A stretch of DNA of 64,000 nt from Comamonas testosteroni. GTDB taxonomy: Bacteria; Pseudomonadota; Gammaproteobacteria; Burkholderiales; Burkholderiaceae_C. The notes below the pieces were generated by a model. The model ran no database searches. It saw only the letters and a program-made list of their open reading frames with translations, and had not been told where the DNA came from. Each line of letters opens with the position of its first letter. Position 1 is the first letter of the stretch. Position numbers and translations under genes: made by a program. The DNA is taken from the NCBI RefSeq assembly GCF_014076415.1, contig NZ_CP043568.1, positions 4,712,001 through 4,776,000 of the forward strand. Reading direction: 5' to 3'. Below are positions 1 to 64,000 of the stretch, one piece after another.

Positions 1-760
1 GCTTTTCGAGAAAGGCGGCAATGCCTTCACGGGACTCCTCGCTACCTTGCGAGTTCACCATGTGCTGCGCTTCCAGCTCCAGCTGCTGCTCCAGCGTATT
101 GCGCGGCGCCCGGCGGCACAGGTCCTTGATCAGGGCCATGGCCCGGTCCGGGCCGGTAGCGATCTGGGCGGCCAGCGCGATGGCATCGACCAGCGCCTGG
201 CCGGGCTCGGCCAGGCGGTTGACGGGGCCCAGAGCGTGCATGCGTTCGCCGCTGATGCGCTCGCCGGTCAGACACAGCTCGGTCAAGACCTGCCGCGAGA
301 CGAACTCGGCCAGAAAGGCCGTGGCGCCGCCATCGGGCGTCAGTCCCACTTTCACATAGGCCACGGAGAACAGGCTGTCGCGGGCGGCCACCAGCATATC
401 GCAGGCCAGCGCCAGCGACAGACCCGCGCCCGCTGCCGCGCCTTCGACGGCGGCGATGACGGGTTTGGAGCAGTCGCGCACGGCGCGAATCAGATCGTGC
501 AGGCCTTCGAGCTTTTCTCGGCGCTGCTCCACGGGCAGTTCGCGGCGCCTGGCCAGTTGGCGCAGATCGCCACCGGCGCAGAAATGCCCGCCCTCGCCCG
601 TGAGCACGACCGCCCCCACGCCGGCATCGGCCGCAGCATCCGCCAGCGCGGTCGTGACGGCCGCGTAGAACTCGGGCGACAGCGCATTGCGCGCAGCCGG
701 GTTGTTGTTGCTCAGCACCAGCACGGCACCTTCGCGGCGAATCAGCAAAGCGTCACTCAT
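1..760 (-). CDS. Enoyl-CoA hydratase/isomerase (PaaG-like), 3' end cut by window edge
   Basis: This is a crotonase-fold protein of about 253 visible residues whose C-terminus runs off the left edge. The start is the ATG at 760 (MSDALLIRREG). The oxyanion-hole stretch FCAGGDLRQL and the second loop AGAGLSLALACDM are visible. Classical hydratases carry Glu in ELA and in PEIxLG, whereas this protein has GLTPDGGAT, with Asp as in PaaG-type and delta3-delta2-enoyl-CoA isomerases. An isomerase role is therefore as likely as hydration. It is the last visible gene of the beta-oxidation operon, 48 bp downstream of an acyl-CoA dehydrogenase gene. The substrate cannot be told from the sequence. Confidence 0.85.
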   Translation of the reverse strand, partial: MSDALLIRREGAVLVLSNNNPAARNALSPEFYAAVTTALADAAADAGVGAVVLTGEGGHFCAGGDLRQLARRRELPVEQRREKLEGLHDLIRAVRDCSKPVIAAVEGAAAGAGLSLALACDMLVAARDSLFSVAYVKVGLTPDGGATAFLAEFVSRQVLTELCLTGERISGERMHALGPVNRLAEPGQALVDAIALAAQIATGPDRAMALIKDLCRRAPRNTLEQQLELEAQHMVNSQGSEESREGIAAFLEK

Positions 761-808
761 TGATATTCTCCATGTCTAATGAAACCGCAGCACCTCAGGC
801 GCTGAAGT

Positions 809-1942
809 TCATGCCTGGGTCAAGGCCATGAAACGCGCCAGGTGATGGTCCTCGTCGCCAAACTGGTGGTCGATCATGATCAGTCGCTTGGCGTAATGCG
901 CCAGCGGCAGCTCCCAGGTCATGCCGATGCCGCCATGCATCTGTATGCTTTCCTCGGCCACCAGGGTACCCACGGAGCCCACGGTGTACTTGGCGGCAGA
1001 CAGCATCTTCTCGCGCTCGGTGCCCTGGGCATTGTCGATGGCATCGGCCGCATTGATGACGGCAGAGCGCACCTGCTCCACCTCCAGCAGCAGATCGGCC
1101 ATGCGGTGCTGCAGCGCCTGAAAGCTGCCGATGGCCACGCCGAACTGCTTGCGCGTCTGCAGATACTCCAGCGTGTTCTGCTTGGCCACATCCATGGCGC
1201 CCAGCGCCTCGGCAGCCAGTGCCAGCAGGGCAAAGCCCTGCACATGCTCGAGCACGGCATGGCCCTGGCCCTCGGCACCCAGCAGCGCCTCCTCGGCCAG
1301 CTGCACATTCTCGAAAGTCAGCTCGGCGGCACGACCGCCTTCCATGCGGCTATAGCCACGCTTGGCAATCCCGGCGGCGTTGCCGTCGACCAGGAACAGG
1401 CTGATGCCGGCAGTATCGAACATGCCGCCTGCGGTGCGCGCGGACACCAGCAGCAGATCGGCTTTTTCGCCAAAGGCCACCACGCTCTTGGCGCCGTTGA
1501 GCACCCAGCCCGTGGCGCTCCTGGCCGCCGTGGCCGTGACCTTGTTGAGCTCGTAGTGGCTACCCGGCTCATCGTGTGCCAGGGCGGCGATCACGCCTCC
1601 TGCGATGATGTCTGCCAGCTGGCGCTTGTGCGCTTCGGTGCCGGCCGCAATCAGGGCCTGGCCCACGACCAGCGCACCCAGCAGCGGCTCGGCCACCAGG
1701 CCGCGGCCCAGCGACTCGAACACCACGCTGATGTCAAAGCCCGAGCCACCAAAGCCGCCCTCCTCTTCGGGGAACAGTGCGCCGATCGCGCCCAGCTCGG
1801 CAAATTGCGCATACAGCGCGGGGCTGTGACCTTCTGCGCCATAGGCCAGTTGGTTGCGCTGCTCGATGCCGTATTGCTCGGCCACAAAGCGGTTCAGGCT
1901 GTCCGCCAGCATGCGGCGGTCTTCGGTGTGTGTGAAGTTCAT
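809..1942 (-). CDS. Acyl-CoA dehydrogenase (partner 1 of an adjacent pair)
   Basis: A 377-residue FAD-dependent acyl-CoA dehydrogenase that would introduce a 2,3 double bond into an acyl-CoA thioester. The family N-terminus (MNFTHTEDRRMLADSL), the central beta domain and the C-terminal helical signature (KQFGVAIGSFQALQHRMADL, then QMHGGIGMTWELPLAHY) are all present. The usual C-terminal catalytic segment YEGTxQI is replaced by a DHQFGDEDHH stretch. It follows a second acyl-CoA dehydrogenase gene on the same strand, an arrangement typical of the alpha2-beta2 enzymes used for branched or polycyclic acyl-CoAs. Heteromer formation is inference. The substrate is unknown. Confidence 0.9.
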   Translation of the reverse strand: MNFTHTEDRRMLADSLNRFVAEQYGIEQRNQLAYGAEGHSPALYAQFAELGAIGALFPEEEGGFGGSGFDISVVFESLGRGLVAEPLLGALVVGQALIAAGTEAHKRQLADIIAGGVIAALAHDEPGSHYELNKVTATAARSATGWVLNGAKSVVAFGEKADLLLVSARTAGGMFDTAGISLFLVDGNAAGIAKRGYSRMEGGRAAELTFENVQLAEEALLGAEGQGHAVLEHVQGFALLALAAEALGAMDVAKQNTLEYLQTRKQFGVAIGSFQALQHRMADLLLEVEQVRSAVINAADAIDNAQGTEREKMLSAAKYTVGSVGTLVAEESIQMHGGIGMTWELPLAHYAKRLIMIDHQFGDEDHHLARFMALTQA

Positions 1943-1989
1943 GACAAATTCTCTCTACCCAATCGAACGAATCGGTGTCGCATGCCACC

Positions 1990-2150
1990 GCCCGGTTCGC
2001 CAGGGATGCCCGGCAAGGGCCTAGGCCGGCCGCACCGCCCCGCAGCGAGGGCGTCGTCCCCCTTGGGGCGTCCGGCTAGGGGCGTCCGTCTAGGGGGCGC
2101 CCGGCCAGGGGAAGGCGCGGGGTCGCCCAGACGAAGCGACTCAGGGGGTT
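1990..2150 (-). repeat. GC-rich post-stop intergenic element, copy A
   Basis: On the minus strand the element starts a few bases after the stop codon of the gene at 2157-3356 with CCCCCTGAGTCGC. It continues through several short C-rich/G-rich hairpins to the GCCTAGGCCCTTGC box. This is the most rearranged of the seven copies, with extra repeats of CGGACGCCCC type. It lies between the two acyl-CoA dehydrogenase genes. Confidence 0.75.
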
Positions 2151-2156
2151 ACAGGT

Positions 2157-3356
2157 TCACAGGCCCAGAATCATCTTGGAGATGATGTTCTTCTGGATTT
2201 CGTTGGAGCCACCGAAGATCGACAGCTTGCGGTAGTTGAAGTAGTTGGCCGAGGCCGTGGCGGCTTCGTCGATGCCGCCCACGGGCGCCTGGTCATAGCC
2301 TTCGTACTGGGCCTCGTCGATATAGGGCACGGCATACACGCCCATGGCGCGGCGGATCAGAGACAGGATTTCCTGGCGGATCTCGGTGCCTCGGATTTTC
2401 AGCATGGAGCTTTCCGCACCGGGCACGCCGCCACCGGCCACGGCCGCGATCACACGCAGATTGGTGGTCTTCATGTTCTCCAGATCGATCTCGACGCGCG
2501 CCATGCGGGTGGCGAACAATGGGTCCTGGTTCAGCGGCTGGCCGTTCTTGTGCATCTTGGCGGCGATGACCTTGAGCTTGGCCAGGGCCGAGATGCAGAA
2601 GCCCACGCCCGCAATGCCGGTGCGCTCATAGGTCAGCAGATACTTGGCATAGGTCCAGCCCCGGTTCTCCTCGCCCACCAGATTCTCGACCGGCACCTTC
2701 ACATCGGTGAAGAAGACTTCGTTGACTTCCTTGTCACCGTCCAGCGTGCGGATGGGACGCAGCTCCACGCCGGGACTGTTCATGTCCACCAGCAAAAAGC
2801 TGATGCCGGCCTGGGCCTTGGCTTCGCGTTTGGTACGCACCAGGCAGAAGATCATGTTGGCGTGCTGGCCCTGGGTGGTCCAGGTCTTCTGGCCGTTGAC
2901 GATGTAGAAGTCTCCATCGCGCACGGCCGTGGTCTTCACCGAGGCCAGATCGGAGCCCGCGCCGGGCTCGGAATAGCCCTGGCACCACCAGTCCTGCCCG
3001 CTCAGAATGCGCGGCAGCCAGTACTTTTTTTGCTGCTCGTTGCCGTACTTGATCAGCACCGGCCCCAGCATGTTGACGCCGAAGGGCACGATGCGCGGGC
3101 CGCCAGCCAGGGCGCATTCGGTGTCGAAGATGAACTTCTCGACCGCTCCCCAGCCCGGACCGCCATGCTCCTGGGGCCAGTGATTCGCATACCAGCCGCG
3201 CTCGTTGAGAATGGCATGCCATTCATCCTGATCGGCCTTGCTCAGACGCTGGCCGGCCTTGACCTTGAGCGAAATATGCTTGGGCAGCTTCTCCTTGAGA
3301 AAGCTCTGCACCTCGGCGCGAAACGCCTCTTCCTGGGGGGTGAATTGCAAATCCAT
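2157..3356 (-). CDS. Acyl-CoA dehydrogenase (partner 2 of an adjacent pair)
   Basis: A 399-residue acyl-CoA dehydrogenase. The start at 3356 (MDLQFTPQEEAFRAEV) is chosen because AGGA lies 7 bases upstream; an in-frame ATG at 3377 has no ribosome binding site. The FAD/substrate signature WCQGYSEPGAGSDLASVKT and the C-terminal FGGSNEIQKNIISKMILGL are visible. The Glu of the usual YEGTxQI is Gly here (FGGSNEI), as in FadE-type enzymes that place the catalytic base elsewhere or on a partner subunit. Repeat copies A and B separate it from its operon neighbours. It most likely works with the dehydrogenase encoded at 809-1942. Confidence 0.9.
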   Translation of the reverse strand: MDLQFTPQEEAFRAEVQSFLKEKLPKHISLKVKAGQRLSKADQDEWHAILNERGWYANHWPQEHGGPGWGAVEKFIFDTECALAGGPRIVPFGVNMLGPVLIKYGNEQQKKYWLPRILSGQDWWCQGYSEPGAGSDLASVKTTAVRDGDFYIVNGQKTWTTQGQHANMIFCLVRTKREAKAQAGISFLLVDMNSPGVELRPIRTLDGDKEVNEVFFTDVKVPVENLVGEENRGWTYAKYLLTYERTGIAGVGFCISALAKLKVIAAKMHKNGQPLNQDPLFATRMARVEIDLENMKTTNLRVIAAVAGGGVPGAESSMLKIRGTEIRQEILSLIRRAMGVYAVPYIDEAQYEGYDQAPVGGIDEAATASANYFNYRKLSIFGGSNEIQKNIISKMILGL

Positions 3357-3428
3357 TGCTGTTTCCTGGTGATCCATGGCTCATTGCGCCTTCGCAGCCT
3401 CTGACACCGGCACACTCTGAACCAGAGA

Positions 3429-3514
3429 TGCCGAGCAAGGGCCTGGGCGGCCCCGCCGCCCCGCAGCGAGGCTGTCGTCCCCCTTTGGGGGAAGGCGCGC
3501 AGCGCCTCAGGGGG
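3429..3514 (-). repeat. GC-rich post-stop intergenic element, copy B
   Basis: The element begins two bases after the thiolase TAA stop as CCCCCTGAGGCGCTGCGCGCC and ends near GCCCTTGCTCGGC, read on the minus strand. It contains the GGCGC/GCGCC hairpin and a CCCCC/GGGGG hairpin. It fills the gap between the thiolase and the downstream acyl-CoA dehydrogenase gene. Confidence 0.85.
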
Positions 3515-3516
3515 TC

Positions 3517-4713
3517 TTAGTAAATCTCGAACAGGCCCGCAGCGCCCATGCCGCCGGCGATGCACATGGTCACCACGCCCCACTTGACCTTGGGGTTGCG
3601 GGCCTTGCGGCGCTGGCCTTCGAGCAGGATGTGGCCGGTCAGGCGTGCACCCGTCATGCCGAAGGGGTGACCGATGGCAATCGCGCCGCCGTTGACATTC
3701 AAACGCTCGTTGGGAATGCCCAGCTGACGCTGGCAATACAGGGCCTGCGAGGCAAAGGCCTCGTTCAGCTCCCAGAGGTCGATGTCATCCACCGTGAGGC
3801 CGTGACGCTTGAGCAGCTTGGGCACGGCAAACACGGGGCCTATGCCCATTTCGTCAGGCTCGCAGCCGGCCACGGCAAAGCCGCGGAAAGCGCCCAGGGG
3901 CTTGAGGCCCAGACGCTCTGCCAGCCTGGCTTCCATCACCACGCAGGCGCTGGAGCCGTCGGACAGCTGCGAGGCATTGCCGGCCGTGATGAAGTTGCCC
4001 GGGCCCTTTACAGGCTCCAGCCTGGCCAGCCCCTCCAGCGTGGTACTGGCGCGGTTGCAGTTGTCCTGCGTGGCCACCACGTCGCGGTAGGTGACTTCGC
4101 CGGTTTCCTTGTTCTTCTCCATCATGCGTGTGGAGCAGGCAATGATCTCGTCCTTGAACAGATCGGCGGCCTGGGCCGCTGCCGTGCGCTGCTGGCTTTG
4201 CAGCGAGAACGCATCCTGGTCTTCACGCGTGATGCCATAGCGCTTGGCCACCACATCGGCGGTGTCGATCATGGCCATGTACAGCTCGGGCTTGTGCTCC
4301 ACAAGCCAGGGGTCCATGTCGGTGGGCAGGTTGTTGCCGGCCCGGATGCCGGAGATGGTCTCGATACCGCCGGCCAGCATCACGTCCACGCCCTCGGCCA
4401 CGACGCGACCCGCCGCAATGGCGATGGATTGAAGACCCGAGGCGCAAAAACGCGTGATCGTGGTGCCGGCGATCGACAGCGGCAGCCCGGCGCGCAACAC
4501 GGTCTGGCGACCCAGATTGCGGCCCTGGAAACCGTCGGGGTTGCCGCAGCCCAGAATCAGGTCCTCGATCATTTCGGGATCGACTCCCGAGCGCTCCACC
4601 GCCGCCTTGACGGAGAAAGCTGCCAGCTGGGCGGCGGGAGTGACGTTGAACTCGCCGCGATGCGACTTGGTCAGCGGTGTGCGGGCGGTGGAAACGATAA
4701 CGGCTTCACGCAT
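3517..4713 (-). CDS. Acetyl-CoA C-acyltransferase (thiolase)
   Basis: A 398-residue thiolase for the last step of beta-oxidation, cleaving 3-ketoacyl-CoA with CoA. The nucleophilic Cys lies in [12 protein letters not shown] near residue 90. The His motif is [16 protein letters not shown] and the second Cys is in [18 protein letters not shown] at the C-terminus, so all three catalytic elements are present at normal length. It is transcribed between the FadB-type gene and the acyl-CoA dehydrogenases, with a repeat element on each side. A FadA-like degradative role fits better than acetoacetyl-CoA synthesis because of this context. Confidence 0.93.
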
Positions 4714-4734
4714 GGTGCTTGTCTCTGTGAATGT

Positions 4735-4860
4735 TGAAAACTATTTTTGATAGCTTCAAGCGCCTGTCATTACCTGCTTTCAGATATTTTTCATACTGAA
4801 ATCAATACAAATAAAGCGCTAGCAGCTACTTATTTTGATTAATCGCTCAAAAACTGGCAC
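4735..4860. repeat. AT-rich AGCGC/AGCTA hairpin repeat, copy 1
   Basis: The gap upstream of the thiolase holds GATAGCTTCAAGCGCC, then a TTTCAG...CTGAAA dyad, then AAAGCGCTAGCAGCTA. The boxes AGCTA and AGCGC recur in intergenic copies near 10480, 21400, 33400, 41130 and 61430. It lies next to GC-rich element copy C. Confidence 0.55.
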
Positions 4861-4876
4861 ACCCCATCGGCGGACT

Positions 4877-4977
4877 GCCGAGCAAGGGCCTAGGCGGCCC
4901 CGCCGCCCCGCAGCGAGGGCAGTGTCCCCCTCCCGCGAAGCGAGAGAGGGGGAAGGCGCGGAGCGCCTCAGGGGGTG
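4877..4977 (-). repeat. GC-rich post-stop intergenic element, copy C
   Basis: On the minus strand it follows directly after the TAA of the FadB-type gene (CACCCCCTGAGGCGCTCC...). It carries a GGCGC/GCGCC hairpin, a CCCCCTCTC/GAGGGGG hairpin around TCGCTTCGCG, and ends with GGCCTAGGCCCTTGCTCGGC. This is one of the best preserved copies. Confidence 0.88.
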
Positions 4978-7095
4978 TTACTTATTCAGGCTTTCGAAGT
5001 TCCTGCCCTCGGCCACCAGCTTCTGCAGCAGCGGCGCGGGCTTCCAGAACAGCGCGTCTTCCCTGGCAAAGGCCTCGATATCGGCCAGCACCTTGGGAAG
5101 GCCCTGCATATCGGCCCATTTCATGGGGCCGCCGCGGTGGCGCGGAAAGCCGTAGCCGGAGATAAAGGTCACGTCCACATCCAGCGGGCGCAGTGCAATG
5201 CCCTCGCCCACCACCTTGGCGCCTTCGTTGACCATGGCAGCCATGTAGCGGCGCATGATTTCCTCGGCCGTGAACGAACGCGGTGTCACGCCCTTCTTGG
5301 CGCGCTCGGCATCCACAATGGCCAGCACTTCGGGGTCGGGCTGACCGATGCGCGCACCTTGCGGGTAGAGATAAAAGCCGCGGCCCGTCTTCTGGCCGAA
5401 CCAGCCATTTTCGCAGATGCGGTCGGCAATCTCCACATAACGGGCCTTGGGGTCGCGCGTGGCAGCACGGCGCTTGCGTGTGGCCCAGCCGATATCACCG
5501 CCGGCCAGGTCGGTGACCTGGAAGGGCCCCATGGCAAAGCCGAAGCCGCGCACGGCCTCGTCGATCTCGTAGGGGCTGGCTCCGTCTTCCATCAGGTAGT
5601 CGGCGGCCTGCTTGTAGGTGGCCAGAATGCGGTTGCCGATGAAGCCGTCACAGACGCCGGCGCGCACCGGCACCTTCTTCATCTTCCTGGCCAGTTCGAA
5701 GGCCGTGGTCACCACATCGGGCGCCACCTTGGCGGGCACGACGATCTCCAGCAGCTTCATGATGTTGGCCGGGCTGAAGAAGTGCAGACCGATCACATCC
5801 TGCGGGCGGCTGGTGACGGCGGCAATCGCATCGATGTCCAGATACGAGGTGTTGGTGGCCAGCACGGCGCCGCTCTTGCAGACGCGGTCCAGTTCCTTGA
5901 ACACCGCCTTCTTGACCTCCAGGTCTTCGAAAACCGCCTCGATCACCAGATCCACGTCGGCAATGTCGTCATAGCGGGTCGATGGCGTGTAGCGCGCCAT
6001 GATGGCGGCCTTGGCCTCTTCGCTCATGCGGCCCTTGGCGATCAGGCCGTTGTAGACCTTTTCCACATTGGCCTGGCCGCGTGCGATGGATTCGGCATCG
6101 CGCTCGATCATGGTCACGACCAGGCCGGCATCCAGTGCCGAGACGGTGATGCCCGCGCCCATGGTGCCGCCGCCGATGATGGCGATCTTGCTGAAGGCGC
6201 GCGGCTGGGCGGCGCGGGCCTCGGGAATCTTGGCCGTCTCGCGCTCGGCAAAGAAGGCGTGGATCAGACCGGCGCGCTGCGGGCTGTCGATACAGGCCAG
6301 AAACTGGGCACGCTCGAACTTCAGGCCTTCGGCAAAAGGCAGATCCAGAGCGGCCTGCACGCAATCGATGATCTTCAGCGGCGAGAACAGGCCACGCGAC
6401 TTCTTGGCGGTGTCGGCACGCAGCACATCGAGTTCCGCCTGGGCCGCGGCCTTGTCGGCCAGACGGCCCGGCGTGGCGCTGACGGGACGCAGCGGCGCGC
6501 CCTGGGTCAGCAACTCACGCGCATAGGCGAGGCCGGCCGCCACGGGGTCCGTGCCCTCTTCCAGCTTGTCCACCAGGCCGGCTGCCAGCCCGGCTTTGGC
6601 GCCGATCTGCTGGCCGCTGAGCATCAGCTCGGTCGCCGCCTTCACGCCCATCAGGCGCGGTGCACGCTGCGTGCCGCCGGCGCCGGGCACCAGACCCAGA
6701 GAGACCTCGGGCAAACCCAGCTTCGCGCCAGGCAGCGCCAGGCGGTAATGCGCCGACATGGCGATCTCCAGACCGCCACCCAGTGCCGCGCCATGAATCA
6801 CGGCCACCACGGGCTTGCTGCAGGCCTCGATACGGTTGCAGACATCGGGCAGGAAGGGCTGGACCGCAGGCTTGCCGAATTCGCGGATATCGGCACCAGC
6901 GATGAAAGCCTTGCCCTGACCCACGATCACCACGGCCTTGACCGCGGCGCTGGCATCGGCCTGCTCCATGGCCGCCATCAGACCCTGGCGCACGGCAGCG
7001 CCCAGCGCATTGACGGGCGGATTGTTGACGCTGACGAGCAGGACGTCACCGTCTTGCTTGAGTTCAACGACAGAAGTGCTGGCTTCGGCGGTCAT
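4978..7095 (-). CDS. Bifunctional enoyl-CoA hydratase / 3-hydroxyacyl-CoA dehydrogenase (FadB/FadJ type)
   Basis: A 705-residue fusion enzyme for two central steps of beta-oxidation. The N-terminal crotonase domain (about 1-190) has FIAGADIREF, GGGLEIAMSAHY and PEVSLGLVPGAGGTQ, so both catalytic Glu residues are present. The NAD-binding domain starts near residue 297 with IAIIGGGTMGAGI and is followed by two C-terminal 3HCDH domains. AGGAGA lies 5 bases before the start. It is the first gene of the operon and is divergent from a LysR gene. Length and domain order fit the monomeric peroxisomal-type family. Confidence 0.95.
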   Translation of the reverse strand: MTAEASTSVVELKQDGDVLLVSVNNPPVNALGAAVRQGLMAAMEQADASAAVKAVVIVGQGKAFIAGADIREFGKPAVQPFLPDVCNRIEACSKPVVAVIHGAALGGGLEIAMSAHYRLALPGAKLGLPEVSLGLVPGAGGTQRAPRLMGVKAATELMLSGQQIGAKAGLAAGLVDKLEEGTDPVAAGLAYARELLTQGAPLRPVSATPGRLADKAAAQAELDVLRADTAKKSRGLFSPLKIIDCVQAALDLPFAEGLKFERAQFLACIDSPQRAGLIHAFFAERETAKIPEARAAQPRAFSKIAIIGGGTMGAGITVSALDAGLVVTMIERDAESIARGQANVEKVYNGLIAKGRMSEEAKAAIMARYTPSTRYDDIADVDLVIEAVFEDLEVKKAVFKELDRVCKSGAVLATNTSYLDIDAIAAVTSRPQDVIGLHFFSPANIMKLLEIVVPAKVAPDVVTTAFELARKMKKVPVRAGVCDGFIGNRILATYKQAADYLMEDGASPYEIDEAVRGFGFAMGPFQVTDLAGGDIGWATRKRRAATRDPKARYVEIADRICENGWFGQKTGRGFYLYPQGARIGQPDPEVLAIVDAERAKKGVTPRSFTAEEIMRRYMAAMVNEGAKVVGEGIALRPLDVDVTFISGYGFPRHRGGPMKWADMQGLPKVLADIEAFAREDALFWKPAPLLQKLVAEGRNFESLNK

Positions 7096-7171
7096 GCATG
7101 TCTCCTGAATCTCTTTATGGAATGGGCTTTATTTTTACGACGACAATGTTTTCTAACAATCCCATGAATCA

Positions 7172-7186
7172 TTGACAGACTGTCAA
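7172..7186. promoter_or_regulatory. Perfect dyad in the fad/LysR divergent promoter
   Basis: TTGACAG-A-CTGTCAA is a perfect 7-bp inverted repeat with one central base. It lies 22 bp before the LysR start and 77 bp before the FadB-type start. The size and place suit an autoregulatory LysR operator, and each arm also resembles a -35 box. The binding protein is inferred from position. Confidence 0.5.
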
Positions 7187-7207
7187 AGAAAATTAGACAA
7201 ATACACC

Positions 7208-8125
7208 ATGGACTCCCAATCGCTGACCCTGCTGGTCGAAATCATTGATAGCGGCAATCTCAGCCAGGCAGCGCGCAAGCTCAAGATGACGCGTGCCAAT
7301 GTGAGCTATCACCTGACCCAGCTGGAAAAGGCGGCGGGCGTGCAACTGGTCAAGCGCACCACGCGCCGCGTGGAGCCCACGGAGATCGGCATGCGTCTTT
7401 ACGAACATGGGCGCAACATCCACAACGAAATGCTGGCCGCACGCGAGGCCATCACGGCGCTGGGCCAGAGCCTGCAGGGCCGCGTGGGCATCAGCGTGCC
7501 CAGCGGCTACGGCCAGATCGTGATGAGCGAATGGCTGATCGAGTTCAAGCGCCTTTATCCGGGCATCGTGCTCGACGTGCTGTTCGAGAACCGGGCCGAC
7601 AATCTGCGCGACGATGTGGACATCATCGTGCGCGTGATCCAGGAGCCGCCCCTGTCCCTGGTGGCGCGCAGCCTGGGCACGGTGCGCTACCTGGCCTGCG
7701 CCTCACGCGAATATGCGCAGACCCACGGCCTGCCCAAAACCCTGCATGCCCTGCGCGCCAGTCCGCTGATCACCGCCGGAGTCACGGGGCGGCAATTGCG
7801 CCTGGCCGCCTATCTGGGCGCCGAGCGCCACGAAGTGATGCTGGAGCCCACCATGATCTCCGAGCATTTCCCTTTTCTGCGCGACGGCATCCTGGCCGGT
7901 CTGGGGGTAGGTCTGGTGCCCGACTATGTGGTGCAGGACAAGCTGGCCACGGGCGAGGTGCTGAGCACGCTGGACGAGTACCGGCTCAGCATCTTCGGCA
8001 CCCATATGTATCTGCTCTACCTGCCCAACCGGCATCAGACCAAGGCCGTGCGCACCTGTATCGATTTTCTGCTGGCCAAGGCCCAGCCCGAGGCAACCCA
8101 GCTGGCCGCGATGCCCCAGCCCTGA
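7208..8125 (+). CDS. LysR-family transcriptional regulator
   Basis: A 305-residue LysR regulator. The N-terminal winged helix (LVEIIDSGNLSQAARKLKMT, about residues 8-27, then NVSYHLTQLEKAAGVQLVKR) is followed by an effector-binding domain. The start at 7208 (MDSQSLTLL) is the natural family N-terminus; an in-frame TTG at 7172 lies inside the dyad and would add 12 unusual residues. It is divergent from the fatty-acid operon over a gap of 112 bp, so it probably controls that operon in response to an acyl-CoA or the parent acid. The effector is not deducible. Confidence 0.9.
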   Translation: MDSQSLTLLVEIIDSGNLSQAARKLKMTRANVSYHLTQLEKAAGVQLVKRTTRRVEPTEIGMRLYEHGRNIHNEMLAAREAITALGQSLQGRVGISVPSGYGQIVMSEWLIEFKRLYPGIVLDVLFENRADNLRDDVDIIVRVIQEPPLSLVARSLGTVRYLACASREYAQTHGLPKTLHALRASPLITAGVTGRQLRLAAYLGAERHEVMLEPTMISEHFPFLRDGILAGLGVGLVPDYVVQDKLATGEVLSTLDEYRLSIFGTHMYLLYLPNRHQTKAVRTCIDFLLAKAQPEATQLAAMPQP

Positions 8126-8179
8126 GCGGCAACGCAAGACGCCAGCGACCAAGCTGGCGTTTTCATTCGGACAGCGCTC

Positions 8180-9196
8180 TCAGGACAGGCTGCGATTCAG
8201 ATTCTGCTGGCGCCAGCTGCTGGGGCTTTGCTGAAAATGCTTGCTGAACCAGCGCGTGAACGAGCTGTTCTCGGCAAAGCCGGCCTGGGCTGCCGCTTCG
8301 CTCACCGACAGCTGCGGATTCTGCAGCGCACGCAGCGCTGCCTGGCTGCGCACGGCGTCCAGCGTTTCCTGAAAGCTGGTGTTCTGGGTTTCGAGGTGCC
8401 GCTGCAGCGAGCGGGCCGTATAGCCAAGCGCGCCGGCCACATGGGCAATGCTGTGGCGGCCGTGGGGCAGCAGCGACTGCAAGGTGCTGCGCACCTGCTG
8501 CTCCAGCGATCTGGCCATGGGCCGCGGTGCATGGCTCTCCATCAGGCTGCGGGCGTGGCTCTCCATCAGGCTGTCGTGATCGGCATCGATGGCCTCCAGA
8601 TCCTCGTTGCTCACCACGATGCCATCGAAGTCCGAGCCGAACACGATCTCGCTGCCCAGCACGCGGCGATGGCTCATGGTGCTGCCCGGTGCGCTGTGCG
8701 AGAAGTGGATGCTGGCCGGGCTCCAGTGCTTGCCCAGCTGATAGCGGCACAGGCTCATCAGCGCCGTGATGCCCAGCTCCACCGGGTGGCGACCCGGGTT
8801 CTCGCGCTCGGTATCCAGGTTCAGCTGAATGATGGAATAACGCCCCTGGGTCACCACCTCCGTGCCCACGGTGGTGCTGATCATGTGGTCGTAGTCCTTG
8901 AAGGTCTTGAGCATGCTGGAGAGGCTGGCCTGGTGCTGCAGCAGCAGGCTGATCGGCCCGAAGTCGGACAGACGCCAGTGCGATCCCATGAGCAGGCCCA
9001 GCGAAGCATGGCCAGCCTGGGCGGACGAAGCCTCGAGCAACTGCGCAAACGCAGCCTCTGGAACCATGAGGTCGGGAGAGCTCAGACAGCTGTGATCCAG
9101 CCCCACCTGGCGGAACATGCGCAGCGGATCGATGCCGAGCTCGTTCGCCACCTTGGCGTACTTGCACAGGCTCACACTTCGGATACGGGGCTTCAT
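8180..9196 (-). CDS. AraC-family transcriptional regulator (OruR/ArgR-like)
   Basis: A 338-residue regulator with an N-terminal arabinose-binding-like domain of the Arabinose_bd type (SVSLCKYAKVANELGIDPLR onward) and a C-terminal AraC helix-turn-helix pair (VAGALGYTARSLQRHL; AAAQAGFAENSSFTRWF). The start at 9196 (MKPRIRSVSL) gives the usual N-terminus. A direct repeat of about seven residues, MESHARSLMESHAP, near residue 220 in the interdomain linker comes from a short tandem duplication in the DNA. It is divergent from the TauD-family gene at 9545, which it may control. Confidence 0.88.
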   Translation of the reverse strand: MKPRIRSVSLCKYAKVANELGIDPLRMFRQVGLDHSCLSSPDLMVPEAAFAQLLEASSAQAGHASLGLLMGSHWRLSDFGPISLLLQHQASLSSMLKTFKDYDHMISTTVGTEVVTQGRYSIIQLNLDTERENPGRHPVELGITALMSLCRYQLGKHWSPASIHFSHSAPGSTMSHRRVLGSEIVFGSDFDGIVVSNEDLEAIDADHDSLMESHARSLMESHAPRPMARSLEQQVRSTLQSLLPHGRHSIAHVAGALGYTARSLQRHLETQNTSFQETLDAVRSQAALRALQNPQLSVSEAAAQAGFAENSSFTRWFSKHFQQSPSSWRQQNLNRSLS

Positions 9197-9544
9197 CGTG
9201 ACCTGGAAAACGGTTGACCCGGGTCCTGCACAACAGGCCCGGATTTCATGGACGGAGACAGGACCTGGGGTCATTTGCCATTTCGGGCATTGATGTTTAT
9301 CAATATCAAGACAAGCAGTCAATCAATGGATACCAGTAGATCGCGACAGATATGACGGTTTGGTGCGCAGATGCGTCCACTTCATGACGACCCGGGCCCG
9401 CCCTAGGGTTTTCCTTGCACCCACCCAAGAGGGCAACAAGCTGACGCGTTTGGTCAAGCCCTGCGGCTGTTGCTGCGCCGAAAATTTTTCCATCAGACGG
9501 CGGCGCCCTGCATCAAGGCCTTGCCGGGTACTTAGGAGAAGACC
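9197..9544. promoter_or_regulatory. Divergent intergenic region between AraC regulator and TauD-family gene
   Basis: 348 bp without a convincing gene. It holds a long imperfect inverted repeat (GACCCGGGTCCTG at 9216-9228 against CAGGACCTGGGGTC at 9259-9272) and a perfect small dyad ATTGAT-GTTT-ATCAAT at 9289-9304. Both are plausible regulator sites. TAGGAGA lies just before the TauD-family start. Confidence 0.4.
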
Positions 9545-10387
9545 ATGAAAGTCGAACAACTGACCTGCAGCATCGGCGCTGAGGTTTCCGGCATCCACCT
9601 CGGCGATGCGTCCCGCGACAAGGGCCTGGCCGAGGAAATTCGCGCCCTGCTGCTGCAGCACAAAGTGCTGTTCTTCCGCGATCAGGACATCACGCGTGCC
9701 GAGCATGTGGGTTTTGCCCGCCACTTCGGCGATCTGGAGGACCACCCCGTGGCCGGCAGCGACCCCGACCACCCCGGTCTGGTGCAGATCTACCGCAGCG
9801 AAAAGCGCGAAAACTACGAGAACACCTATCACACCGACGGTCAGTGGCGCGAGAACCCGACCATGGGCTGCGTGCTGCGCTGCATCGAAGGCCCTGCCGT
9901 CGGTGGCGACACCATCTGGGTCAACATGGCCGAGGCCTACCGCAACCTGCCCGAGGACATCAAGCAAAAAATAGCCGGCCTCAAGGCCAAGTCCAGCATC
10001 GAGCATGGCTTCGGTGCCGTCATGCCCGAAGAAAAGCGTCTGGAGCTGGGCCGCCTGCATCCTCCGGTCGAGCATCCCGTGGTGCGCACCCATCCCGAAA
10101 CCGGCGAGAAGATTCTCTACGTCTGCAGCTTCACCACCCACTTTGCCAACTACCACACGCCCGAGAACGTGCGCTATGGCCAGGACAAGACGCCCGGTGC
10201 CAGCATGCTGCTGAACTATCTGATCAGTCAGGCGGCCATCCCCGAGTACCAGGTGCGCTTTCGCTGGAAGCCCGGCAGCGTCGCCATGTGGGACAACCGC
10301 TGCACCCAGCATTACGCCGTGCAGGACTACTGGCCCGCCGCGCGAAAGATGGAGCGTGCTGCCATCATCGGCGACAAGCCCTTCTGA
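9545..10387 (+). CDS. TauD/TfdA-family Fe(II)/2-oxoglutarate dioxygenase
   Basis: A 280-residue oxygenase. The iron-binding facial triad is visible as His96 and Asp98 in YHTDGQW and His256 in TQHYAVQDYW, with Arg267 or Arg271 as the 2-oxoglutarate anchor. The family hydroxylates next to a sulfonate, sulfate ester, ether or carboxylate group and releases succinate and CO2. TAGGAGA lies 5 bases before the ATG. It sits alone with a divergent AraC regulator and no transporter, so the substrate is open: taurine, alkyl sulfate and 2,4-D-like compounds are all possible. It is not linked to the taurine locus 40 kb away except by family. Confidence 0.9.
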   Translation: MKVEQLTCSIGAEVSGIHLGDASRDKGLAEEIRALLLQHKVLFFRDQDITRAEHVGFARHFGDLEDHPVAGSDPDHPGLVQIYRSEKRENYENTYHTDGQWRENPTMGCVLRCIEGPAVGGDTIWVNMAEAYRNLPEDIKQKIAGLKAKSSIEHGFGAVMPEEKRLELGRLHPPVEHPVVRTHPETGEKILYVCSFTTHFANYHTPENVRYGQDKTPGASMLLNYLISQAAIPEYQVRFRWKPGSVAMWDNRCTQHYAVQDYWPAARKMERAAIIGDKPF

Positions 10388-10527
10388 CAAGCCTTTTTTG
10401 ACGGGCCAATCCCAGCCGGCACCACCGCACCCCGGCGCCGCGACATGGCGCACAACATTTGGCAAAACGCCTGTGCTGCATAAAAAACAATAGCTAGCAT
10501 CGCCTGACTGACATCGAGGATAGAGAC

Positions 10528-10577
10528 ATAGCTGCCCGAAACGCTTTGAAAACAAGCGCAGGCAGCTATTATTTTTT
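10528..10577 (+). terminator. Hairpin repeat with T-run, likely terminator of the TauD-family gene
   Basis: ATAGCTGCC pairs perfectly with GGCAGCTAT and an inner CGCTT/AAGCG adds to the stem; TATTTTTT follows. The same AGCTA and AGCGC boxes occur in other gaps, so this copy of the dispersed hairpin family also looks like a working terminator. Confidence 0.6.
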
Positions 10578-10800
10578 GCCATCACCCGCAACATGGATGC
10601 GCGCCCAACCGGGCCCTGCCCTGTCTTGCGCCAATCTCGCCCTGAAGCCGGAACGCAGAACCCAGACCCGGGAGGGGGCGACAGCGTCGCCAGGTACAGC
10701 CTGTCATTGCTGTGCCCCCTGGCGTGCGGAGACTATGTCAGGCCTGCCCTCACCCTGGCCAGGGCCATTTTCCGGGCCCGCCAGAAATCATCCTGGCATG

Positions 10801-10831
10801 AAAAAGGCCTCCATCGCGGAGGCCGTTTTTT
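10801..10831 (-). terminator. Bidirectional rho-independent terminator
   Basis: GGCCTCC-ATCGC-GGAGGCC is flanked by AAAAA on the left and TTTTTT on the right. It can therefore end transcription from the BKACE gene on the minus strand and from the plus strand. Confidence 0.8.
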
Positions 10832-10905
10832 GCGCATGTCGGTTCAGCAGAGACCGCTTGCAGGCGAGGCCGTGATCGCCTTGCCTGCAAGCCTGCCCCG
10901 GAAGA

Positions 10906-11964
10906 TCAGGAGGTCTTCCTGAGAAAACCCTGGTTGGCGCCGGGCCGGTTGGGCGCAAAACCGTTGGCGGCCAGGCTTTCCTCCACGCTGTCGTAGAACA
11001 CGCCGATCTTGCTGATCTCGCGCGCCTGCCTGGCGGTGGCGACAGGACGACCGAACTCGCGCGAGATGCGCACCAGCTGCTCGATCTGCGAGACGGTGCT
11101 GGCCTTCTCTGTGCGTGTCTGGTTCCACAGACAGTCCTCGGTGCCGCAGCGCACATGCAGACCGGCGGCGATGCCCCACATGTTCACGGGCAGCACGTTG
11201 CGCACATTGCTCTCCACGGTCAGCACGGCGCCATCGGGCACGGCGCGCACAAAGTTGGCCAGGCTGTACAGGCTGGGCGTGTCCATGCCGCCGGCAATCG
11301 CCACCCAGTTCATGACCAGCGGGCCCATGTAGAAGCCACGGCGCATCAGGCGCTCCACCGACTCGAAGCTGTTCAGGTTGTAGCACTGGAAGGCGCTCTG
11401 GATGCCGGCCCTGGTCAGGCGGCGCACATGCTCTTCCACCCAGCCCGGCTGCGCGGGCACGGTCATTTCCTTGTAGGCATTGAACAGCGTGGGATTGGCG
11501 CGCGAGGTGCCCGCAAAGTCCGCATCTTCGGCCTGGTCGGTCACGTTCATCTGCGAGGTGTTCACCGTCACGGTCACCTGATCGGGCACCGGGTCCAGAT
11601 CGGCCAGCATGTGGCGGGTGTCGTCGGAGAGCCATTTGGCCGCCTGACCTTCGTCCTCGGGAGCAAAGCTGATGGAGCCGCCGACCTGGATGATCATCTC
11701 GGGCACGGCCTTGCGCACGCCGGCGATCAGTTCGTTGAACTTGGACAGGCGCTTGCTGCCCTTGCCGTCCAGCTCGCGTACATGCAGGTGCAGCACCGTG
11801 GCGCCCGCGTTGTAGCAGTCCACGGCTTTCTGAATCTGCGCCTCCATGGTGACGGGAATGTCCTCGGGAAAGTCCGAAGGCAGCCAGCCCGGGGCATAGG
11901 GCGCCGCTGTGATGATCAGGGGTTGCTGGTTTTCGGGGAACAGATGGCCGTCGAGAAAGTTCAT
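10906..11964 (-). CDS. 3-keto-5-aminohexanoate cleavage enzyme family protein (DUF849/BKACE)
   Basis: A 352-residue TIM-barrel beta-keto acid cleavage enzyme of the BKACE family, which condenses a beta-keto acid with acetyl-CoA to give acetoacetate and a new CoA ester. The zinc-site motif HLHVRELDGKGS near residue 57 and the strand MIIQVGGS are visible. The start at 11964 has GGAG upstream (GGAGACATGTC). Family members differ widely in substrate (3-keto-5-aminohexanoate, betaine, carnitine and other keto acids), and nothing adjacent decides it. A 7-bp dyad 124 bp upstream may be its operator. Confidence 0.85.
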   Translation of the reverse strand: MNFLDGHLFPENQQPLIITAAPYAPGWLPSDFPEDIPVTMEAQIQKAVDCYNAGATVLHLHVRELDGKGSKRLSKFNELIAGVRKAVPEMIIQVGGSISFAPEDEGQAAKWLSDDTRHMLADLDPVPDQVTVTVNTSQMNVTDQAEDADFAGTSRANPTLFNAYKEMTVPAQPGWVEEHVRRLTRAGIQSAFQCYNLNSFESVERLMRRGFYMGPLVMNWVAIAGGMDTPSLYSLANFVRAVPDGAVLTVESNVRNVLPVNMWGIAAGLHVRCGTEDCLWNQTRTEKASTVSQIEQLVRISREFGRPVATARQAREISKIGVFYDSVEESLAANGFAPNRPGANQGFLRKTS

Positions 11965-12087
11965 GACATGTCTCCAAGTGAATGCGGGCTCCGACGCACA
12001 GCCACGGCCGCGGCTTGCCCGCCCTGAGCAATGCCGCCAGGCATTCAAAAGACATGGGCAACAGCGGCCGGCAGGCACCGGGTCGTC

Positions 12088-12105
12088 GAAATTGAAAGCA
12101 ATTTC
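12088..12105. promoter_or_regulatory. Dyad upstream of the BKACE gene
   Basis: GAAATTG-AAAG-CAATTTC is a perfect 7-bp inverted repeat with a 4-bp centre in the 285-bp gap between the BKACE start and the end of the VOC gene. It is a candidate operator. No regulator gene is adjacent. Confidence 0.35.
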
Positions 12106-12249
12106 ACTGTAGGAGAGCTGTCTGCAAAGCGTTTGCCCCAGGACGCTCAAAGCTTGGCAAAGTGCGCCAGCGCACGCGGGCGCCCCGATGCCTGCTTGCA
12201 CCGGACCGGCCCGTCGGCCTGCCGCCGCCTTGCTATCGCAGCGGGCCGC

Positions 12250-12729
12250 CTAGCCGCGCCAGGCAGCCTCGATAGCGGCGATATCGATCTTCCTCATCTC
12301 CATCATGGCTTCAAAAGCCCGCTTGGCGGCGGCGCGGTCCGGATCGGCAATGGCCGTGGTCAGCACGCGCGGCGTGATCTGCCAGGACAGCCCCCAGCGG
12401 TCCTTGCACCAGCCGCACTGGCTTTCCTGGCCGCCATTGCCGACGATGGCGTTCCACAGGCGATCCGTTTCCTCCTGACTGTCCGTCGCGACCTGAAACG
12501 AAAACGCCTCGCTGTGCTTGAAGACAGGGCCGCCATTCAGGCCCAGGCAGGGAATGCCCATGAGCGTGAATTCGACCGTCAGAACATCGCCCTGCTTGCC
12601 GGACGGGTAGTCGCCCGGCGCATGGTGAACCGCGCCCACGGCGCTGTCGGGAAAAGTCCGGGCGTAGAACCTGGCGGCTTCCAGTGCCTCGCTTTCGTAC
12701 CAGAGACAAATCGTGTTTTTGCTGACCAT
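12250..12729 (-). CDS. PhnB-like VOC (glyoxalase/3-demethylubiquinone methyltransferase-like) protein
   Basis: A 159-residue VOC-fold protein of the PhnB/YjdN group often labelled 3-demethylubiquinone-9 3-methyltransferase domain. Typical features are WYESEALEAARFYARTFPDS at the N-terminus, a central GLNGGPVFKHSEAFSFQV and GWCKDRWGLSWQITP. The start at 12729 has AGGAG 8 bases upstream. No SAM-binding fold is visible, so the methyltransferase label should not be taken literally. The enzymatic role is unknown. Confidence 0.8.
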   Translation of the reverse strand: MVSKNTICLWYESEALEAARFYARTFPDSAVGAVHHAPGDYPSGKQGDVLTVEFTLMGIPCLGLNGGPVFKHSEAFSFQVATDSQEETDRLWNAIVGNGGQESQCGWCKDRWGLSWQITPRVLTTAIADPDRAAAKRAFEAMMEMRKIDIAAIEAAWRG

Positions 12730-13178
12730 CTTGGCTCTCCTGAACAGGGACTGATGAATGTCTGCAAACCCGCAGACCGCGAACCCCTCTCTATCGATGC
12801 ACTGGCGGCATTCGGTGTCCGTGCATTGAAGCCCCATTTCTGCGCCGCTTCAATCCCCAAGTCGGCAGGCGCGTCCCATCTCCACGCAAACAGCATGGCT
12901 TCCCGGCTCTGGGCATGGCCCCGGATCGGATCAGTCCATAGCGGCGCAGCCGGCTTCCGGGGCGGGCCTTCATCCGGGGCAGGCCTTCTCCCGGGACGGG
13001 CCTGTCCCTGCCGCCGTATCTCGGGCCAGCAAGTCGCCGCCCGGCGCAGGCCGAGCCTGCCTCGGCTAGCGCACACCAGAGCAACAGCGTCTGCTTTATA
13101 TCAAGTGAACTTCTTTTATTTTTGTCTAGTCATATAATTGACTACACATATATAAGACTGACTCTTGAAACCTACGTC
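12730..13178. promoter_or_regulatory. Divergent gap upstream of the molybdenum hydroxylase operon
   Basis: 449 bp without a gene. The part next to 13178 is AT-rich in an otherwise GC-rich window and carries the dyad and -10-like box described separately. The part near 12730-13080 is GC-rich, with no feature I can support. Confidence 0.5.
13127..13144. promoter_or_regulatory. Dyad framing an exact TATAAT box
   Basis: TAGTCA-TATAAT-TGACTA: perfect 6-bp inverted repeats flank an exact -10 consensus, 34 bp before the start of the 2Fe-2S subunit gene. A protein bound here would block RNA polymerase directly, as MarR- or TetR-type repressors do. No strong -35 box is seen. The matching regulator is not in the immediate neighbourhood. 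Confidence 0.5.
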
Positions 13179-13787
13179 ATGAAATTCACTCTGAACGGCC
13201 AGGAAGTGAACGCGCAAAGCGCCACTGCCGACACACCTCTTTTGTATGTGCTGCGCAATGACATGCAGCTCAACGGCCCCAAGTTCGGCTGCGGCCTGGG
13301 CGAGTGCGGTGCCTGCGCCGTGCTGATCGACGGCAAGGTGGCGCGCTCCTGCTCCGTGCCCCTGAAGGCGGTCGACGGCAAGAAGGTCACCACGCTGGAA
13401 GGCCTGTCGCCTGACGCCAGCAAGGCCGCCAGCGCGCAGGCCCTGCAGGACCGCGCCGTGCTGGATGTCAGCGCCGCCGAGACAAAGGCGCCTGCCACCG
13501 CACGCACCTACACCCTGCATGTGGTGCAGCAAGCCTTTGTCGATGCACAGGCTGCGCAGTGCGGCTACTGCACCAACGGAATGATCATGGCGCTGGTCGC
13601 CCTGTTCAACCAGCAGCCCAAGGCCAGCGACGAAGAAATCAGGCACGCCCTGTCCGGCCATCTGTGCCGCTGCGGCACCCATGTGGAAATCATGCAGGCC
13701 GCCGCGCGCGCCCGCGAGCTGATTGCCAAGGGCCACAGCCCGGCCCTCCCCGCCGCCGGCGCATCCACTACCGCAAAGGCTGCCTGA
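13179..13787 (+). CDS. Molybdenum hydroxylase 2Fe-2S subunit (isoquinoline 1-oxidoreductase alpha / nicotinate dehydrogenase small subunit type)
   Basis: A 202-residue iron-sulfur subunit that passes electrons from the Mo site. The plant-type cluster ligands are C38, C43, C46 and C58 (CGLGECGACAVLIDG..SC) and the second cluster has C128, C131, C163 and C165 (QCGYC, CRCG). It is about 40 residues longer than usual family members because of an Ala-rich insertion at about residues 77-112 between the two domains. The Mo subunit follows after 2 bp. Substrate is uncertain: isoquinoline, nicotinate or a related N-heteroaromatic or aldehyde. Confidence 0.9.
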   Translation: MKFTLNGQEVNAQSATADTPLLYVLRNDMQLNGPKFGCGLGECGACAVLIDGKVARSCSVPLKAVDGKKVTTLEGLSPDASKAASAQALQDRAVLDVSAAETKAPATARTYTLHVVQQAFVDAQAAQCGYCTNGMIMALVALFNQQPKASDEEIRHALSGHLCRCGTHVEIMQAAARARELIAKGHSPALPAAGASTTAKAA

Positions 13788-13789
13788 TC

Positions 13790-16084
13790 ATGAAATTCTT
13801 CACCAAAGACAATCACGCTCAACTGACCCGTCGCCAGCTGCTCAAGGCCGGCGGCATGCTGATGGTCGGCTCCGTGGCAGGCGGCCATCTGCTGATGGCC
13901 CAGACCGCCCCCGAAGCGGCTGCCAAGGGCGCTTTCCCCATTCCCTCGGCCAAGCTGGTGGACAGCTTCATCGCGATTGGCGCCGACGGCTCCGTCACGG
14001 CCTACAACGGCCACGTGGACCTGGGCACGGGCGTGCGCACGGCTCTCGGCCAGTTGGTGGCCGACGAGCTGTATGTGGACTTTGCCGCCGTGACCATGGT
14101 GCTGGGACACACCGCCCGCACCCCGGACCTGGGCCCCACCATTGCCAGCAACACCATCCAGGTATCGTCCCTGCCCATGCGTCATGCCGCAGCGCAGGTG
14201 CGCCAGCTGCTGATCAAGCTGGCCAGCGAAAAATCCGGTGTTCCCGCCGAGCGCATCACCACCCAGAAAGGCTTTGTCATCGCCGGCGGCAAGCGCTACG
14301 GCTATGGCGAGCTGGTTCAGGGCCAGGATCTGCAGATCGAGGTCGACGACAAGATCGAGCTGCGCAAGTCCGGCTTCGAGTACATCGGCAAATCGGTGCA
14401 GCGCGTGGACATCCCCAACAAGGTTCTGGGCGCGCTGACCTATATCCATGACCTGCGCGTGCCCGGCATGCTGCACGGCCGCGTGATCCGTCCTCCCTAC
14501 ACCGGCGCCGATGCCACGGCGCCCCTGGGCTCCAGCCTGGTGTCGGTGGACGAGAAGTCCATCGCCCATCTGCCCGGCATCGTCAAGGTCGTGGTCAAGG
14601 GCGACTTCGTGGGCGTGGTGGCCGAGCGTGAAGAGCAGGCCATCGCTGCCATGCGCCAGCTCAAGGTCACCTGGAAGGAATGGAACGGTCTGCCCGATAT
14701 GTCGCTGAGCGGCCTGCATCAGACCCTGGTGGACCACGCCAAGACAGACCGCGTGCTGCAGGAAGACGAAGGCGCGCTGCAGGCGATCGAGCAGGTCAAG
14801 ACTGCACTGACCCGCGACTATGTCTGGCCCTATCACGCTCACGGCTCCATCGGCCCGTCCTGCGCGATTGCCGAAGTGGGCGACGGACAGATCCAGGTCT
14901 GGACCGGCTCGCAAAACCCCCACGACGTGTGCAAGGACATTGCCAAGCTCATGGACGTGAATGCCGACAACATCAACGTCACCCGCCTCGAAGCCTCCGG
15001 CTGCTACGGCCGCAACTGCGCGGACGACGTCTGCTCGGATGCGGTGCTGATGTCTGCCGCCGTGGGCAAGCCCGTGCGCGTGCAGCTGATGCGCGAGCAG
15101 GAAGCCGGCTGGGAGCCCAAGGGCACGGGCCAGCTGATTCGCGTGCGCGGCGGCCTGGACGAGCAAAACAATGTGGCCGCCTATGAGCTGCGTACCTGCT
15201 ACCCCTCGAACAACGCCTCGGCGCTGGCTCTGATCCTCACGGGCAAGGTGTCTGCCAAGACCGAAGCCCAGCAAATGGGCGACCGCACTGCCATTCCGCA
15301 GTACGAGTATCCCAAGATGCGCGTGATCTCCCAGGACGCCGTGCCCATCGTGCGCGCCTCGTGGATGCGCGGCGTCTCCGCCCTGCCCAATGTGTTCGCC
15401 CATGAGTCCTGGATCGACGAATGCGCTTACCTGGCCAAGGCCGACCCCATCGAGTACCGCCTGCGCTATCTCAAGGACCCCCGTGCCGTGGCGCTGATTG
15501 CCGAGGCCAAGAAGCAGTGCAACTGGCAGGAAGGCCCGGCACGCCGCAATGCGGCAGCTGACGATCAGCGCCTGGTCAAGGGTCGCGGCTTTGCCTATGC
15601 CCGCTACTTCCACAGCAAGTTCCCCGGCTACGGTGCGGCCTGGGCAACCTGGGTGGTCGACGTGACCGTGGACCGCGAAACCGGGGAAGTCAAGGTCGAC
15701 AAGGTCTTTGTCGCCCAGGACACCGGCGCCATGGTCAACCCCGCAGGCGTGCGTCATCAGGTGCACGGCAACGTGGTGCAGTCCACCAGCCGCGTGCTCA
15801 AGGAGTTCGTCACCTTCGACAAGAGCGGCGTCACCTCCGTGGAATGGGGCGGCTACCCCATCCTGCGCTTTGACGAGCTGCCCGAGATCGACTCGCTGCT
15901 GGTCGAGCGTCCCAACGAGGCACCCATGGGCGCCGGCGAATCGGCCTCCGTGCCCAGCGCCGCCGCCGTGGCCAACGCCATCTTCGACGCCACCGGCGTG
16001 CGCCTGCTGGAAGTGCCGTTCACGCCCAGCCGCGTGCTGGCCGCGCTCAAGGCTGCCAAGAGCAGCGCCGCCTCGTCCAAGTGA
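13790..16084 (+). CDS. Molybdenum hydroxylase large subunit (isoquinoline 1-oxidoreductase beta type), Tat-exported
   Basis: A 764-residue molybdopterin-binding subunit. The N-terminus is a twin-arginine leader (LTRRQLLKAGGMLMVGS) near residue 12, so the folded enzyme is probably exported with its small subunit. The catalytic Glu lies in PMGAGESASVPS near residue 717. Substrate is hydroxylated with water-derived oxygen and electrons leave through the 2Fe-2S subunit to cytochrome c. The gene is tightly packed between the small-subunit gene and the cytochrome gene. There is no FAD subunit in the operon, as in IorAB and the nicotinate dehydrogenases that use cytochrome. Confidence 0.92.
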   Translation: MKFFTKDNHAQLTRRQLLKAGGMLMVGSVAGGHLLMAQTAPEAAAKGAFPIPSAKLVDSFIAIGADGSVTAYNGHVDLGTGVRTALGQLVADELYVDFAAVTMVLGHTARTPDLGPTIASNTIQVSSLPMRHAAAQVRQLLIKLASEKSGVPAERITTQKGFVIAGGKRYGYGELVQGQDLQIEVDDKIELRKSGFEYIGKSVQRVDIPNKVLGALTYIHDLRVPGMLHGRVIRPPYTGADATAPLGSSLVSVDEKSIAHLPGIVKVVVKGDFVGVVAEREEQAIAAMRQLKVTWKEWNGLPDMSLSGLHQTLVDHAKTDRVLQEDEGALQAIEQVKTALTRDYVWPYHAHGSIGPSCAIAEVGDGQIQVWTGSQNPHDVCKDIAKLMDVNADNINVTRLEASGCYGRNCADDVCSDAVLMSAAVGKPVRVQLMREQEAGWEPKGTGQLIRVRGGLDEQNNVAAYELRTCYPSNNASALALILTGKVSAKTEAQQMGDRTAIPQYEYPKMRVISQDAVPIVRASWMRGVSALPNVFAHESWIDECAYLAKADPIEYRLRYLKDPRAVALIAEAKKQCNWQEGPARRNAAADDQRLVKGRGFAYARYFHSKFPGYGAAWATWVVDVTVDRETGEVKVDKVFVAQDTGAMVNPAGVRHQVHGNVVQSTSRVLKEFVTFDKSGVTSVEWGGYPILRFDELPEIDSLLVERPNEAPMGAGESASVPSAAAVANAIFDATGVRLLEVPFTPSRVLAALKAAKSSAASSK

Positions 16085-16107
16085 CTCCACCGATAAAGAA
16101 CATAGAT

Positions 16108-17403
16108 ATGCGAACGTTCCAAAAGATTCTGGCGGGCGGTGCGGCTGTAGTGGTCGTGCTGGCTGCCGCCGGCCTGGCACTCACCCATCAGGGCGAGATT
16201 GCGCCCCAGTCAGCCATTCCTGCAGCAGACTTCACGCCCCAGCAGATTGCCAAGGGCAAGCTGCTGGCCGCCATGGGCGACTGCGCCGTCTGCCACACTG
16301 CGCCCAACGGCAAGACCAATGCGGGCGGTCTGGCCATGCCCAGCCCCTTCGGCACCATCTACACCAGCAACATCACGCCCGATCTGCAGACCGGTATCGG
16401 CAGCTGGAGCTATGAAGCCTTCGAGCGCGCCATGCGCCACGGCGTGGACCGCGAAGGCCAGTACCTCTACCCCGCCTTCCCCTACACGGCCTTCAGCCGC
16501 GTGACGGATGAGGACATGAAGGCCTTGTACGCCTTTCTGATGAGCGAGCCCGCCGTGGAGAACCAGCCGCCCGAGACGGCGCTGAACTTCCCCTACAACG
16601 TGCGCCGCGGCATTGCGGCCTGGAACTGGCTCTACCTCAAGCCCGGCGTCGTCAAGGACGATGAAAAGCAGGCTCCCGAGTGGAATCGCGGTGCCTATCT
16701 GGTCGAAGGCCTGGGTCACTGCAGCGCCTGCCACACACCGCGCAACGGCCTGGCTGCTGAAAAAACGGGTGAGTTCCACCTGAGCGGCGGCAGCGCCGAA
16801 GGCTGGGATGCTCCCGCCCTGACGGACAAGACGGCCTCGCCCCTGCCCTGGACCAAGCAGGATCTGGTCGACTATATGAAGACCGGCTTCTCTGCCCGTC
16901 ACAGCGTGGCAGCCGGCCCCATGGCTCCAGTGGCCCACGGCCTGTCGCAGCAAAGCGATGCCGATCTCGACGCCATTGCCAGCTATCTGATGAGCTACCG
17001 CAAGGCCGACGCCGCCCCTGGCGATGCCAAGGCACTGATAGCGGAAAAAACCGCCAAGCCCAAGCTGGCACTCGATGCTGAAGGCTACCGCCTGTACCAG
17101 GGCGCCTGCATGGCCTGCCACAAGGCAGACCCCTCGGGCAGCAGCTTCGGCGTGCGTCCCCAGCTGGCGCTGAGCACCAGCCTGCACTCCGCATCGCCCG
17201 ACAACGCCATCATGGCCGTACTCGAAGGCGTGCAACATCCGGCGCATGCCGACCTGGGCACCATGCCGGCCTTCCGCCATGCGCTCAGCGATGCACAGAT
17301 CGCCACCCTGCTCAACACCATGCGTGTCCAGTACGGCGTGGACGAGTGGAAGGACCTGCCTGCCAAGGTAGGCCAGTTGCGCAAGCAGACCCAGGCGCAT
17401 TGA
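16108..17403 (+). CDS. Tri-heme c-type cytochrome (electron acceptor of the Mo hydroxylase)
   Basis: A 431-residue periplasmic cytochrome with an N-terminal membrane/signal segment (ILAGGAAVVVVLAAAGLAL) and three CxxCH heme sites, at about residues 59 (CAVCH), 205 (CSACH) and 334 (CMACH). The layout is that of the alcohol-dehydrogenase cytochrome subunit family. The start at 16108 (MRTFQKIL) is preferred over the GTG at 16081, which overlaps the previous stop. It should take electrons from the iron-sulfur subunit to the respiratory chain. A terminator follows it. Confidence 0.93.
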   Translation: MRTFQKILAGGAAVVVVLAAAGLALTHQGEIAPQSAIPAADFTPQQIAKGKLLAAMGDCAVCHTAPNGKTNAGGLAMPSPFGTIYTSNITPDLQTGIGSWSYEAFERAMRHGVDREGQYLYPAFPYTAFSRVTDEDMKALYAFLMSEPAVENQPPETALNFPYNVRRGIAAWNWLYLKPGVVKDDEKQAPEWNRGAYLVEGLGHCSACHTPRNGLAAEKTGEFHLSGGSAEGWDAPALTDKTASPLPWTKQDLVDYMKTGFSARHSVAAGPMAPVAHGLSQQSDADLDAIASYLMSYRKADAAPGDAKALIAEKTAKPKLALDAEGYRLYQGACMACHKADPSGSSFGVRPQLALSTSLHSASPDNAIMAVLEGVQHPAHADLGTMPAFRHALSDAQIATLLNTMRVQYGVDEWKDLPAKVGQLRKQTQAH

Positions 17404-17444
17404 CAGCAGGCGCTGCCAAAGCGCTGCACAGCTCTGCACAAGCC

Positions 17445-17481
17445 GGCCTTCCCTGTCCTTCAGGCCTCGGAAGGCCTTTTT
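17445..17481 (+). terminator. Rho-independent terminator after the cytochrome gene
   Basis: GGCCTTCC at 17445-17452 pairs with GGAAGGCC at 17469-17476, followed by TTTTT. The 16-base loop is long. It would separate or attenuate xdhC expression relative to the three enzyme genes. Confidence 0.65.
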
Positions 17482-17571
17482 ACGGGTGATCATTTACGGG
17501 TAGCGCCGCTACCCGGTGCCCGCCTGATGCTTCAAAATTGCAGCGAGCGAGAGAAACAGAGAAAGCAAGCA

Positions 17572-18645
17572 ATGGACAATATCGACGTCTTGGTACTCAA
17601 GGCATTGCGCGACTGGCGTTCGGCCGGTCAGCACGCCTTGCTGGCCACCGTGGTACGCACCTGGGGCTCGTCCCCGCGCCCGGTGGGCTCCATGATGGCC
17701 TTGCGCGAGGACGGTCGCGCCATTGGCTCGGTATCCGGCGGCTGCATCGAGGACGATTTGATAGCCCGCCACACCAAGGCCCTGAACCAGAGCCTGGGCA
17801 TTCCCGACGGCCCGCCGCAGCTGGTGCGCTATGGCGTGAGTGCCGACGAAGCCCACCGCTTCGGTCTGCCCTGTGGCGGCACGCTGGAGCTGCTGCTGGA
17901 ATTCAACCCCGATGCGGCCAGCCTGCAGCAACTGGTGGCCGATCTGGAAGCCGGATCACTGGTGAAACGCAGCGTCGACTGCAGCAGCGGCGAAGTCCGC
18001 CTGCAGACGGCCGAGCACCCCGACGCGCTGGAGTTTGACGGCCAGCAACTCGTCAACCACCTCGGCCCCGGCTACCGCATGCTGCTGATCGGCGCTGGGG
18101 CCCTGGCCGAATACCTGGCCACCATGGCCTTGTTCAACGGCTTCACGGTCACCGTCTGCGACCCGCGCGAGGAATACATGGGCAGCTGGTCGGTGGCGCA
18201 GGTCAGCACCGTCACCGACATGCCCGACGATGCGGTCATGGCCTTCAAGCCCGATGCGCGCAGCTGCATCGTCGCCCTCACCCACGACCCCAAGCTCGAC
18301 GACCTGGCCCTGCTCGAGGCCCTGCACAGCCCGGCCTTCTATGTGGGCGCCATCGGCTCGCGCCGCAACAACCACGCAAGGCGCGAGCGCATGATGGAGC
18401 ATTTTGGCGAGACCGAAGCCTCGCTGGCCAGGCTGCGCGGCCCCATCGGCCTCTATATCGGCAGCAAGACTCCGGCAGAGATTGCGGTGAGCGTGATGGC
18501 CGAGATTCTGGCCGTGAAGAACGCCGTGCCGCTGCCCCAGGCCATGTCGGTGGAAGTGGCCAAGCACGAGCATGACATTGCCATGAACGAGGCCGGCACG
18601 CATTGCGCCATTCCGCAAATCCTCCAGCCGGGCTCTGCGCACTGA
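17572..18645 (+). CDS. XdhC/CoxI-family molybdenum cofactor maturation factor
   Basis: A 357-residue protein with an N-terminal XdhC/CoxI domain (LLATVVRTWGSSPRPVGSMM, then GSVSGGCIEDDL) and a C-terminal Rossmann domain (MLLIGAGALAEYLATMALFNG, then FYVGAIGSRRNNHARRERM). XdhC proteins bind Mo cofactor and are needed for its sulfuration and insertion into xanthine-dehydrogenase-type enzymes. The start at 17572 (MDNIDVLVL) is the family N-terminus. Its place after the Mo hydroxylase operon makes that enzyme its client, although a terminator lies between. Confidence 0.9.
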   Translation: MDNIDVLVLKALRDWRSAGQHALLATVVRTWGSSPRPVGSMMALREDGRAIGSVSGGCIEDDLIARHTKALNQSLGIPDGPPQLVRYGVSADEAHRFGLPCGGTLELLLEFNPDAASLQQLVADLEAGSLVKRSVDCSSGEVRLQTAEHPDALEFDGQQLVNHLGPGYRMLLIGAGALAEYLATMALFNGFTVTVCDPREEYMGSWSVAQVSTVTDMPDDAVMAFKPDARSCIVALTHDPKLDDLALLEALHSPAFYVGAIGSRRNNHARRERMMEHFGETEASLARLRGPIGLYIGSKTPAEIAVSVMAEILAVKNAVPLPQAMSVEVAKHEHDIAMNEAGTHCAIPQILQPGSAH

Positions 18646-18656
18646 TATCCGGCAGT

Positions 18657-19385
18657 TCAGGCCCGCAGCGCAAAGTCCACGGCCGCTGCAGCATGCAAGG
18701 CCGTGGTGTCCAGCACCGGCAGCACGCTGTCTTCGCTCTTGATGAGCAAGCCGATCTCCGTGCATCCCAGCACCACGGCCTGCGCCCCACGGGCCGCCAA
18801 TGACTCGATGGCACGCTGATAGAGCTTGCGCGACACATCGCTGATCTGGCCCGCGCAAAGCTCCTCATAGATGATGCGGTGCACCTGCGCGCGCTCGGTC
18901 TCGCCCGGCACCAGCACCTTCAGGCCGAACTGCTGCTCCAGCCTCTCGCGCATGAACGGCTGCTCCATGGTGAAGCGCGTACCCAGCAGCCCCAGCACCT
19001 GCACACCGGCTGCGCGCGCAGCCGCCCCGACCGGGTCGGCTATGTGCAAAAACGGAATCGACACGGCTGCCGCCACCTGATCCGCCACCTTGTGCATGGT
19101 GTTGGTGCAGAGCAGCACGCAGTCGGCGCCTCCGGCTTGCAGGCGACGGGCGGCATCGGCCAGCAGCGCCGCCGCGTCATCCCAGCGGCCTTCATGCTGG
19201 GCCTGTTCGACAGGGCCGAAGTCCACGCTGTACATCAGCAGCCTGGCCGAGCGCAACGCGCCCAGACGGTCCCGGACACCCTGGTTGATCAGGCGGTAGT
19301 ACTCGGCGCTGGACTCCCAGCTCATGCCGCCGATCAGGCCTATGACCCCATGCGGCCCGGCGCTTGTTTGCAGGTTTTGATTCAT
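18657..19385 (-). CDS. Aspartate/glutamate racemase family protein
   Basis: A 242-residue cofactor-independent racemase. The two catalytic Cys are in LCTNTMHK and VLGCTEIGLL, and the N-terminal IGLIGGMSWESSAEYYRLIN is the aspartate racemase signature. The start at 19385 (MNQNLQTS) lacks a clear ribosome binding site but is the only reasonable ATG. It is divergent from an AraC regulator over only about 40 bp, so the promoters must overlap. L-/D-aspartate interconversion is the family role; exact substrate unproven. Confidence 0.9.
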   Translation of the reverse strand: MNQNLQTSAGPHGVIGLIGGMSWESSAEYYRLINQGVRDRLGALRSARLLMYSVDFGPVEQAQHEGRWDDAAALLADAARRLQAGGADCVLLCTNTMHKVADQVAAAVSIPFLHIADPVGAAARAAGVQVLGLLGTRFTMEQPFMRERLEQQFGLKVLVPGETERAQVHRIIYEELCAGQISDVSRKLYQRAIESLAARGAQAVVLGCTEIGLLIKSEDSVLPVLDTTALHAAAAVDFALRA

Positions 19386-19424
19386 GAGCAGCAGTGTGAC
19401 GCCGGCTGCCCGCCATCGTCTATC

Positions 19425-20243
19425 ATGAAATTTCAGCCCGCCATGAAGACCCACCTGATTCAGCCTTCGGCAACCGATATGCCAGCCGCGCAGATCCATT
19501 TGCTCGGCCGCGCCGCCTACAGCAGCCGCGACCCGGTGCGCATGCATGCGCTGGGCATTGCGCTGCAAAGACAGCAAGGCGTGCACGCGATTGCCTCCGA
19601 CAGGCGCGTGGACTTCGACACCTGGCCCGGCACCCTGAGCTATACGCCGCCGGGGGTGGAAGTATTTTCCGAATCGGCCACCGGCGGTGAATATCTGGTG
19701 CTGCGCTATGCAGCCCATGAGGCCGACGCGCCCGGGCCGTCGCAGCGCATCTCGCGACATGGCCAGCGTGCGGCCTTGCAGATGGCACAGCATCTGCGCC
19801 TGCTGCTGCTCAATCCTCGGCCTGACGCCCTGGCCATCGAGCAGGCTGCGCTGCAGTTCATGGCCTGCCGGGATGGCAGCGACTGCGAGGCAGACGCCCG
19901 CCCCGGTGCCAGCTATGCGCGCGTGCTGGACCGCATTGCCGCCGAGTTCGAGCGGCAGCTGAGCATTGCCGATCTGTCCGCCATGGTGGACACCAGCCCC
20001 TTGCGCTTTCTGCGTGAGTTCACACGGCTCACGGGCATGACGCCACATGCCTGGATCACGGAGACCCGGCTGCAGGCTGCCCGCGCCATGATTCGAGGCG
20101 CCGATCTGCCCCTCACGCAGATCGCGCTGGAATGCGGCTTCAACCACCAGTCGCATATGGGCCATGTGTTTCGCAAACACCTGGGGCTGACGCCTGGCCA
20201 GTACCGGCAACAGCAGGGCCGGAAACAAACACTCGATCCTTGA
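19425..20243 (+). CDS. AraC-family transcriptional regulator
   Basis: A 272-residue AraC regulator with a small cupin-like N-terminal half and a C-terminal pair of helix-turn-helix motifs (FEQ-type helix FERQLSIADLSAMVDTSPLR; then LTQIALECGFNHQSHMGHVF and KHLGLTPGQYR). Starts at 19425 and 19443 are both in frame and neither has a good ribosome binding site; the longer form is given. It is divergent from the racemase gene and is the obvious candidate to regulate it. Effector unknown. Confidence 0.88.
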   Translation: MKFQPAMKTHLIQPSATDMPAAQIHLLGRAAYSSRDPVRMHALGIALQRQQGVHAIASDRRVDFDTWPGTLSYTPPGVEVFSESATGGEYLVLRYAAHEADAPGPSQRISRHGQRAALQMAQHLRLLLLNPRPDALAIEQAALQFMACRDGSDCEADARPGASYARVLDRIAAEFERQLSIADLSAMVDTSPLRFLREFTRLTGMTPHAWITETRLQAARAMIRGADLPLTQIALECGFNHQSHMGHVFRKHLGLTPGQYRQQQGRKQTLDP

Positions 20244-20361
20244 ATCACCTGCCTGCACGCAGGCAATTCACATACGGTTTCATTGCCGGACACACAAAGT
20301 GCGGCCGGCGGCCCGCATCACGCCTCAAGCAGCATTCAGGCAGCGTACCATTGCCGCCTCA

Positions 20362-21387
20362 ATGACGACCGCCAAGAAAAAGAAAACGCCTGCGCGCAAG
20401 CGCGGCACCGCTTCCAAGACTGCTCGCTACAGCCTCTCCCGCATCAGGCGCTTTGCCCTGTCTGCGGGAGCCGCGGCACTGGCCAGCTTCCAGATTGCCA
20501 GCTGCAGCTTCAATCCCAGTGTTTCTGCCGAAAGACTGCTGGGCCAGGCGCTGGCCGCCCTGCATATCCCCGCACTCGATGCACTCGGCCAGACCCTGCA
20601 GGCCTTTCGCAAGAACGGCTGGCCGGATCTGGATGGCCTGCATTCCAGCTCCGGTGCCCACACGCCCAGCGTGGGCGGCAAGGTGGACAAGGCCGATGTC
20701 ACGGCCACGGCCCTGCCCACGCACTTTGCCCGCTGCCCGCAGTTCTTTCCCGGCGGCAAGGCTCCGGCCCTGCAGTTGCAACCCCGTGAGCGCGAGCTGT
20801 GTTTTTCGGGTTTTGCCGTGCTGCACAACGGCAGTACCAAGACCCCGGTGTTCGTCGCCGAGCGCCTGAATCGTCAGGTGCTGCAGCAGGCCCAGGGCTT
20901 GCAGCGCAGCGACAGGTTCTATGCCGACGCCCGCCTGCCGCGCGCCGAGCGCTCCGAGCTCGACGACTACAAGCGCTCCGGCTTCTCGCGCGGCCATATG
21001 GCCCCGGCTGCCGACATGAGCACGCCCGAGGCCATGGCCCAGAGCTTCAGCCTCGCGAACATGGTGCCGCAGAACCAGGTGCATAACGCTGGCGCCTGGA
21101 GCCAGGTGGAACAGGCCACGCGCAAGTATGCGCTGCGCGCCCGGGGCGATGTCTTTGTCTTCACCGGCCCGGTGTTCAGCAAAAACGCCTCCACCATCGG
21201 TGAGAGCAAGGTGGCGGTGCCCGATCACCTCTTCAAGCTGGTCTATGACGCCAGCACCGGCAAGAGCTGGGTGTACTGGCAGGCCAATAGTGCCGACACC
21301 CGCATGGGCCCGCCCATCAGCTACGAGGAGTTCACGCGCCGCACCGGCATGCCGCTGCTATCGGCAGTGCATCTGCCGCAAGCATAA
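20362..21387 (+). CDS. DNA/RNA endonuclease of the NUC1/EndoG (beta-beta-alpha metal) family
   Basis: A 341-residue non-specific nuclease. The catalytic motif reads SGFSRGHMAPAADM, with SRGH in place of the usual DRGH, followed by the conserved MVPQNQVHNAGAW. The N-terminus is a basic stretch rich in KKKK/RKR and then a hydrophobic segment (FALSAGAAALASFQIASCSF) that looks like a signal peptide or lipoprotein-like leader, so periplasmic or surface location is likely. The start at 20362 gives this leader. No immunity protein or secretion gene is adjacent, so a nutritional or DNA-uptake role is as likely as a toxin role. Confidence 0.85.
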   Translation: MTTAKKKKTPARKRGTASKTARYSLSRIRRFALSAGAAALASFQIASCSFNPSVSAERLLGQALAALHIPALDALGQTLQAFRKNGWPDLDGLHSSSGAHTPSVGGKVDKADVTATALPTHFARCPQFFPGGKAPALQLQPRERELCFSGFAVLHNGSTKTPVFVAERLNRQVLQQAQGLQRSDRFYADARLPRAERSELDDYKRSGFSRGHMAPAADMSTPEAMAQSFSLANMVPQNQVHNAGAWSQVEQATRKYALRARGDVFVFTGPVFSKNASTIGESKVAVPDHLFKLVYDASTGKSWVYWQANSADTRMGPPISYEEFTRRTGMPLLSAVHLPQA

Positions 21388-21510
21388 AAAATGAGCTGAC
21401 TACGCAATTCATTCAATGGTTTCAATGACATTCAAACTTGAAATCATTGAATGACGAGCGCATAAAGCTCACTTTTCAATAGCTACACAGCTCCGCAAAG
21501 ACTGCGGGAC
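21388..21510. repeat. AT-rich hairpin repeat, copy 3
   Basis: CATTCAATGGTTTCAA at 21410-21425 pairs with TTGAAATCATTGAATG at 21438-21453 with one mismatch in 16. Outer AGCGC and AGCTA boxes follow. The TTCAATGATTTC core is shared with the copy near 41151-41188. It lies between the endonuclease gene and the DsrE side and could act as a weak terminator. Confidence 0.65.
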
Positions 21511-21672
21511 TCAAGCCGGCTCGCCCGCCAGCCGTCGCACCACCCCGGATAGCCGCTGGGCCTTCTGGCGGGTGCGCTCATTGGCCATGCCCGTGAAGCC
21601 ACGCTTGCTGGCCGTGTGGTGCAGCGTATGGCCGACCTGCCGGCGGTACAGCGCACGCGCCCGGTCGCGCAT
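21511..21672 (-). CDS. Possible small basic protein downstream of dsrE
   Basis: A 53-residue frame (MRDRARALYRRQVGHTLHH... to GEPA) very rich in Arg. The same frame is open for about 27 more codons upstream with no ATG or GTG, ending at a stop just after the DsrE gene, 90 bp away. There is no good ribosome binding site. The amino-acid pattern is more protein-like than the other two frames. It may be a small gene, a gene with a non-standard start, or a decayed remnant. I do not recognise it. Confidence 0.3.
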   Translation of the reverse strand: MRDRARALYRRQVGHTLHHTASKRGFTGMANERTRQKAQRLSGVVRRLAGEPA

Positions 21673-21761
21673 GGTGCAGGCACGCTGCAGCTGCAGGCGG
21701 CGCTGGGCCGGGCTCAGCCTGACCAGGGAGGCATCGGACCGGGAAAGGTCGTAGACTCACA

Positions 21762-22118
21762 CTAGAAAGTGATGACCTTGTCGGCCGCCAGCGTCCAGTC
21801 GGCCAGTTCAGGCAGAGTTCCTATTTCCAAGCCTGCAATCAGTGTCAGATCGGCCAGGCCTCGCGCCAGTGCACAGGTACGGCACAGCCTGACGCTCACG
21901 CCCTCGGCAACCAGATGCTCGACCATGGCCTGCAGACCGCTGCCCGCGCCATCGTGCTGATTGGGCAGGCCGACCACGGTGGCGTCGGACATCAAAAAGA
22001 TTTTTACCTCAGGCCTGGCATCATGGCCGCGCAAGGCTGTCGCCACGCGCAGCGCCGACAGGCAGCGCTCGCTGCCATAGGGCGCGGCGTGAACGATGAT
22101 GACGATTTTTTGTGTCAT
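21762..22118 (-). CDS. DsrE/DsrF-like sulfurtransferase protein
   Basis: A 118-residue DsrE-fold protein (IVIIVHAAPYGSERCLSALRVA...; KIFLMSDATVVGL). The potential active Cys pair is in VRLCRTCALARGL near residue 80. Such proteins take persulfide sulfur from TusA. It follows yedE and tusA on the same strand with the GC-rich element copy D in between, which supports a role in moving thiosulfate- or persulfide-derived sulfur. Confidence 0.85.
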   Translation of the reverse strand: MTQKIVIIVHAAPYGSERCLSALRVATALRGHDARPEVKIFLMSDATVVGLPNQHDGAGSGLQAMVEHLVAEGVSVRLCRTCALARGLADLTLIAGLEIGTLPELADWTLAADKVITF

Positions 22119-22169
22119 GGCGAAATCTCAAACAATGATGCAGGGCACAGCGCCTAAAACTGGCACAAC

Positions 22170-22267
22170 CCGACAAGGGGACAGCAAGCCAGCGCCGCCG
22201 CGCAGCGAGGCTGTCGTCCCCCTCCGCGAAGCAGAGAGGGGGAAGGCGCTCAGCGCCTCAGGGGGAG
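22170..22267 (-). repeat. GC-rich post-stop intergenic element, copy D
   Basis: On the minus strand it directly follows the tusA TAA as CTCCCCCTGAGGCGCTGAGCGCC, continues through the CCCCCTCTC/GAGGGGG hairpin around TGCTTCGCG, and ends near GCTTGCTGTCC. It lies between tusA and dsrE. Confidence 0.85.
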
Positions 22268-22507
22268 TTACTTCCTGATCAGGTATCGAATCGTCGGCCC
22301 GTCCTGCTGAATCTCCAGCACCTCATAGCCGTGGTTCCTGGCATCCAGCGGAATATTGTTGATGGACTGCGGGCAGTCCGAGACCACTTCCAGAATCTGG
22401 CCCGGCTGCAGGCTGGGCATGGCTTCCAGCGTGGCGACGGCGGGGTATGGGCAGGGCTCGCCCAGCATGTCGAGGCGGAAATCGGGAAGGTATTTGGAGT
22501 CACTCAT
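22268..22507 (-). CDS. tusA: TusA-family sulfur carrier protein
   Basis: A 79-residue TusA-like protein. The persulfide-carrying Cys is in MLGEPCPYPAVATLEAM near residue 19, the hallmark CPxP-type motif. A second Cys is in VVSDCPQSI. It lies 17 bp after a YeeE/YedE transporter gene. This pairing is typical of genes that import thiosulfate or handle selenium and pass the sulfur on TusA. The length is normal for the family. Confidence 0.92.
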   Translation of the reverse strand: MSDSKYLPDFRLDMLGEPCPYPAVATLEAMPSLQPGQILEVVSDCPQSINNIPLDARNHGYEVLEIQQDGPTIRYLIRK

Positions 22508-22524
22508 GATGGATTCCTTGAGAT

Positions 22525-23736
22525 TCAGGCAATGCGGGCCGCAGCAGCGGCCAGACGGGATTTTTTGGCAAAGAAACGCTTTTCCCACCACAGCACCAGA
22601 GCCAGCGAGATACCCAGCATCACATAGGTCAGCAACAGGCCGCCCTGCGGGCCCAGCGCCTTGAGCAGATTGACCTTGTCGTAACTGGTCGCCAGCACGG
22701 GCGAGATGTCGTCCCAGACCAGCGCCAGCAAGGTCGATCCGATCACATTGCCCAGACCCACCCACCAGTAATGCACCTGGCCTTCGACGGCACGGTACAT
22801 CCAGCCGGTTTCACAGCCGCCGGCCAGCACAATGCCGAAGCCGAACAGCAGGCCGCCGATGACGGCATTGGGGCCGGCCCAGAAAATCTTGGGGTCCATG
22901 CCCAGCTGCACATAGCTGTAGATGCCGATGGTGCCCACGGCCATGCCCGCGATGATGGCCTTGGCCATCTGAGTGCGGCCCGTGATCCACAGATCGCGAA
23001 AGGCCGATGTAAAGCAAACCTGGGCGCGCTCGATGATCAGGCCGAAGGCCAGACCGAACAGAATCGCCATGCCCAGCCTGGGCGCTTCGGCAGCCTTGCA
23101 GATGCCCCAGACCACACAGGCCAGGAACAGCGCCACGCCGATGCGAAAGCGCCGCCTGGCCTGGGCCTCGCTTTGCTCCAGGGGCTTGGGTGCCGTCACT
23201 TTCTGCAGCTTGACGGGAATCCGGAACATCGGCAGCAGACTGACCTTGGCACCGGCCAGCGAGCCGATGGCCGTGGCAATGGCGAAGAACCAGGCATGCA
23301 GCGAAAACTGCGGAATGCCGGTAAAGAACGCAGCCAGATTGCAGCCCATGGCCAGACGCGCGCCAAAGCCCGCGATGATGCCGCCCACAATGGCCTGAAA
23401 CACGCGAATACGGTGATTGGGCAGGCGCAGCTTGATGTTGTTGGCCCAGAGCGCAGCCGAGAAGCAGCCGACAAACATTCCGATGATCATCAGCCCGTCC
23501 ACGCGCGTGAGCGGCGTGCCTTGCAGACCAATGACCTTGAAATAGCCCCAATCGGAGAGATCGACACCGAGGAACTGCAGGATATGCCCGCCCCAGCGGG
23601 TGAATTCACCGGTCACGGCCCAGAAGGTGCCGGTAATGCCGAAGTAATATGCAGAAAGGACGCCGGCCGCAATCACTGCGGGCACGGGCGACCAGAAACG
23701 CACCAGATATTGGTGCTTGAAATCTTGCCAGCTCAT
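22525..23736 (-). CDS. YeeE/YedE family membrane protein (thiosulfate/selenium-related transporter)
   Basis: A 403-residue inner-membrane protein with about nine to ten hydrophobic segments. The two conserved Cys motifs of the family are visible: RLAMGCNLAAFFTG and LAGGCETGWMYR. These positions are essential for thiosulfate passage in TsuA/YeeE proteins. The start at 23736 (MSWQDFKHQYLV) has AGGAAG 8 bases upstream; a longer start at 23766 is less likely. It leads the yedE-tusA-dsrE group. The selenium-linked label YedE is also possible. Confidence 0.88.
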   Translation of the reverse strand: MSWQDFKHQYLVRFWSPVPAVIAAGVLSAYYFGITGTFWAVTGEFTRWGGHILQFLGVDLSDWGYFKVIGLQGTPLTRVDGLMIIGMFVGCFSAALWANNIKLRLPNHRIRVFQAIVGGIIAGFGARLAMGCNLAAFFTGIPQFSLHAWFFAIATAIGSLAGAKVSLLPMFRIPVKLQKVTAPKPLEQSEAQARRRFRIGVALFLACVVWGICKAAEAPRLGMAILFGLAFGLIIERAQVCFTSAFRDLWITGRTQMAKAIIAGMAVGTIGIYSYVQLGMDPKIFWAGPNAVIGGLLFGFGIVLAGGCETGWMYRAVEGQVHYWWVGLGNVIGSTLLALVWDDISPVLATSYDKVNLLKALGPQGGLLLTYVMLGISLALVLWWEKRFFAKKSRLAAAAARIA

Positions 23737-23790
23737 TGCCTTGCTTCCTGCCACGCGAAACCGCATGGACGTTTTTCCAGTCGCACCAGC

Positions 23791-23825
23791 AAAAAAGACG
23801 CAAAAACCCTTGGCTTTTGCGTCTT
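23791..23825 (-). terminator. Rho-independent terminator upstream of yedE
   Basis: Read on the minus strand, AAGACGCAAAA pairs with TTTTGCGTCTT and is followed by TTTTTT. It should end transcription from the large membrane protein gene at 23956-26166 and insulate yedE. Confidence 0.75.
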
Positions 23826-23955
23826 CAGCAAGCTGGTGGATGGCTACAAAAGTGGCCCGCTCAGGGGCTAAAAATCAGGGTTAACCCTTGATTCAAACAT
23901 GGCTGGCGATTATCCATCTGCACTCTGGCACATGCACAAGGCAGCTGTGCTTACC

Positions 23956-26166
23956 TTACCTTGCTGCTGCGCCACCTGCAGGTGCAGCTGGCTCCATGGC
24001 CGCGGCTGCGCTAGCAACTGCAGAGCCGTGCTGCCAGCTGACGGGCAGCAAGGCGTCCAGCCAGTGCATGCGCCAGGCCAGCAACGCGGCGGCTGCCACC
24101 AGAGCCAGCACACACAGGCTGTTGCGCAGGCCGTGACTGTCCGCATAAGGGTCGGCAATATTGCGCTTGGCGTTGACCGGTACCTTGGCCGTCTGCGACA
24201 GGCTGCGACCCAGGCCCAGGTTGATGTTCATGCGGCCATTGATGGCCCAGCCGCTGGCATCCAGAATCGGCCCCAGGCTGCGCTGACGCAGCTTGAGCCA
24301 GGCAATCAGCATGCTGGGACCGGAGATGGCCAGGATAAGGCCCAGTATGGCCACCGGAATCCACGGCCCCAGTTCGATGAACTTGCCGAAGATGCCAACG
24401 ATCACGGCACTCAGCGAGCCCAGTGCCACGCCGATGGCGGCCACCGTACCCACATCGGTCTTGCGCGCGGCGGCAGGTGCCTGGGCCAGGTCCTTGGGTG
24501 CCGTCACCAGCTTGGTCGCGTTGTCGCTGAGGCTGGTATTGACCACATCGCTCTTGGCTGCGGCATGCTTGGCGACCTGCTCCTCGATCAGGCGCAGGAA
24601 CTTCTTGTAGGGCGAGAAGAAGGCCTGGCCGATGCTGGTCGGGTTGTCGATGAGCTTGACGATGGTGGCGTCCCAGTCATTGCCCGCACGGTCGTAGAAC
24701 ACGCCGTTGCGTCCCACGAACAGAAAGTCCACATCTCCTGCCGTGAAGGCCGCGACGATCGTCTTTTTCTGCCCTTCGCGCTTGCATTCGCAGTAGGCCA
24801 GATAGGTTTTGGCCATGGCGGCCAGCGTGGAATGGGCCGCAGCATCGGCAACCTCCACGGTCAGATCGCAGCTGCGGCCGTCCAGGAACAAGGTTCCGGC
24901 CTGAAAGGCCGCGCCTTCGCGGCGATAGAAGCGGGAGAAGGAGACAAAGTTGTTGAGCAGCTCCAGCAGATCGCGCTGCAGGCGGATCAGCTTTTCCAGG
25001 GCCATGGCCTGCACGGCATGCTCTTTTTCGGCATCGTCATGGTCCAGCAACTGCATCACTGCGTCTTTCAACCCGCTGGACAGCAACTGCTGAATTTCAA
25101 CCTCGCTCACTGCGCCCAGCGGCGTGGCCGGGCACTCCGACAACCATTGCTGGCAATGGGCCAGCATGGTCTTGAGCTGATCCCACTGCACCTCGGTCAG
25201 CGCCGTCAACGCTTCGCCGAACACGGGTTGTACGGCCTGCTCGCGCAAGGTCTGCAAGGCAGCAGCCCAGGCGGGGTTGACGCCATTCACCAGCGGCAGG
25301 CTGCGCTCGCCGGTCACTGCGGCCAGCGGCAGCGCGGCCAGAGACTCCGATGCATTGCTGAGCACTTGCGTCCCCAGAGCGGCATAGCCTTCTTCCGTGG
25401 GGTTGAGCGGTGCCCGTGCATTGGCATCGAACTCCACCAGTCGCGTGCGGGCAAAAAAGTCATCGACTTTGGCCTGCACCGCGTTCACGGCCTCGGCCGC
25501 CGCCAGCGCCTGCGCGCGCGGCTGCAGATTGCAACCCAGCTCTGCCGCCCGGGCAAACCAGTTCTGCAGACTTTGCACGTCTTCCCAGAAGGCCTCGGCC
25601 TTGCTGCGATCGATGCCGGGCACGCCATCGCTGCCGTCCACCGCACCGTAAAGCTCCTGAATGCGCGCAATCAGACCGGCCAGGGCCTCATCGCCTTCCG
25701 CCGTGGCTGCACTAACGACGCCGTCGCCATTGAAGCGCAGGGCCTGCAGCGAGGCCATGCGCTCCTGCACCTGGGCCAGCGTGATGGCTGGGGCATCAGG
25801 CAGGCCCGCAAGCTCCAGCACGCGCCTGGCTTCTGCCAGCAACAGCGCACCTTCTTCCGTCGCATCGTTGATGCTGTTCAGCTGCAGCACATCGCCGCCA
25901 TCGGCCAGAACCTGCGGGTCACGCACTCTTGCCACGGCCCATTCACAGGCGGCCACCAGCTCCGGAGGACGAATACGGCCGTCCTTGCTTTCGTCAATCA
26001 AATCCAGCGTTGCGCTGTCGAACTCGATACCTCTGGTGGGACAGGCCAGAGCCACCCACAGCTTCTGATCCAGCTCACCAATATGGGCAATGTCCTGGCC
26101 CGTGCGAATCACCACCTGGTCCACCTCGCCGGCGCGGAAAAACTGCCACTCGTACTGCTTGTGCAT
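23956..26166 (-). CDS. Large unrecognised membrane protein with an EF-hand-like loop
   Basis: A 736-residue protein I do not recognise. The start at 26166 (MHKQYEWQFFRAGEVDQVVI) is preferred over 26220. Near residue 50 it has a 12-residue loop DESKDGRIRPPE that fits the EF-hand pattern (D1, S3, D5, G6, I8, E12); a second, degenerate one, FNGDGVVS, lies about 100 residues later. The middle is helical and Ala/Gln/Leu-rich. Two adjacent hydrophobic helices lie near residues 590-645 (VAAIGVALGSLSAVIVGIFG and VAILGLILAISGPSML), one more near 690, and the C-terminus is an Ala/Pro tail. It stands alone, divergent from the GntR gene. No function is proposed. Confidence 0.85.
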   Translation of the reverse strand: MHKQYEWQFFRAGEVDQVVIRTGQDIAHIGELDQKLWVALACPTRGIEFDSATLDLIDESKDGRIRPPELVAACEWAVARVRDPQVLADGGDVLQLNSINDATEEGALLLAEARRVLELAGLPDAPAITLAQVQERMASLQALRFNGDGVVSAATAEGDEALAGLIARIQELYGAVDGSDGVPGIDRSKAEAFWEDVQSLQNWFARAAELGCNLQPRAQALAAAEAVNAVQAKVDDFFARTRLVEFDANARAPLNPTEEGYAALGTQVLSNASESLAALPLAAVTGERSLPLVNGVNPAWAAALQTLREQAVQPVFGEALTALTEVQWDQLKTMLAHCQQWLSECPATPLGAVSEVEIQQLLSSGLKDAVMQLLDHDDAEKEHAVQAMALEKLIRLQRDLLELLNNFVSFSRFYRREGAAFQAGTLFLDGRSCDLTVEVADAAAHSTLAAMAKTYLAYCECKREGQKKTIVAAFTAGDVDFLFVGRNGVFYDRAGNDWDATIVKLIDNPTSIGQAFFSPYKKFLRLIEEQVAKHAAAKSDVVNTSLSDNATKLVTAPKDLAQAPAAARKTDVGTVAAIGVALGSLSAVIVGIFGKFIELGPWIPVAILGLILAISGPSMLIAWLKLRQRSLGPILDASGWAINGRMNINLGLGRSLSQTAKVPVNAKRNIADPYADSHGLRNSLCVLALVAAAALLAWRMHWLDALLPVSWQHGSAVASAAAAMEPAAPAGGAAAR

Positions 26167-26377
26167 GAAACTACCAACTCCCAGGCAAGGATTGCCCTTG
26201 TCAAAGCGCATGGCAACCAATGGTTGCCTGCACTATCCGCTATCAAAAGCGAGGAGTTTAAAAGTCATTTGCACCGTCTGAATGGTGACATTTGTGAACT
26301 CTTGCGCTCCTTGGGGCCGGTTTGCACTCCCTCCCTCTGCCTTGCTGCGCCATCTTGATGGGCTGCTTGTTTTCTTT

Positions 26378-26405
26378 AATAAAGTACTTTTTTAGATACT
26401 TTATT
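26378..26405. promoter_or_regulatory. Candidate GntR operator in front of the GntR/SDR/FAH genes
   Basis: AATAAAGTA and TACTTTATT form a perfect 9-bp inverted repeat with a 10-bp centre, 29 bp upstream of the GntR start. Position and AT-rich symmetry fit autoregulation by the HutC-type regulator encoded downstream. Confidence 0.5.
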
Positions 26406-26433
26406 TGCTACACTGCCCCGCAAAACCGCGCCT

Positions 26434-27168
26434 ATGACTGCTACGTCCACCGCCTCCCAATCTCGCGACAAGCTGCACCTGCAGCTGGCCCGGCTGTTTC
26501 GCAACAAGATCGCGACGGGAGAGTGGCCGATCGGACAAAGCATTCCCACGGTCGAAGAGCTCGAGGCTCTGCACAGCGTCTCGCGCACCACGGTGCGCAT
26601 GGCCGTACATGGGCTGATCGATGAAGGCCTGCTGGAGACCCGCAAGCGCGGCGGCACCAAGGTCGTGAGCCAGCCCTACAAGCCCCCATCCTTTTTGCTG
26701 CCCACGACCTGGCAGGAACTGGTGGCCTTTGGCGAACAGATTCAGCAGACCACGCTGCAGCAAGCAAATGACTGTGTGCCGCCCATTCCGGCCGGCTTTC
26801 CTTCCCCTGGCGAGCTGGCCCCTGCCTATACCTATTTTTTGCGCGTGCACAAGCACGGCGATGCACGCTTTTGCCTGTCCGAGCTGTACCTGGAACAAAA
26901 CCTCTACCCCAGGCTGCAGGAACAGCTGGAGCGCACCACGCTGGCTCAGGCGCTGGGAAATGATCCTGCGCAGATCGCCACGGCCCGCCAGTACCTGAGC
27001 GTAGCCCCGGCCGACGAGCTGATTGCCGAGCATCTGGGCGTGCCGCTGGGCACGCCGCTGATGCAGGCGCTGCGCTGGGCCTGCAATCCACAAGGCTTGA
27101 TCGTCTACTGGGCCAAGGTACGCTTCATCAGCGAATATGTGCATATCGAAATGGACCTGCTCAAATGA
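26434..27168 (+). CDS. GntR-family (HutC subfamily) transcriptional regulator
   Basis: A 244-residue regulator with an N-terminal winged helix (RNKIATGEWPIGQSIPTVEELEALHSVSRTTVRMAV spans about residues 24-59) and a C-terminal UTRA ligand-binding domain typical of HutC members. The start ATG at 26434 follows a perfect dyad. The stop overlaps the start of the SDR gene by 4 bp (ATGA), so the two are translationally coupled. It probably represses its own operon, including the dehydrogenase and perhaps fumarylacetoacetase, until a carboxylic acid ligand appears; the ligand is inferred only from the downstream enzymes. Confidence 0.9.
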   Translation: MTATSTASQSRDKLHLQLARLFRNKIATGEWPIGQSIPTVEELEALHSVSRTTVRMAVHGLIDEGLLETRKRGGTKVVSQPYKPPSFLLPTTWQELVAFGEQIQQTTLQQANDCVPPIPAGFPSPGELAPAYTYFLRVHKHGDARFCLSELYLEQNLYPRLQEQLERTTLAQALGNDPAQIATARQYLSVAPADELIAEHLGVPLGTPLMQALRWACNPQGLIVYWAKVRFISEYVHIEMDLLK

Positions 27169-27986
27169 CCACCGTCCTGCCCCAAGTCCGGCAGCTCTCC
27201 AGGCCCCATAGCGGCCGTGTGGCCTGGATCACCGGCTCCACCAGCGGCATAGGCTGGGCCATTGCCAGACAGTTGGCCAGCGAAGGCGCCGCCATTGCCC
27301 TGCATGGCAGAGCCCAGGCGTCTGCCAGCACCGGTGCACAGCTGGCCGAGCTGCAGGCACTGGGTGTGGCAGCCCGCTATTACGCGCTCGACCTGACTGA
27401 CGGCGAAGCCATTGCCCCCCTGGCCCGGCGTATTGCCGCCGAGCTGGGCGCGGTGGACATTCTGGTCAACAACGCGGGCATGCAGCATGTGGAATCCGTG
27501 CTCAGCTTTCCGCCAGACCTATGGAACACCATGCTGGCCCTCAACCTGAGCGCACCGTTTCACACCATACAGGCCTGCACGCCGGCCATGCTGGAGCGCG
27601 GCTGGGGGCGCATCATCAATATGGCATCCGTCAGCGGCCTGGTCGGCGTGGCCCACAAGCCCGCTTATGTGGCCAGCAAGCACGGCCTGCTGGGCCTGAC
27701 CAAATCCGTGGCGCTGGAGCTGGCCACCACGCCCGTGACCTGCAACGCCATCTGCCCCGGCTGGGTGCTCACGCCGCTGGTTCAGGCCCAGATCCAGGCC
27801 CTGGCGCTGCGCGAAAACCTGGACGAGCCCACAGCCCGGACCAAGTTGCTGGGAGCCAAGCAACCCTCGCAGGCTTTTGTAACGGTGGAACAGGTGGCGG
27901 CACTGGTCAGCTTTCTGGCCAGCGACAACGCCGCCCAGGTGCGTGGCGCACAGTGGAATATGGATGGAGGCTTTACCGCGGCATGA
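27165..27986 (+). CDS. SDR-family 3-hydroxybutyrate dehydrogenase-like enzyme
   Basis: A 273-residue short-chain dehydrogenase. The NAD-binding motif is TGSTSGIGWAIA, the structural motif is NNAG, and the catalytic Ser, Tyr and Lys are in ASVSGLVG and PAYVASKHGLLG. The C-terminal half (CNAICPGWVLTPLVQAQI) matches D-3-hydroxybutyrate dehydrogenases, which interconvert 3-hydroxybutyrate and acetoacetate. The start overlaps the GntR gene stop. The next gene makes acetoacetate, which supports this substrate, though other hydroxy acids remain possible. Confidence 0.88.
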   Translation: MTTVLPQVRQLSRPHSGRVAWITGSTSGIGWAIARQLASEGAAIALHGRAQASASTGAQLAELQALGVAARYYALDLTDGEAIAPLARRIAAELGAVDILVNNAGMQHVESVLSFPPDLWNTMLALNLSAPFHTIQACTPAMLERGWGRIINMASVSGLVGVAHKPAYVASKHGLLGLTKSVALELATTPVTCNAICPGWVLTPLVQAQIQALALRENLDEPTARTKLLGAKQPSQAFVTVEQVAALVSFLASDNAAQVRGAQWNMDGGFTAA

Positions 27987-28010
27987 AAGCTCCACAAGCC
28001 AGATCCCATC

Positions 28011-28036
28011 GATCAGTCATAGATCGGTCATAGATC
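28011..28036. repeat. 11-bp tandem repeat upstream of fumarylacetoacetase
   Basis: GATCAGTCATA, GATCGGTCATA and a partial GATCA follow each other in the 119-bp gap before the fumarylacetoacetase gene. The role is unknown; it could be a multimeric regulator site or a replication-slippage product. Confidence 0.4.
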
Positions 28037-28105
28037 AACGGCTGGCAGCGCACAGCAGATAAGCGCTGCAGCCTGTTTTTATTCAAATCGTTTAAGGAGA
28101 CGAAC

Positions 28106-29419
28106 ATGGCATTGAACGAAACCCACGACGCCGGCCTGCAAAGCTGGGTCGCCAGCGCCAACACGGGCAGCAGCGACTTCCCCATCCAGAACCTACCGTT
28201 TGCAGTCTTTCGTCGCAAGAGCAGCAGCGAGGCTTTTCGCGGCGGCGTGGCGATTGGTGACCAGGTGCTGGACATGGCGGCCGTTCGCGATGCCAAGGCG
28301 CTGGGCGGCGATGTGCAGGCCCAGGTCGAAGCAGCGGCGCAGGGTCAGCTCAACCGCTTGATGGCCATGGGCCCCGCGTCTTGGTCGGCTCTGCGCCTGG
28401 CCCTGTCGCGCGCCCTGCGCGCCGGCGCTGCCCAGGAAGCTGCCCTCAAGGCCTGCCTCGTGCCCCAGGCCGATGTGGAATACAGCGTGCCCGCACAGGT
28501 GGGCGACTACACGGACTTCTACACCTCCGTACATCACGCCACCAATGTGGGCAAGCTGTTCCGCCCCACCAACCCGCTGATGGAAAACTACAAGTGGGTG
28601 CCCATCGGCTACCACGGTCGTGCTTCCAGCATCCGCGTCTCTGGCGTGGACTTCAAGCGCCCCAACGGCCAGCTCAAGGCCCCCGATGCCGACCCCGTGC
28701 TCAAGCCCTGCAACCGCCTCGACTATGAGCTGGAGATGGGCATTTACGCAGGCTCGGCCAATGCCTGGGGCGAGGCCATCGGCATCAAGGATGCCGAAAA
28801 CCATATCTTCGGCCTGTGCCTGCTCAACGACTGGTCGGCACGCGACGTTCAGGCCTGGGAATACCAGCCACTGGGCCCATTCCTGTCCAAGAACTTCGCC
28901 ACCAGCATCTCGCCCTGGATCGTGACGCTGGAAGCGCTGGAGCCCTATCGCACGGCCTTTGTCCGCCCATCCGAGGACCCACAGCCCCTGCCCTACCTCA
29001 GCTCCGAGGCCAACTCGCAGCGCGGTGCGCTCGATGTGCAGCTCACGGTCGCCATCCAGACCGAGAAGATGCGGGCCGAAGGCAAGGCCGCCGAACAGAT
29101 CACCCGGACCAGCTACCGCCACGCCTACTGGACCATGGCCCAGCTGATTGCCCACCACACCGTCAACGGCTGCGATCTGCAGCCCGGCGACCTGCTGGGC
29201 ACGGGCACGCTGTCCGGCCCCACCATGGACCAAGCCGGCGCCCTGCTGGAAATCACCGAAGGCGGCAAAAAGCCCTTGAGCCTCAGCAATGGCGAAACCC
29301 GTACCTTCCTGCTCGACGGAGACGCCGTGGTCTTTACAGGCTGGTGCGAAAAGCCTGGAGCCGCGCGCATCGGCTTTGGCGAATGCCGCGCCACCGTGCT
29401 GCCCGCGCACCAGGCCTGA
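28106..29419 (+). CDS. fahA: Fumarylacetoacetase
   Basis: A 437-residue fumarylacetoacetate hydrolase, the last enzyme of the homogentisate pathway, giving fumarate and acetoacetate. It has the full-length two-domain layout: a small N-terminal SH3-like domain and the FAH barrel from about residue 125. The active-site stretch DYTDFYTSVHHATNVG, the metal-site region LLNDWSARDVQAWEYQPLGP and the later GTGTLSGP are all visible. AAGGAGA lies 8 bases upstream of the ATG. No homogentisate dioxygenase gene is in the window. A terminator follows. Confidence 0.95.
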   Translation: MALNETHDAGLQSWVASANTGSSDFPIQNLPFAVFRRKSSSEAFRGGVAIGDQVLDMAAVRDAKALGGDVQAQVEAAAQGQLNRLMAMGPASWSALRLALSRALRAGAAQEAALKACLVPQADVEYSVPAQVGDYTDFYTSVHHATNVGKLFRPTNPLMENYKWVPIGYHGRASSIRVSGVDFKRPNGQLKAPDADPVLKPCNRLDYELEMGIYAGSANAWGEAIGIKDAENHIFGLCLLNDWSARDVQAWEYQPLGPFLSKNFATSISPWIVTLEALEPYRTAFVRPSEDPQPLPYLSSEANSQRGALDVQLTVAIQTEKMRAEGKAAEQITRTSYRHAYWTMAQLIAHHTVNGCDLQPGDLLGTGTLSGPTMDQAGALLEITEGGKKPLSLSNGETRTFLLDGDAVVFTGWCEKPGAARIGFGECRATVLPAHQA

Positions 29420-29443
29420 GCGCGCCTCGGCCATCCCCCAAAG

Positions 29444-29466
29444 AACCGGCCTGGCGCCGGTTTTTT
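29444..29466 (+). terminator. Rho-independent terminator after fumarylacetoacetase
   Basis: AACCGGC-CTGGC-GCCGGTT followed directly by more T (TTTT). It is 24 bp after the stop codon. Confidence 0.85.
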
Positions 29467-29517
29467 GTTGGGAATCTGCCTTCGGCCTACTCGTAACGCC
29501 ATGACACAATTGCAGCC

Positions 29518-30825
29518 ATGCCTTCCGCTTCGGACACCCCACCCCCTGCGCTCGCCCCTGCCCGCCAGGAACCTGTGCTGGACCAGCCTCTGCGCTCGGA
29601 CGCCAGCCCCCTGCCTGCCTCCATTGCCGGAGCCTTTGCAGCAGCAGCCTATTCCATGCAGCACAGTCTTCAACACGAGGCCGAGCAGACCGCTGCGCCC
29701 GAAGAAGAGGACAGCGGTCTGCTGCCTCAGCTCTATGCCAGCCGCCTGAGCCCACGTTCACGCGACTTTTACCTGGCCCAGTTCAAGCGCTTCGATGCAC
29801 TGGACCGCAGCCTGCCCAGCTGGAACATGGCGGCCGCCTTGCTGACCCTGGCCTGGTGCAGCCTGCATGGTTTATGGCGCGAGGCTGCGAAATACCTGGC
29901 AGCCGTCACGGCAACCGCGTTGATCTGGTGGTTTGGCCTGCGCCCGGCTCTGCCCGAGGCCATGGCCCTGGGCCTGGGCATTGCTCTGTGGCTGGTCGCC
30001 GTGGCCGTACCCGGCTTGCTGGGCAATGGCTGGTACTGGCGCAAGATCAGGGCCCAGACGCTGCAGGCGATTACGGACGCGCCCAATATGGCCGCCGCCC
30101 ATGCAGCCTTGCAGGCGCAGGTCGACGCTCCTCGCAACAGAACCGCAGCCATGCTGGTGCTGGCCCTGCCTGTTGCAGCGGCCGCAGGCGCGGGCCTGGC
30201 CTTGCTGCCCGCCGAAAATACGGCGCCGCAGCCAAGTGCGGCACCCGCAGCCATCGCCCGGCCCGCTGCCGACAGCGCCACCGGCGCCGCCGCTCCTCGC
30301 CCCATGACAAGCCCGGCGCCGGCAGATCCTGCGGCCACCCAGCCCGAAACCCGACCGCCGGAGCCAGTGCCCCCCCCCGCAGCCGGGACGGGCAGCAGCG
30401 CCGGCAAAGCGGCGCCCCAGGCCCCTGCCCCGGTGCCAGACAAGACAGCAGTCCTAGCCGAGCCCAGCGACAAGCCGCCGGCAACACAGGCTGACCGGCC
30501 TGCGGCAGAGACCAAAGAGCAGCCCGTAAAAGAGGCCTCGAAGGCGGCGCCGCAAGCCAGCTCGGATCTGGTTCCTGGCAAGTTCTATCTGAATCTGGGC
30601 GTCTATTCCGAGGCCGGCAATGCCGACAAGGTACTGGCGCAGCTGCAAAAGTCCAGATTGCCTGCGCTGACGCAGAAGATGGCCAGCAACAAGGGAGAAG
30701 TCACCCGAGTACGCAGCGGCCCCTTCGAGAGCCGAAAGCGCGCTGAAAAGGCTGCGCGCAAGCTGCAGGCCGCAAATATCGATGCCGGCATCTTTCAAAG
30801 TGCAGAAGGCGCCCACAAGCCATAG
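29518..30825 (+). CDS. DUF2628-like membrane protein with C-terminal SPOR domain
   Basis: A 435-residue protein. After a variable N-terminus come several hydrophobic segments (about residues 95-180, WNMAAALLTLAWCSLHGLW through IALWLVAVAVPGLLGNGWYW), another membrane helix near 220, a long Pro/Ala-rich linker (about 235-345), and a C-terminal SPOR domain (FYLNLGVYSEAGNADKVLAQ to residue 430). SPOR domains bind denuded peptidoglycan at division sites. The product is thus an inner-membrane protein with a periplasmic peptidoglycan-binding tail; its specific role is unknown. Confidence 0.82.
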   Translation: MPSASDTPPPALAPARQEPVLDQPLRSDASPLPASIAGAFAAAAYSMQHSLQHEAEQTAAPEEEDSGLLPQLYASRLSPRSRDFYLAQFKRFDALDRSLPSWNMAAALLTLAWCSLHGLWREAAKYLAAVTATALIWWFGLRPALPEAMALGLGIALWLVAVAVPGLLGNGWYWRKIRAQTLQAITDAPNMAAAHAALQAQVDAPRNRTAAMLVLALPVAAAAGAGLALLPAENTAPQPSAAPAAIARPAADSATGAAAPRPMTSPAPADPAATQPETRPPEPVPPPAAGTGSSAGKAAPQAPAPVPDKTAVLAEPSDKPPATQADRPAAETKEQPVKEASKAAPQASSDLVPGKFYLNLGVYSEAGNADKVLAQLQKSRLPALTQKMASNKGEVTRVRSGPFESRKRAEKAARKLQAANIDAGIFQSAEGAHKP

Positions 30826-30980
30826 ACCCTGGCGCCGAAATTGACAATCAAAGTGCAATCATTCCCTTTATGGAATTGCGCATGAAGCTATCAAATTTGC
30901 GCATTGCTTTGTTGCACCCGCTTGCACATCAAGGCTTGGTCTGGCATGCGCGAGCACCTGGGGGCGCTATGGTGTGGGGC

Positions 30981-31328
30981 ATGAAGCATCGAACACCCAC
31001 TCTGCATATCTCCACCCGCCCTTTGCTGGGTATGGCTGCTGCCAGCATGGCTCTGCTGATGGCTGGCTGCGCCAGCAACGGCATGGTCGCAGGCGGCACG
31101 GCCGCCCCGGCTGCGCGTCAGCTGCAGGTATGCCACGCGGAACCGGTACAGATCTATATCGGCCACAACACGGTGGCATCGACGCTGGAAACCATCCGCC
31201 AGAAATCCGGCTCCTACCTGCTGCGCGTGCTGCGCGAGGGGCAGCCCACAACCATGGAATACAACCAGGAGCGCCTGAACGTCATCACCAATGACGCAGG
31301 CAAGATCACGGCGCTGCGCTGCGGCTGA
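30981..31328 (+). CDS. Peptidase inhibitor I78-family lipoprotein
   Basis: A 115-residue predicted lipoprotein. The N-terminal leader ends in LLMAGC, a lipobox with Cys at about residue 30. The mature part has the I78 pattern: a central VASTLETIRQKSGSYLLRVL, then TTMEYNQERLNVITNDAGKI and the terminal RCG. Family members inhibit serine proteases. The start at 30981 is chosen because it gives a normal leader; 30969 and 30870 are in-frame alternatives. It is the last plus-strand gene before convergent hemW. Confidence 0.8.
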   Translation: MKHRTPTLHISTRPLLGMAAASMALLMAGCASNGMVAGGTAAPAARQLQVCHAEPVQIYIGHNTVASTLETIRQKSGSYLLRVLREGQPTTMEYNQERLNVITNDAGKITALRCG

Positions 31329-31342
31329 GCACCCACCAGGAC

Positions 31343-32572
31343 TTACAGGAACATTTCCTGCAGGTCGCTCAGAAAGTCAAAGCCGCGTTCGGTAGGAACC
31401 ACCCGGCCCAGATCGCGGCTGATCAGGCCCTTGGCCTGGGCCTGATCGAGCCCCTTGGCGATGGCCGACATGGGCAGACCCGTGCGCTCCATGAACTCCT
31501 GCAAGGCAAAGCCGCCGCGCAGGCGCAGCGCGTTGAGCATGTATTCGAACGGCAGATCGGCACGCTTGACCTCGTTGTCCTGTGCCAGCGGCGTGCCGGC
31601 CAGCGCCATGTCCATATAGCGGGCCGGATCGCGAAAACGCACCTGGCGCACGATTCGGTGGGCAAAACTCAGCTTGCTGTGCGCTCCGGCGCCAATGCCC
31701 AGATAGTCGCCGAACTGCCAGTAGTTGCTGTTGTGAAAACACTGGTGGCCATCCTTGGCATAGGCCGAGACTTCATAGCGCTGCATGCCGGCTCTCCGGG
31801 TGCTGGCCGTGATAAGGTCCAGCATCTCATAGGCCGTATCGTCCTCGGGCACCAGGGGCGGGTATTTGGCGAAATAGGTGTTTGGCTCGATGGTAAGGTG
31901 ATAAATCGACAGATGTGGCGGCGCAAACGACAGTGCCGTGTCCACATCGCGCTGCAGATCGAGCAGGCTCTGGCCGGGCAGCGCATACATGAGATCGATA
32001 TTGAAGGTCTCGAAATTGTCCGCCGCCTCGCGCACCGCAGCCTGGGCCTGCGCCGCGTCGTGCACACGGCCCACAGCCTGCAGATAGCGGTCGTCAAAGC
32101 TCTGCACCCCGATTGACAGGCGGTTCACACCGGCCGCACGGAAGGCCTTGAAACGGTCCTTCTCGAAGGTGCCGGGGTTGGCTTCCATGGTGATTTCGCA
32201 ATCGGGCTCCATGCGCAGGCGCGCGCGCAAACCGGCAATCAGCTTGTCTATGGACTCGGGCGAAAACAGGCTGGGCGTGCCCCCGCCCATGAAGACGCTG
32301 TGCACCGTACGTCCCCAGATCAGCGGCAGTGCGCTCTCCAGATCGGCCATCAGCGCATCGATATAGCGATCCTCGGGCAGCGCCCCCCCCTTGGCCCAGG
32401 CATGCGAGTTGAAGTCGCAATACGGGCATTTCTTGAGACACCATGGCAGGTGCACATACAGCGACAGCGGCGGCAAACTTCCCAGCTGCAGCGTGCCGGG
32501 ACGCATGTAGTGCTGAATGTCGCGCTGCACCGCAGCTTCGGCAGTCTCTGTTTGAGGCTGAATGGGGATCAT
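31343..32572 (-). CDS. hemW: HemW, radical SAM heme chaperone (HemN-like)
   Basis: A 409-residue radical SAM protein. The 4Fe-4S motif is CLKKCPYCDF near residue 45 and the SAM-binding MGGGTPS follows near 95. The C-terminal HemN domain is present. HemW proteins lack the coproporphyrinogen oxidase features of true HemN and instead bind and transfer heme, so the old oxidase label is probably wrong. It lies downstream of rdgB with element copy E in the gap, an arrangement common in beta-proteobacteria. Confidence 0.9.
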   Translation of the reverse strand: MIPIQPQTETAEAAVQRDIQHYMRPGTLQLGSLPPLSLYVHLPWCLKKCPYCDFNSHAWAKGGALPEDRYIDALMADLESALPLIWGRTVHSVFMGGGTPSLFSPESIDKLIAGLRARLRMEPDCEITMEANPGTFEKDRFKAFRAAGVNRLSIGVQSFDDRYLQAVGRVHDAAQAQAAVREAADNFETFNIDLMYALPGQSLLDLQRDVDTALSFAPPHLSIYHLTIEPNTYFAKYPPLVPEDDTAYEMLDLITASTRRAGMQRYEVSAYAKDGHQCFHNSNYWQFGDYLGIGAGAHSKLSFAHRIVRQVRFRDPARYMDMALAGTPLAQDNEVKRADLPFEYMLNALRLRGGFALQEFMERTGLPMSAIAKGLDQAQAKGLISRDLGRVVPTERGFDFLSDLQEMFL

Positions 32573-32633
32573 GGGAAATATGCTTTTCTAGCGTAAACAA
32601 AACCGACGCCGCTAAAACTAGCACACCCCAACC

Positions 32634-32777
32634 AGGGGACAGCAAGCAAGGGCCTAGGCAGCCCCGCCGCCCCGCCTCGAGGGCATCGTCCCCTTCCATA
32701 GCGCGCAGCGCGTAGAGAGAGGGGCGCCCGGCTAGGGAAGGCGCGGGACCGCCTAGGCAAAGCGCCTCAGGGGGAGT
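32634..32777 (-). repeat. GC-rich post-stop intergenic element, copy E
   Basis: This copy starts about 18 bases after the rdgB stop with CTCCCCCTGAGGCGC and ends at GCCTAGGCCCTTGCTTGC. It contains extra internal GGCGCCC/CGCGC segments compared with copies B-D. It separates rdgB from hemW. Confidence 0.8.
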
Positions 32778-32795
32778 GCGGTCAAAAACCGCTGG

Positions 32796-33395
32796 TTATA
32801 ACCATCTCTCTTTCACCATCGCAATCATCTTCCGAGAAGACAGTCCACGATGGCTGTGCGCATGCTTGAGCTCGGGCTCCATCTCGGCAAAGGTCAAGCC
32901 CAGCTCGGGGATCAGCAGTACCGGGTCAAAGCCGAAGCCATTGCTGCCACGGCGCTCGGTCGTGAGCAAGGCCTGCACGCGACCTACTGCAATCAGCGGC
33001 TCGGGGTCCTTGGGCGAGCGCACGCCCACCAGGGTGCTGACCATGGCGGCACGGCGGTTGGCCACGCCCTGCATCTGCTCGAGCAGCGCACGCACATTGT
33101 TGTCGTCGCTTTTCTCGTAGCCGAACTGGGTGCAATAGTAGGCCGTGTCCACACCGGGCAGACCGCCGAAATGATCCACACACATGCCGGCGTCATCCGC
33201 AATGGCGGGCAAGCCGGTCTTCTCGGCCGCAAAGCGCGCCTTGGACAGAGCATTCTCTACAAAGGTGCCATAGGGCTCGGGAGCTTCTCCCTCGAACAGA
33301 TCGCCCTGGCGGATCAGCTCCACGCCCAGCGGGGCAAACATGGCCTGCAACTCGACGAGCTTTCCGCGGTTATTGGATGCCAGCACAATTTTCAT
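32796..33395 (-). CDS. rdgB: RdgB/HAM1 dITP/XTP pyrophosphatase
   Basis: A 199-residue house-cleaning nucleotide pyrophosphatase that removes ITP, dITP and XTP. The substrate-binding SNNRGKLVELQ at the N-terminus, the catalytic IADDAGMCVDHFGGLPG near residue 65, and SNGFGFDPVLLIPELG near 150 are all present at normal length. It lies downstream of the phosphatase gene with an AT-rich repeat in the 93-bp gap, and upstream of hemW. The ribonuclease PH gene that often sits before rdgB in related genomes is not here. Confidence 0.95.
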   Translation of the reverse strand: MKIVLASNNRGKLVELQAMFAPLGVELIRQGDLFEGEAPEPYGTFVENALSKARFAAEKTGLPAIADDAGMCVDHFGGLPGVDTAYYCTQFGYEKSDDNNVRALLEQMQGVANRRAAMVSTLVGVRSPKDPEPLIAVGRVQALLTTERRGSNGFGFDPVLLIPELGLTFAEMEPELKHAHSHRGLSSRKMIAMVKERWL

Positions 33396-33488
33396 AATAA
33401 AAACCCATGGAAGCGCTTATGGCGCTTGCGCAATCAGCTATTGATTCAGTATTTTCAAGCCAGCGCCTATTGCAGCGCGCAACCGTGT
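33396..33488. repeat. AT-rich AGCGC/AGCTA repeat, copy 4
   Basis: The gap between the PP2C gene and rdgB holds AAGCGCTTATGGCGCTTGCGC, AGCTATTGATTCAG and CCAGCGCC in close order, the same boxes seen in the other AT-rich copies. Pairing here is less regular than at 10528 or 41151. Confidence 0.45.
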
Positions 33489-34394
33489 TCAGGTCTTGGC
33501 TCTCTGGCGCTGCGCCGAACGGCGTATGGCCTCGTTGATTTCGGCAATCGATCGCTCGATGGCCTCGTCGTCGAGTTCATCCTCGCATTCATTGATCGGC
33601 CCCACCTGTATCGTGGACTCGAAGCCCTGATCCTCGATCTCCTGTGTGGAGATGGAAGACGGTTCGAAATTATTCGGTGTTTCCCATACCAGTGCCAGCA
33701 CGGTGACATTGTCGCTGCCGTCTCCGGCTCGCTTGAGTGCCGTATCGACCAGCATGGGCACGAAATGGGCCACTGCCTTGCCATTCATGATCTGGAGAAT
33801 TTCCGGCGTCGGCACCGCCCCCCAGAGGCCATCGGAGCACAGCATCAGCTGATCGCCCTCCTCAAGCCGCCTTGTCTCGCTCACATCGAAGATGGGCTTG
33901 GAAGGCGAGCCCAGGCAGGTGAACAGCACATTGCGGCTGGCCGGCGCCAGCGCACCGGAGACCTTGCGCATCTCGCTATAGGAATGATCACGTGTTCGCT
34001 CCACGAGCTGCCCGTCGCGCACCCAGTACAGGCGCGAGTCGCCGCAGTGTATCCAGGTCACCTTGCCGTCCTGCAGCACGGCCGCAACCAGCGTGGTGCG
34101 CGGCGTGTCCATCATGCCCTTGGTACTGGCATAGCGCAGGATCTGGCGATGGGCCTGCAGCAGCGCCTCTTCCAGAAACAGGACAGGCTCTTCCAGCATG
34201 GGCTTGGCCTTTTGCTGAAAAAGCGTGGAAACCACCTGCAATGCTATCTGGGCGGCCACTTCGCCATCCGGATGCCCGCCCATGCCGTCCGCCAGCACGA
34301 ACAATGCCGCCTCTCGCGTATAGCAGTAGCCCATGCGGTCTTCATTGAGGGCACGGCCTCCGCGGCGGCTGAGCTGGAAGACGGAAAATTTCAT
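33489..34394 (-). CDS. PP2C-family serine/threonine phosphatase
   Basis: A 301-residue PPM/PP2C phosphatase. The metal-binding motifs are visible in order: DGMGGHPDGEVAA near residue 38, WIHCGDSRLYW, LCSDGLWG and SDNVTVLAL. It would remove phosphate from Ser/Thr on the targets of the adjacent kinase, and probably from the kinase itself. Its start overlaps the kinase stop by 4 bp, so the two are translationally coupled. The start MKFSVFQLSRRGGRALNEDRMG is the typical family N-terminus. Confidence 0.93.
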   Translation of the reverse strand: MKFSVFQLSRRGGRALNEDRMGYCYTREAALFVLADGMGGHPDGEVAAQIALQVVSTLFQQKAKPMLEEPVLFLEEALLQAHRQILRYASTKGMMDTPRTTLVAAVLQDGKVTWIHCGDSRLYWVRDGQLVERTRDHSYSEMRKVSGALAPASRNVLFTCLGSPSKPIFDVSETRRLEEGDQLMLCSDGLWGAVPTPEILQIMNGKAVAHFVPMLVDTALKRAGDGSDNVTVLALVWETPNNFEPSSISTQEIEDQGFESTIQVGPINECEDELDDEAIERSIAEINEAIRRSAQRQRAKT

Positions 34395-35422
34395 GGTTTG
34401 CGATTGCTGTCGGTCACCGCTCCACGTTCGGAGCCGCCGAGTTTCTGAAGATTCTTCCTGGCGTCATGCACCATGTTGTCAAACTGCATGCGCATGCGCT
34501 CCTGCATGCTGAGCTTGGTATAGCGACGCTCGCCTTCGCGGCTCAGCTCTTTTTGCAGCGCAAACACCGACTGCGGCCGCGAGAGCGGATCCATGGCCAT
34601 GCACCACTCCACCACCTCGATCAGATTGTCCGAATACACGCCGCGCAGCTTGTTCAAGGCAAGGGCCAGTCGGTCCTTGTCCTGACGCTGCGGAGCTTCA
34701 TTGGGCGGTATGCCCTGCATGCAGGCATAGATGCAGGCGCCAATGGCATAGATATCGGTCCAGGGACCCAGCTGGGAATCGCGCCGGTACATCTCAGGGG
34801 CAGCAAAGCCCGGCGTGTACATGGGACGAATGAAGTTGCCCTCCTTGGACAGCACTTCACGCGCCGCGCCGAAATCGATCAGCACGGCCTTGTCGTCATT
34901 GGTGATGAAGATATTGGCGGGCTTGATGTCCAGATGCAGCATCTTGTGCTGATGCACGATGCGCAGGCCGCGCAGCACCTCGTCAAACAGAGAGCGGATG
35001 GTCGACTCCCTGAACACCTTGTCGGCCTTGAGCTCGCGCGCCGTAACGATGAACTCCTGCAGGGTCGCCCCTTCCAGGTAGTTCATCACCATGTAGACGG
35101 TTTCGTTTTCGCGAAAGAAGTTCAGCACGCTCACCACGGAGGCGTGGGAAATCTGCGCCAGCGAGCGCCCTTCCTCGAAAAAGCTCTTGAGCCCGAGGCG
35201 ATACAGGGACAGTTTTTCTGGCGCCACCATGGGCTGCAGTTCGGCAGGCGCCCGAGTGGCAAGCGAAGCCGGCAGGTACTCCTTGATCGCAACCTGCTGG
35301 CCATCGGCGTCCAGAGCCAGGTAGACAATCCCGAACCCCCCCGAGGAAATCCTGCGCACCACCCGGTATCCACCTATTGTGCTGCCCGACGGTAGGGGCG
35401 CTGGCTTGGTTTTTGTAGACAT
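34391..35422 (-). CDS. Hanks-type serine/threonine protein kinase
   Basis: A 343-residue cytosolic kinase. The glycine loop GGFGIVYLA, the lysine in VAIKEYLP, the catalytic loop HLDIKPANI (Leu in place of the usual Arg, so a non-RD kinase), DFGAARE and the P+1 region TPGFAAPEMY are all in place. There is no transmembrane helix or PASTA domain. A short C-terminal region after about residue 290 is basic. It is followed by its coupled phosphatase gene and is divergent from yicC. Targets are unknown. Confidence 0.93.
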   Translation of the reverse strand: MSTKTKPAPLPSGSTIGGYRVVRRISSGGFGIVYLALDADGQQVAIKEYLPASLATRAPAELQPMVAPEKLSLYRLGLKSFFEEGRSLAQISHASVVSVLNFFRENETVYMVMNYLEGATLQEFIVTARELKADKVFRESTIRSLFDEVLRGLRIVHQHKMLHLDIKPANIFITNDDKAVLIDFGAAREVLSKEGNFIRPMYTPGFAAPEMYRRDSQLGPWTDIYAIGACIYACMQGIPPNEAPQRQDKDRLALALNKLRGVYSDNLIEVVEWCMAMDPLSRPQSVFALQKELSREGERRYTKLSMQERMRMQFDNMVHDARKNLQKLGGSERGAVTDSNRKP

Positions 35423-35496
35423 TTTTTACCGGTAAACCTCAAGGATGATACGAAACCCGGATAATCGGGAAATTGCAAGCATCCATCAAAAGTCCA

Positions 35497-36405
35497 ATGC
35501 CAGTTTACAGCATGACCGGATACGCCAGTGCCCAGCACAGCGCATCCGTTGAGGGTGGTCAAGAGTCCCAGTCCAACAGCCGTCTGGGCCTTGAGATCCG
35601 CGCGGTCAATAGCCGCTTTCTGGATTTGTCCTTCCGCCTTCCCGACGAACTGCGCGCCCTTGAACCGGCACTGCGCACCTTGCTCACCGCGCGCCTCAAG
35701 CGCGGCAAGGTGGAAGTACGAGCCGCCATCGACGTCTCCAGCAACCAATCCCTGCCCATTCCCTCGGCCACCCAGCTGCAACGCCTGGTGACGCTGCAGG
35801 ACTCGGTTCAGGCCTGGCTGCCCAAGGCACGCGACCTGTCCGTGGCCGATGTGCTGCGCCTGTGCAGCGGCACAGCCACCGCCGGCACGGACTGGAGCGA
35901 GATCGCTCCGGCCCTGGCCGAACAGGCCATCACCGAGCTGCTCGCGGCTCGCGCCCGCGAGGGTGAGCGCCTGGCCGACATGCTGCTCGACCGCATCAAG
36001 CAGCTGCGCGCGCTGGCCAAGACCGCCGTGCCGCTGGTGCCGCAACTGGTGGAACAGCAGCGTCAGAAGTTCCTTGAGCGCTGGAAAGAGGCCATGGCCC
36101 TCGGTGAAGGCTCGGTGGCCCCCGAAGCCGCCCAGGACCGTGCCCTGGCCGAAGCCACGGCCTTTGCCATCCGCATCGACGTGGCTGAAGAAGTCACGCG
36201 CCTGGGCTCTCACCTCGACGAAATCGAGCGTCTGCTCAAAAAGGGTGGCGACATCGGCAAGCGTCTGGACTTTCTGATCCAGGAATTGCACCGCGAAGCC
36301 AACACCCTAGGCTCCAAATCAGCCACGCTGGAGCTGACCCGCATCAGCGTCGACATGAAGGTGCTGATCGAGCAAATGCGCGAACAAGTGCAGAACATCG
36401 AGTAA
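35497..36405 (+). CDS. yicC: YicC-family endoribonuclease/stress protein
   Basis: A 302-residue YicC protein. The N-terminus ([13 protein letters not shown]) and C-terminus ([33 protein letters not shown]) are the diagnostic YicC_N and DUF1732 ends. Members act as RNA endonucleases and affect small RNA stability. The start at 35497 matches the family; a TTG at 35473 is unlikely. It lies 37 bp before gmk and divergent from the kinase, the common proteobacterial order. Confidence 0.92.
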
Positions 36406-36442
36406 GCAAGCCCTGAGCGTACCTACCCCGTACGCTCGATTC

Positions 36443-37096
36443 ATGCCCAAAGTCATGCCCAAAGTCATGGACCATCCCGGAAATCTATTTGTCGTGTCGG
36501 CACCCAGCGGTGCCGGCAAATCCTCTCTGGTACGCGCTCTGCGCGAATTCGACGCACGCGTCTACCCCTCCGTCTCTCACACCACGCGCGCGCCGCGCGG
36601 CCAGGAAAAACATGGCCGTGAGTATTACTTCGTCTCGGACGCCGAATTCGACGCCATGGTCGCCAACAACGGCTTTGTCGAATGGGCCAATGTGCACAGC
36701 CGCCGCTACGGCACGGCCAAGAGGTCTCTGGAAGAGCGCATCCAGAGCGGCACCGACGTGCTGCTCGAAATCGACTACCAGGGTGCATTGCAGGTCAAAC
36801 AGGCGTTTCCCAATGCCGTGCTGATCTTCATCCTGCCGCCCAGCTGGGACGAGTTGCGCGCCCGCCTGGAAAATCGCGGCGAGGACGCCCCCGAAGTCAT
36901 CGAGCTGCGCCTGAAAAACGCCGAAGAGGAAATGGCGCAGGTCGCAAAATTCGACTTCGTTATAATCAACGAACTGTTTGAGAGTGCGCTCTTTGATCTC
37001 AAGGCGATCATCCACGCGCAACGCCTCAAATATGCGGCCCAGCGGCGCCTTCGCGCCGACACCTTCGAGTCGCTCAATATCCCTGAATCCAACTGA
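36443..37096 (+). CDS. gmk: Guanylate kinase
   Basis: A 217-residue guanylate kinase (GMP to GDP). The P-loop is [11 protein letters not shown] near residue 20, with the GMP-binding [16 protein letters not shown] and the lid region following. The start is ambiguous: a 12-bp tandem duplication (ATGCCCAAAGTC twice) gives in-frame ATGs at 36443 and 36455, and a third follows at 36467 ([10 protein letters not shown]), which is the most family-like. The gene leads into rpoZ and spoT, the conserved nucleotide/stringent-response order. Confidence 0.95.
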
Positions 37097-37114
37097 CCGT
37101 TCCCGGAGTTCCTG

Positions 37115-37318
37115 ATGGCACGCATTACTGTTGAAGATAGCCTGGAGCAGATCCCCAACCGCTTCCAGCTCGTTTTGGCCGCGACTTATCGCGCCCGCAT
37201 GCTCAATCAAGGCCATACCCCCAAGATTGAAACCAAGAACAAGGCCAGCGTCACTGCCCTGCGTGAAATCGCAGACGGCAAGGTAGGCCTGGAAATGCTG
37301 AAGAAGGTGCCGGGTTGA
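37115..37318 (+). CDS. rpoZ: RNA polymerase omega subunit
   Basis: A 67-residue omega subunit ([28 protein letters not shown]), full length for beta-proteobacteria. It helps assemble RNA polymerase and forms part of one ppGpp site. CGGAG precedes the ATG by 6 bases. It lies between gmk and spoT, with a terminator after it. Confidence 0.97.
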
Positions 37319-37350
37319 GCTGTTGCATCGCAGCACCAAAATAGACAATT

Positions 37351-37375
37351 AAGCACCGCTCGTCGGTGCTTTTTT
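37351..37375 (+). terminator. Rho-independent terminator between rpoZ and spoT
   Basis: AAGCACCG-CTCGT-CGGTGCTT followed by TTTT. It would uncouple spoT from gmk-rpoZ at least in part. Confidence 0.8.
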
Positions 37376-37422
37376 GTGCCTATCAGCTTGCACTACATAC
37401 TTGCAGGCTACATTTAAGGAAT

Positions 37423-39678
37423 ATGACAGCGGCCCAGAACTCGACGATTGCTCCTTCCTCTACGGCACCGGCCAAGCCTCAGCGCATGCCCGCTGAACAG
37501 GCTGCACGTGTGTCGGCTGCTGCTTTTGAGGGCTTGATGGAGCATCTCGGCTACCTGGATGCCGACAGCGCCGAGCGTGTGCGCCAGGCGTATGTCTACG
37601 CAGATCAAGCACATACGGATCAGTGGCGCAGCAGTGGAGACCCCTATATCACCCACCCCATCGCGGTCACGGGAATCTGCGCCAACTGGAAGCTCGATGC
37701 CCCTGCCCTGATGGCGGCCCTGCTGCATGACTCCATGGAGGATTGCGGCATCACCAAGCTGGATCTGAAGGAGCGCTTTGGCGAGGATGTGGCCGAGCTG
37801 GTGGACGGGCTGACCAAGCTGGACAAGCTGCAGTTCAATACCCGCGAGGAAAACCAGGCCGAGTCCTTTCGCAAGATGCTGCTGGCCATGGCACGCGATG
37901 TGCGCGTCATCCTGATCAAGCTGGCCGACCGCACCCACAATATGCGCACCATGAGCGACATGCCGCGCAGCAAGTGGGGCCGCATCTCGTCCGAAACGCT
38001 GGAGATCTACGCCCCCATCGCTCACCGCCTGGGTCTGAACCAGACCTATCGCGAGCTTCAGGACCTGTCGTTCAAGCATCTGCACCCCTGGCGCTATGCC
38101 ACGCTGGAAAAAGCCATCGGCCGCTCGCGTACACGCCGCCGTGATCTGGTCCATCGTGTGCAGGATGAAGTCAGCACCGCTTTTGCCACGCACAGCCTGC
38201 CGGTTCGCCTGCTGGGCCGCGAGAGCACGCTGTATTCGCTGTACCAGCGCATGCAGAAGAACCAGCTGAGCTTTGCCAAGGTCACCGACATCTACGGCTT
38301 TCGCATCATCGTCCCCAAGACGCTGGACTGCTACACGGCCCTCGGGGTGCTGCACCAGAAGTACAAGCCCATGCCGGGCCGCTTCAAGGACTACATCGCC
38401 ATCGCCAAGAGCAATGGCTACCAGTCGCTGCACACCACGCTGGTCGGCCCCTCCAGCGTCAGCATCGAATTCCAGATTCGAACGGAAGAGATGAACATCG
38501 TGGCCGAGGCCGGCGTCGCGGCCCACTGGCTGTACAAGGCGCAGCAAGGTCATGACTCCGAGCATCTGTCCACCCAGTGGCTGCAGTCCCTGCTCGACAT
38601 CCAGAACGAGACCCGTGACGCGGCGGAGTTCTGGGATCACGTCAAGGTCGATCTCTTTCCCGATGCCGTGTACGTGTTCACGCCCAAGAGCGAGATCATG
38701 GCCATGCCGCGCGGCGCCACGGTGGTGGACTTTGCCTATGCCATCCACAGCAAGATCGGGCATCGCACCACGGCAGCCAAGATCAATGACGAAGAAGTGC
38801 CGCTGCGCACCGAACTCAAGAGCGGCGATGTGGTGCAGATCATCACCTCCGAGACCTCCACGCCCAATCCGGCCTGGCTGAGTTTTGTGAAAACCGGTCG
38901 CGCGCGATCCAAGATCCGCTCCTACCTCAAGAATGCAGCCCAGACCGAAGCCGGTCAGCTCGGAGAAACGCTGCTGGCCCAGGCTCTGCGTGCCGAAGGC
39001 ATTGACAGCGTACCGTCGCAGGACGATGCCAACAAGAGCGTCTGGGACGAGATTTTGCGCATCACGGGCAACCGCACGCCCGCAGACCTCATGGTCGATA
39101 TCGGCATGGGCCGCCGCATCGCCTCGCTGGTGGCGGCGCGCATGACCGCCTTCATGACCAAGCAGGGCGTGCGCCCGGATGCCCTGCTCATCACGCAGGA
39201 GCGCTTCAACACGCACAACCGCCCCTTCCAGGGCGCGGTCACGCTCAACGGCGACGAGAGCAGTTCGGTCTATTACTCGCACTGCTGCCGCCCCGTGCCG
39301 GGCGACCCGATTCTGGGCTACCTGGGCGGCCAGGGCCTGGTCGTGCACCACGCCCACTGCAACAATGCCATCAAGCTGCGCGAAAAGGATGCCGACCGTT
39401 TCATCACGGTGGACTGGTCAGACGACATCACGCGCCTGTTCGAGGCGGGAATCGTGGTCACTGTGCAGAACAACAAGGGCGTGCTGGCCCGTGTGGCGGC
39501 CGAGCTATCAAACGCCGAAGCCGATATCGTGCGCGTCGAGATGACCGACGAAGCCGCGATCGGCACCACCGATCTGCGCTTTGTCATCTCCGTGCAGAAC
39601 AGCGTTCAGCTGGAGAATGCGCTGCGCAATCTGCGTCGCCTGCACTCGGTCATTCGCGCCAGCCGCGTCATGGCCTGA
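37423..39678 (+). CDS. spoT: Bifunctional (p)ppGpp synthetase/hydrolase SpoT/Rel
   Basis: A 751-residue RelA/SpoT homologue. The HD hydrolase domain is intact (LMAALLHDSMEDCG near residue 95 and the KLADRTHNMRTM motif), and the synthetase domain has VTDIYGFRIIV and FKDYIAIAKSNGYQSLHT. A TGS domain (VYVFTPKSEIMAMPRGATV) and a C-terminal ACT domain follow. Intact HD and synthetase motifs argue for a bifunctional enzyme rather than a RelA-type synthetase. AAGGA precedes the start at 37423; longer starts lie in the terminator. Confidence 0.95.
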   Translation: MTAAQNSTIAPSSTAPAKPQRMPAEQAARVSAAAFEGLMEHLGYLDADSAERVRQAYVYADQAHTDQWRSSGDPYITHPIAVTGICANWKLDAPALMAALLHDSMEDCGITKLDLKERFGEDVAELVDGLTKLDKLQFNTREENQAESFRKMLLAMARDVRVILIKLADRTHNMRTMSDMPRSKWGRISSETLEIYAPIAHRLGLNQTYRELQDLSFKHLHPWRYATLEKAIGRSRTRRRDLVHRVQDEVSTAFATHSLPVRLLGRESTLYSLYQRMQKNQLSFAKVTDIYGFRIIVPKTLDCYTALGVLHQKYKPMPGRFKDYIAIAKSNGYQSLHTTLVGPSSVSIEFQIRTEEMNIVAEAGVAAHWLYKAQQGHDSEHLSTQWLQSLLDIQNETRDAAEFWDHVKVDLFPDAVYVFTPKSEIMAMPRGATVVDFAYAIHSKIGHRTTAAKINDEEVPLRTELKSGDVVQIITSETSTPNPAWLSFVKTGRARSKIRSYLKNAAQTEAGQLGETLLAQALRAEGIDSVPSQDDANKSVWDEILRITGNRTPADLMVDIGMGRRIASLVAARMTAFMTKQGVRPDALLITQERFNTHNRPFQGAVTLNGDESSSVYYSHCCRPVPGDPILGYLGGQGLVVHHAHCNNAIKLREKDADRFITVDWSDDITRLFEAGIVVTVQNNKGVLARVAAELSNAEADIVRVEMTDEAAIGTTDLRFVISVQNSVQLENALRNLRRLHSVIRASRVMA

Positions 39679-39697
39679 CTTCTCTCATGCTCCGCAG

Positions 39698-39719
39698 GGC
39701 CGCCGCGGGCGGCCTTTTT
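39698..39719 (+). terminator. Rho-independent terminator after spoT
   Basis: GGCCGCC-GCG-GGCGGCC followed by TTTTT, 20 bp after the spoT stop. Confidence 0.85.
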
Positions 39720-39798
39720 CATGGGCGAAAGATTTTGTTGCATTCTGCGGGCGCTATCCCGTCATGCAACAGCCCCCAGGCCACGACAGCAAGCGACA

Positions 39799-41133
39799 AT
39801 GGCATTCATGCTCCAAACCGCACCTTCGCTTCTGAATGTCCGTCAGCCGTTGCTGATCACCGCCGTCGCAGCAGCCCTGCTCGCAGGCTGCGCCACCCGG
39901 CCCGAACCTCCAGCAGCGGCGGCGTACGAACCGGTACAGCCTGCCAAAGCAGAGCAAGCCACCGACGAAGCGGCGATGGAAAGCCCCATACAGGCCAGCA
40001 ACTTCGCGCACTGGAAGCAGGAATTTGCCCCACGCGCACGCGCAGCAGGCATTTCGGAGCGCACGCTGCGCAGCGCATTGGCCGGAGCCAAGCTGCAGCC
40101 CAGCATCGTCAAGCTCGACCGCTCACAGCCCGAGTTCACGCGCACGCCCTGGCAGTATCTGGATAGCGCCGTCTCCGCACAGCGCATCAGGACCGGCAAG
40201 CTCAAGATGCAGGAATACGTAGCCAGTCTGCAAGCGGCCAGCCAGCGATATGGCGTGCCTGCGCCCGTGATTGCAGCCATCTGGGGCATGGAGAGCAATT
40301 ACGGCAGCAACTTCGGCAGCTTCTCGGCCGTGGATGCACTGGCCACTCTCGCCTTCGACGGCCGCCGTGCCGAATGGGCGCAGAAGGAGCTGATTGCCGC
40401 GCTGCGCATCATCGACAACGGCGACATCGACGCCGCCCATATGATCAGCTCCTGGGCCGGCGCCATGGGCAACACCCAGTTTCTGCCCTCGGTCTTCCTG
40501 CAATATGCAGTCGATGCCGATGGAGACGGCCGCCGCGACATCTGGGGCTCCATGGCCGATGTGGCCGCATCCACGGCCAACTATCTTGCAAGCTCGGGCT
40601 GGAACCCCGGCGAACCCTGGGGTGTGGAAGTGCGCCTGCCAGCCGATTTCGATTACGCGCGCACCGAGCTTTCCACGCGCCAGAACAGCACTGCCTGGGC
40701 TGCAGAAGGCGTGCAAAGCGTGAACGGCCAGGCCTTGCCCGCGATGGCAGGAGCCAGCATCATTGCACCGGCCGGTGCCCGTGGTCCGGCCTTCATGGTG
40801 GGCAGCAACTTCCGCGCCATCCTGCGCTACAACAACTCCACCAACTATGCACTCGCCGTGGGCCTGCTCGCATCGCAGCTGGCAGGCAATGGAGGCGTCA
40901 GCGCCGAATGGCCGCGCGATCTCGGCGCCCTGACGCGTGAGCAGACACGGGCGCTGCAGACCGCCCTGACGCAGCTCGGCTTTGCCACCGGAGCGGCCGA
41001 CGGCGTGATGGGTCCGGCCACCCGTGCCGGACTTCGTCAGTACCAGCAGAGCCAGGGTCTGGCGGCAGACGGCTACCCCACGCTGGAGCTGCTGCAGCGC
41101 CTGCAGGCTGGCAATCAGTCTCAAAAACAATAG
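39799..41133 (+). CDS. Lytic murein transglycosylase (MltB/SltB family) with peptidoglycan-binding domain
   Basis: A 444-residue lytic transglycosylase. The leader ends in ALLAGC, so it is an outer-membrane lipoprotein. The SLT_2 domain contains the catalytic Glu in IWGMESNYGSNFG near residue 165 and the SWAGAMGNTQFLPS motif. A C-terminal PG_binding_1 domain (about 375-435: LQTALTQLGFATGAADGVMG) is present. It cleaves murein to 1,6-anhydro products during wall growth. The start at 39799 gives the lipoprotein leader; earlier starts overlap the spoT terminator. Confidence 0.92.
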   Translation: MAFMLQTAPSLLNVRQPLLITAVAAALLAGCATRPEPPAAAAYEPVQPAKAEQATDEAAMESPIQASNFAHWKQEFAPRARAAGISERTLRSALAGAKLQPSIVKLDRSQPEFTRTPWQYLDSAVSAQRIRTGKLKMQEYVASLQAASQRYGVPAPVIAAIWGMESNYGSNFGSFSAVDALATLAFDGRRAEWAQKELIAALRIIDNGDIDAAHMISSWAGAMGNTQFLPSVFLQYAVDADGDGRRDIWGSMADVAASTANYLASSGWNPGEPWGVEVRLPADFDYARTELSTRQNSTAWAAEGVQSVNGQALPAMAGASIIAPAGARGPAFMVGSNFRAILRYNNSTNYALAVGLLASQLAGNGGVSAEWPRDLGALTREQTRALQTALTQLGFATGAADGVMGPATRAGLRQYQQSQGLAADGYPTLELLQRLQAGNQSQKQ

Positions 41134-41215
41134 CTTTTAGCGCTTGTTAATCAATGATTTCAATACTGAAGCTATCCGAAATCATTGAAAACCAGGCGAG
41201 TACAGCTCACAAAAT
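41134..41215. repeat. AT-rich hairpin repeat, copy 5
   Basis: TCAATGATTTC at 41151-41161 pairs perfectly with GAAATCATTGA at 41178-41188. ATAGCTTTTAGCGCTTG precedes it and GGCGAG...AGCTC follows. The core equals that of the copy at 21410-21453. It sits between the convergent transglycosylase and greB genes. Confidence 0.65.
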
Positions 41216-41251
41216 AAAAGCGCGGCTTCCACACGGAAGCCGCGCTTTTTT
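41216..41251 (-). terminator. Strong bidirectional terminator between the transglycosylase and greB
   Basis: AAAAGCGCGGCTTCC pairs with GGAAGCCGCGCTTTT around a 4-base loop (ACAC), with A-rich and T-rich flanks on either side. It can serve both convergent genes. Confidence 0.9.
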
Positions 41252-41264
41252 GTTGCTCCTGAAC

Positions 41265-41831
41265 TCAGGATCGCGTTGTGGGCTGAGGATAGCTGACGTC
41301 CAGAATCTCCAGCATGCGCACGCCGGCCGGCGTGGGCAAGGCCACCTCGTCGCCCACACGCGCCTTGAGCAGCGCGCGCGAAACCGGGGCAATCCAGCTG
41401 ACCTGGTTCTGCGCGCTGTCCGCCTCGTCAATGCCCATGATGGTGATGGTGCGCTCCACGCCCTCGTCATCCACGTAGCTGACCGTGGCGCCGAAAAAGA
41501 CCTGGTCGCTGCCTGAGTGCACGGCAGGGTCGACGACCTCTGCGATTTCCAGTCTCTTGGTAAGAAAGCGAATGCGGCGGTCAATCTCGCGCAGGCGCTT
41601 CTTGCCATAGAGATAGTCGCCGTTTTCGGAGCGGTCGCCGTTGCTGGCCGCCCAATGCACGATCTCCACGATCTTGGGGCGCTCGTTGTCGATCAGATCC
41701 AGCAGCTCGTCCTTGATGCGCTGGTAGCCCTGTGGCGTGATGTAGTTCTTGCCGCCGGCGGGCAATGGCGGCAGAGCTCCGACGTCTTCATCGTCGTCGC
41801 CATCCGATTCTTTGGTGAAAGCCTTGCTCAT
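41265..41831 (-). CDS. greB: Transcription elongation factor GreB
   Basis: A 188-residue Gre factor that rescues backtracked RNA polymerase by stimulating transcript cleavage. The N-terminal coiled coil (ITPQGYQRIKDELLDLIDNE, then RSENGDYLYGKKRLREIDRR) carries the GreB-type YGKKRLREID motif, and the FKBP-like C-terminal domain ends in ARVGDEVALPTPAGVRMLEI. An acidic N-terminal extension (SDGDDDEDVG) is present. The start at 41831 (MSKAFTKES) is the family N-terminus. Confidence 0.94.
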   Translation of the reverse strand: MSKAFTKESDGDDDEDVGALPPLPAGGKNYITPQGYQRIKDELLDLIDNERPKIVEIVHWAASNGDRSENGDYLYGKKRLREIDRRIRFLTKRLEIAEVVDPAVHSGSDQVFFGATVSYVDDEGVERTITIMGIDEADSAQNQVSWIAPVSRALLKARVGDEVALPTPAGVRMLEILDVSYPQPTTRS

Positions 41832-41893
41832 GAGACCGATCTTCACACAGATCCTGGCCTGATCAGGCCAGGGCTCGTCAAAGCCCGGAAACG

Positions 41894-41926
41894 AAAAAGC
41901 CTCAGAACCTTGCAGTTCTGAGGCTT
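41894..41926 (-). terminator. Terminator of tRNA-Arg copy 1
   Basis: Read on the minus strand, AAGCCTCAGAAC pairs with GTTCTGAGGCTT and is followed by TTT. It lies 7 bp after the tRNA CCA end. Near-identical hairpins follow the other two tRNA-Arg copies. Confidence 0.85.
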
Positions 41927-41932
41927 GTCGTT

Positions 41933-42009
41933 TGGTGCGGCTGGCAGGAATCGAACCCACGACCCCTTGGTTCGTAGCCAAGTACTCTATCCAGCTGAGC
42001 TACAGCCGC
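41933..42009 (-). tRNA. tRNA-Arg(ACG), copy 1
   Basis: A 77-base tRNA with a 7-bp acceptor stem (GCGGCTG...CAGCCGC), anticodon loop CTACGAA with anticodon ACG, T-arm GGTTCGAATCC and an encoded CCA. It is decoded to inosine-containing ICG for CGU/CGC/CGA. An exact TATAAT box lies 11 bp upstream of the 5' end (42020-42025 on the minus strand). Confidence 0.97.
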
Positions 42010-42117
42010 TAAGCCTCGAATTATATACAGTTTTTGAAGCTCCTCGGTGAAAACCCGGATTTTTCTTCAAATGCACTAAACCACCATCAGTCCGTCAACA
42101 GCACACCTGGCAGAAAC

Positions 42118-42151
42118 GAAAAAGCCTCAGAACTTTTCAGTTCTGAGGCTT
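42118..42151 (-). terminator. Terminator of tRNA-Arg copy 2
   Basis: AAGCCTCAGAACT pairs with AGTTCTGAGGCTT around a GAAA loop on the minus strand, then TTTT. It belongs to the duplicated unit. Confidence 0.85.
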
Positions 42152-42157
42152 GTCGTT

Positions 42158-42234
42158 TGGTGCGGCTGGCAGGAATCGAACCCACGACCCCTTGGTTCGT
42201 AGCCAAGTACTCTATCCAGCTGAGCTACAGCCGC
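42158..42234 (-). tRNA. tRNA-Arg(ACG), copy 2
   Basis: Identical in sequence to copy 1 over all 77 bases, including the encoded CCA. It lies 149 bp upstream of copy 1 with its own TATAAT box (42245-42250, minus strand) and terminator, so the whole unit has been tandemly duplicated. Confidence 0.97.
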
Positions 42235-42510
42235 TAAGCCTCAAATTATATACATATTCTGGGGCTTGCAGAAAAGTCTCCCAGGATTTTCAAGTTCCGG
42301 ACGCCGCTGCGCGCGTGCAACCACATGAAAAGCCTGATTCCAAGCACATGCATATGCGCTAATCTCGAACGCTGAAACCGGTCCGCCAGCAAGCTGCTGG
42401 CGGCCTCTGCGATGCCTCGGTCATGGACCCCAAGGAACCAGACCCCGCGCGTCAGGGCAGCCGGTCGCTCCAGGCCACCACGGGCTGCGGCAGTGCATTC
42501 AGAACCATCA

Positions 42511-44034
42511 ATGACGACAGACAGAAAACAGGCCTCGCCTTCGATTCCTCCATCCGTGGCCATGTGGGAGCAGTTGTTTCGCCGCAGCGCCAGGCCCTCG
42601 CTGAGCCTGCAGGGCCAGATTCGCGAAATGCTGGTCGATGCCATCCTCACCGGCATTCTCGCGCCCGGTGATGCCATCCCCTCAAGTCGAGAGCTGGCCA
42701 AGCTGCTGGGCGTGGGCCGCATCACCGTGGTCATGGCCTACCAGCAGTTGACCGAAGAGGCCTTTTTGCTGAGCCGCGAGAGAAAAGGCCATTTCATCCA
42801 CCCCGATGTGCTGCAGGGCCGCACCGCAGAGCGCAACCCCGGCAATGTCAGGAATGCGGACGCCGAGGTGCACACGGACTGGTCTCGCCGCCTGTGGCTG
42901 CGCCCCAGCCTGCAGCGCAGCATCGTCAAGGAAGACGACTGGCAGCAGTTCCCCTATCCGTTTCTCTACGGCCAGTTCGACAAGGAGCTGTTTCCCACGG
43001 CCGCCTGGCGCGAATGCTGCCTCAAGTCCCTGGGCGTGGTGGACATCCGCATGTGGGCACCCGATCACATCACCCGCGACGACGACAGCCTCATCCAGCA
43101 GGTCCAGACCAAGATCCTGCCGCGCCGCGGCGTCTGGGCCTCACCCGACGAAATCATCATCACCGTCGGAGCCCAGCATGCGCTGTACATGGTGGCCGAT
43201 TTGCTGATGCGCGAGGGCACCTCCATCGGCATCGAAAACCCCTGCTACCCCGATGCGCGCAATATCTTCAGCAGCCGTACCTCTCAGGTCATCCCCATTG
43301 GCGTGGATGGCGATGGGCTGCCTATCGTCAATGCCATGCGCAAGCTCGAGTACCTCTACGTCACGCCCAGCCATCAGTGTCCCACCGGCGTCACCATGCC
43401 GCTGGAGCGGCGCGAAGCCTTGCTCGAGGCCGCACAGAAGCACGATCTCATCATCATCGAGGACGACTACGAAAGCGAAAGCAGCTTCGACGAACAACCC
43501 ATCCCGGCACTCAAAAGCCTGGACCGCAACAACCGCGTAATCTATATCGGCAGTCTCTCCAAGAGTCTGGCACCCGGCCTTCGCGTGGGCTATATCGTGG
43601 CCCCGCCCGAGCTGATCAAGGAGCTGCGTGCCCTGCGCCGTCTGATGATCCGCCATCCGTCCACCTTCATCCAGCGCACATTGGCCATGTTCATCTCGCT
43701 GGGCCACTACGAAGCCCAGTTGCGCCGCCTCGGTCAGGCCCAGAAAGAGCGTCATGCCGAGCTGACGGCAGCCATGGCTCGCTACCTGCCCCAATGCCGC
43801 ATCACGCCGGTACGCGGCGGCGGCTCGTGCTGGGTGCAACTGCCCGACCATGTGCCCGCGCAGGCACTGGCTCGCCAGGCCGCCGAGCACGGAGTGCTGA
43901 TCGAGCCCGGCGATGTGTTCTTCACTTCCACTAGCAACACGGGCAACTTCATTCGCCTGGGCTACCAGTCCATTCCTGCGGGACAAATCGCCCAGGGCAT
44001 CAAGGCCCTGGCAGAAGCCATGCACTGCATGTAG
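42511..44034 (+). CDS. tauR: MocR-family regulator (GntR helix-turn-helix plus aminotransferase-like domain), TauR-like
   Basis: A 507-residue MocR protein. The N-terminal winged helix (LSLQGQIREMLVDAILTGI to about residue 95) is fused to a class I aminotransferase-like PLP domain; the PLP lysine is in IGSLSKSLAPGLRVGYI near residue 350. TauR, the taurine activator, belongs to this family. The link to taurine is inferred from the locus (tauABC, xsc, pta) and from CTGGAC-type direct repeats at 47544-47576 and 49941-49973, which resemble described TauR sites. The start at 42511 (MTTDRKQASP) is chosen. An insertion sequence follows 15 bp after the stop. Confidence 0.82.
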   Translation: MTTDRKQASPSIPPSVAMWEQLFRRSARPSLSLQGQIREMLVDAILTGILAPGDAIPSSRELAKLLGVGRITVVMAYQQLTEEAFLLSRERKGHFIHPDVLQGRTAERNPGNVRNADAEVHTDWSRRLWLRPSLQRSIVKEDDWQQFPYPFLYGQFDKELFPTAAWRECCLKSLGVVDIRMWAPDHITRDDDSLIQQVQTKILPRRGVWASPDEIIITVGAQHALYMVADLLMREGTSIGIENPCYPDARNIFSSRTSQVIPIGVDGDGLPIVNAMRKLEYLYVTPSHQCPTGVTMPLERREALLEAAQKHDLIIIEDDYESESSFDEQPIPALKSLDRNNRVIYIGSLSKSLAPGLRVGYIVAPPELIKELRALRRLMIRHPSTFIQRTLAMFISLGHYEAQLRRLGQAQKERHAELTAAMARYLPQCRITPVRGGGSCWVQLPDHVPAQALARQAAEHGVLIEPGDVFFTSTSNTGNFIRLGYQSIPAGQIAQGIKALAEAMHCM

Positions 44035-44041
44035 AGGTGCC

Positions 44042-44049
44042 AAACAAAA
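44042..44049. repeat. Target-site duplication, left (AAACAAAA)
   Basis: AAACAAAA directly abuts the left inverted repeat of the insertion sequence and is repeated exactly at 45357-45364. Eight bases is the usual ISL3-family duplication. Confidence 0.9.
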
Positions 44050-45356
44050 GGTTCATCGAGGAATTCCGTGGAGATGAGCCCGTTCGTTTTGTAATCTGAC
44101 GACAGCGAAGCTGACATCGGAGAACAAATCAAATGCTGGACTCGAAGTTATTGCAGGCTCTTGGCGGCTGGGAGGGCTACGAGGTTGAACGTGTGCAGTG
44201 GCCCCAGGGCGATAGCCGCACCGTGTCGATCTATCTGAAGCCGCAGGCCAGCGTCATGCATTGCGAACGCTGCGGTGCGCAGTGCAGCCAAGTCCATGAG
44301 ACCACGACACGGCGCGTGCGCGATCTGGCATTGTTCGAGTACAAGGTGGTGCTGCATGTGCCGCGTCGGCGTCTGTGGTGCGATAGCTGTGGTGGCCCGC
44401 GCCTGGAGAAACTCAGCTGGCTCGGTCGCTACCAGCGCGTCACAGACCGTCTGGCACAGGCGTGCAGCCAGTTGCTTCGCAGCAGCAGCATCAAGGCAGT
44501 CGCGGCCTTCTTCGATCTTGGGTGGCACACGGTCAAGTCCATCGACAAGACCTTATTGCTGGCCACTACCGCGCAGCCGCAATGGGAGCGGATCGAGTAC
44601 TTGGCAATGGACGAGTTTGCGTTGCACAAGGGCCATCGCTACGCCACAGTCGTCATCGACCCCATCAGCCGGCAGGTGCTGTGGGTGGGGCAAGGGCGCT
44701 CACGCGAGACGGCCCGCCAGTTCTTCGAGCAGTTGCCCGTTGGCGTTGCCCAGCGCATTCGCGCGGTTGCTATCGACATGACTACTGCCTACGAGCTGGA
44801 GATCCAGGCCAACTGCCCCAACGCCGAGATCGTCTATGACCTGTTCCATGTCGTGGCCAAGTATGGCCGGGAGGTTATCGACCGAGTGCGTGTCGATCAG
44901 GCCAACTTGCTGCGCCAACAGCCCTTGGCGCGCAAGGTGCTCAAGTCCAGCCGCTGGTTGCTACTGCGCAATCGCAACAAGCTGCAGGCTCAACAAGCAG
45001 TGCAGCTCAAGGAGCTGCTGGCGGCCAATGAGCCATTAATGGCGGTATACGTCTTGCGCGATGAGCTAAAACAGCTGTGGTTTTACCGTCGTCCGGCTTG
45101 GGCGCATCGCGCCTGGCAGCACTGGTGTGAGCAAGCGCGCCAAAGCGGTATTACAGCACTGAGCACCTTTGCTCAGCGCTTGCAAAGCTACCTGCACGGG
45201 ATCATCGCCCGATGCCGGCATCCGTTGAACACAAGTGTTGTCGAGGGCATCAACAACACCATCAAGGTCATCAAGCGCCGGGCCTATGGCTACCGCGATC
45301 AGGACTATTTCTTTCTGAAGATTCGCGCAGCCTTCCCCGGTAATGCGCGATGAACC
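44050..45356 (+). mobile_element. ISL3-family insertion sequence, complete (1307 bp)
   Basis: The ends are GGTTCATCGAGGAATTCCG on the left and, inverted, GGTTCATCGCGCATTACCG on the right; they match at about 18 of the first 23 bases. An 8-bp direct repeat AAACAAAA flanks the element. The single transposase frame is intact and its stop codon lies in the right inverted repeat. Insertion took place at the T-tract side of the terminator of the permease gene and left that terminator usable. The intact ends and target duplication suggest recent movement. Confidence 0.92.
44133..45353 (+). CDS. ISL3-family transposase
   Basis: A 406-residue transposase. The N-terminus has a zinc-ribbon (CERCGAQCSQV and CDSCGGPR), followed by a helix-turn-helix and the DDE_Tnp_ISL3 catalytic region, with VAIDMTTAYELEI, YDLFHVVAKYG and the C-terminal VVEGINNTIKVIKRRAYGYRD containing the last acidic residue. 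Length and motifs are normal, so it is probably active. It is the only gene in the insertion sequence. Confidence 0.95.
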   Translation: MLDSKLLQALGGWEGYEVERVQWPQGDSRTVSIYLKPQASVMHCERCGAQCSQVHETTTRRVRDLALFEYKVVLHVPRRRLWCDSCGGPRLEKLSWLGRYQRVTDRLAQACSQLLRSSSIKAVAAFFDLGWHTVKSIDKTLLLATTAQPQWERIEYLAMDEFALHKGHRYATVVIDPISRQVLWVGQGRSRETARQFFEQLPVGVAQRIRAVAIDMTTAYELEIQANCPNAEIVYDLFHVVAKYGREVIDRVRVDQANLLRQQPLARKVLKSSRWLLLRNRNKLQAQQAVQLKELLAANEPLMAVYVLRDELKQLWFYRRPAWAHRAWQHWCEQARQSGITALSTFAQRLQSYLHGIIARCRHPLNTSVVEGINNTIKVIKRRAYGYRDQDYFFLKIRAAFPGNAR

Positions 45357-45364
45357 AAACAAAA
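45357..45364. repeat. Target-site duplication, right (AAACAAAA)
   Basis: Exact copy of the left duplication, directly after the right inverted repeat. It overlaps the A-rich arm of the permease terminator. Confidence 0.9.
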
Positions 45365-45392
45365 AGCCCCGGACTCAGGGTCCGGGGCTTTT
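45362..45392 (-). terminator. Terminator of the amino-acid permease gene
   Basis: AAAAGCCCCGGAC pairs with GTCCGGGGCTTTT; read on the minus strand it ends in a T-run. The insertion sequence lies immediately beyond it. Confidence 0.88.
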
Positions 45393-45402
45393 GCTGGTCT
45401 CA

Positions 45403-46839
45403 TCAATTCTTGCGCAGCTTGGGCGGTGCCAGCTCGTCTAGCAGGCCCTCGGGACTCATTCCGCGCCGCAACGCCTGGCGCACGCGATAGGCAATCAGCA
45501 AGATGCACAGGCTGGCCACACCCAGGGCAAGCGGAGTGCGCTGTTCGGGAATGAAGCCCATGGCCACCACGATGGACAGCATGCCCGCAATCGCCAGCCA
45601 GGTCAGATAAGGGAAGCACCACATGCGCACCTTGAGCAGATGCGGCGCTTCGCGCTCCAGACGCGAGCGCAGGCGCAGCTGGGAGATCGCAATCAGGATA
45701 TAGACAAAGATGGCAACCGTTCCGTAGGAGTTCACGAGAAAGGCGAACACCTTGTCGGGAGACAGATAGGACATGACGATGGCACCGTAGCCGAACAATG
45801 TGGCCACCAGAATCGCGTACACGGGCACGCCATTGCGGCTGACCTGGGCCAGCACCTTGGGTGCATCGCCGCGTCGCGTCAGCGCAAACAGCATGCGCGA
45901 CGAAGCATAAAGCCCGGAGTTGAGCGCCGACAGCACGGCGGTCAGCACCACTGCATTCATGATCTGGGCAGCGGCCGGCACGCCCATGGCATCGAGAGCG
46001 CTGACATAGGGCATGGACATGCCCGTGGAGTTCCATGGCACCAGGCAGGCCACCAGCAGCACCGATCCCACGTAGAACACCAGCACGCGCAGGATGACCG
46101 AATTCGTGGCCTTGGCCACGGCCTTCTGAGGCTCGGCGGTTTCAGCCGCCGCAATCGTCACGATCTCCGCGCCGAAATAGAAGCCGGTCGCGGCCACGGC
46201 CCCCGTGAGCACCGGAACAATGCCGTTGGGCATGAAGCCGCCGTTCTGGCTCAGATTGGCGACATGCATTCCGCCACTCCCCGGAGTCAGGCCCAGCACA
46301 TAGACACCGGCGATGAACAGAAACACCACGATGGCCGCCACCTTCACGGAAGCCAGCCAGAACTCGCATTCGCCAAAGGACTTGACCGAGACCAGATTGG
46401 TCAGCGTCATCATGACCAGCAGGACCAGGCTGATGCTCCAGGCCGGTACGTCGGGCAGCCAGTAGCGCACCAGCTCTGCCCCCGCCACCGCTTCGATCGC
46501 CACGACGATGACCCAGAAATACCAGTACATCCAGCCCGTCAGAAATCCCGCCAGCTGACCCACGGCGGGCCGGTCGCGCCATGCTTCCCGGGCGTACTCG
46601 TAAAAGGAGCCCCCTGTCATGGAGCAGGCCATCTCGCCCAGCATGCGCATGACCAGCACCACCAGCAGGCCGGTGATCAGAAAAGAGATGACAGCCGCCG
46701 GCCCGGCCGACTTGATGACCACGCCGCTGCCGACGAAGAGCCCGGCACCGATGACGCCGCCCAGGGCAATCATGGTCATGTGCCGCTGCTTGAGACTGTG
46801 CGACAGCCCGTCCGGCGACGAATGCGGATTTCCAATCAT
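45403..46839 (-). CDS. Amino-acid permease (APC superfamily, GabP/AnsP-like)
   Basis: A 478-residue permease with about twelve transmembrane helices. The first helix carries the APC signature (MIALGGVIGAGLFVGSGVVI) and the region ALNSGLYASSRMLFALTRRGDAPK is typical of the amino-acid transporter family. The start at 46839 has AGGAGA 7 bases upstream. Its place in the taurine locus suggests import of an amino acid or amine, perhaps taurine, alanine or GABA, but the substrate cannot be read from the sequence. Confidence 0.88.
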   Translation of the reverse strand: MIGNPHSSPDGLSHSLKQRHMTMIALGGVIGAGLFVGSGVVIKSAGPAAVISFLITGLLVVLVMRMLGEMACSMTGGSFYEYAREAWRDRPAVGQLAGFLTGWMYWYFWVIVVAIEAVAGAELVRYWLPDVPAWSISLVLLVMMTLTNLVSVKSFGECEFWLASVKVAAIVVFLFIAGVYVLGLTPGSGGMHVANLSQNGGFMPNGIVPVLTGAVAATGFYFGAEIVTIAAAETAEPQKAVAKATNSVILRVLVFYVGSVLLVACLVPWNSTGMSMPYVSALDAMGVPAAAQIMNAVVLTAVLSALNSGLYASSRMLFALTRRGDAPKVLAQVSRNGVPVYAILVATLFGYGAIVMSYLSPDKVFAFLVNSYGTVAIFVYILIAISQLRLRSRLEREAPHLLKVRMWCFPYLTWLAIAGMLSIVVAMGFIPEQRTPLALGVASLCILLIAYRVRQALRRGMSPEGLLDELAPPKLRKN

Positions 46840-47028
46840 TTTTGTCTCCTGTCTTGCCGGCCTGGAAATGCCGGTCGCCACGGCTTTATGTATCGGATCG
46901 CGCCTTGCTGTTCATGCAGGCCGTTGCCGTGGTCGTTCAGTTATCTGCTTGAAAATTGTCGTGTGAAGCCCTGCGTGCAACACCTCCCACCGTAAGGCAG
47001 GAAGGTGTGCACGCATGCCTGGCGTGTG

Positions 47029-47427
47029 TCAGGAAAGCGCCACTGGAGGACGATCCTTGCGGTAGGCGTTCTTGACGGCGATCTTGCCGTCGCGGAAGGT
47101 GAACACATCGACCATGCGAGCTTCCACACGCAGGCCGTCGGCCTTGGTGCCTTTGAAGGTGCTTTCAGAAACACCGCGCGCGCCCTGGACAAAATGCTCT
47201 CCATCCACCCAGGCGGCATCGGGGAAGACCTGCCAGGCCAGCTGAAAGCCTTCGCGCACGGCCTCGCGGCCCACGAAGCTGCGCCCCATCAGATCAGGGC
47301 CGGCAACGGCGTGAAACTCGCATTCGTCGGCCATGAAGTCCATCAATGCGTCAATGTCATGCCGATTCCACGCGTCGGAGAAACGCGCCAGGAACTGGAC
47401 ATCGGGTTGGGATTCTTGCTTGCTCAT
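47029..47427 (-). CDS. SnoaL/NTF2-fold protein, candidate taurine dehydrogenase small subunit (TauX)
   Basis: A 132-residue SnoaL-like protein (FLARFSDAWNRHDIDALMDFMADECEFHAV; later FREGKIAVK-type FRDGKIAVKNAYR). The start at 47427 has GGAGAGC 7 bases upstream. The fold is used by many enzymes and by accessory subunits. Two facts suggest TauX: a TauR-like direct repeat 117 bp upstream on its own strand, matching the one before tauA, and a divergent FAD oxidoreductase gene that could be TauY. The assignment is inference; a free-standing isomerase-like protein is the alternative. Confidence 0.7.
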   Translation of the reverse strand: MSKQESQPDVQFLARFSDAWNRHDIDALMDFMADECEFHAVAGPDLMGRSFVGREAVREGFQLAWQVFPDAAWVDGEHFVQGARGVSESTFKGTKADGLRVEARMVDVFTFRDGKIAVKNAYRKDRPPVALS

Positions 47428-48167
47428 ATGCTCTCCAGATTGCTGTCATGTCATGGGGGCCGACCATCGCAAAAGCGACCCCTTTCGATCGAAAAATGCC
47501 TGAAATTCCGATGGTTCATGGTAGGTAGCACTGGCTCCATTTCGTAGGGCCAGTTGCCGGCTATCGTTAAGTCCAAGACCTTGTCGCGCAAGGCGCGGAT
47601 ACCTCGCGAAATGACGGCGGCGCGCACCGGAAAATGCCTTGAGAAAGTCCGCTTCTCCTCTGAGCGCGACGCTCTGCCGCAGCTCTTGCGGACGCAGACC
47701 GAAGCCCGTCGGCAAACGCCTCTTCTGCCGCTTCCTTTAGGTGAAAACGATAGGAGAGCATCAACACGCTCAATGCGGTCATCGCCGCCACAGGCGCAGG
47801 GAAAGTTCACGGCCACGCCCGCTGGCTGCACGGGTTTCGGTGGGCTCCAATGCATTCCCTGAGGTTGCGACCGACACAGCCAGGTCATTCCGGCCTGAAG
47901 CAGGCCTGCCCGACGAGCGCGACTCTATGGGTCGCCCAGTTGGCAAGAGACTCGCCGCAACCCACCTGCGGCAATCCCGAGATTCGGATGGCCAGGCTTG
48001 CATGCTGGCTCCATCAAAACCTGTGCCGTGGCCCTAACCAGCGACACAGGGGGCTGGCTATGCTGCTCTCGACATCGCAAGCAGTGCATCTGCATTGACT
48101 TTGCGTCCATCAATTCCATAGCAATAGAGCGCCGCTTCAAACGCAGCCACACCAGGAGACGACCGCC
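47428..48167. other. Long divergent intergenic region between the SnoaL gene and the FAD oxidoreductase gene
   Basis: 740 bp. It contains the direct-repeat box at 47544-47576. Several short overlapping frames exist on the minus strand around 47450-47890, none with a good start or recognisable product. The rest shows no clear repeat. It may hold a decayed gene or a long leader. Confidence 0.5.
47544..47576 (-). promoter_or_regulatory. TauR-like direct-repeat box upstream of the SnoaL gene
   Basis: Read on the minus strand: TTGGACTTAA, 13 bp, CTGGCCCTAC. The repeat starts are 23 bp apart. The box at 49941-49973 before tauA has the same spacing and 26 of 33 identical bases. It points toward the SnoaL gene, 117 bp away. 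Confidence 0.65.
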
Positions 48168-49589
48168 ATGAAAGCCGAGGACATCCGCCCCAGCCATCTG
48201 AATCCATACGACCCGCAGTACGACCCCCTGGTTGCAAGAAACCCCGGACATGGCGCCGGCTACGCTCCGACCTACTGGGTAGGGACGGCAGGCCGGCCAC
48301 CCGAGGACGATGGTCCGGTCTGCGGCGACATGGAGGCCGATGTGGTCATCGTGGGCTCGGGCTTCACGGGCCTGTCCACGGCCCTGTTCCTGGCCCGCGA
48401 ACACGGCATTCGCGCCGTGGTTCTCGAAGCCAACCAGAGCGCCTGGGGCTGCACCAGCCGCAACGGCGGCCAGGGCCAGAATGCCAGCGGCCGCCTCTAT
48501 CGCTCGCAGTGGATAGAGCGCTGGGGCAAGGACACAGCCCTGAAACTTGATGCGGAAATCCGCGAAGGATTCGACACGTTCAAAAAACTGGTTGCGGAGT
48601 TTCCAGAATGCGAGCCGCAGCCGGGAGGGCATTTGTATATTGCCCACCGCGACAGAAAAATGGATTTTCTGCGCAACGAGACCCGCGTCATGCGCGAAGT
48701 CTTCGGCTACGACGCCCGCATACTCAGCGTCGACGCAGTGCGCCGCGACTATGTCGACGACGCCGACTGCCGTGGCGCGATGCATGAGCCCGACGGCATT
48801 GGCGTGCATCCGCTCAAGCTGGCATTCGGCTATCTGCGCAAGGCCCGCGAGCTGGGAGTGAAGGTGCATCCCGCCAGTCCCGTGCTGGGCATGGAGACAC
48901 GCAACGGCGTGCATTACCTCCAGACACCGGGCGGCACGGTCAAGGCACGCGCCGTCGGCTTTGCCACCGGCGGCTATACCAGCAACGGCCTGCACCCCAG
49001 CCTGCGCTCCAAAATCATGCCGATTCTCTCGAACTCGCTGGTCACCAGGCCCTTGACGCAAGAAGAGCTGGCCGCCACCAATTTCAAGACCACGCAGGTC
49101 ATCACCGACACCCGTACCCTGCGCTTTTACTACCGCAAGCTGCCCGACAACCGCGTGCAGATCGGCAGCCGCAGCTCGATCACCGGAGCCGATGCGCCCA
49201 ATCCGGTCCATATGGCCAAGCTGGTCGAGGGCCTGCACCACAAGTTCCCGGCCCTCAAGGGAATCCAGGTGGACTACTCCTGGTGGGGCTGGGTCGATGT
49301 AAGCCACGACATGATGCCGCGCATCACCCAGCCCGATCCAAGGGAAAGCGTCTTCTATGCGGTCGGCTATGGCGGCAACGGCGTGTCGTTCTCTGCGCAT
49401 GCAGGCCGTCGCATGGCCCAGCGCATCGCAGGTCAGAACCTCAAGGCCTTCGAGTTGCCAATCTACAACTCATCGCTCGAATATCCGAATGTGTTCAATA
49501 TGGTGCGCTCGGAGGCGTTTGCACCATTTCGCCGCATGGGCCAGCGCTTTCTCTACCACTGGTATCACATGAACGACGAGAAGAGCTGA
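48168..49589 (+). CDS. FAD-dependent oxidoreductase of the DAO family, candidate taurine dehydrogenase large subunit (TauY)
   Basis: A 473-residue flavoprotein. The FAD-binding beta-alpha-beta motif is ADVVIVGSGFTGLSTALFLA near residue 57, then SRNGGQGQNASGR, and the C-terminal flavin loop is VGYGGNGVSFSAHAGRRMAQ. AGGAGA lies 8 bases before the ATG. The family oxidises amines and amino acids. Between a SnoaL gene and tauABC, and with xsc and pta nearby, oxidative deamination of taurine to sulfoacetaldehyde is the best fit. A gamma-glutamylputrescine- or glycine-type oxidase is the alternative. Confidence 0.8.
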   Translation: MKAEDIRPSHLNPYDPQYDPLVARNPGHGAGYAPTYWVGTAGRPPEDDGPVCGDMEADVVIVGSGFTGLSTALFLAREHGIRAVVLEANQSAWGCTSRNGGQGQNASGRLYRSQWIERWGKDTALKLDAEIREGFDTFKKLVAEFPECEPQPGGHLYIAHRDRKMDFLRNETRVMREVFGYDARILSVDAVRRDYVDDADCRGAMHEPDGIGVHPLKLAFGYLRKARELGVKVHPASPVLGMETRNGVHYLQTPGGTVKARAVGFATGGYTSNGLHPSLRSKIMPILSNSLVTRPLTQEELAATNFKTTQVITDTRTLRFYYRKLPDNRVQIGSRSSITGADAPNPVHMAKLVEGLHHKFPALKGIQVDYSWWGWVDVSHDMMPRITQPDPRESVFYAVGYGGNGVSFSAHAGRRMAQRIAGQNLKAFELPIYNSSLEYPNVFNMVRSEAFAPFRRMGQRFLYHWYHMNDEKS

Positions 49590-49622
49590 CCCTGCCAGCC
49601 GCCGTTCGGGCTTCACGCAACG

Positions 49623-49655
49623 AAAAGCACCTTCCTCGAGGAAGGTGCTTTTTTT
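49623..49655 (+). terminator. Terminator after the FAD oxidoreductase gene
   Basis: A perfect 26-bp palindrome, AAGCACCTTCCTC and its complement, followed by seven T, 33 bp after the stop. Confidence 0.92.
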
Positions 49656-49940
49656 CATCCTATCTGCGGATGCGGTACAGCGCACACCCCGGCGCCCCGG
49701 CCACAGGAAAACCGCCTCTCTGGCATGCATATTGCGCAAGCATTCATGCCTCTCGGACAGCCCGATCCTCCCGCATCTGTCTGCGATCAGTGAAACCACC
49801 TAAGCCCATGCAGACGTCGCAAAAATGCCCTCCACCAGAACCGAGATATCCCGCGCAAGCCGCGCCATGCAAGGCTTTGCAATGCACGGTCGCGGTGCAC
49901 GCCAATCCATGCTGCACGCACCATCCGGGACCATGCGCGA

Positions 49941-49973
49941 CTGGACCTAACGATTCACATCAACTGGCCCTAC
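49941..49973 (+). promoter_or_regulatory. TauR-like direct-repeat box upstream of tauA
   Basis: CTGGACCTAA, 13 bp, CTGGCCCTAC, 180 bp before the tauA start. From memory, described TauR sites are direct repeats of CTGGAC(C/T)TAA, and the first half matches that exactly. The same box is found before the SnoaL gene. Confidence 0.7.
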
Positions 49974-50152
49974 TGGCTTCACAAGGTTGCTCACTACGAT
50001 CCGCTGAGAAAGCTCTTTGAGCCTCGCGATGCGGCTTTCAACCGGTTCAGCCAGAAGCGGGAATGGGAAAACAGTCAGCAAGAGTGAGCACAGCAAGGGT
50101 TCTCTGGTCTAAGTCTTCAACCGATATCGCTCTAACCATGGAGAAATTGGCA

Positions 50153-51160
50153 ATGAAAATGCAAAAACGATGGATGCTGAAAGCGGGTGTTGCGACGGCG
50201 GCACTGGCCATGACAGGCTTCGCGCTGGCGCAGCAGAAAACCGTGACCTTCGCCAACCAGGACATGCTGGTGCCTCTGCGCCTGGTCATGGAATCGGGTG
50301 AAGTGGAAAAGGAGACGGGCTACAAGATCAACTGGCGCATGTTCTCGGGCGGCGGCGACGTGATACGGGCGATGGCCTCGGGCGACGTGCAGATGGGAGA
50401 GGTGGGCTCCAGCCCGCTGACCGCAGCGGCCAGCCAGGGGCAGGACATCAAGCTGCTCTGGATCTCTGCAGACATCGCCAGTGCCGAAGCCCTGGTGGCA
50501 CGCGATGGCGGCGGCATCAGCAGTTTCAAGAGCATGGAGGGCAAGCGCATAGGCGTGCCGTTCGTCTCCACCGCGCACTACCAGCTGGTCGCTGCCCTGG
50601 GCAAGGAAGGCGTTGACGCACGCAAGGTCAACATCATGAACATGCGCCCGCCAGAGATTGCCGCAGCCTGGGAGCGCGGCGATATCGACGGCACCTTTGT
50701 CTGGGATCCGGTACTGGCCAAGGTCAAGCAAAAGGGCAAGGTGATTGCCACCTCCGGCTCCATTGCGCAGATGGGCTATCCCACCTTCGAGGGCATTGCC
50801 GTGAGCAGCAAGTTCGCCCAGGAAAACCCCCAGTTCATGGTGGCGTTCATCAAGGCCCTGAATCGGGCCAGCGCCCAGGTGCGCGACAACCTGGCCACGT
50901 GGACTCCCGATTCGCCCGAGATCAAGGCCATTGCCAAATGGAGCAAGGCCGACCCCAAGGACGTGCCCGCAGCCATGGCGCTTTACCGCTTCCCCAGCGC
51001 TGAAGAGCAGCTCGGCGTGCAGTGGCTGGAAGGCGGTGCGGCCAAGGCCATGACCAATACCGCAACGTTTCTGAAGTCACAAGGTCGGATTCAGGAGGTC
51101 AAGCCCGACTACGCTGCGTACGTGACCAGCAGCTATGTCAAGCAGGCAATCGGCCGCTGA
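50153..51160 (+). CDS. tauA: Taurine ABC transporter, periplasmic binding protein
   Basis: A 335-residue solute-binding protein with a signal peptide (MLKAGVATAALAMTGFALA, cleavage after ALA near residue 26). The NMT1/TauA-type fold is clear: VTFANQDMLVPLRLVMESGEVEKE, then GDVQMGEVGSSPLTAAASQG and VPFVSTAHYQLV. These loops match TauA proteins that bind the sulfonate. Start 50153 is preferred because GGAG lies 9 bases upstream; ATGs at 50138 and 50159 are in frame. It is the first gene of tauABC. Taurine is inferred from xsc and pta in the same locus. Confidence 0.88.
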   Translation: MKMQKRWMLKAGVATAALAMTGFALAQQKTVTFANQDMLVPLRLVMESGEVEKETGYKINWRMFSGGGDVIRAMASGDVQMGEVGSSPLTAAASQGQDIKLLWISADIASAEALVARDGGGISSFKSMEGKRIGVPFVSTAHYQLVAALGKEGVDARKVNIMNMRPPEIAAAWERGDIDGTFVWDPVLAKVKQKGKVIATSGSIAQMGYPTFEGIAVSSKFAQENPQFMVAFIKALNRASAQVRDNLATWTPDSPEIKAIAKWSKADPKDVPAAMALYRFPSAEEQLGVQWLEGGAAKAMTNTATFLKSQGRIQEVKPDYAAYVTSSYVKQAIGR

Positions 51161-51226
51161 CTGCCCGCCCACGACGGCCAGCGCCGTCGTGGCTCCCAGC
51201 TTTGTTTCACATAGGAGGGCAATGTC

Positions 51227-52015
51227 ATGCCGACTCTGGATATACGTGACCTGACCGTCAATTACGAGGTCAAGGGCGGACACTTGCAAGCCCTGGCGCC
51301 CGTCAACCTGACCATGAACGAAGGCGACTTCGTGGTCGCTCTGGGTGCATCGGGCTGCGGCAAGACAACACTGCTCAACTGCATGGCTGGCTTTCTGGCA
51401 CCGTCCAGCGGCCAGATCCTGCTGGACGGCAAACCCATTCAGGGCCCCGGAGCCAATCAAGGGGTGGTGTTTCAGAAGCATGCGCTGATGCCATGGCTCA
51501 ATGTGATCGACAACGTCGCACTGGGATTGCGCATGCGCGGCATGGATCTGAAGGCGCGCACACAGATCGCCGAAGAGAAGCTGGCCGTCGTGGGCTTGCA
51601 GAGCTACGCCAGGCGTGCCGTCTATGAACTGTCTGGAGGCATGCAGCAGCGTGTCGGCATTGCCCGTGCGCTGGCCAACGATCCCGCACTGCTGCTGATG
51701 GACGAGCCCATGGGTGCACTGGATGCCTTCACGCGCGAGCAGGTTCAGGAAATCCTGCTGCGCGTATGGCATGCCACCCACAAGATGGTGTTCTTCATCA
51801 CCCACTCGGTGGAAGAGGCGCTGTTTCTCGCCAGCCGGCTGATCGTCATGAGCCCCAGCCCGGGCCGCATCTCCCATGTCTACGACGACATGCCCTTCTG
51901 CCATGAGTTTCTGCGCACCGGCGATGCGCGTGCCGTCAAGTCGCGCCCCGACTTCATCAGGATGCGCGAAGAAGTTCTGAGTCTGATTCACCACCGGGAG
52001 CCTGCCAATGTCTGA
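51227..52015 (+). CDS. tauB: Taurine ABC transporter, ATP-binding protein
   Basis: A 262-residue ATPase subunit. Walker A is [11 protein letters not shown] near residue 43, the signature is [15 protein letters not shown] and Walker B is [12 protein letters not shown]; the H-loop is [13 protein letters not shown]. The last 8 bp overlap tauC. The sequence is of the nitrate/sulfonate/taurine class. AGGAGGG is 9 bases before the ATG, a strong ribosome binding site. Confidence 0.92.
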
Positions 52016-52889
52016 AGCAGTCCAAATCAACCATCTGCCCACCGCGACAGCGCGCGTGCAGCCCAAGGCCACTGCCCCGCAGGCGTCAGGACCGGTGAAG
52101 ACCAGTCGCTTCAAGACCCCTGGTGAAGGCTCCAGCCTCTCTATCAGCATCGTCACCGTGGCCGTGCTGCTGGCACTGTGGTTCGCCGCCACCAATCTCG
52201 GCTGGATCAAGCCCTTGTTCCTGCCCAGCCCGCAGGCGGTGTTCCAGCAGTTCTATGAGTACCTGACCGGGCAGGCCAACGACAAACCGCTGTGGCAGCA
52301 CTTCTCGGCAAGTCTGCTGCGCGTGACCGTGGCGTTCTGGCTGGCCTTCCTGATTGCGGTTCCGCTGGGCATTGCGATGGGGATGTCACGCATCGCACGC
52401 GGCATCTTCGACCCACCCATCGAGTTCTACCGCCCTCTGCCGCCACTGGCCTATCTGCCGCTGATCATCATCTGGTTCGGCATCGATGAAACGCCGAAGA
52501 TTCTGCTGATCTTCCTGAGCTGCTTTGCGCCCTTGGCCCTGGCGGCCCGCTCGGGCATGCGCAGCGCAGCACAGGAGCAGATCAATGCCGCCTATTCGAT
52601 GGGTGCGAGCTACTTCCAGGTGATCCGCCATGTGATCTTGCCGGCGGCCCTGCCCGACATTCTGGTGGGCATGCGCATTGCCATCGGCTTTGGCTGGACA
52701 ACTCTGGTTGCCGCCGAAATGGTGGCAGCGAACGTGGGTCTGGGTCAGATGGTGCTCAACGCCTCGAACTTCCTGCGCACCGACATCGTGATCATGGGCA
52801 TCATCGTCATCGGTGTGATCGCCTATGTCTTCGACCTGTTCATGCGCTGGGTCGAAAAGCGCCTGGTTCCATGGAAGGGGCGCATGTAA
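52008..52889 (+). CDS. tauC: Taurine ABC transporter, permease
   Basis: A 293-residue inner-membrane permease with about six helices and the BPD_transp_1 EAA-type loop ([32 protein letters not shown]) near residues 195-225 (read in two parts). It overlaps tauB by 8 bp, so the two are coupled. The N-terminal 40 residues are polar and cytosolic. The gene is convergent with cobT, 163 bp away. Confidence 0.9.
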
Positions 52890-53052
52890 GTCCGGCCGAT
52901 TCCCCGACGGGGATGTCTGCGGCAAGCAGACAGCGGGCAGGCATTGCGCCTTCCCGCTTTTCTGTTTTCCGTTTTTTCGGCTTTTCGGCTTTTCGGTTTG
53001 TTGCCTGGGCTTGCCCGGCCTTGTGCGATACCTGTCGCACCCTCCGTCCGGG

Positions 53053-54753
53053 TCATCGCCGGCACAGCATCTCGGCCACCGAAAACAGCAAGGCCTCGTC
53101 GACATCGTGCTGCAGATCGACAGCAAGCCTTTGACGGTAGAAGACCCCCAGATCCAGCCCGACGCCCAGGGCGCAGACCTTCACGCCGCCCATGCGCTCC
53201 TGGGCGGCAAGAACCTGCCGCAGATGCTGATCCAGATAATGCTCGTCATTGGCCTGATGGGTCGCCGTGTCCATGGGACAGCCATCGGAGACCACCAGCA
53301 GGATGCGACGCTGCGCGGTCTGGGCGCGCAGTCTCTGGCACGCCCATTCCACGGCCTCGCCGTCTATGCCCTCTCGAAAGATGTCGGGCTTGCGCAGTGC
53401 CGCAATGCCATGCCGGGCGTGACGCCAGGGCCTGGCCCCGTCCTTGAAGACAATGTGCAGGCGCTCGTTGAGACGCCCCGGAAACTGGGGCTGGCCCGCG
53501 CGCTGCCAAAGGCGGCGCGTTCTGCCGCCATTCCAGGCGTGGGTGGAAAAACCCAGTATCTCCACGCTCGCACCGGCCATCTCCAGCGCCCGCCCCAGCA
53601 CGTCGAGCAACAGCGACAGGGGCCTGGCAAAGGTTTTCATGGAGCCCGAGCAGTCCATGAGAATGGTGACTGCGGTCTCGTTGACGGGGCGCTGCATCTC
53701 GTCCTTGAAAATCGCACGCTGCTGCGGGTCCGTTACCAACAGGGACAGGCGGCTGCCGTCCAGATGGCCTTCCTCCAGTCCGAAGTTCCAGCCATTGCGC
53801 TGCGTGCTGGCCAGGCGCTGCTGCAGATAGCGCGCCAGCCTCCCGGCCTGCTGCAATCCCGAGCGCGCCAGCTCCTCGTCCATCTGCTCCCGGAACTGGG
53901 CCAGCTGCAACGCGCGGATCAACTCAGCGGCCTGCACTTCCCTATCGAACTCGCGCGTGAAAACCCGGTAGCTTTGCGCGGTGCCGGCCCAGGCCCGGCT
54001 GTCGCCGCTTTGCGCCACGGGCATGCCGTCCTGACTCTGGGACTCAAAGTGCAGAGGCAGGGCAAAGCTGCTGCGCCGCCTGGGGCCACCGGCACCGCGC
54101 GGCGCATCGTCCTGCGCCGCACGCACCGCCATTCCAACCCAGCGGCTGACGGCCAGGGCAGGCTCGACAAACTGCTGCTGCCGGTCTCTGAAGCGCCGCA
54201 GCCCATCCCAGTGCCGGCCCAGCGGGGAAGCCAGGGACATCCGCGTGGACTCCACCAGATCGGCCATGCGCTCAGGTATCTCATGCCCGGTCAGCCGGCT
54301 CCAGGCCGTGATGGCCACCGCAAACAGCAAGATGCCCAGGCTGCTTTCCGTGAGGCCGGAATCCATGAAGGCCTGGCACCAGTTCACAAAGCGCTGGCGC
54401 ATGTTCTCGCGCGCTCCGGGCCAGGCCTCGGGCACCAGGCTCTCCACACGCAATTGCTCGAGCAGCTCGAACACCATGCGCTCCACCGGGTCCTGGGGCA
54501 GATGCGACTGGAACAGGGCCTGGTCGCTCCACTGCAGACGCAGTCCCATGCTGTCGAGCAGGCCGCGCTGATCCGTCTGCTGCACCGGCACCTGGCTATG
54601 GTGGGCCGCCGCCTGGGGTATGGGCGTGGTGCCGCGATACAGCGTCTGACCGCTCCATTGCAGGCCGGCGTCGCCCGTGATGGCGCGCAGCATGGCTCCG
54701 CCCCAGGCCTCCATGCGGGACAGAGACAAGGAGGTGGGCGTCTGCGTGCTCAT
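53053..54753 (-). CDS. cobT: CobT-type cobaltochelatase subunit (VWA domain), orphan
   Basis: A 566-residue protein. The C-terminal VWA domain has the MIDAS motif in ILMDCSGSMKTF near residue 355, then VEILGFSTHAWNGGRT, GEAVEWACQRL and ILLVVSDGCPMD, matching CobT of the aerobic cobaltochelatase closely. The N-terminal region (about 1-300) is CobT-like but lacks the long acidic stretch of alpha-proteobacterial CobT. The start overlaps the cobS stop by 4 bp. No CobN subunit and no cobalamin genes are in the window. The pair may instead serve another metalloenzyme. Confidence 0.85.
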   Translation of the reverse strand: MSTQTPTSLSLSRMEAWGGAMLRAITGDAGLQWSGQTLYRGTTPIPQAAAHHSQVPVQQTDQRGLLDSMGLRLQWSDQALFQSHLPQDPVERMVFELLEQLRVESLVPEAWPGARENMRQRFVNWCQAFMDSGLTESSLGILLFAVAITAWSRLTGHEIPERMADLVESTRMSLASPLGRHWDGLRRFRDRQQQFVEPALAVSRWVGMAVRAAQDDAPRGAGGPRRRSSFALPLHFESQSQDGMPVAQSGDSRAWAGTAQSYRVFTREFDREVQAAELIRALQLAQFREQMDEELARSGLQQAGRLARYLQQRLASTQRNGWNFGLEEGHLDGSRLSLLVTDPQQRAIFKDEMQRPVNETAVTILMDCSGSMKTFARPLSLLLDVLGRALEMAGASVEILGFSTHAWNGGRTRRLWQRAGQPQFPGRLNERLHIVFKDGARPWRHARHGIAALRKPDIFREGIDGEAVEWACQRLRAQTAQRRILLVVSDGCPMDTATHQANDEHYLDQHLRQVLAAQERMGGVKVCALGVGLDLGVFYRQRLAVDLQHDVDEALLFSVAEMLCRR

Positions 54754-55733
54754 GCAAGAAACGCCAGCGCTGGTTCTTCGGGCTGCGTCAGCTCCTGGGC
54801 AAAGCAGCGCTGGAAATACTCGCTCACGATGGCGCGCTCGGCAGGCTCGCATTTGTTGAGGAAGGACAGCTCGAAGGCCAGCTTCAGGTCATGGAAGATG
54901 GAAATGTTCTCAGCCCAGGTGATCACCGTACGCGGAGACATCAGCAAGGACAGATCCCCCACGGCAAAGCCCTTGCGCGTCAGCCCGGCCAGCGCCACCA
55001 TGGCGTCCACCTTGCGGCGCCCGTCGGCAGTGGCCAGCTGCGGCACGCGCGCCAGCACGATGGCCGCTTCCTCCTGCGGGGGAAGATAGTTCAGGCTGGT
55101 GACAAGATTCCAGCGATCGAGCTGGGCATGGTTGAGCTGCTGGGTACCGTGATAGAGCCCGTTGAGATTGCCCTGCCCCAGGGTGTTCATGGTGGCAAAC
55201 AGCCGAAAGCAGGGATGCGGCTGGATCACCCGCTTCTGATCGAGCAAGGTAAAGCTGCCTTCACGCTCCAGAACCCGCTGGATGACGAACATCACATCGG
55301 GGCGTCCGGCGTCGTACTCGTCAAACACCATGGCCACGGGCCGCTGCAGCGCCCAGGGCAGGATGCCCTCCTGAAACTGGGTCACCTGCTTGCCATCCTG
55401 CAGCACGATGCTGTCCTTGCCCACCAGATCCAGGCGGCTGATATGGCCGTCCAGATTCACGCGCATGCAGGGCCAGTTCAACCTCGCCGCCACCTGCTCT
55501 ATATGCGTGGATTTGCCCGTGCCGTGCAGGCCCTGAACGACCACGCGCCGGTTGTGCGCAAAGCCCGCCAGAATGGCTTGCGTCACCCGCGGATTCAGCC
55601 GGTAGGCCTTGTCAATGGCGGGAACATGTTCGCCCGGCTCGGCAAAAGCCGGCACGGTCATGTCCGTGTCGATGCCAAATACATCGCGCACGCTGACGGT
55701 GCGGGTGGGCTGCAGCTGGCTCAGGTCAGTCAT
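54750..55733 (-). CDS. cobS: CobS-type cobaltochelatase AAA+ ATPase, orphan
   Basis: A 327-residue AAA+ ATPase of the MoxR/CobS group. Walker A is VVQGLHGTGKSTHIEQVA near residue 75, Walker B is VAMVFDEYDAGRPDVMFVI, and RLNWPCMRVNLDGHISRLDL plus YHGTQQLNHAQLDRWN are CobS hallmarks. Its start (55733, or 55736 in ATGATG) lies inside the end of iclR and its stop overlaps cobT, so iclR-cobS-cobT is one translationally coupled operon. CobST normally drives cobalt insertion by CobN; here CobN is absent from the window, so the client is unknown. Confidence 0.88.
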   Translation of the reverse strand: MTDLSQLQPTRTVSVRDVFGIDTDMTVPAFAEPGEHVPAIDKAYRLNPRVTQAILAGFAHNRRVVVQGLHGTGKSTHIEQVAARLNWPCMRVNLDGHISRLDLVGKDSIVLQDGKQVTQFQEGILPWALQRPVAMVFDEYDAGRPDVMFVIQRVLEREGSFTLLDQKRVIQPHPCFRLFATMNTLGQGNLNGLYHGTQQLNHAQLDRWNLVTSLNYLPPQEEAAIVLARVPQLATADGRRKVDAMVALAGLTRKGFAVGDLSLLMSPRTVITWAENISIFHDLKLAFELSFLNKCEPAERAIVSEYFQRCFAQELTQPEEPALAFLA

Positions 55734-56550
55734 CATCGGCTTCCGGTGGAACGTCATCGTTAATGCGGGCGATCGCCTCGACGGCCGCCTGCAGCTTGGG
55801 AAGAAAGGACAGGGCCTTCTCCTTGGAAAAACGCATGATGGGGGCCTGCACGGCAAGCCCCATATTAGAGTTGCCCAGGGGCGCGGGCACCAGCACGCCA
55901 AGGCACAGCAGACCGGGCAGGAACTCCTCGTTGTCGAAGGCATAGCCCTGCGCCCGCACCTGATCGAGCTCCTGCTCCAGCGCCTCGAAGGTCGTCAACG
56001 TATTGCCGGTAAACGCTTCCAGCGGCACATTGGCCAGCAGCCGGCGGCGCTGGGCGGGCGACATCTGGCTCAGGAACAGCTTGCCCGTGGCCGAACAGTG
56101 TGCAGGCACGCGCGAGCCCGGATGCAGATAAAAGCGCAGCGGCGCAGGCGTCTCCACACGGTCCAGATACAGGACCTCGCTGCCCGAAAAAGCCGTGATG
56201 TTGCAGCTCTCTCCGAGCTCGCGCACCAGCTGGGTCAGCACCGCATGCCTTGCACCATGCGTGGTGTTGTTGAGCAACACGTTCTCCGCCAGTCGCATCA
56301 GCCGCTGGCCCGTGCCGTAGTGGCGACCGTTGCCATCTCTTTGCAGGATTCCGGCGCTTTCCAGCTGCGCAAGCATGCGGTGCATGGTCGGCTTGGGCAG
56401 CCCTGTCTCTTCCACCATGGTCTGCAGGGTGAAGGGCTGGCTCTTCTGCGCCACGGCTTCCAGCAGCGCGAACAAACGCAGATTGGGCGTGTCTCCGTCC
56501 AGGCGAGCCGAGGGGGTGTCTTCGCTGTGCTTCATATCGTTGTCGATCAT
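55726..56550 (-). CDS. IclR-family transcriptional regulator
   Basis: A 274-residue IclR regulator. The N-terminal winged helix (LRLFALLEAVAQKSQPFTLQ, then EETGLPKPTMHRMLAQLESA) spans about residues 24-65, followed by the IclR effector domain (SRVPAHCSATGKLFLS, RAQGYAFDNEEFLPGLLCLG). The start at 56550 is chosen over 56535. It is divergent from xsc over 134 bp and its own operon continues into cobS and cobT. It probably senses a carboxylic or sulfonic acid intermediate and controls both directions. Confidence 0.9.
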   Translation of the reverse strand: MIDNDMKHSEDTPSARLDGDTPNLRLFALLEAVAQKSQPFTLQTMVEETGLPKPTMHRMLAQLESAGILQRDGNGRHYGTGQRLMRLAENVLLNNTTHGARHAVLTQLVRELGESCNITAFSGSEVLYLDRVETPAPLRFYLHPGSRVPAHCSATGKLFLSQMSPAQRRRLLANVPLEAFTGNTLTTFEALEQELDQVRAQGYAFDNEEFLPGLLCLGVLVPAPLGNSNMGLAVQAPIMRFSKEKALSFLPKLQAAVEAIARINDDVPPEADDD

Positions 56551-56598
56551 ATTAATTTCCACTTTTCGAGTCAATTTATTCCATAAAAAGAAATTTAT

Positions 56599-56627
56599 TT
56601 GCACGAAAACAAAAAAATGCCATAGAC
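56599..56627 (+). promoter_or_regulatory. Candidate xsc promoter
   Basis: TTGCAC, 17 bp, ATAGAC, in an AT-rich divergent region. It would start transcription about 50 bp before the xsc ATG. Confidence 0.4.
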
Positions 56628-56649
56628 TGACATCGTTATTTCTTTTTTC

Positions 56650-56664
56650 GGAACCATAGGTTTC
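56650..56664. promoter_or_regulatory. Candidate IclR operator before xsc
   Basis: GGAACC-ATA-GGTTTC is an inverted repeat with one mismatch, downstream of the predicted xsc promoter. Similar symmetric GGAAC-type sites are used by several IclR regulators. It is the clearest dyad in the divergent gap. Confidence 0.4.
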
Positions 56665-56684
56665 AAATTTTCAAGGAGACAGAG

Positions 56685-58496
56685 ATGGCTGCAACGGACA
56701 ATCGTAAAGTGGTTGAAGGCGTTCACAAGATGACCCCTTCGGAAGCATTCGTGGAAACCTGCGTCGCCAATGGCGTCAGCGAGATGTTCGGCATCATGGG
56801 TTCCGCCTTCATGGATGCCATGGACATCTTCGCCCCCGCAGGCATTCGCCTGATCCCGGTGGTGCATGAACAAGGTGCGGCCCATATGGCCGACGGCTAT
56901 GCCCGCGTCTCGGGCCGCCACGGCGTGGTGATTGGCCAGAACGGCCCCGGCATCAGCAACTGCGTGACCGGGATTGCCGCAGCCTACTGGGCGCACAGCC
57001 CGGTGGTGATCGTGACCCCCGAGACCGGCACCATGGGCATGGGCCTGGGCGGCTTCCAGGAGGCCAATCAGCTGCCCATGTTCCAGGAGTTCACCAAGTA
57101 CCAGGGCCATGTCTGCAACCCCAAGCGCATGGCCGAGTTCACGGGCCGCGTCTTCGACCGCGCCATGTCCGAGATGGGCCCGACCCAGCTCAATATTCCG
57201 CGTGACTACTTCTACGGCGAGATCGAGTGCGAGATTCCCAAGCCCATGCGCGTGGACCGCGGCCATGGAGGCGAAGCCAGCCTGCAAGCCGCCGTGGATC
57301 TGCTCAAGACCGCCAAGTTCCCGGTGATCCTGGCCGGCGGTGGCGTGGTCATGGGCGATGCGGTGGAAGAAGCCAGGCAGCTGGCCGAGCGCCTGGGCGC
57401 ACCCGTGGCCACCGGCTATCTGCGCAACGACGCCTTCCCTGCCAAGCACCCGCTGTGGGCCGGCCCTCTGGGCTACCAGGGCTCCAAGGCCGCCATGAAG
57501 CTGATCGCCCAGGCCGACGTGGTGATTGCGCTGGGCTCGCGCATGGGTCCCTTCGGCACCCTGCCCCAGCACGGCATGGACTACTGGCCCAAGACCGCCA
57601 AGATCATCCAGATCGAGGCCGATCACACCAATCTGGGCCTGGTCAAGAAGATCGCCGTGGGTATCAACGGCGATGCCAAGGCCGTAGCGGCCGAGCTGAG
57701 CAGGCGTCTGGCCGATGTGACGCTGGGCTGTGACGCCACCAAGGCTGCGCGCGCCGACACCATCGCCACGGAAAAGGCCGCCTGGGAGAAGGAGCTCGAC
57801 GGCTGGACCCACGAGCGCGACCCCTACAGCCTGGACATGATCGAAGAGGCCAAGGGCGAACGCACGCCGACCGGCGGCAGCTATCTGCATCCCCGCCAGG
57901 TGCTGCGAGAACTCGAAAAAGCCATGCCGGCGCGCGTCATGGTGTCCACCGACATCGGCAATATCAATTCGGTGGCCAACAGCTATCTGCGCTTCGACGA
58001 GCCGCGCAGCTTCTTCGCTCCCATGAGCTTCGGCAACTGCGGCTATGCCCTGCCCACCATCATCGGTGCCAAGTGTGCAGCCCCCGATCGCCCGGCCATT
58101 GCCTATGCAGGTGACGGTGCCTGGGGCATGAGCATGATGGAAATCATGACCGCCGTGCGCCACGACATCCCCGTGACCGCCGTGGTGTTCCACAACCGCC
58201 AGTGGGGCGCGGAAAAGAAGAACCAGGTGGACTTCTACAACCGCCGCTTCGTGGCCGGCGAGCTGGAGAGCGAAAGCTTCTCCGACATCGCCAAGGCCAT
58301 GGGTGCCGAAGGCATCGTGGTGGACCATATCGAGGACGTGGGCCCGGCACTGCAAAAGGCCATCGACATGCAGATGAAGGAAGGCAAGACCTGCGTGATC
58401 GAGATCATGTGCACACGCGAGCTCGGCGACCCCTTCCGCCGCGACGCCTTGTCCAAGCCCGTGCGCATGCTGGACAAGTACAAAGACTTTGTCTGA
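56685..58496 (+). CDS. xsc: Sulfoacetaldehyde acetyltransferase
   Basis: A 603-residue thiamine-diphosphate enzyme that converts sulfoacetaldehyde and phosphate to acetyl phosphate and sulfite. The Xsc N-terminus (MTPSEAFVETCVANGVSEMFG, from residue 16, read in two parts) includes the early PYR-domain motif, and the ThDP glutamate is in VVHEQGAAHMADGYARV. The ThDP-motif GDGAWGMSMMEIMTAVRH (about 468-485) and the HNRQWGAEKKNQ segment are typical of Xsc rather than acetolactate synthase. AAGGAGA lies 8 bases before the ATG. It is the diagnostic enzyme of taurine and other C2 sulfonate dissimilation. Confidence 0.95.
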   Translation: MAATDNRKVVEGVHKMTPSEAFVETCVANGVSEMFGIMGSAFMDAMDIFAPAGIRLIPVVHEQGAAHMADGYARVSGRHGVVIGQNGPGISNCVTGIAAAYWAHSPVVIVTPETGTMGMGLGGFQEANQLPMFQEFTKYQGHVCNPKRMAEFTGRVFDRAMSEMGPTQLNIPRDYFYGEIECEIPKPMRVDRGHGGEASLQAAVDLLKTAKFPVILAGGGVVMGDAVEEARQLAERLGAPVATGYLRNDAFPAKHPLWAGPLGYQGSKAAMKLIAQADVVIALGSRMGPFGTLPQHGMDYWPKTAKIIQIEADHTNLGLVKKIAVGINGDAKAVAAELSRRLADVTLGCDATKAARADTIATEKAAWEKELDGWTHERDPYSLDMIEEAKGERTPTGGSYLHPRQVLRELEKAMPARVMVSTDIGNINSVANSYLRFDEPRSFFAPMSFGNCGYALPTIIGAKCAAPDRPAIAYAGDGAWGMSMMEIMTAVRHDIPVTAVVFHNRQWGAEKKNQVDFYNRRFVAGELESESFSDIAKAMGAEGIVVDHIEDVGPALQKAIDMQMKEGKTCVIEIMCTRELGDPFRRDALSKPVRMLDKYKDFV

Positions 58497-58506
58497 CACC
58501 GTCTGA

Positions 58507-58640
58507 CACCCCCTGAGGCGCTGCGCGCCTTCCCCCTCGTTGCACGGCGCCTCTCTACCCGCTTCGCGGGGGAGGGGGACGACACCCTCGGTGCGGGGCG
58601 GCGCGGCCAGCCCAGGCCCTTCCTCGGTGTCCCTGGGTTG
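58507..58640 (+). repeat. GC-rich post-stop intergenic element, copy F
   Basis: On the plus strand, shortly after the xsc stop: CCCCCTGAGGCGCTGCGCGCC, then a CCCTCGT...CGGGGGAGGGGG hairpin and the GGGCGGCGCGGCC...CCCAGGCCC end. A short tandem repeat GTCTGACACC (twice) overlaps the xsc stop just before it. It lies between xsc and pta. Confidence 0.85.
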
Positions 58641-58748
58641 GGCCGCGCCGGTTTCATGCACCTGAGTGAAGCGCAAGGCCCTCGAAAGCCGACTCCCAGA
58701 CCCCCTGCGTTGCTCACGCCGGGCCCCGTACTTCCCGCAGGAGCGTTC

Positions 58749-59714
58749 ATGACTCCCCCACTCTCACATGCCGTGGCCGCCGACGATGCACCCGCCACGC
58801 CGCGTCCCCATCTCCAGCAATTGATCGACCAGGCCCGGGCCCGCGGCCCGATTCCCGTGGCCGTGGCCTACCCCTGCGATGCAGGCTCTGTGCAGGCAGC
58901 CATGCAGGCAGCGGAGGCCGGCCTGATCAAGCCCCTGCTGGTAGGGCCGCAGCAGCGCATCGAGGCTGCGGCTCGCTCTGCCGGTCTGGATCTGTCTGCC
59001 GCCGAGATCCACTCCACAGCGGACGACGCCCGCATCGCCGCGGCCCAGGCCGCAGCACTGTGCCGCGATGGCCAGGCCCGGGCCCTGATGAAGGGCAGCC
59101 TGCACAGCGACGATCTGCTGGGTGCGGCCGTGGCGCGTGAAGCCGGTCTGCGCGGCAGCCGCCGGGCCAGCCATGTCTTCATCATGGACGTCCCCGGCTA
59201 CGACCGCCCGCTGCTGATGACCGACTGCGTGGTCAACATCTTCCCCAGCCTGATGGAAAAGCGCGACATCGCCCAGAACGCAGTCGATCTGGCCCATGCC
59301 ATCGGCATAGTCCAGCCACGCGTGGCCCTGCTGTCGGCGGTGGAGACCGTCAACCCGGCCATTCCCGGCACCATCGATGCGGCAGCCCTGTGCAAGATGG
59401 CCGACCGCGGCCAGATCACAGGCGGCATATTTGACGGTCCGCTGGCTTACGACAACGCCATCTCCCTGCACTCGGCGCACAACAAGGGCATAGTCTCCGA
59501 TGTCGCCGGTCGCCCCGATATCTTGCTGGCCCCCAACCTGGAAGCCGGCAACATGATCTACAAGCAACTGGTCTACATGGCCAACGCCGAATGTGCGGGC
59601 CTGGTGCTGGGCATGCGCGTGCCCATCGTGCTGACCAGCCGCTCCGACTCGGTGGCCAGCCGCATCGCTTCCTGCGCCCTGGCCGTGCTGGCCAGCTCAG
59701 GGATGCAGCCATAG
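58749..59714 (+). CDS. pta: Phosphate acetyltransferase
   Basis: A 321-residue short-form phosphotransacetylase that converts acetyl phosphate to acetyl-CoA. The PTA_PTB fold is clear (GLIKPLLVGPQQRIEAAA, ALMKGSLHSDDLLGAAV, VFIMDVPGYDRPLLMTDCVV and GRPDILLAPNLEAGNMIYKQL, the last two as separate motifs). AGGAG lies 8 bases before the ATG at 58749. Being next to xsc, it completes the pathway from taurine to acetyl-CoA. The short form without the CobB/DRTGG extension is common in sulfonate clusters. Confidence 0.93.
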   Translation: MTPPLSHAVAADDAPATPRPHLQQLIDQARARGPIPVAVAYPCDAGSVQAAMQAAEAGLIKPLLVGPQQRIEAAARSAGLDLSAAEIHSTADDARIAAAQAAALCRDGQARALMKGSLHSDDLLGAAVAREAGLRGSRRASHVFIMDVPGYDRPLLMTDCVVNIFPSLMEKRDIAQNAVDLAHAIGIVQPRVALLSAVETVNPAIPGTIDAAALCKMADRGQITGGIFDGPLAYDNAISLHSAHNKGIVSDVAGRPDILLAPNLEAGNMIYKQLVYMANAECAGLVLGMRVPIVLTSRSDSVASRIASCALAVLASSGMQP

Positions 59715-59728
59715 AGCGAGACCTGAGC

Positions 59729-59763
59729 AAGGCCCGGCCGGACACCACGGTGTCCGGGCCTTT
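59729..59763 (+). terminator. Terminator after pta
   Basis: AAGGCCCGG...GACACC pairs with GGTGTC...CGGGCC, followed by TTT, about 15 bp after the stop. The T-run is short. Confidence 0.7.
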
Positions 59764-59798
59764 CTGCCAAGCGCATATCTCCCGCAGACGCCAGAAAC

Positions 59799-59832
59799 GA
59801 AAAAGCCTCAGAGTATTTCTACTCTGAGGCTT
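59799..59832 (-). terminator. Terminator of tRNA-Arg copy 3
   Basis: AAGCCTCAGAGTA pairs with TACTCTGAGGCTT around a GAAA loop on the minus strand, followed by TTTT. It resembles the hairpins after copies 1 and 2 but the loop-side bases differ. Confidence 0.85.
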
Positions 59833-59838
59833 AACGTT

Positions 59839-59915
59839 TGGTGCGGCTGGCAGGAATCGAACCCACGACCCCTTGGTTCGTAGCCAAGTACTCTATCCAG
59901 CTGAGCTACAGCCGC
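59839..59915 (-). tRNA. tRNA-Arg(ACG), copy 3
   Basis: Identical 77 bases to copies 1 and 2, with anticodon ACG and encoded CCA. It follows the tRNA-Ser gene after 2 bp and must be co-transcribed with it. Copies 2 and 3 are direct repeats 17.6 kb apart. Confidence 0.97.
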
Positions 59916-59917
59916 AT

Positions 59918-60007
<90 letters not shown>

Positions 60008-60038
60008 TGTGTCGAAGCATCTATTGTAGCCTAAAAAA

Positions 60039-61515
<1,477 letters not shown>

Positions 61516-61537
61516 CAAGCATTCAGCTTGTCAGAGC

Positions 61538-62527
61538 TCAATGTCCGGTCTCGGGCGCCTTGCGCACTTCGATCTCCAGGCCCGTGGCCGCATCGATCTT
61601 AAGCCCCTTGGGCAGCGGGAACTTGATGGTTTCCTCGATACCGTCCATCTTGCGCACGGCGACGGCCCCCAGCTGCCGGATGCGGGCGATGACCTCGTCG
61701 ACCAGCACTTCGGGCGCCGAGGCACCGGCCGTCAGGCCCACGCGGGCTGCATCGGCAAACCACTCTTCCCTGAGCTCGAGCGCGTTGTCCACCATATAGG
61801 CGGGCGTGCCCAGGCGATCGGCCAGCTCGCGCAGGCGGTTGCTGTTGGAGCTGGTCGGACTGCCGACGACGATGACCAGATCCACCTGAGGTGCCAGCAC
61901 CTTCACGGCGTCCTGGCGGTTTTGCGTGGCATAGCAGATGTCCTGCTGCTTGGGCTCGCGCACCATTGGAAAGCGCGCCTTGATGGCGGCCTTGATGCCT
62001 GCGGCATCATCGACCGACAGCGTGGTCTGCGTCACCACGGCCAGCTTTTCGGTCTGGCGCGGCGCCACCTTGGCCACATCGCCCTCGTCCTCGACCAGGT
62101 GAATGCCTTCGGAGAGCTGGCCCATGGTGCCTTCGACCTCGGGATGGCCCTTGTGGCCGATCATGAGAAACTCGTAGCCTTCCTTGGCCAGCTTGGCGAC
62201 TTCCACATGCACCTTGGTGACCAGCGGGCAGGTCGCATCGAAGATGGCAAAGCCGCGGCGCTCGGCCTCCTGCTGCACGGCCTTGGAGACGCCGTGGGCC
62301 GAGAAGATCAGCGTGGCGCCGGGCGGCACTTCGTCCAGCTCCTCGATGAAGATGGCGCCCTTGGCCTTGAGGTCGTTGACCACAAAAGTGTTGTGCACGA
62401 TCTCGTGGCGCACATAGATGGGCGCACCGAACTTGGCCAGTGCCCGCTCCACGATCTCGATGGCGCGATCCACTCCGGCACAAAAGCCGCGCGGTTCGGC
62501 CAGCAGGACTTCCTTGGCTCCCACCAT
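61538..62527 (-). CDS. ispH: 4-hydroxy-3-methylbut-2-enyl diphosphate reductase
   Basis: A 329-residue IspH (LytB), the last enzyme of the MEP isoprenoid pathway, making IPP and DMAPP. The three cluster Cys are in [14 protein letters not shown] near residue 16, in [14 protein letters not shown] near 98 and in [12 protein letters not shown] near 195. The active-site [14 protein letters not shown] is intact. The start at 62527 ([14 protein letters not shown]) is used because the upstream 30 residues belong to repeat and leader sequence. It follows the FKBP gene as in many beta-proteobacteria. Confidence 0.96.
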
Positions 62528-62599
62528 TTCAATACCCCCTGGCGCTACGCACCACTCGCACGGCATGACACTGGCGCGCTTGAAGCGCGGGACGGCGGC

Positions 62600-62686
62600 A
62601 CGGGCCGACCGCAGCAAGGGCCGCCCCGCAGCAAAGGCCGTCGTCCCCCTTGAAGGGGGAAGCTGCGCAGCAGCTCAGGGGGTGTG
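62600..62686 (-). repeat. GC-rich post-stop intergenic element, copy G
   Basis: On the minus strand, three bases after the FKBP-gene stop: CACCCCCTGAGCTGCTGCGCAGC, then a CCCCCTTCAAGGGGG hairpin and the GCTGCGGGGCGGCCC end. It lies between the FKBP gene and ispH. It is the shortest copy. Confidence 0.82.
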
Positions 62687-62691
62687 TCATT

Positions 62692-63162
62692 TCAGAGCAC
62701 CCCGATCAGCTTCACTTCAAACGTCACGGGCTGGCCGGCCAGCGGGTGGTTGAAGTCGAACAGCACGGCGCCGTCCTCGCGCACCTGCACCACGGCGCCG
62801 GCGTAGCTGCCGCTGCCATCGGGCGTGGGGAACTGCACCACATCGCCTGCGGTGTATTGCTCATGCGGGTCGCCGAGCTCGTTCATGAGCTTGCGGGCCA
62901 CCCACTGCATCATGTCGGGGTTGCGCTCGCCAAAAGCCTCGCCTGCGGGCAGCTCGAAAGTCGTGTGCGTGCCCTCGGCCAGGCCGATCAGCTTGTCTTC
63001 CATGGCCGGCGACAGCTCGCCCGCACCCAGCGACAGCGTCGCCGGCTTTTCGTTGAAGGTATTGATCACATCGCCCGCAGGGCCCGCCAGGCGGTAATGC
63101 AGCGTGAGAAAAGAGCCTGCCTGCACGACGGGCAGATCCGAAGGGGTTGCGCTTGTGGTCAT
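62692..63162 (-). CDS. FKBP-type peptidyl-prolyl isomerase (SlpA/SlyD-like)
   Basis: A 156-residue FKBP protein. The FKBP half (LTLHYRLAGPAGDVINTFNEKP, read as two motifs) is interrupted by an insert-in-flap domain (EAFGERNPDMMQWVARKLMN to QYTAGDVVQF) and closes with VLFDFNHPLAGQPVTFEVKLIGVL, in which FDFNHPLAGQ is the SlpA/SlyD signature. There is no His-rich tail, so it is SlpA- rather than SlyD-like. It probably aids folding in the cytosol. The gene precedes ispH. Confidence 0.9.
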   Translation of the reverse strand: MTTSATPSDLPVVQAGSFLTLHYRLAGPAGDVINTFNEKPATLSLGAGELSPAMEDKLIGLAEGTHTTFELPAGEAFGERNPDMMQWVARKLMNELGDPHEQYTAGDVVQFPTPDGSGSYAGAVVQVREDGAVLFDFNHPLAGQPVTFEVKLIGVL

Positions 63163-63277
63163 GAAAGTCCCGATAAACTGGGCTGCATTGTAAGAGCGAG
63201 CCTATAACCTCTTCGCCTCTGCGTTGAGATGGCCGGCCCGCCCCTTCCCCGCCTTGTGCAAGCGAGCACTGACACCC

Positions 63278-63970
63278 ATGCCCATCAAAGACCTGCCCCT
63301 GGATGCCCAGCCGCGCGAAAAGCTCGCGCAGCGGGGCGCGGCTGCGCTCTCGGATGCCGAGCTGCTGGCGGTCATTCTGCGCACCGGCATGGCCGGCAAG
63401 ACGGTGCTGCAGATGGCACAGGAGCTGCTGGAGCTGCCCGGTGATCGCCAGGGAGCAGGCGGTCTGGCCGGACTGCTGGCCGCCGACTACCAGGCTTTGA
63501 CCGCCGTCAAAGGCCTGGGGCCTGCCAAGCGCGCCGAGCTGATGGCCGTGCTGGAGCTGGCCCGGCGAGCCACGGCACAGCAGCTGCGCGAGCGGGAAGT
63601 CTTTTCCTCCCCCGAAGCCGTCAAGCACTATCTGCAGCTGCATCTGGCGGCCAGGCCTCACGAGGTGTTTGCCGTGCTGTTTCTGGACAGCCAGAACCGC
63701 TTGCTGGCTCTTGAAGAAATGTTTCGCGGTACCTTGACGCAAACTTCCGTCTACCCTCGTGAAGTCGTGCTGCGCGCCCTGCACCATCAGGCCGGCGCGG
63801 TGATCCTCGCGCACAATCACCCCAGCGGCAACGTGCAGCCCAGCAGTGCCGACAGCTCTCTGACCACCACGCTCAAGGCCGCCCTGGCCTTGATCGATGT
63901 ACGCGTGCTCGACCACATCATCGTCGGGCCGGGCGCTGCCTGCTCCATGGCCGAGGAGGGTCTGCTATGA
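63278..63970 (+). CDS. radC: RadC-family JAB domain protein
   Basis: A 230-residue RadC. The N-terminal UPF0758 domain ([23 protein letters not shown]) has a helix-hairpin-helix ([15 protein letters not shown]) and the C-terminal JAB/MPN metallo-hydrolase motif is [20 protein letters not shown]. The start at 63278 ([11 protein letters not shown]) is the family N-terminus. It is divergent from the FKBP gene. Cellular role is still debated; the old link to DNA repair is not firm. Confidence 0.93.
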
Positions 63971-64000
63971 GCCACGCACACCGCTCGCTGCAGGATCTGG
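63967..64000 (+). CDS. Start of a gene overlapping radC (cut by window edge)
   Basis: An ATG at 63967 overlaps the radC stop (ATGA) and opens a frame ([11 protein letters not shown]) that continues past the right edge. Eleven codons are too few to name a product; a Smr-domain protein would fit the beginning but this is a guess. Confidence 0.4.

Follow-up and report, generated by a model that had tools for sequence, protein, structure and literature searches.

A CobS/CobT pair that accompanies one class of sulfoacetaldehyde acetyltransferase and probably forms an AAA+/VWA remodelling machine

We analysed a 64,000-nucleotide stretch of Comamonas testosteroni DNA (hereafter the window), in which genes of the CobS/CobT superfamily lie among genes of sulfonate catabolism (Table 1). 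According to the ORF list of the window, iclR, cobS and cobT follow each other on the minus strand in a tightly packed operon, iclR overlapping cobS by 11 nt and cobS overlapping cobT by 4 nt. The operon is divergent from xsc and convergent with tauC, and the ORF coordinates confirm this layout as given in a preliminary description of the DNA. The product of xsc passes the equivalog model TIGR03457 (1021 bits for a cut-off of 676.4), and the product of pta takes up the acetyl phosphate coming from Xsc. The FAD-dependent oxidoreductase may be the large subunit of taurine dehydrogenase. The IclR protein presumably regulates the xsc/cobST set; of the 67 loci having both cobS and cobT, 46 encode a protein more than 50% alike within the sequence retrieved. 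Palindromes centred on AAATTT, seen in two genera, are a candidate IclR operator.

Table 1. Features of the cobST-xsc locus, with positions in the window
Feature	Position	Strand	Product and basis of assignment
FAD-dependent oxidoreductase (DAO)	48168..49589	+	Pfam, NCBIfam
tauA	50063..51160	+	taurine-binding protein of ABC importer; TIGR01729, 350 bits (cut-off 304.25)
tauB	51227..52015	+	ABC ATPase; top NCBIfam hit taurine ATPase (under the cut-off); Pfam
tauC	52008..52889	+	ABC permease; top NCBIfam hit TauC (under the cut-off); Pfam
cobT (xsc-type)	53053..54753	-	566 aa adaptor with VWA domain; Pfam PF06213 and CobT_C PF11775
cobS (xsc-type)	54750..55736	-	328 aa AAA+ ATPase with CobS_N; Pfam, NCBIfam
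iclR	55726..56550	-	IclR-family regulator, first gene of operon; Pfam HTH_IclR and IclR_C
xsc (type A)	56685..58496	+	sulfoacetaldehyde acetyltransferase, ThDP enzyme, proposed client; TIGR03457
pta	58752..59714	+	phosphate acetyltransferase; start uncertain, ORF from 58638; Pfam, NCBIfam

CobS contains the domains CobS_N (PF12556, 60.8 bits) and AAA_5. Its Walker A (69-77), Walker B (137-143) and sensor 1 (180) motifs are intact, and the AAA+ motifs are conserved on both the xsc-type and the canonical sides of the family. CobT matches PF06213 (68.7 bits) and CobT_C (146.1 bits). Its helical N-terminal domain is followed by a short non-acidic linker at about 205-262, with pLDDT below 50 at 220-242 in the predicted model, and by a VWA domain at 349-556 with an intact MIDAS (D367-S369-S371/T404/D490). 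Only 5 of the 58 linker residues are acidic, as compared to canonical-side linkers with medians of 39% acidic residues and 102 aa in length (n = 17), in agreement with the earlier remark that the usual acidic stretch is lacking. Both genes are single copy and form the sole CobS/CobT pair of the genome. They are under purifying selection, with dN/dS values against three relatives of 0.08-0.15 for cobS and 0.12-0.23 for cobT.

Databases currently label the protein family 'cobaltochelatase CobT-related'. The pair indeed resembles the aerobic cobaltochelatase CobNST in domain order, in the AAA+ motor (median 63% identity) and in the MIDAS motif, and its nearest sequence matches among solved structures are CobS and CobT of 9ujv and 9uka. 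In contrast, the CobT N-domain is 23% alike, and the linker is shorter and less acidic. Each protein scores below the cut-off of its NCBIfam equivalog model (CobS, TIGR01650, 502.9 vs 558.55 bits; CobT, TIGR01651, 301.5 vs 759.05 bits). In quick trees, whose canonical rows we chose from context, one branch parts CobT (SH-aLRT 99) and CobS (SH-aLRT 89) from canonical CobST. Xsc linkage and the absence of a PF02514 match from many carriers, presented below, further distinguish the pair from CobNST.

Type-A Xsc (75-100% identical) was found in 20 genomes out of about 895 in three samples. The xsc-type CobT was present in 19 of these 20 and in no other sampled genome, these figures being sums over several surveys of partly related, hence not independent, genomes, with overlaps removed by handle numbers, CobT E-value limits of 1e-10, 1e-30 or 1e-20 depending on the survey, and the best 3 to 5 candidates scored per genome. 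All 48 sampled genomes with other Xsc classes were without xsc-type CobT. The second Xsc of locus L037 (60%) is likewise not type A. The four non-type-A Xsc that were tested (L073, L075, L080, L094) also pass TIGR03457; as an observation against a strict need, enzymes passing the same model thus manage without cobST. Among plasmids, xsc-type CobT occurs on 7 of 10 records with type-A xsc. The preliminary description had suggested a survey of whether cobST neighbours xsc in other genomes. This linkage proved strongly conserved: cobST lies within 1.5 kb of type-A xsc in 47 of 70 loci, a set that includes near-duplicates of one genome (e.g. L082/L009) and three loci without cobS in the stretch, and from which canonical or other loci (L056, L059-L061, L064, L065, L102-L115) were excluded. 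Because of this conservation, the proposed tie to the Xsc locus stands, despite a CobN encoded elsewhere in the genome without cobST beside it. The co-occurrence spans two phyla, and cobST is retained in genomes where xsc is distant or on another contig.

Some exceptions were observed. Neither CobS nor CobT was found in G544, whose genome is one contig and includes type-A xsc, and three Rhodococcus plasmids with type-A xsc gave no CobT match within the plasmid records; cobST is therefore not needed everywhere. Conversely, Xsc was not found in three cobST-bearing genomes (G006, G931, G933). Mirror-tree distance correlations with Xsc, near-duplicates dropped, were 0.50 for CobS, 0.60 for CobT and 0.75 for IclR. 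Since all pairs correlate and the Xsc-IclR value exceeds those for CobS and CobT, this analysis is uninformative on specificity for Xsc.

Residues specific to type-A Xsc, in an alignment that excluded L022 and a 27% homologue, include M38, C93, Q134, E135, F136, N428, A475, H493, A524, M564 and C576. Type-A enzymes also have a two-residue insertion at 392-393, which is missing from the 59-72% class (12 rows). By sequence, the PDB entry that matches Xsc best is BbmA (232 bits). The predicted Xsc model was poor (pLDDT 62.1) and was left unused, so that the type-A residues are unplaced in three dimensions. Two candidate recognition tags were rejected: an N-terminal extension is missing in the type-A enzymes of L020 and L025 and present in other classes, and the C-terminal KYKDYV is shared by L072 and L075, which come from genomes without CobS.

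As previously described, the window is devoid of CobN and cobalamin genes; the CobN, CobW, ChlI-like, VWA and CobG-CobM proteins of this genome, used as tblastn queries, gave no match there at E 1e-5. Outside the window, a single CobN is encoded 2.4 Mb from the locus, inside an aerobic-type B12 cluster, with no cobST beside it. ChlI-like AAA+ and VWA genes adjoin it and presumably serve CobN here; these ChlI/ChlD-type partners share the AAA+ and VWA roles of CobS and CobT but belong to a different family. In other carriers of cobST, ChlI-like/VWA genes adjoin the match to the CobN model PF02514 in 9 of 18 stretches. PF02514, which also covers Mg-chelatase H, was unmatched in 17 of the 34 carrier genomes tested, some of them drafts.

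Overall, the pair tracks one Xsc class across phyla, often in genomes without a match to the CobN model, and a helper machine for Xsc is therefore the most likely reading. Three features of MoxR AAA+/VWA systems are present: intact AAA+ motifs, an adjacent VWA partner with an intact MIDAS and conserved linkage to the gene of the supposed client. We propose that CobS and CobT probably form a MoxR/VWA-type ATP-driven remodelling machine dedicated to type-A Xsc, and not a cobalt chelatase. The preliminary description had suggested such a chaperone for an enzyme of the pathway; the conserved linkage supports it, and we infer that Xsc is the physical client.

The machine could instead have a different client within the sulfonate pathway (the FAD-dependent oxidoreductase, a transporter or the phosphotransacetylase), or several clients. 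The oxidoreductase is found in many cobST-xsc loci. However, a homologous oxidoreductase also lies near Xsc without CobST (L062, L075, L097), and none was seen in the examined stretch of L020, L021 and L025, where xsc, cobS and cobT are on one strand. Transporters and other neighbours differ between loci, Xsc being the commonest partner found once near-duplicates were dropped; another client is thus unlikely. It is likewise improbable that cobST hitch-hikes on a mobile sulfonate cassette for a separate function, such as regulation or stress, without acting directly on any enzyme of the pathway. Such hitch-hiking would agree with the cassette-like spread, plasmids included, and with distance correlations to Xsc no higher than that of IclR, whereas purifying selection, retention of cobST away from xsc and the tie to one Xsc class rather than to Xsc loci generally argue against it.

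A metalloenzyme client, the other option of the preliminary description, received no direct support. A metal role is still conceivable, in which the pair would insert a non-cobalt metal into type-A Xsc as NorQD, a metal-inserting pair (PMC9976466, PMC13036017), does with iron. Canonical CobST works for a metal chelatase, and the type-A residues include C93, H493 and C576. These residues are unplaced in a structure, however, so that no site is demonstrated, and the CobW-like GTPase genes that could point to metal handling lie near cobST in few loci only. The Mg of ThDP enzymes is, as a rule, loaded without a helper, which also makes metal insertion quite improbable. Finally, that the pair are canonical cobaltochelatase subunits serving the distant CobN, with xsc nearby by accident, is highly improbable and was rejected: the two are members of the CobS/CobT superfamily and the genome has no other CobS/CobT, but CobN has its own AAA+/VWA neighbours, the equivalog cut-offs are missed, the trees separate the pair from canonical rows and half of the carriers tested are without a PF02514 match.

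For the proposed Xsc machine, related AAA+/VWA pairs suggest how it may work. PMC9976466 and PMC13036017 deal with the mechanism of NorQ/NorD, which matures nitric oxide reductase, and PMC9976466 describes the Rubisco activase CbbQ/CbbO as an AAA+/VWA pair acting on an enzyme inhibited after catalysis. NorD bound to NorQ is the best structural match of the CobT VWA model among the matches listed, which cover about 255-566 only and omit solved CobT chains known by sequence match. Unlike the machine proposed here, NorQ/NorD serves a haem/iron enzyme of the membrane, and NorQ matches CobS only distantly (27.4 bits). CbbQ/CbbO also has another client, and CbbQ, the subunit compared, is distant from CobS (36.7 bits). 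By analogy with both systems, the CobS ring would carry the VWA domain of CobT, and Xsc would be held by the diverged CobT N-terminal domain together with the MIDAS. ATP hydrolysis would then pull Xsc open, allowing the loading, exchange or release of ThDP-Mg, either as such or in a damaged or inhibited form.

A role of the pair in handling ThDP is speculative; the idea comes from the thiamine-thiazole genes thiO-thiS-thiG, which adjoin cobST in two arrangements in 5 of 70 loci. None adjoin the 22 Xsc loci without CobST, with no significant contrast to the 5 of 70 (the ThiG query being a partial L022 protein); some neighbour searches used Rhodococcus ThiG as query and were confined to non-canonical loci. 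Type-A Xsc might, rather doubtfully, trap or damage ThDP during sulfonate cleavage, CobST prying the enzyme open with ATP and replacing the cofactor, and thiazole genes being recruited nearby in some lineages. To our knowledge, no AAA+/VWA machine serving a ThDP enzyme was known earlier. No paper linking CobST or MoxR/VWA proteins to Xsc was found in a search conducted partly by titles and abstract starts, with subscription literature mostly outside reach, so that absence from print is unproven.

If correct, the proposal would give a function to a pair found across phyla which, owing to the name 'cobaltochelatase CobT-related', may easily be assigned to B12 biosynthesis. AAA+/VWA machines, so far linked to metalloenzymes and Rubisco, would also gain a ThDP enzyme as client and reach into the sulfur cycle. 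A further prediction is that one class of Xsc may perform badly if produced alone, and Comamonas and Delftia would be tractable models.

The iclR-cobS-cobT operon was recovered as the preliminary description had it, from the ORFs and from domains assigned with Pfam and NCBIfam. It lies in a taurine locus comprising tauABC, an FAD-dependent oxidoreductase gene, xsc and pta. The window (C1:4712001-4776000 of a 5.95 Mb genome with a completeness rating of 100%) resembles Comamonas: CobT shares 95% identity with the C. testosteroni ATCC 11996 protein. The SnoaL_2-family protein encoded near the oxidoreductase, with a relative in 24 of the 53 cobST loci examined, may be, we presume, a small subunit of taurine dehydrogenase. 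The palindrome between iclR and xsc is found likewise in Delftia (L012), and Variovorax (L026) has an inverted repeat of 20 nt; these repeats are possible IclR operators.

Features of the window and of related loci
Feature	Locus	Position	Strand	Remark
GntR/aminotransferase (MocR-type) regulator	window	42412-44034		beside ISL3-family transposase
ISL3-family transposase	window	44133-45353	+	adjoins MocR-type regulator gene
SnoaL_2-family protein, 132 aa	window	47029-47427	-	near FAD oxidoreductase
Palindrome	window	56587-56600		iclR-xsc intergenic, centred on AAATTT
Two nearly identical type-A xsc	L036, Caballeronia terrestris	6950-8725; 13538-15313		flank cobST
Second Xsc, other class	L037, draft labelled Bordetella parapertussis	11950-13650		60% identity, beside type-A locus
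CobW-like GTPase gene	L030, L035, L141, Caballeronia	11663-12649; 12386-13306; 3237-4205		overlapping cobT 3' end or close to it
Second type-A Xsc match, partial	G026:C100	4888-5679		separate contig

The neighbourhood of cobST and xsc, which the preliminary description had proposed surveying in other genomes, proved recurrent. A CobT-seeded scan gave 56 loci, and tblastn with the window proteins placed xsc near cobST in Comamonas, Delftia, Variovorax, Caballeronia, Burkholderia, Halomonadaceae, Vibrionaceae, Streptomyces, Mycolicibacterium and draft genomes. With the loci of the sampled genomes added, loci of this kind numbered 70, near-duplicates counted. Type-A xsc, encoding the class 75-100% identical to the window's Xsc, lay within the stretch in 55 of these (≤4 kb in 53, ≤1.5 kb in 47). 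It was upstream and divergent in 40, downstream on the opposite strand in 10, and upstream of cobS on the same strand in 5, all Gammaproteobacterial drafts.

Because the first scan was seeded with CobT, samples drawn regardless of CobT were added. Among 397 Pseudomonadota genomes, Xsc was found in 36, at 75-100% identity to the window's Xsc in 9 and at 44-48% in 27; full-length CobT of the window kind (X-type, E < 1e-113) occurred in the same 9. Another 155 gave weaker CobT matches, which among the matches listed covered about the C-terminal half and were taken as canonical or unrelated. Xsc was present in 32 of 260 Burkholderiales genomes (78-100% in 11, ≤72% in 21). CobT (E 1e-30) was found in 10 of the 11, and also in G496 and in G568, which gave no Xsc match; the pairs of these two genomes group with canonical rows. 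CobS was not found in 20 of the 21 genomes carrying other Xsc classes only, G496 being the exception. In 266 genomes from the class of Streptomyces violens, the four with Xsc (76-82%) were the four with CobT. Summed over the samples, X-type CobT was present in 19 of 20 type-A genomes versus 0 of about 875 others, 48 of which had other Xsc. Among 155 plasmid records with Xsc, 10 carried the type-A class (80-90%), and 7 of these 10 also X-type CobT; the seven other plasmid CobT matches showed either 32% identity or coverage of half the query. In an Xsc tree (n = 80), type A formed one clade of 58 rows (SH-aLRT 95), 57 from genomes with the pair.

The remaining row is G544, where neither CobS nor CobT was found despite type-A xsc, pta and the oxidoreductase gene. 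Three Rhodococcus plasmids with type-A xsc gave no CobT match in the plasmid records, nor was CobS found on the one inspected. Conversely, G006, G931 and G933 carry the pair and Xsc was not found; the latter two are metagenome drafts, and G006 is a draft isolate in which 319 bases separate cobS from the end of its contig.

The pair had been described as orphan. They are indeed the sole CobS and CobT found in the complete genome, but one CobN exists elsewhere, in an aerobic-type B12 gene cluster. The search took in the earlier B12 genes: CobW, CobH, CobI, CobJ, CobK and CobM scored above family cut-offs, CobG reached 187 bits against a cut-off of 234.8, and the putative CobL matched no family at the limit applied. 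Immediately 3' of cobN lie a ChlI-like AAA+ gene (TIGR02442, 374 bits, under cut-off) and a small VWA protein gene. Such genes were nearby in 9 of 18 stretches fetched around matches to PF02514, the CobN/Mg-chelatase H family; they were not found with the queries used in the other 9, some cut by contig ends or holding remote CobN-like proteins. No PF02514 match was obtained in 17 of 34 genomes bearing X-type CobT loci, among them C. testosteroni NFYY023 (complete chromosome) and Cupriavidus pinatubonensis HN-2. Because PF02514 also covers Mg-chelatase H, true CobN may be missing from some of the remaining 17 as well.

Xsc requires ThDP and Mg. Thiamine-thiazole genes adjoin cobST in five loci. 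In L018, L070 and L071, thiO-thiS-thiG is divergent from iclR-cobST across 56-145 bp, L019 has the same order, and in L022 (a Chromatiales draft) thiS-thiG lies 44 bp 3' of cobT. ThiG exceeded its Pfam cut-off in all three of these loci tested; of the ThiO and ThiS proteins tested, 3/3 and 2/3 fell under NCBIfam cut-offs. In L018 (Paralcaligenes) xsc is on a different contig, so that the pair there adjoins thiazole genes and not xsc. A partial ThiG query gave no match in 22 CobST-less Xsc loci or in canonical loci. This adjacency is a lead, not proof, because the four divergent cases may share one ancestral arrangement and the contrast of 5/70 with 0/22 is not significant. A Rhodococcus plasmid with type-A xsc carries thiS-thiG about 11 kb from it. 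On plasmid pDK3 (L140), type-A xsc is accompanied by aldehyde dehydrogenase and CoA-ligase-like genes, thiS and thiazole synthase, a set that we take to suggest a sulfoacetate-type route.

Overall, this is a genuine, conserved pair linked to a single Xsc class and, judged by the tests applied, no canonical cobaltochelatase pair. A metal role is possible, since C93, H493 and C576 are specific to type-A Xsc. The best reading is that Xsc is probably the client of the pair; in a bolder version, which we hold to be rather unlikely, the pair would exchange ThDP on Xsc.
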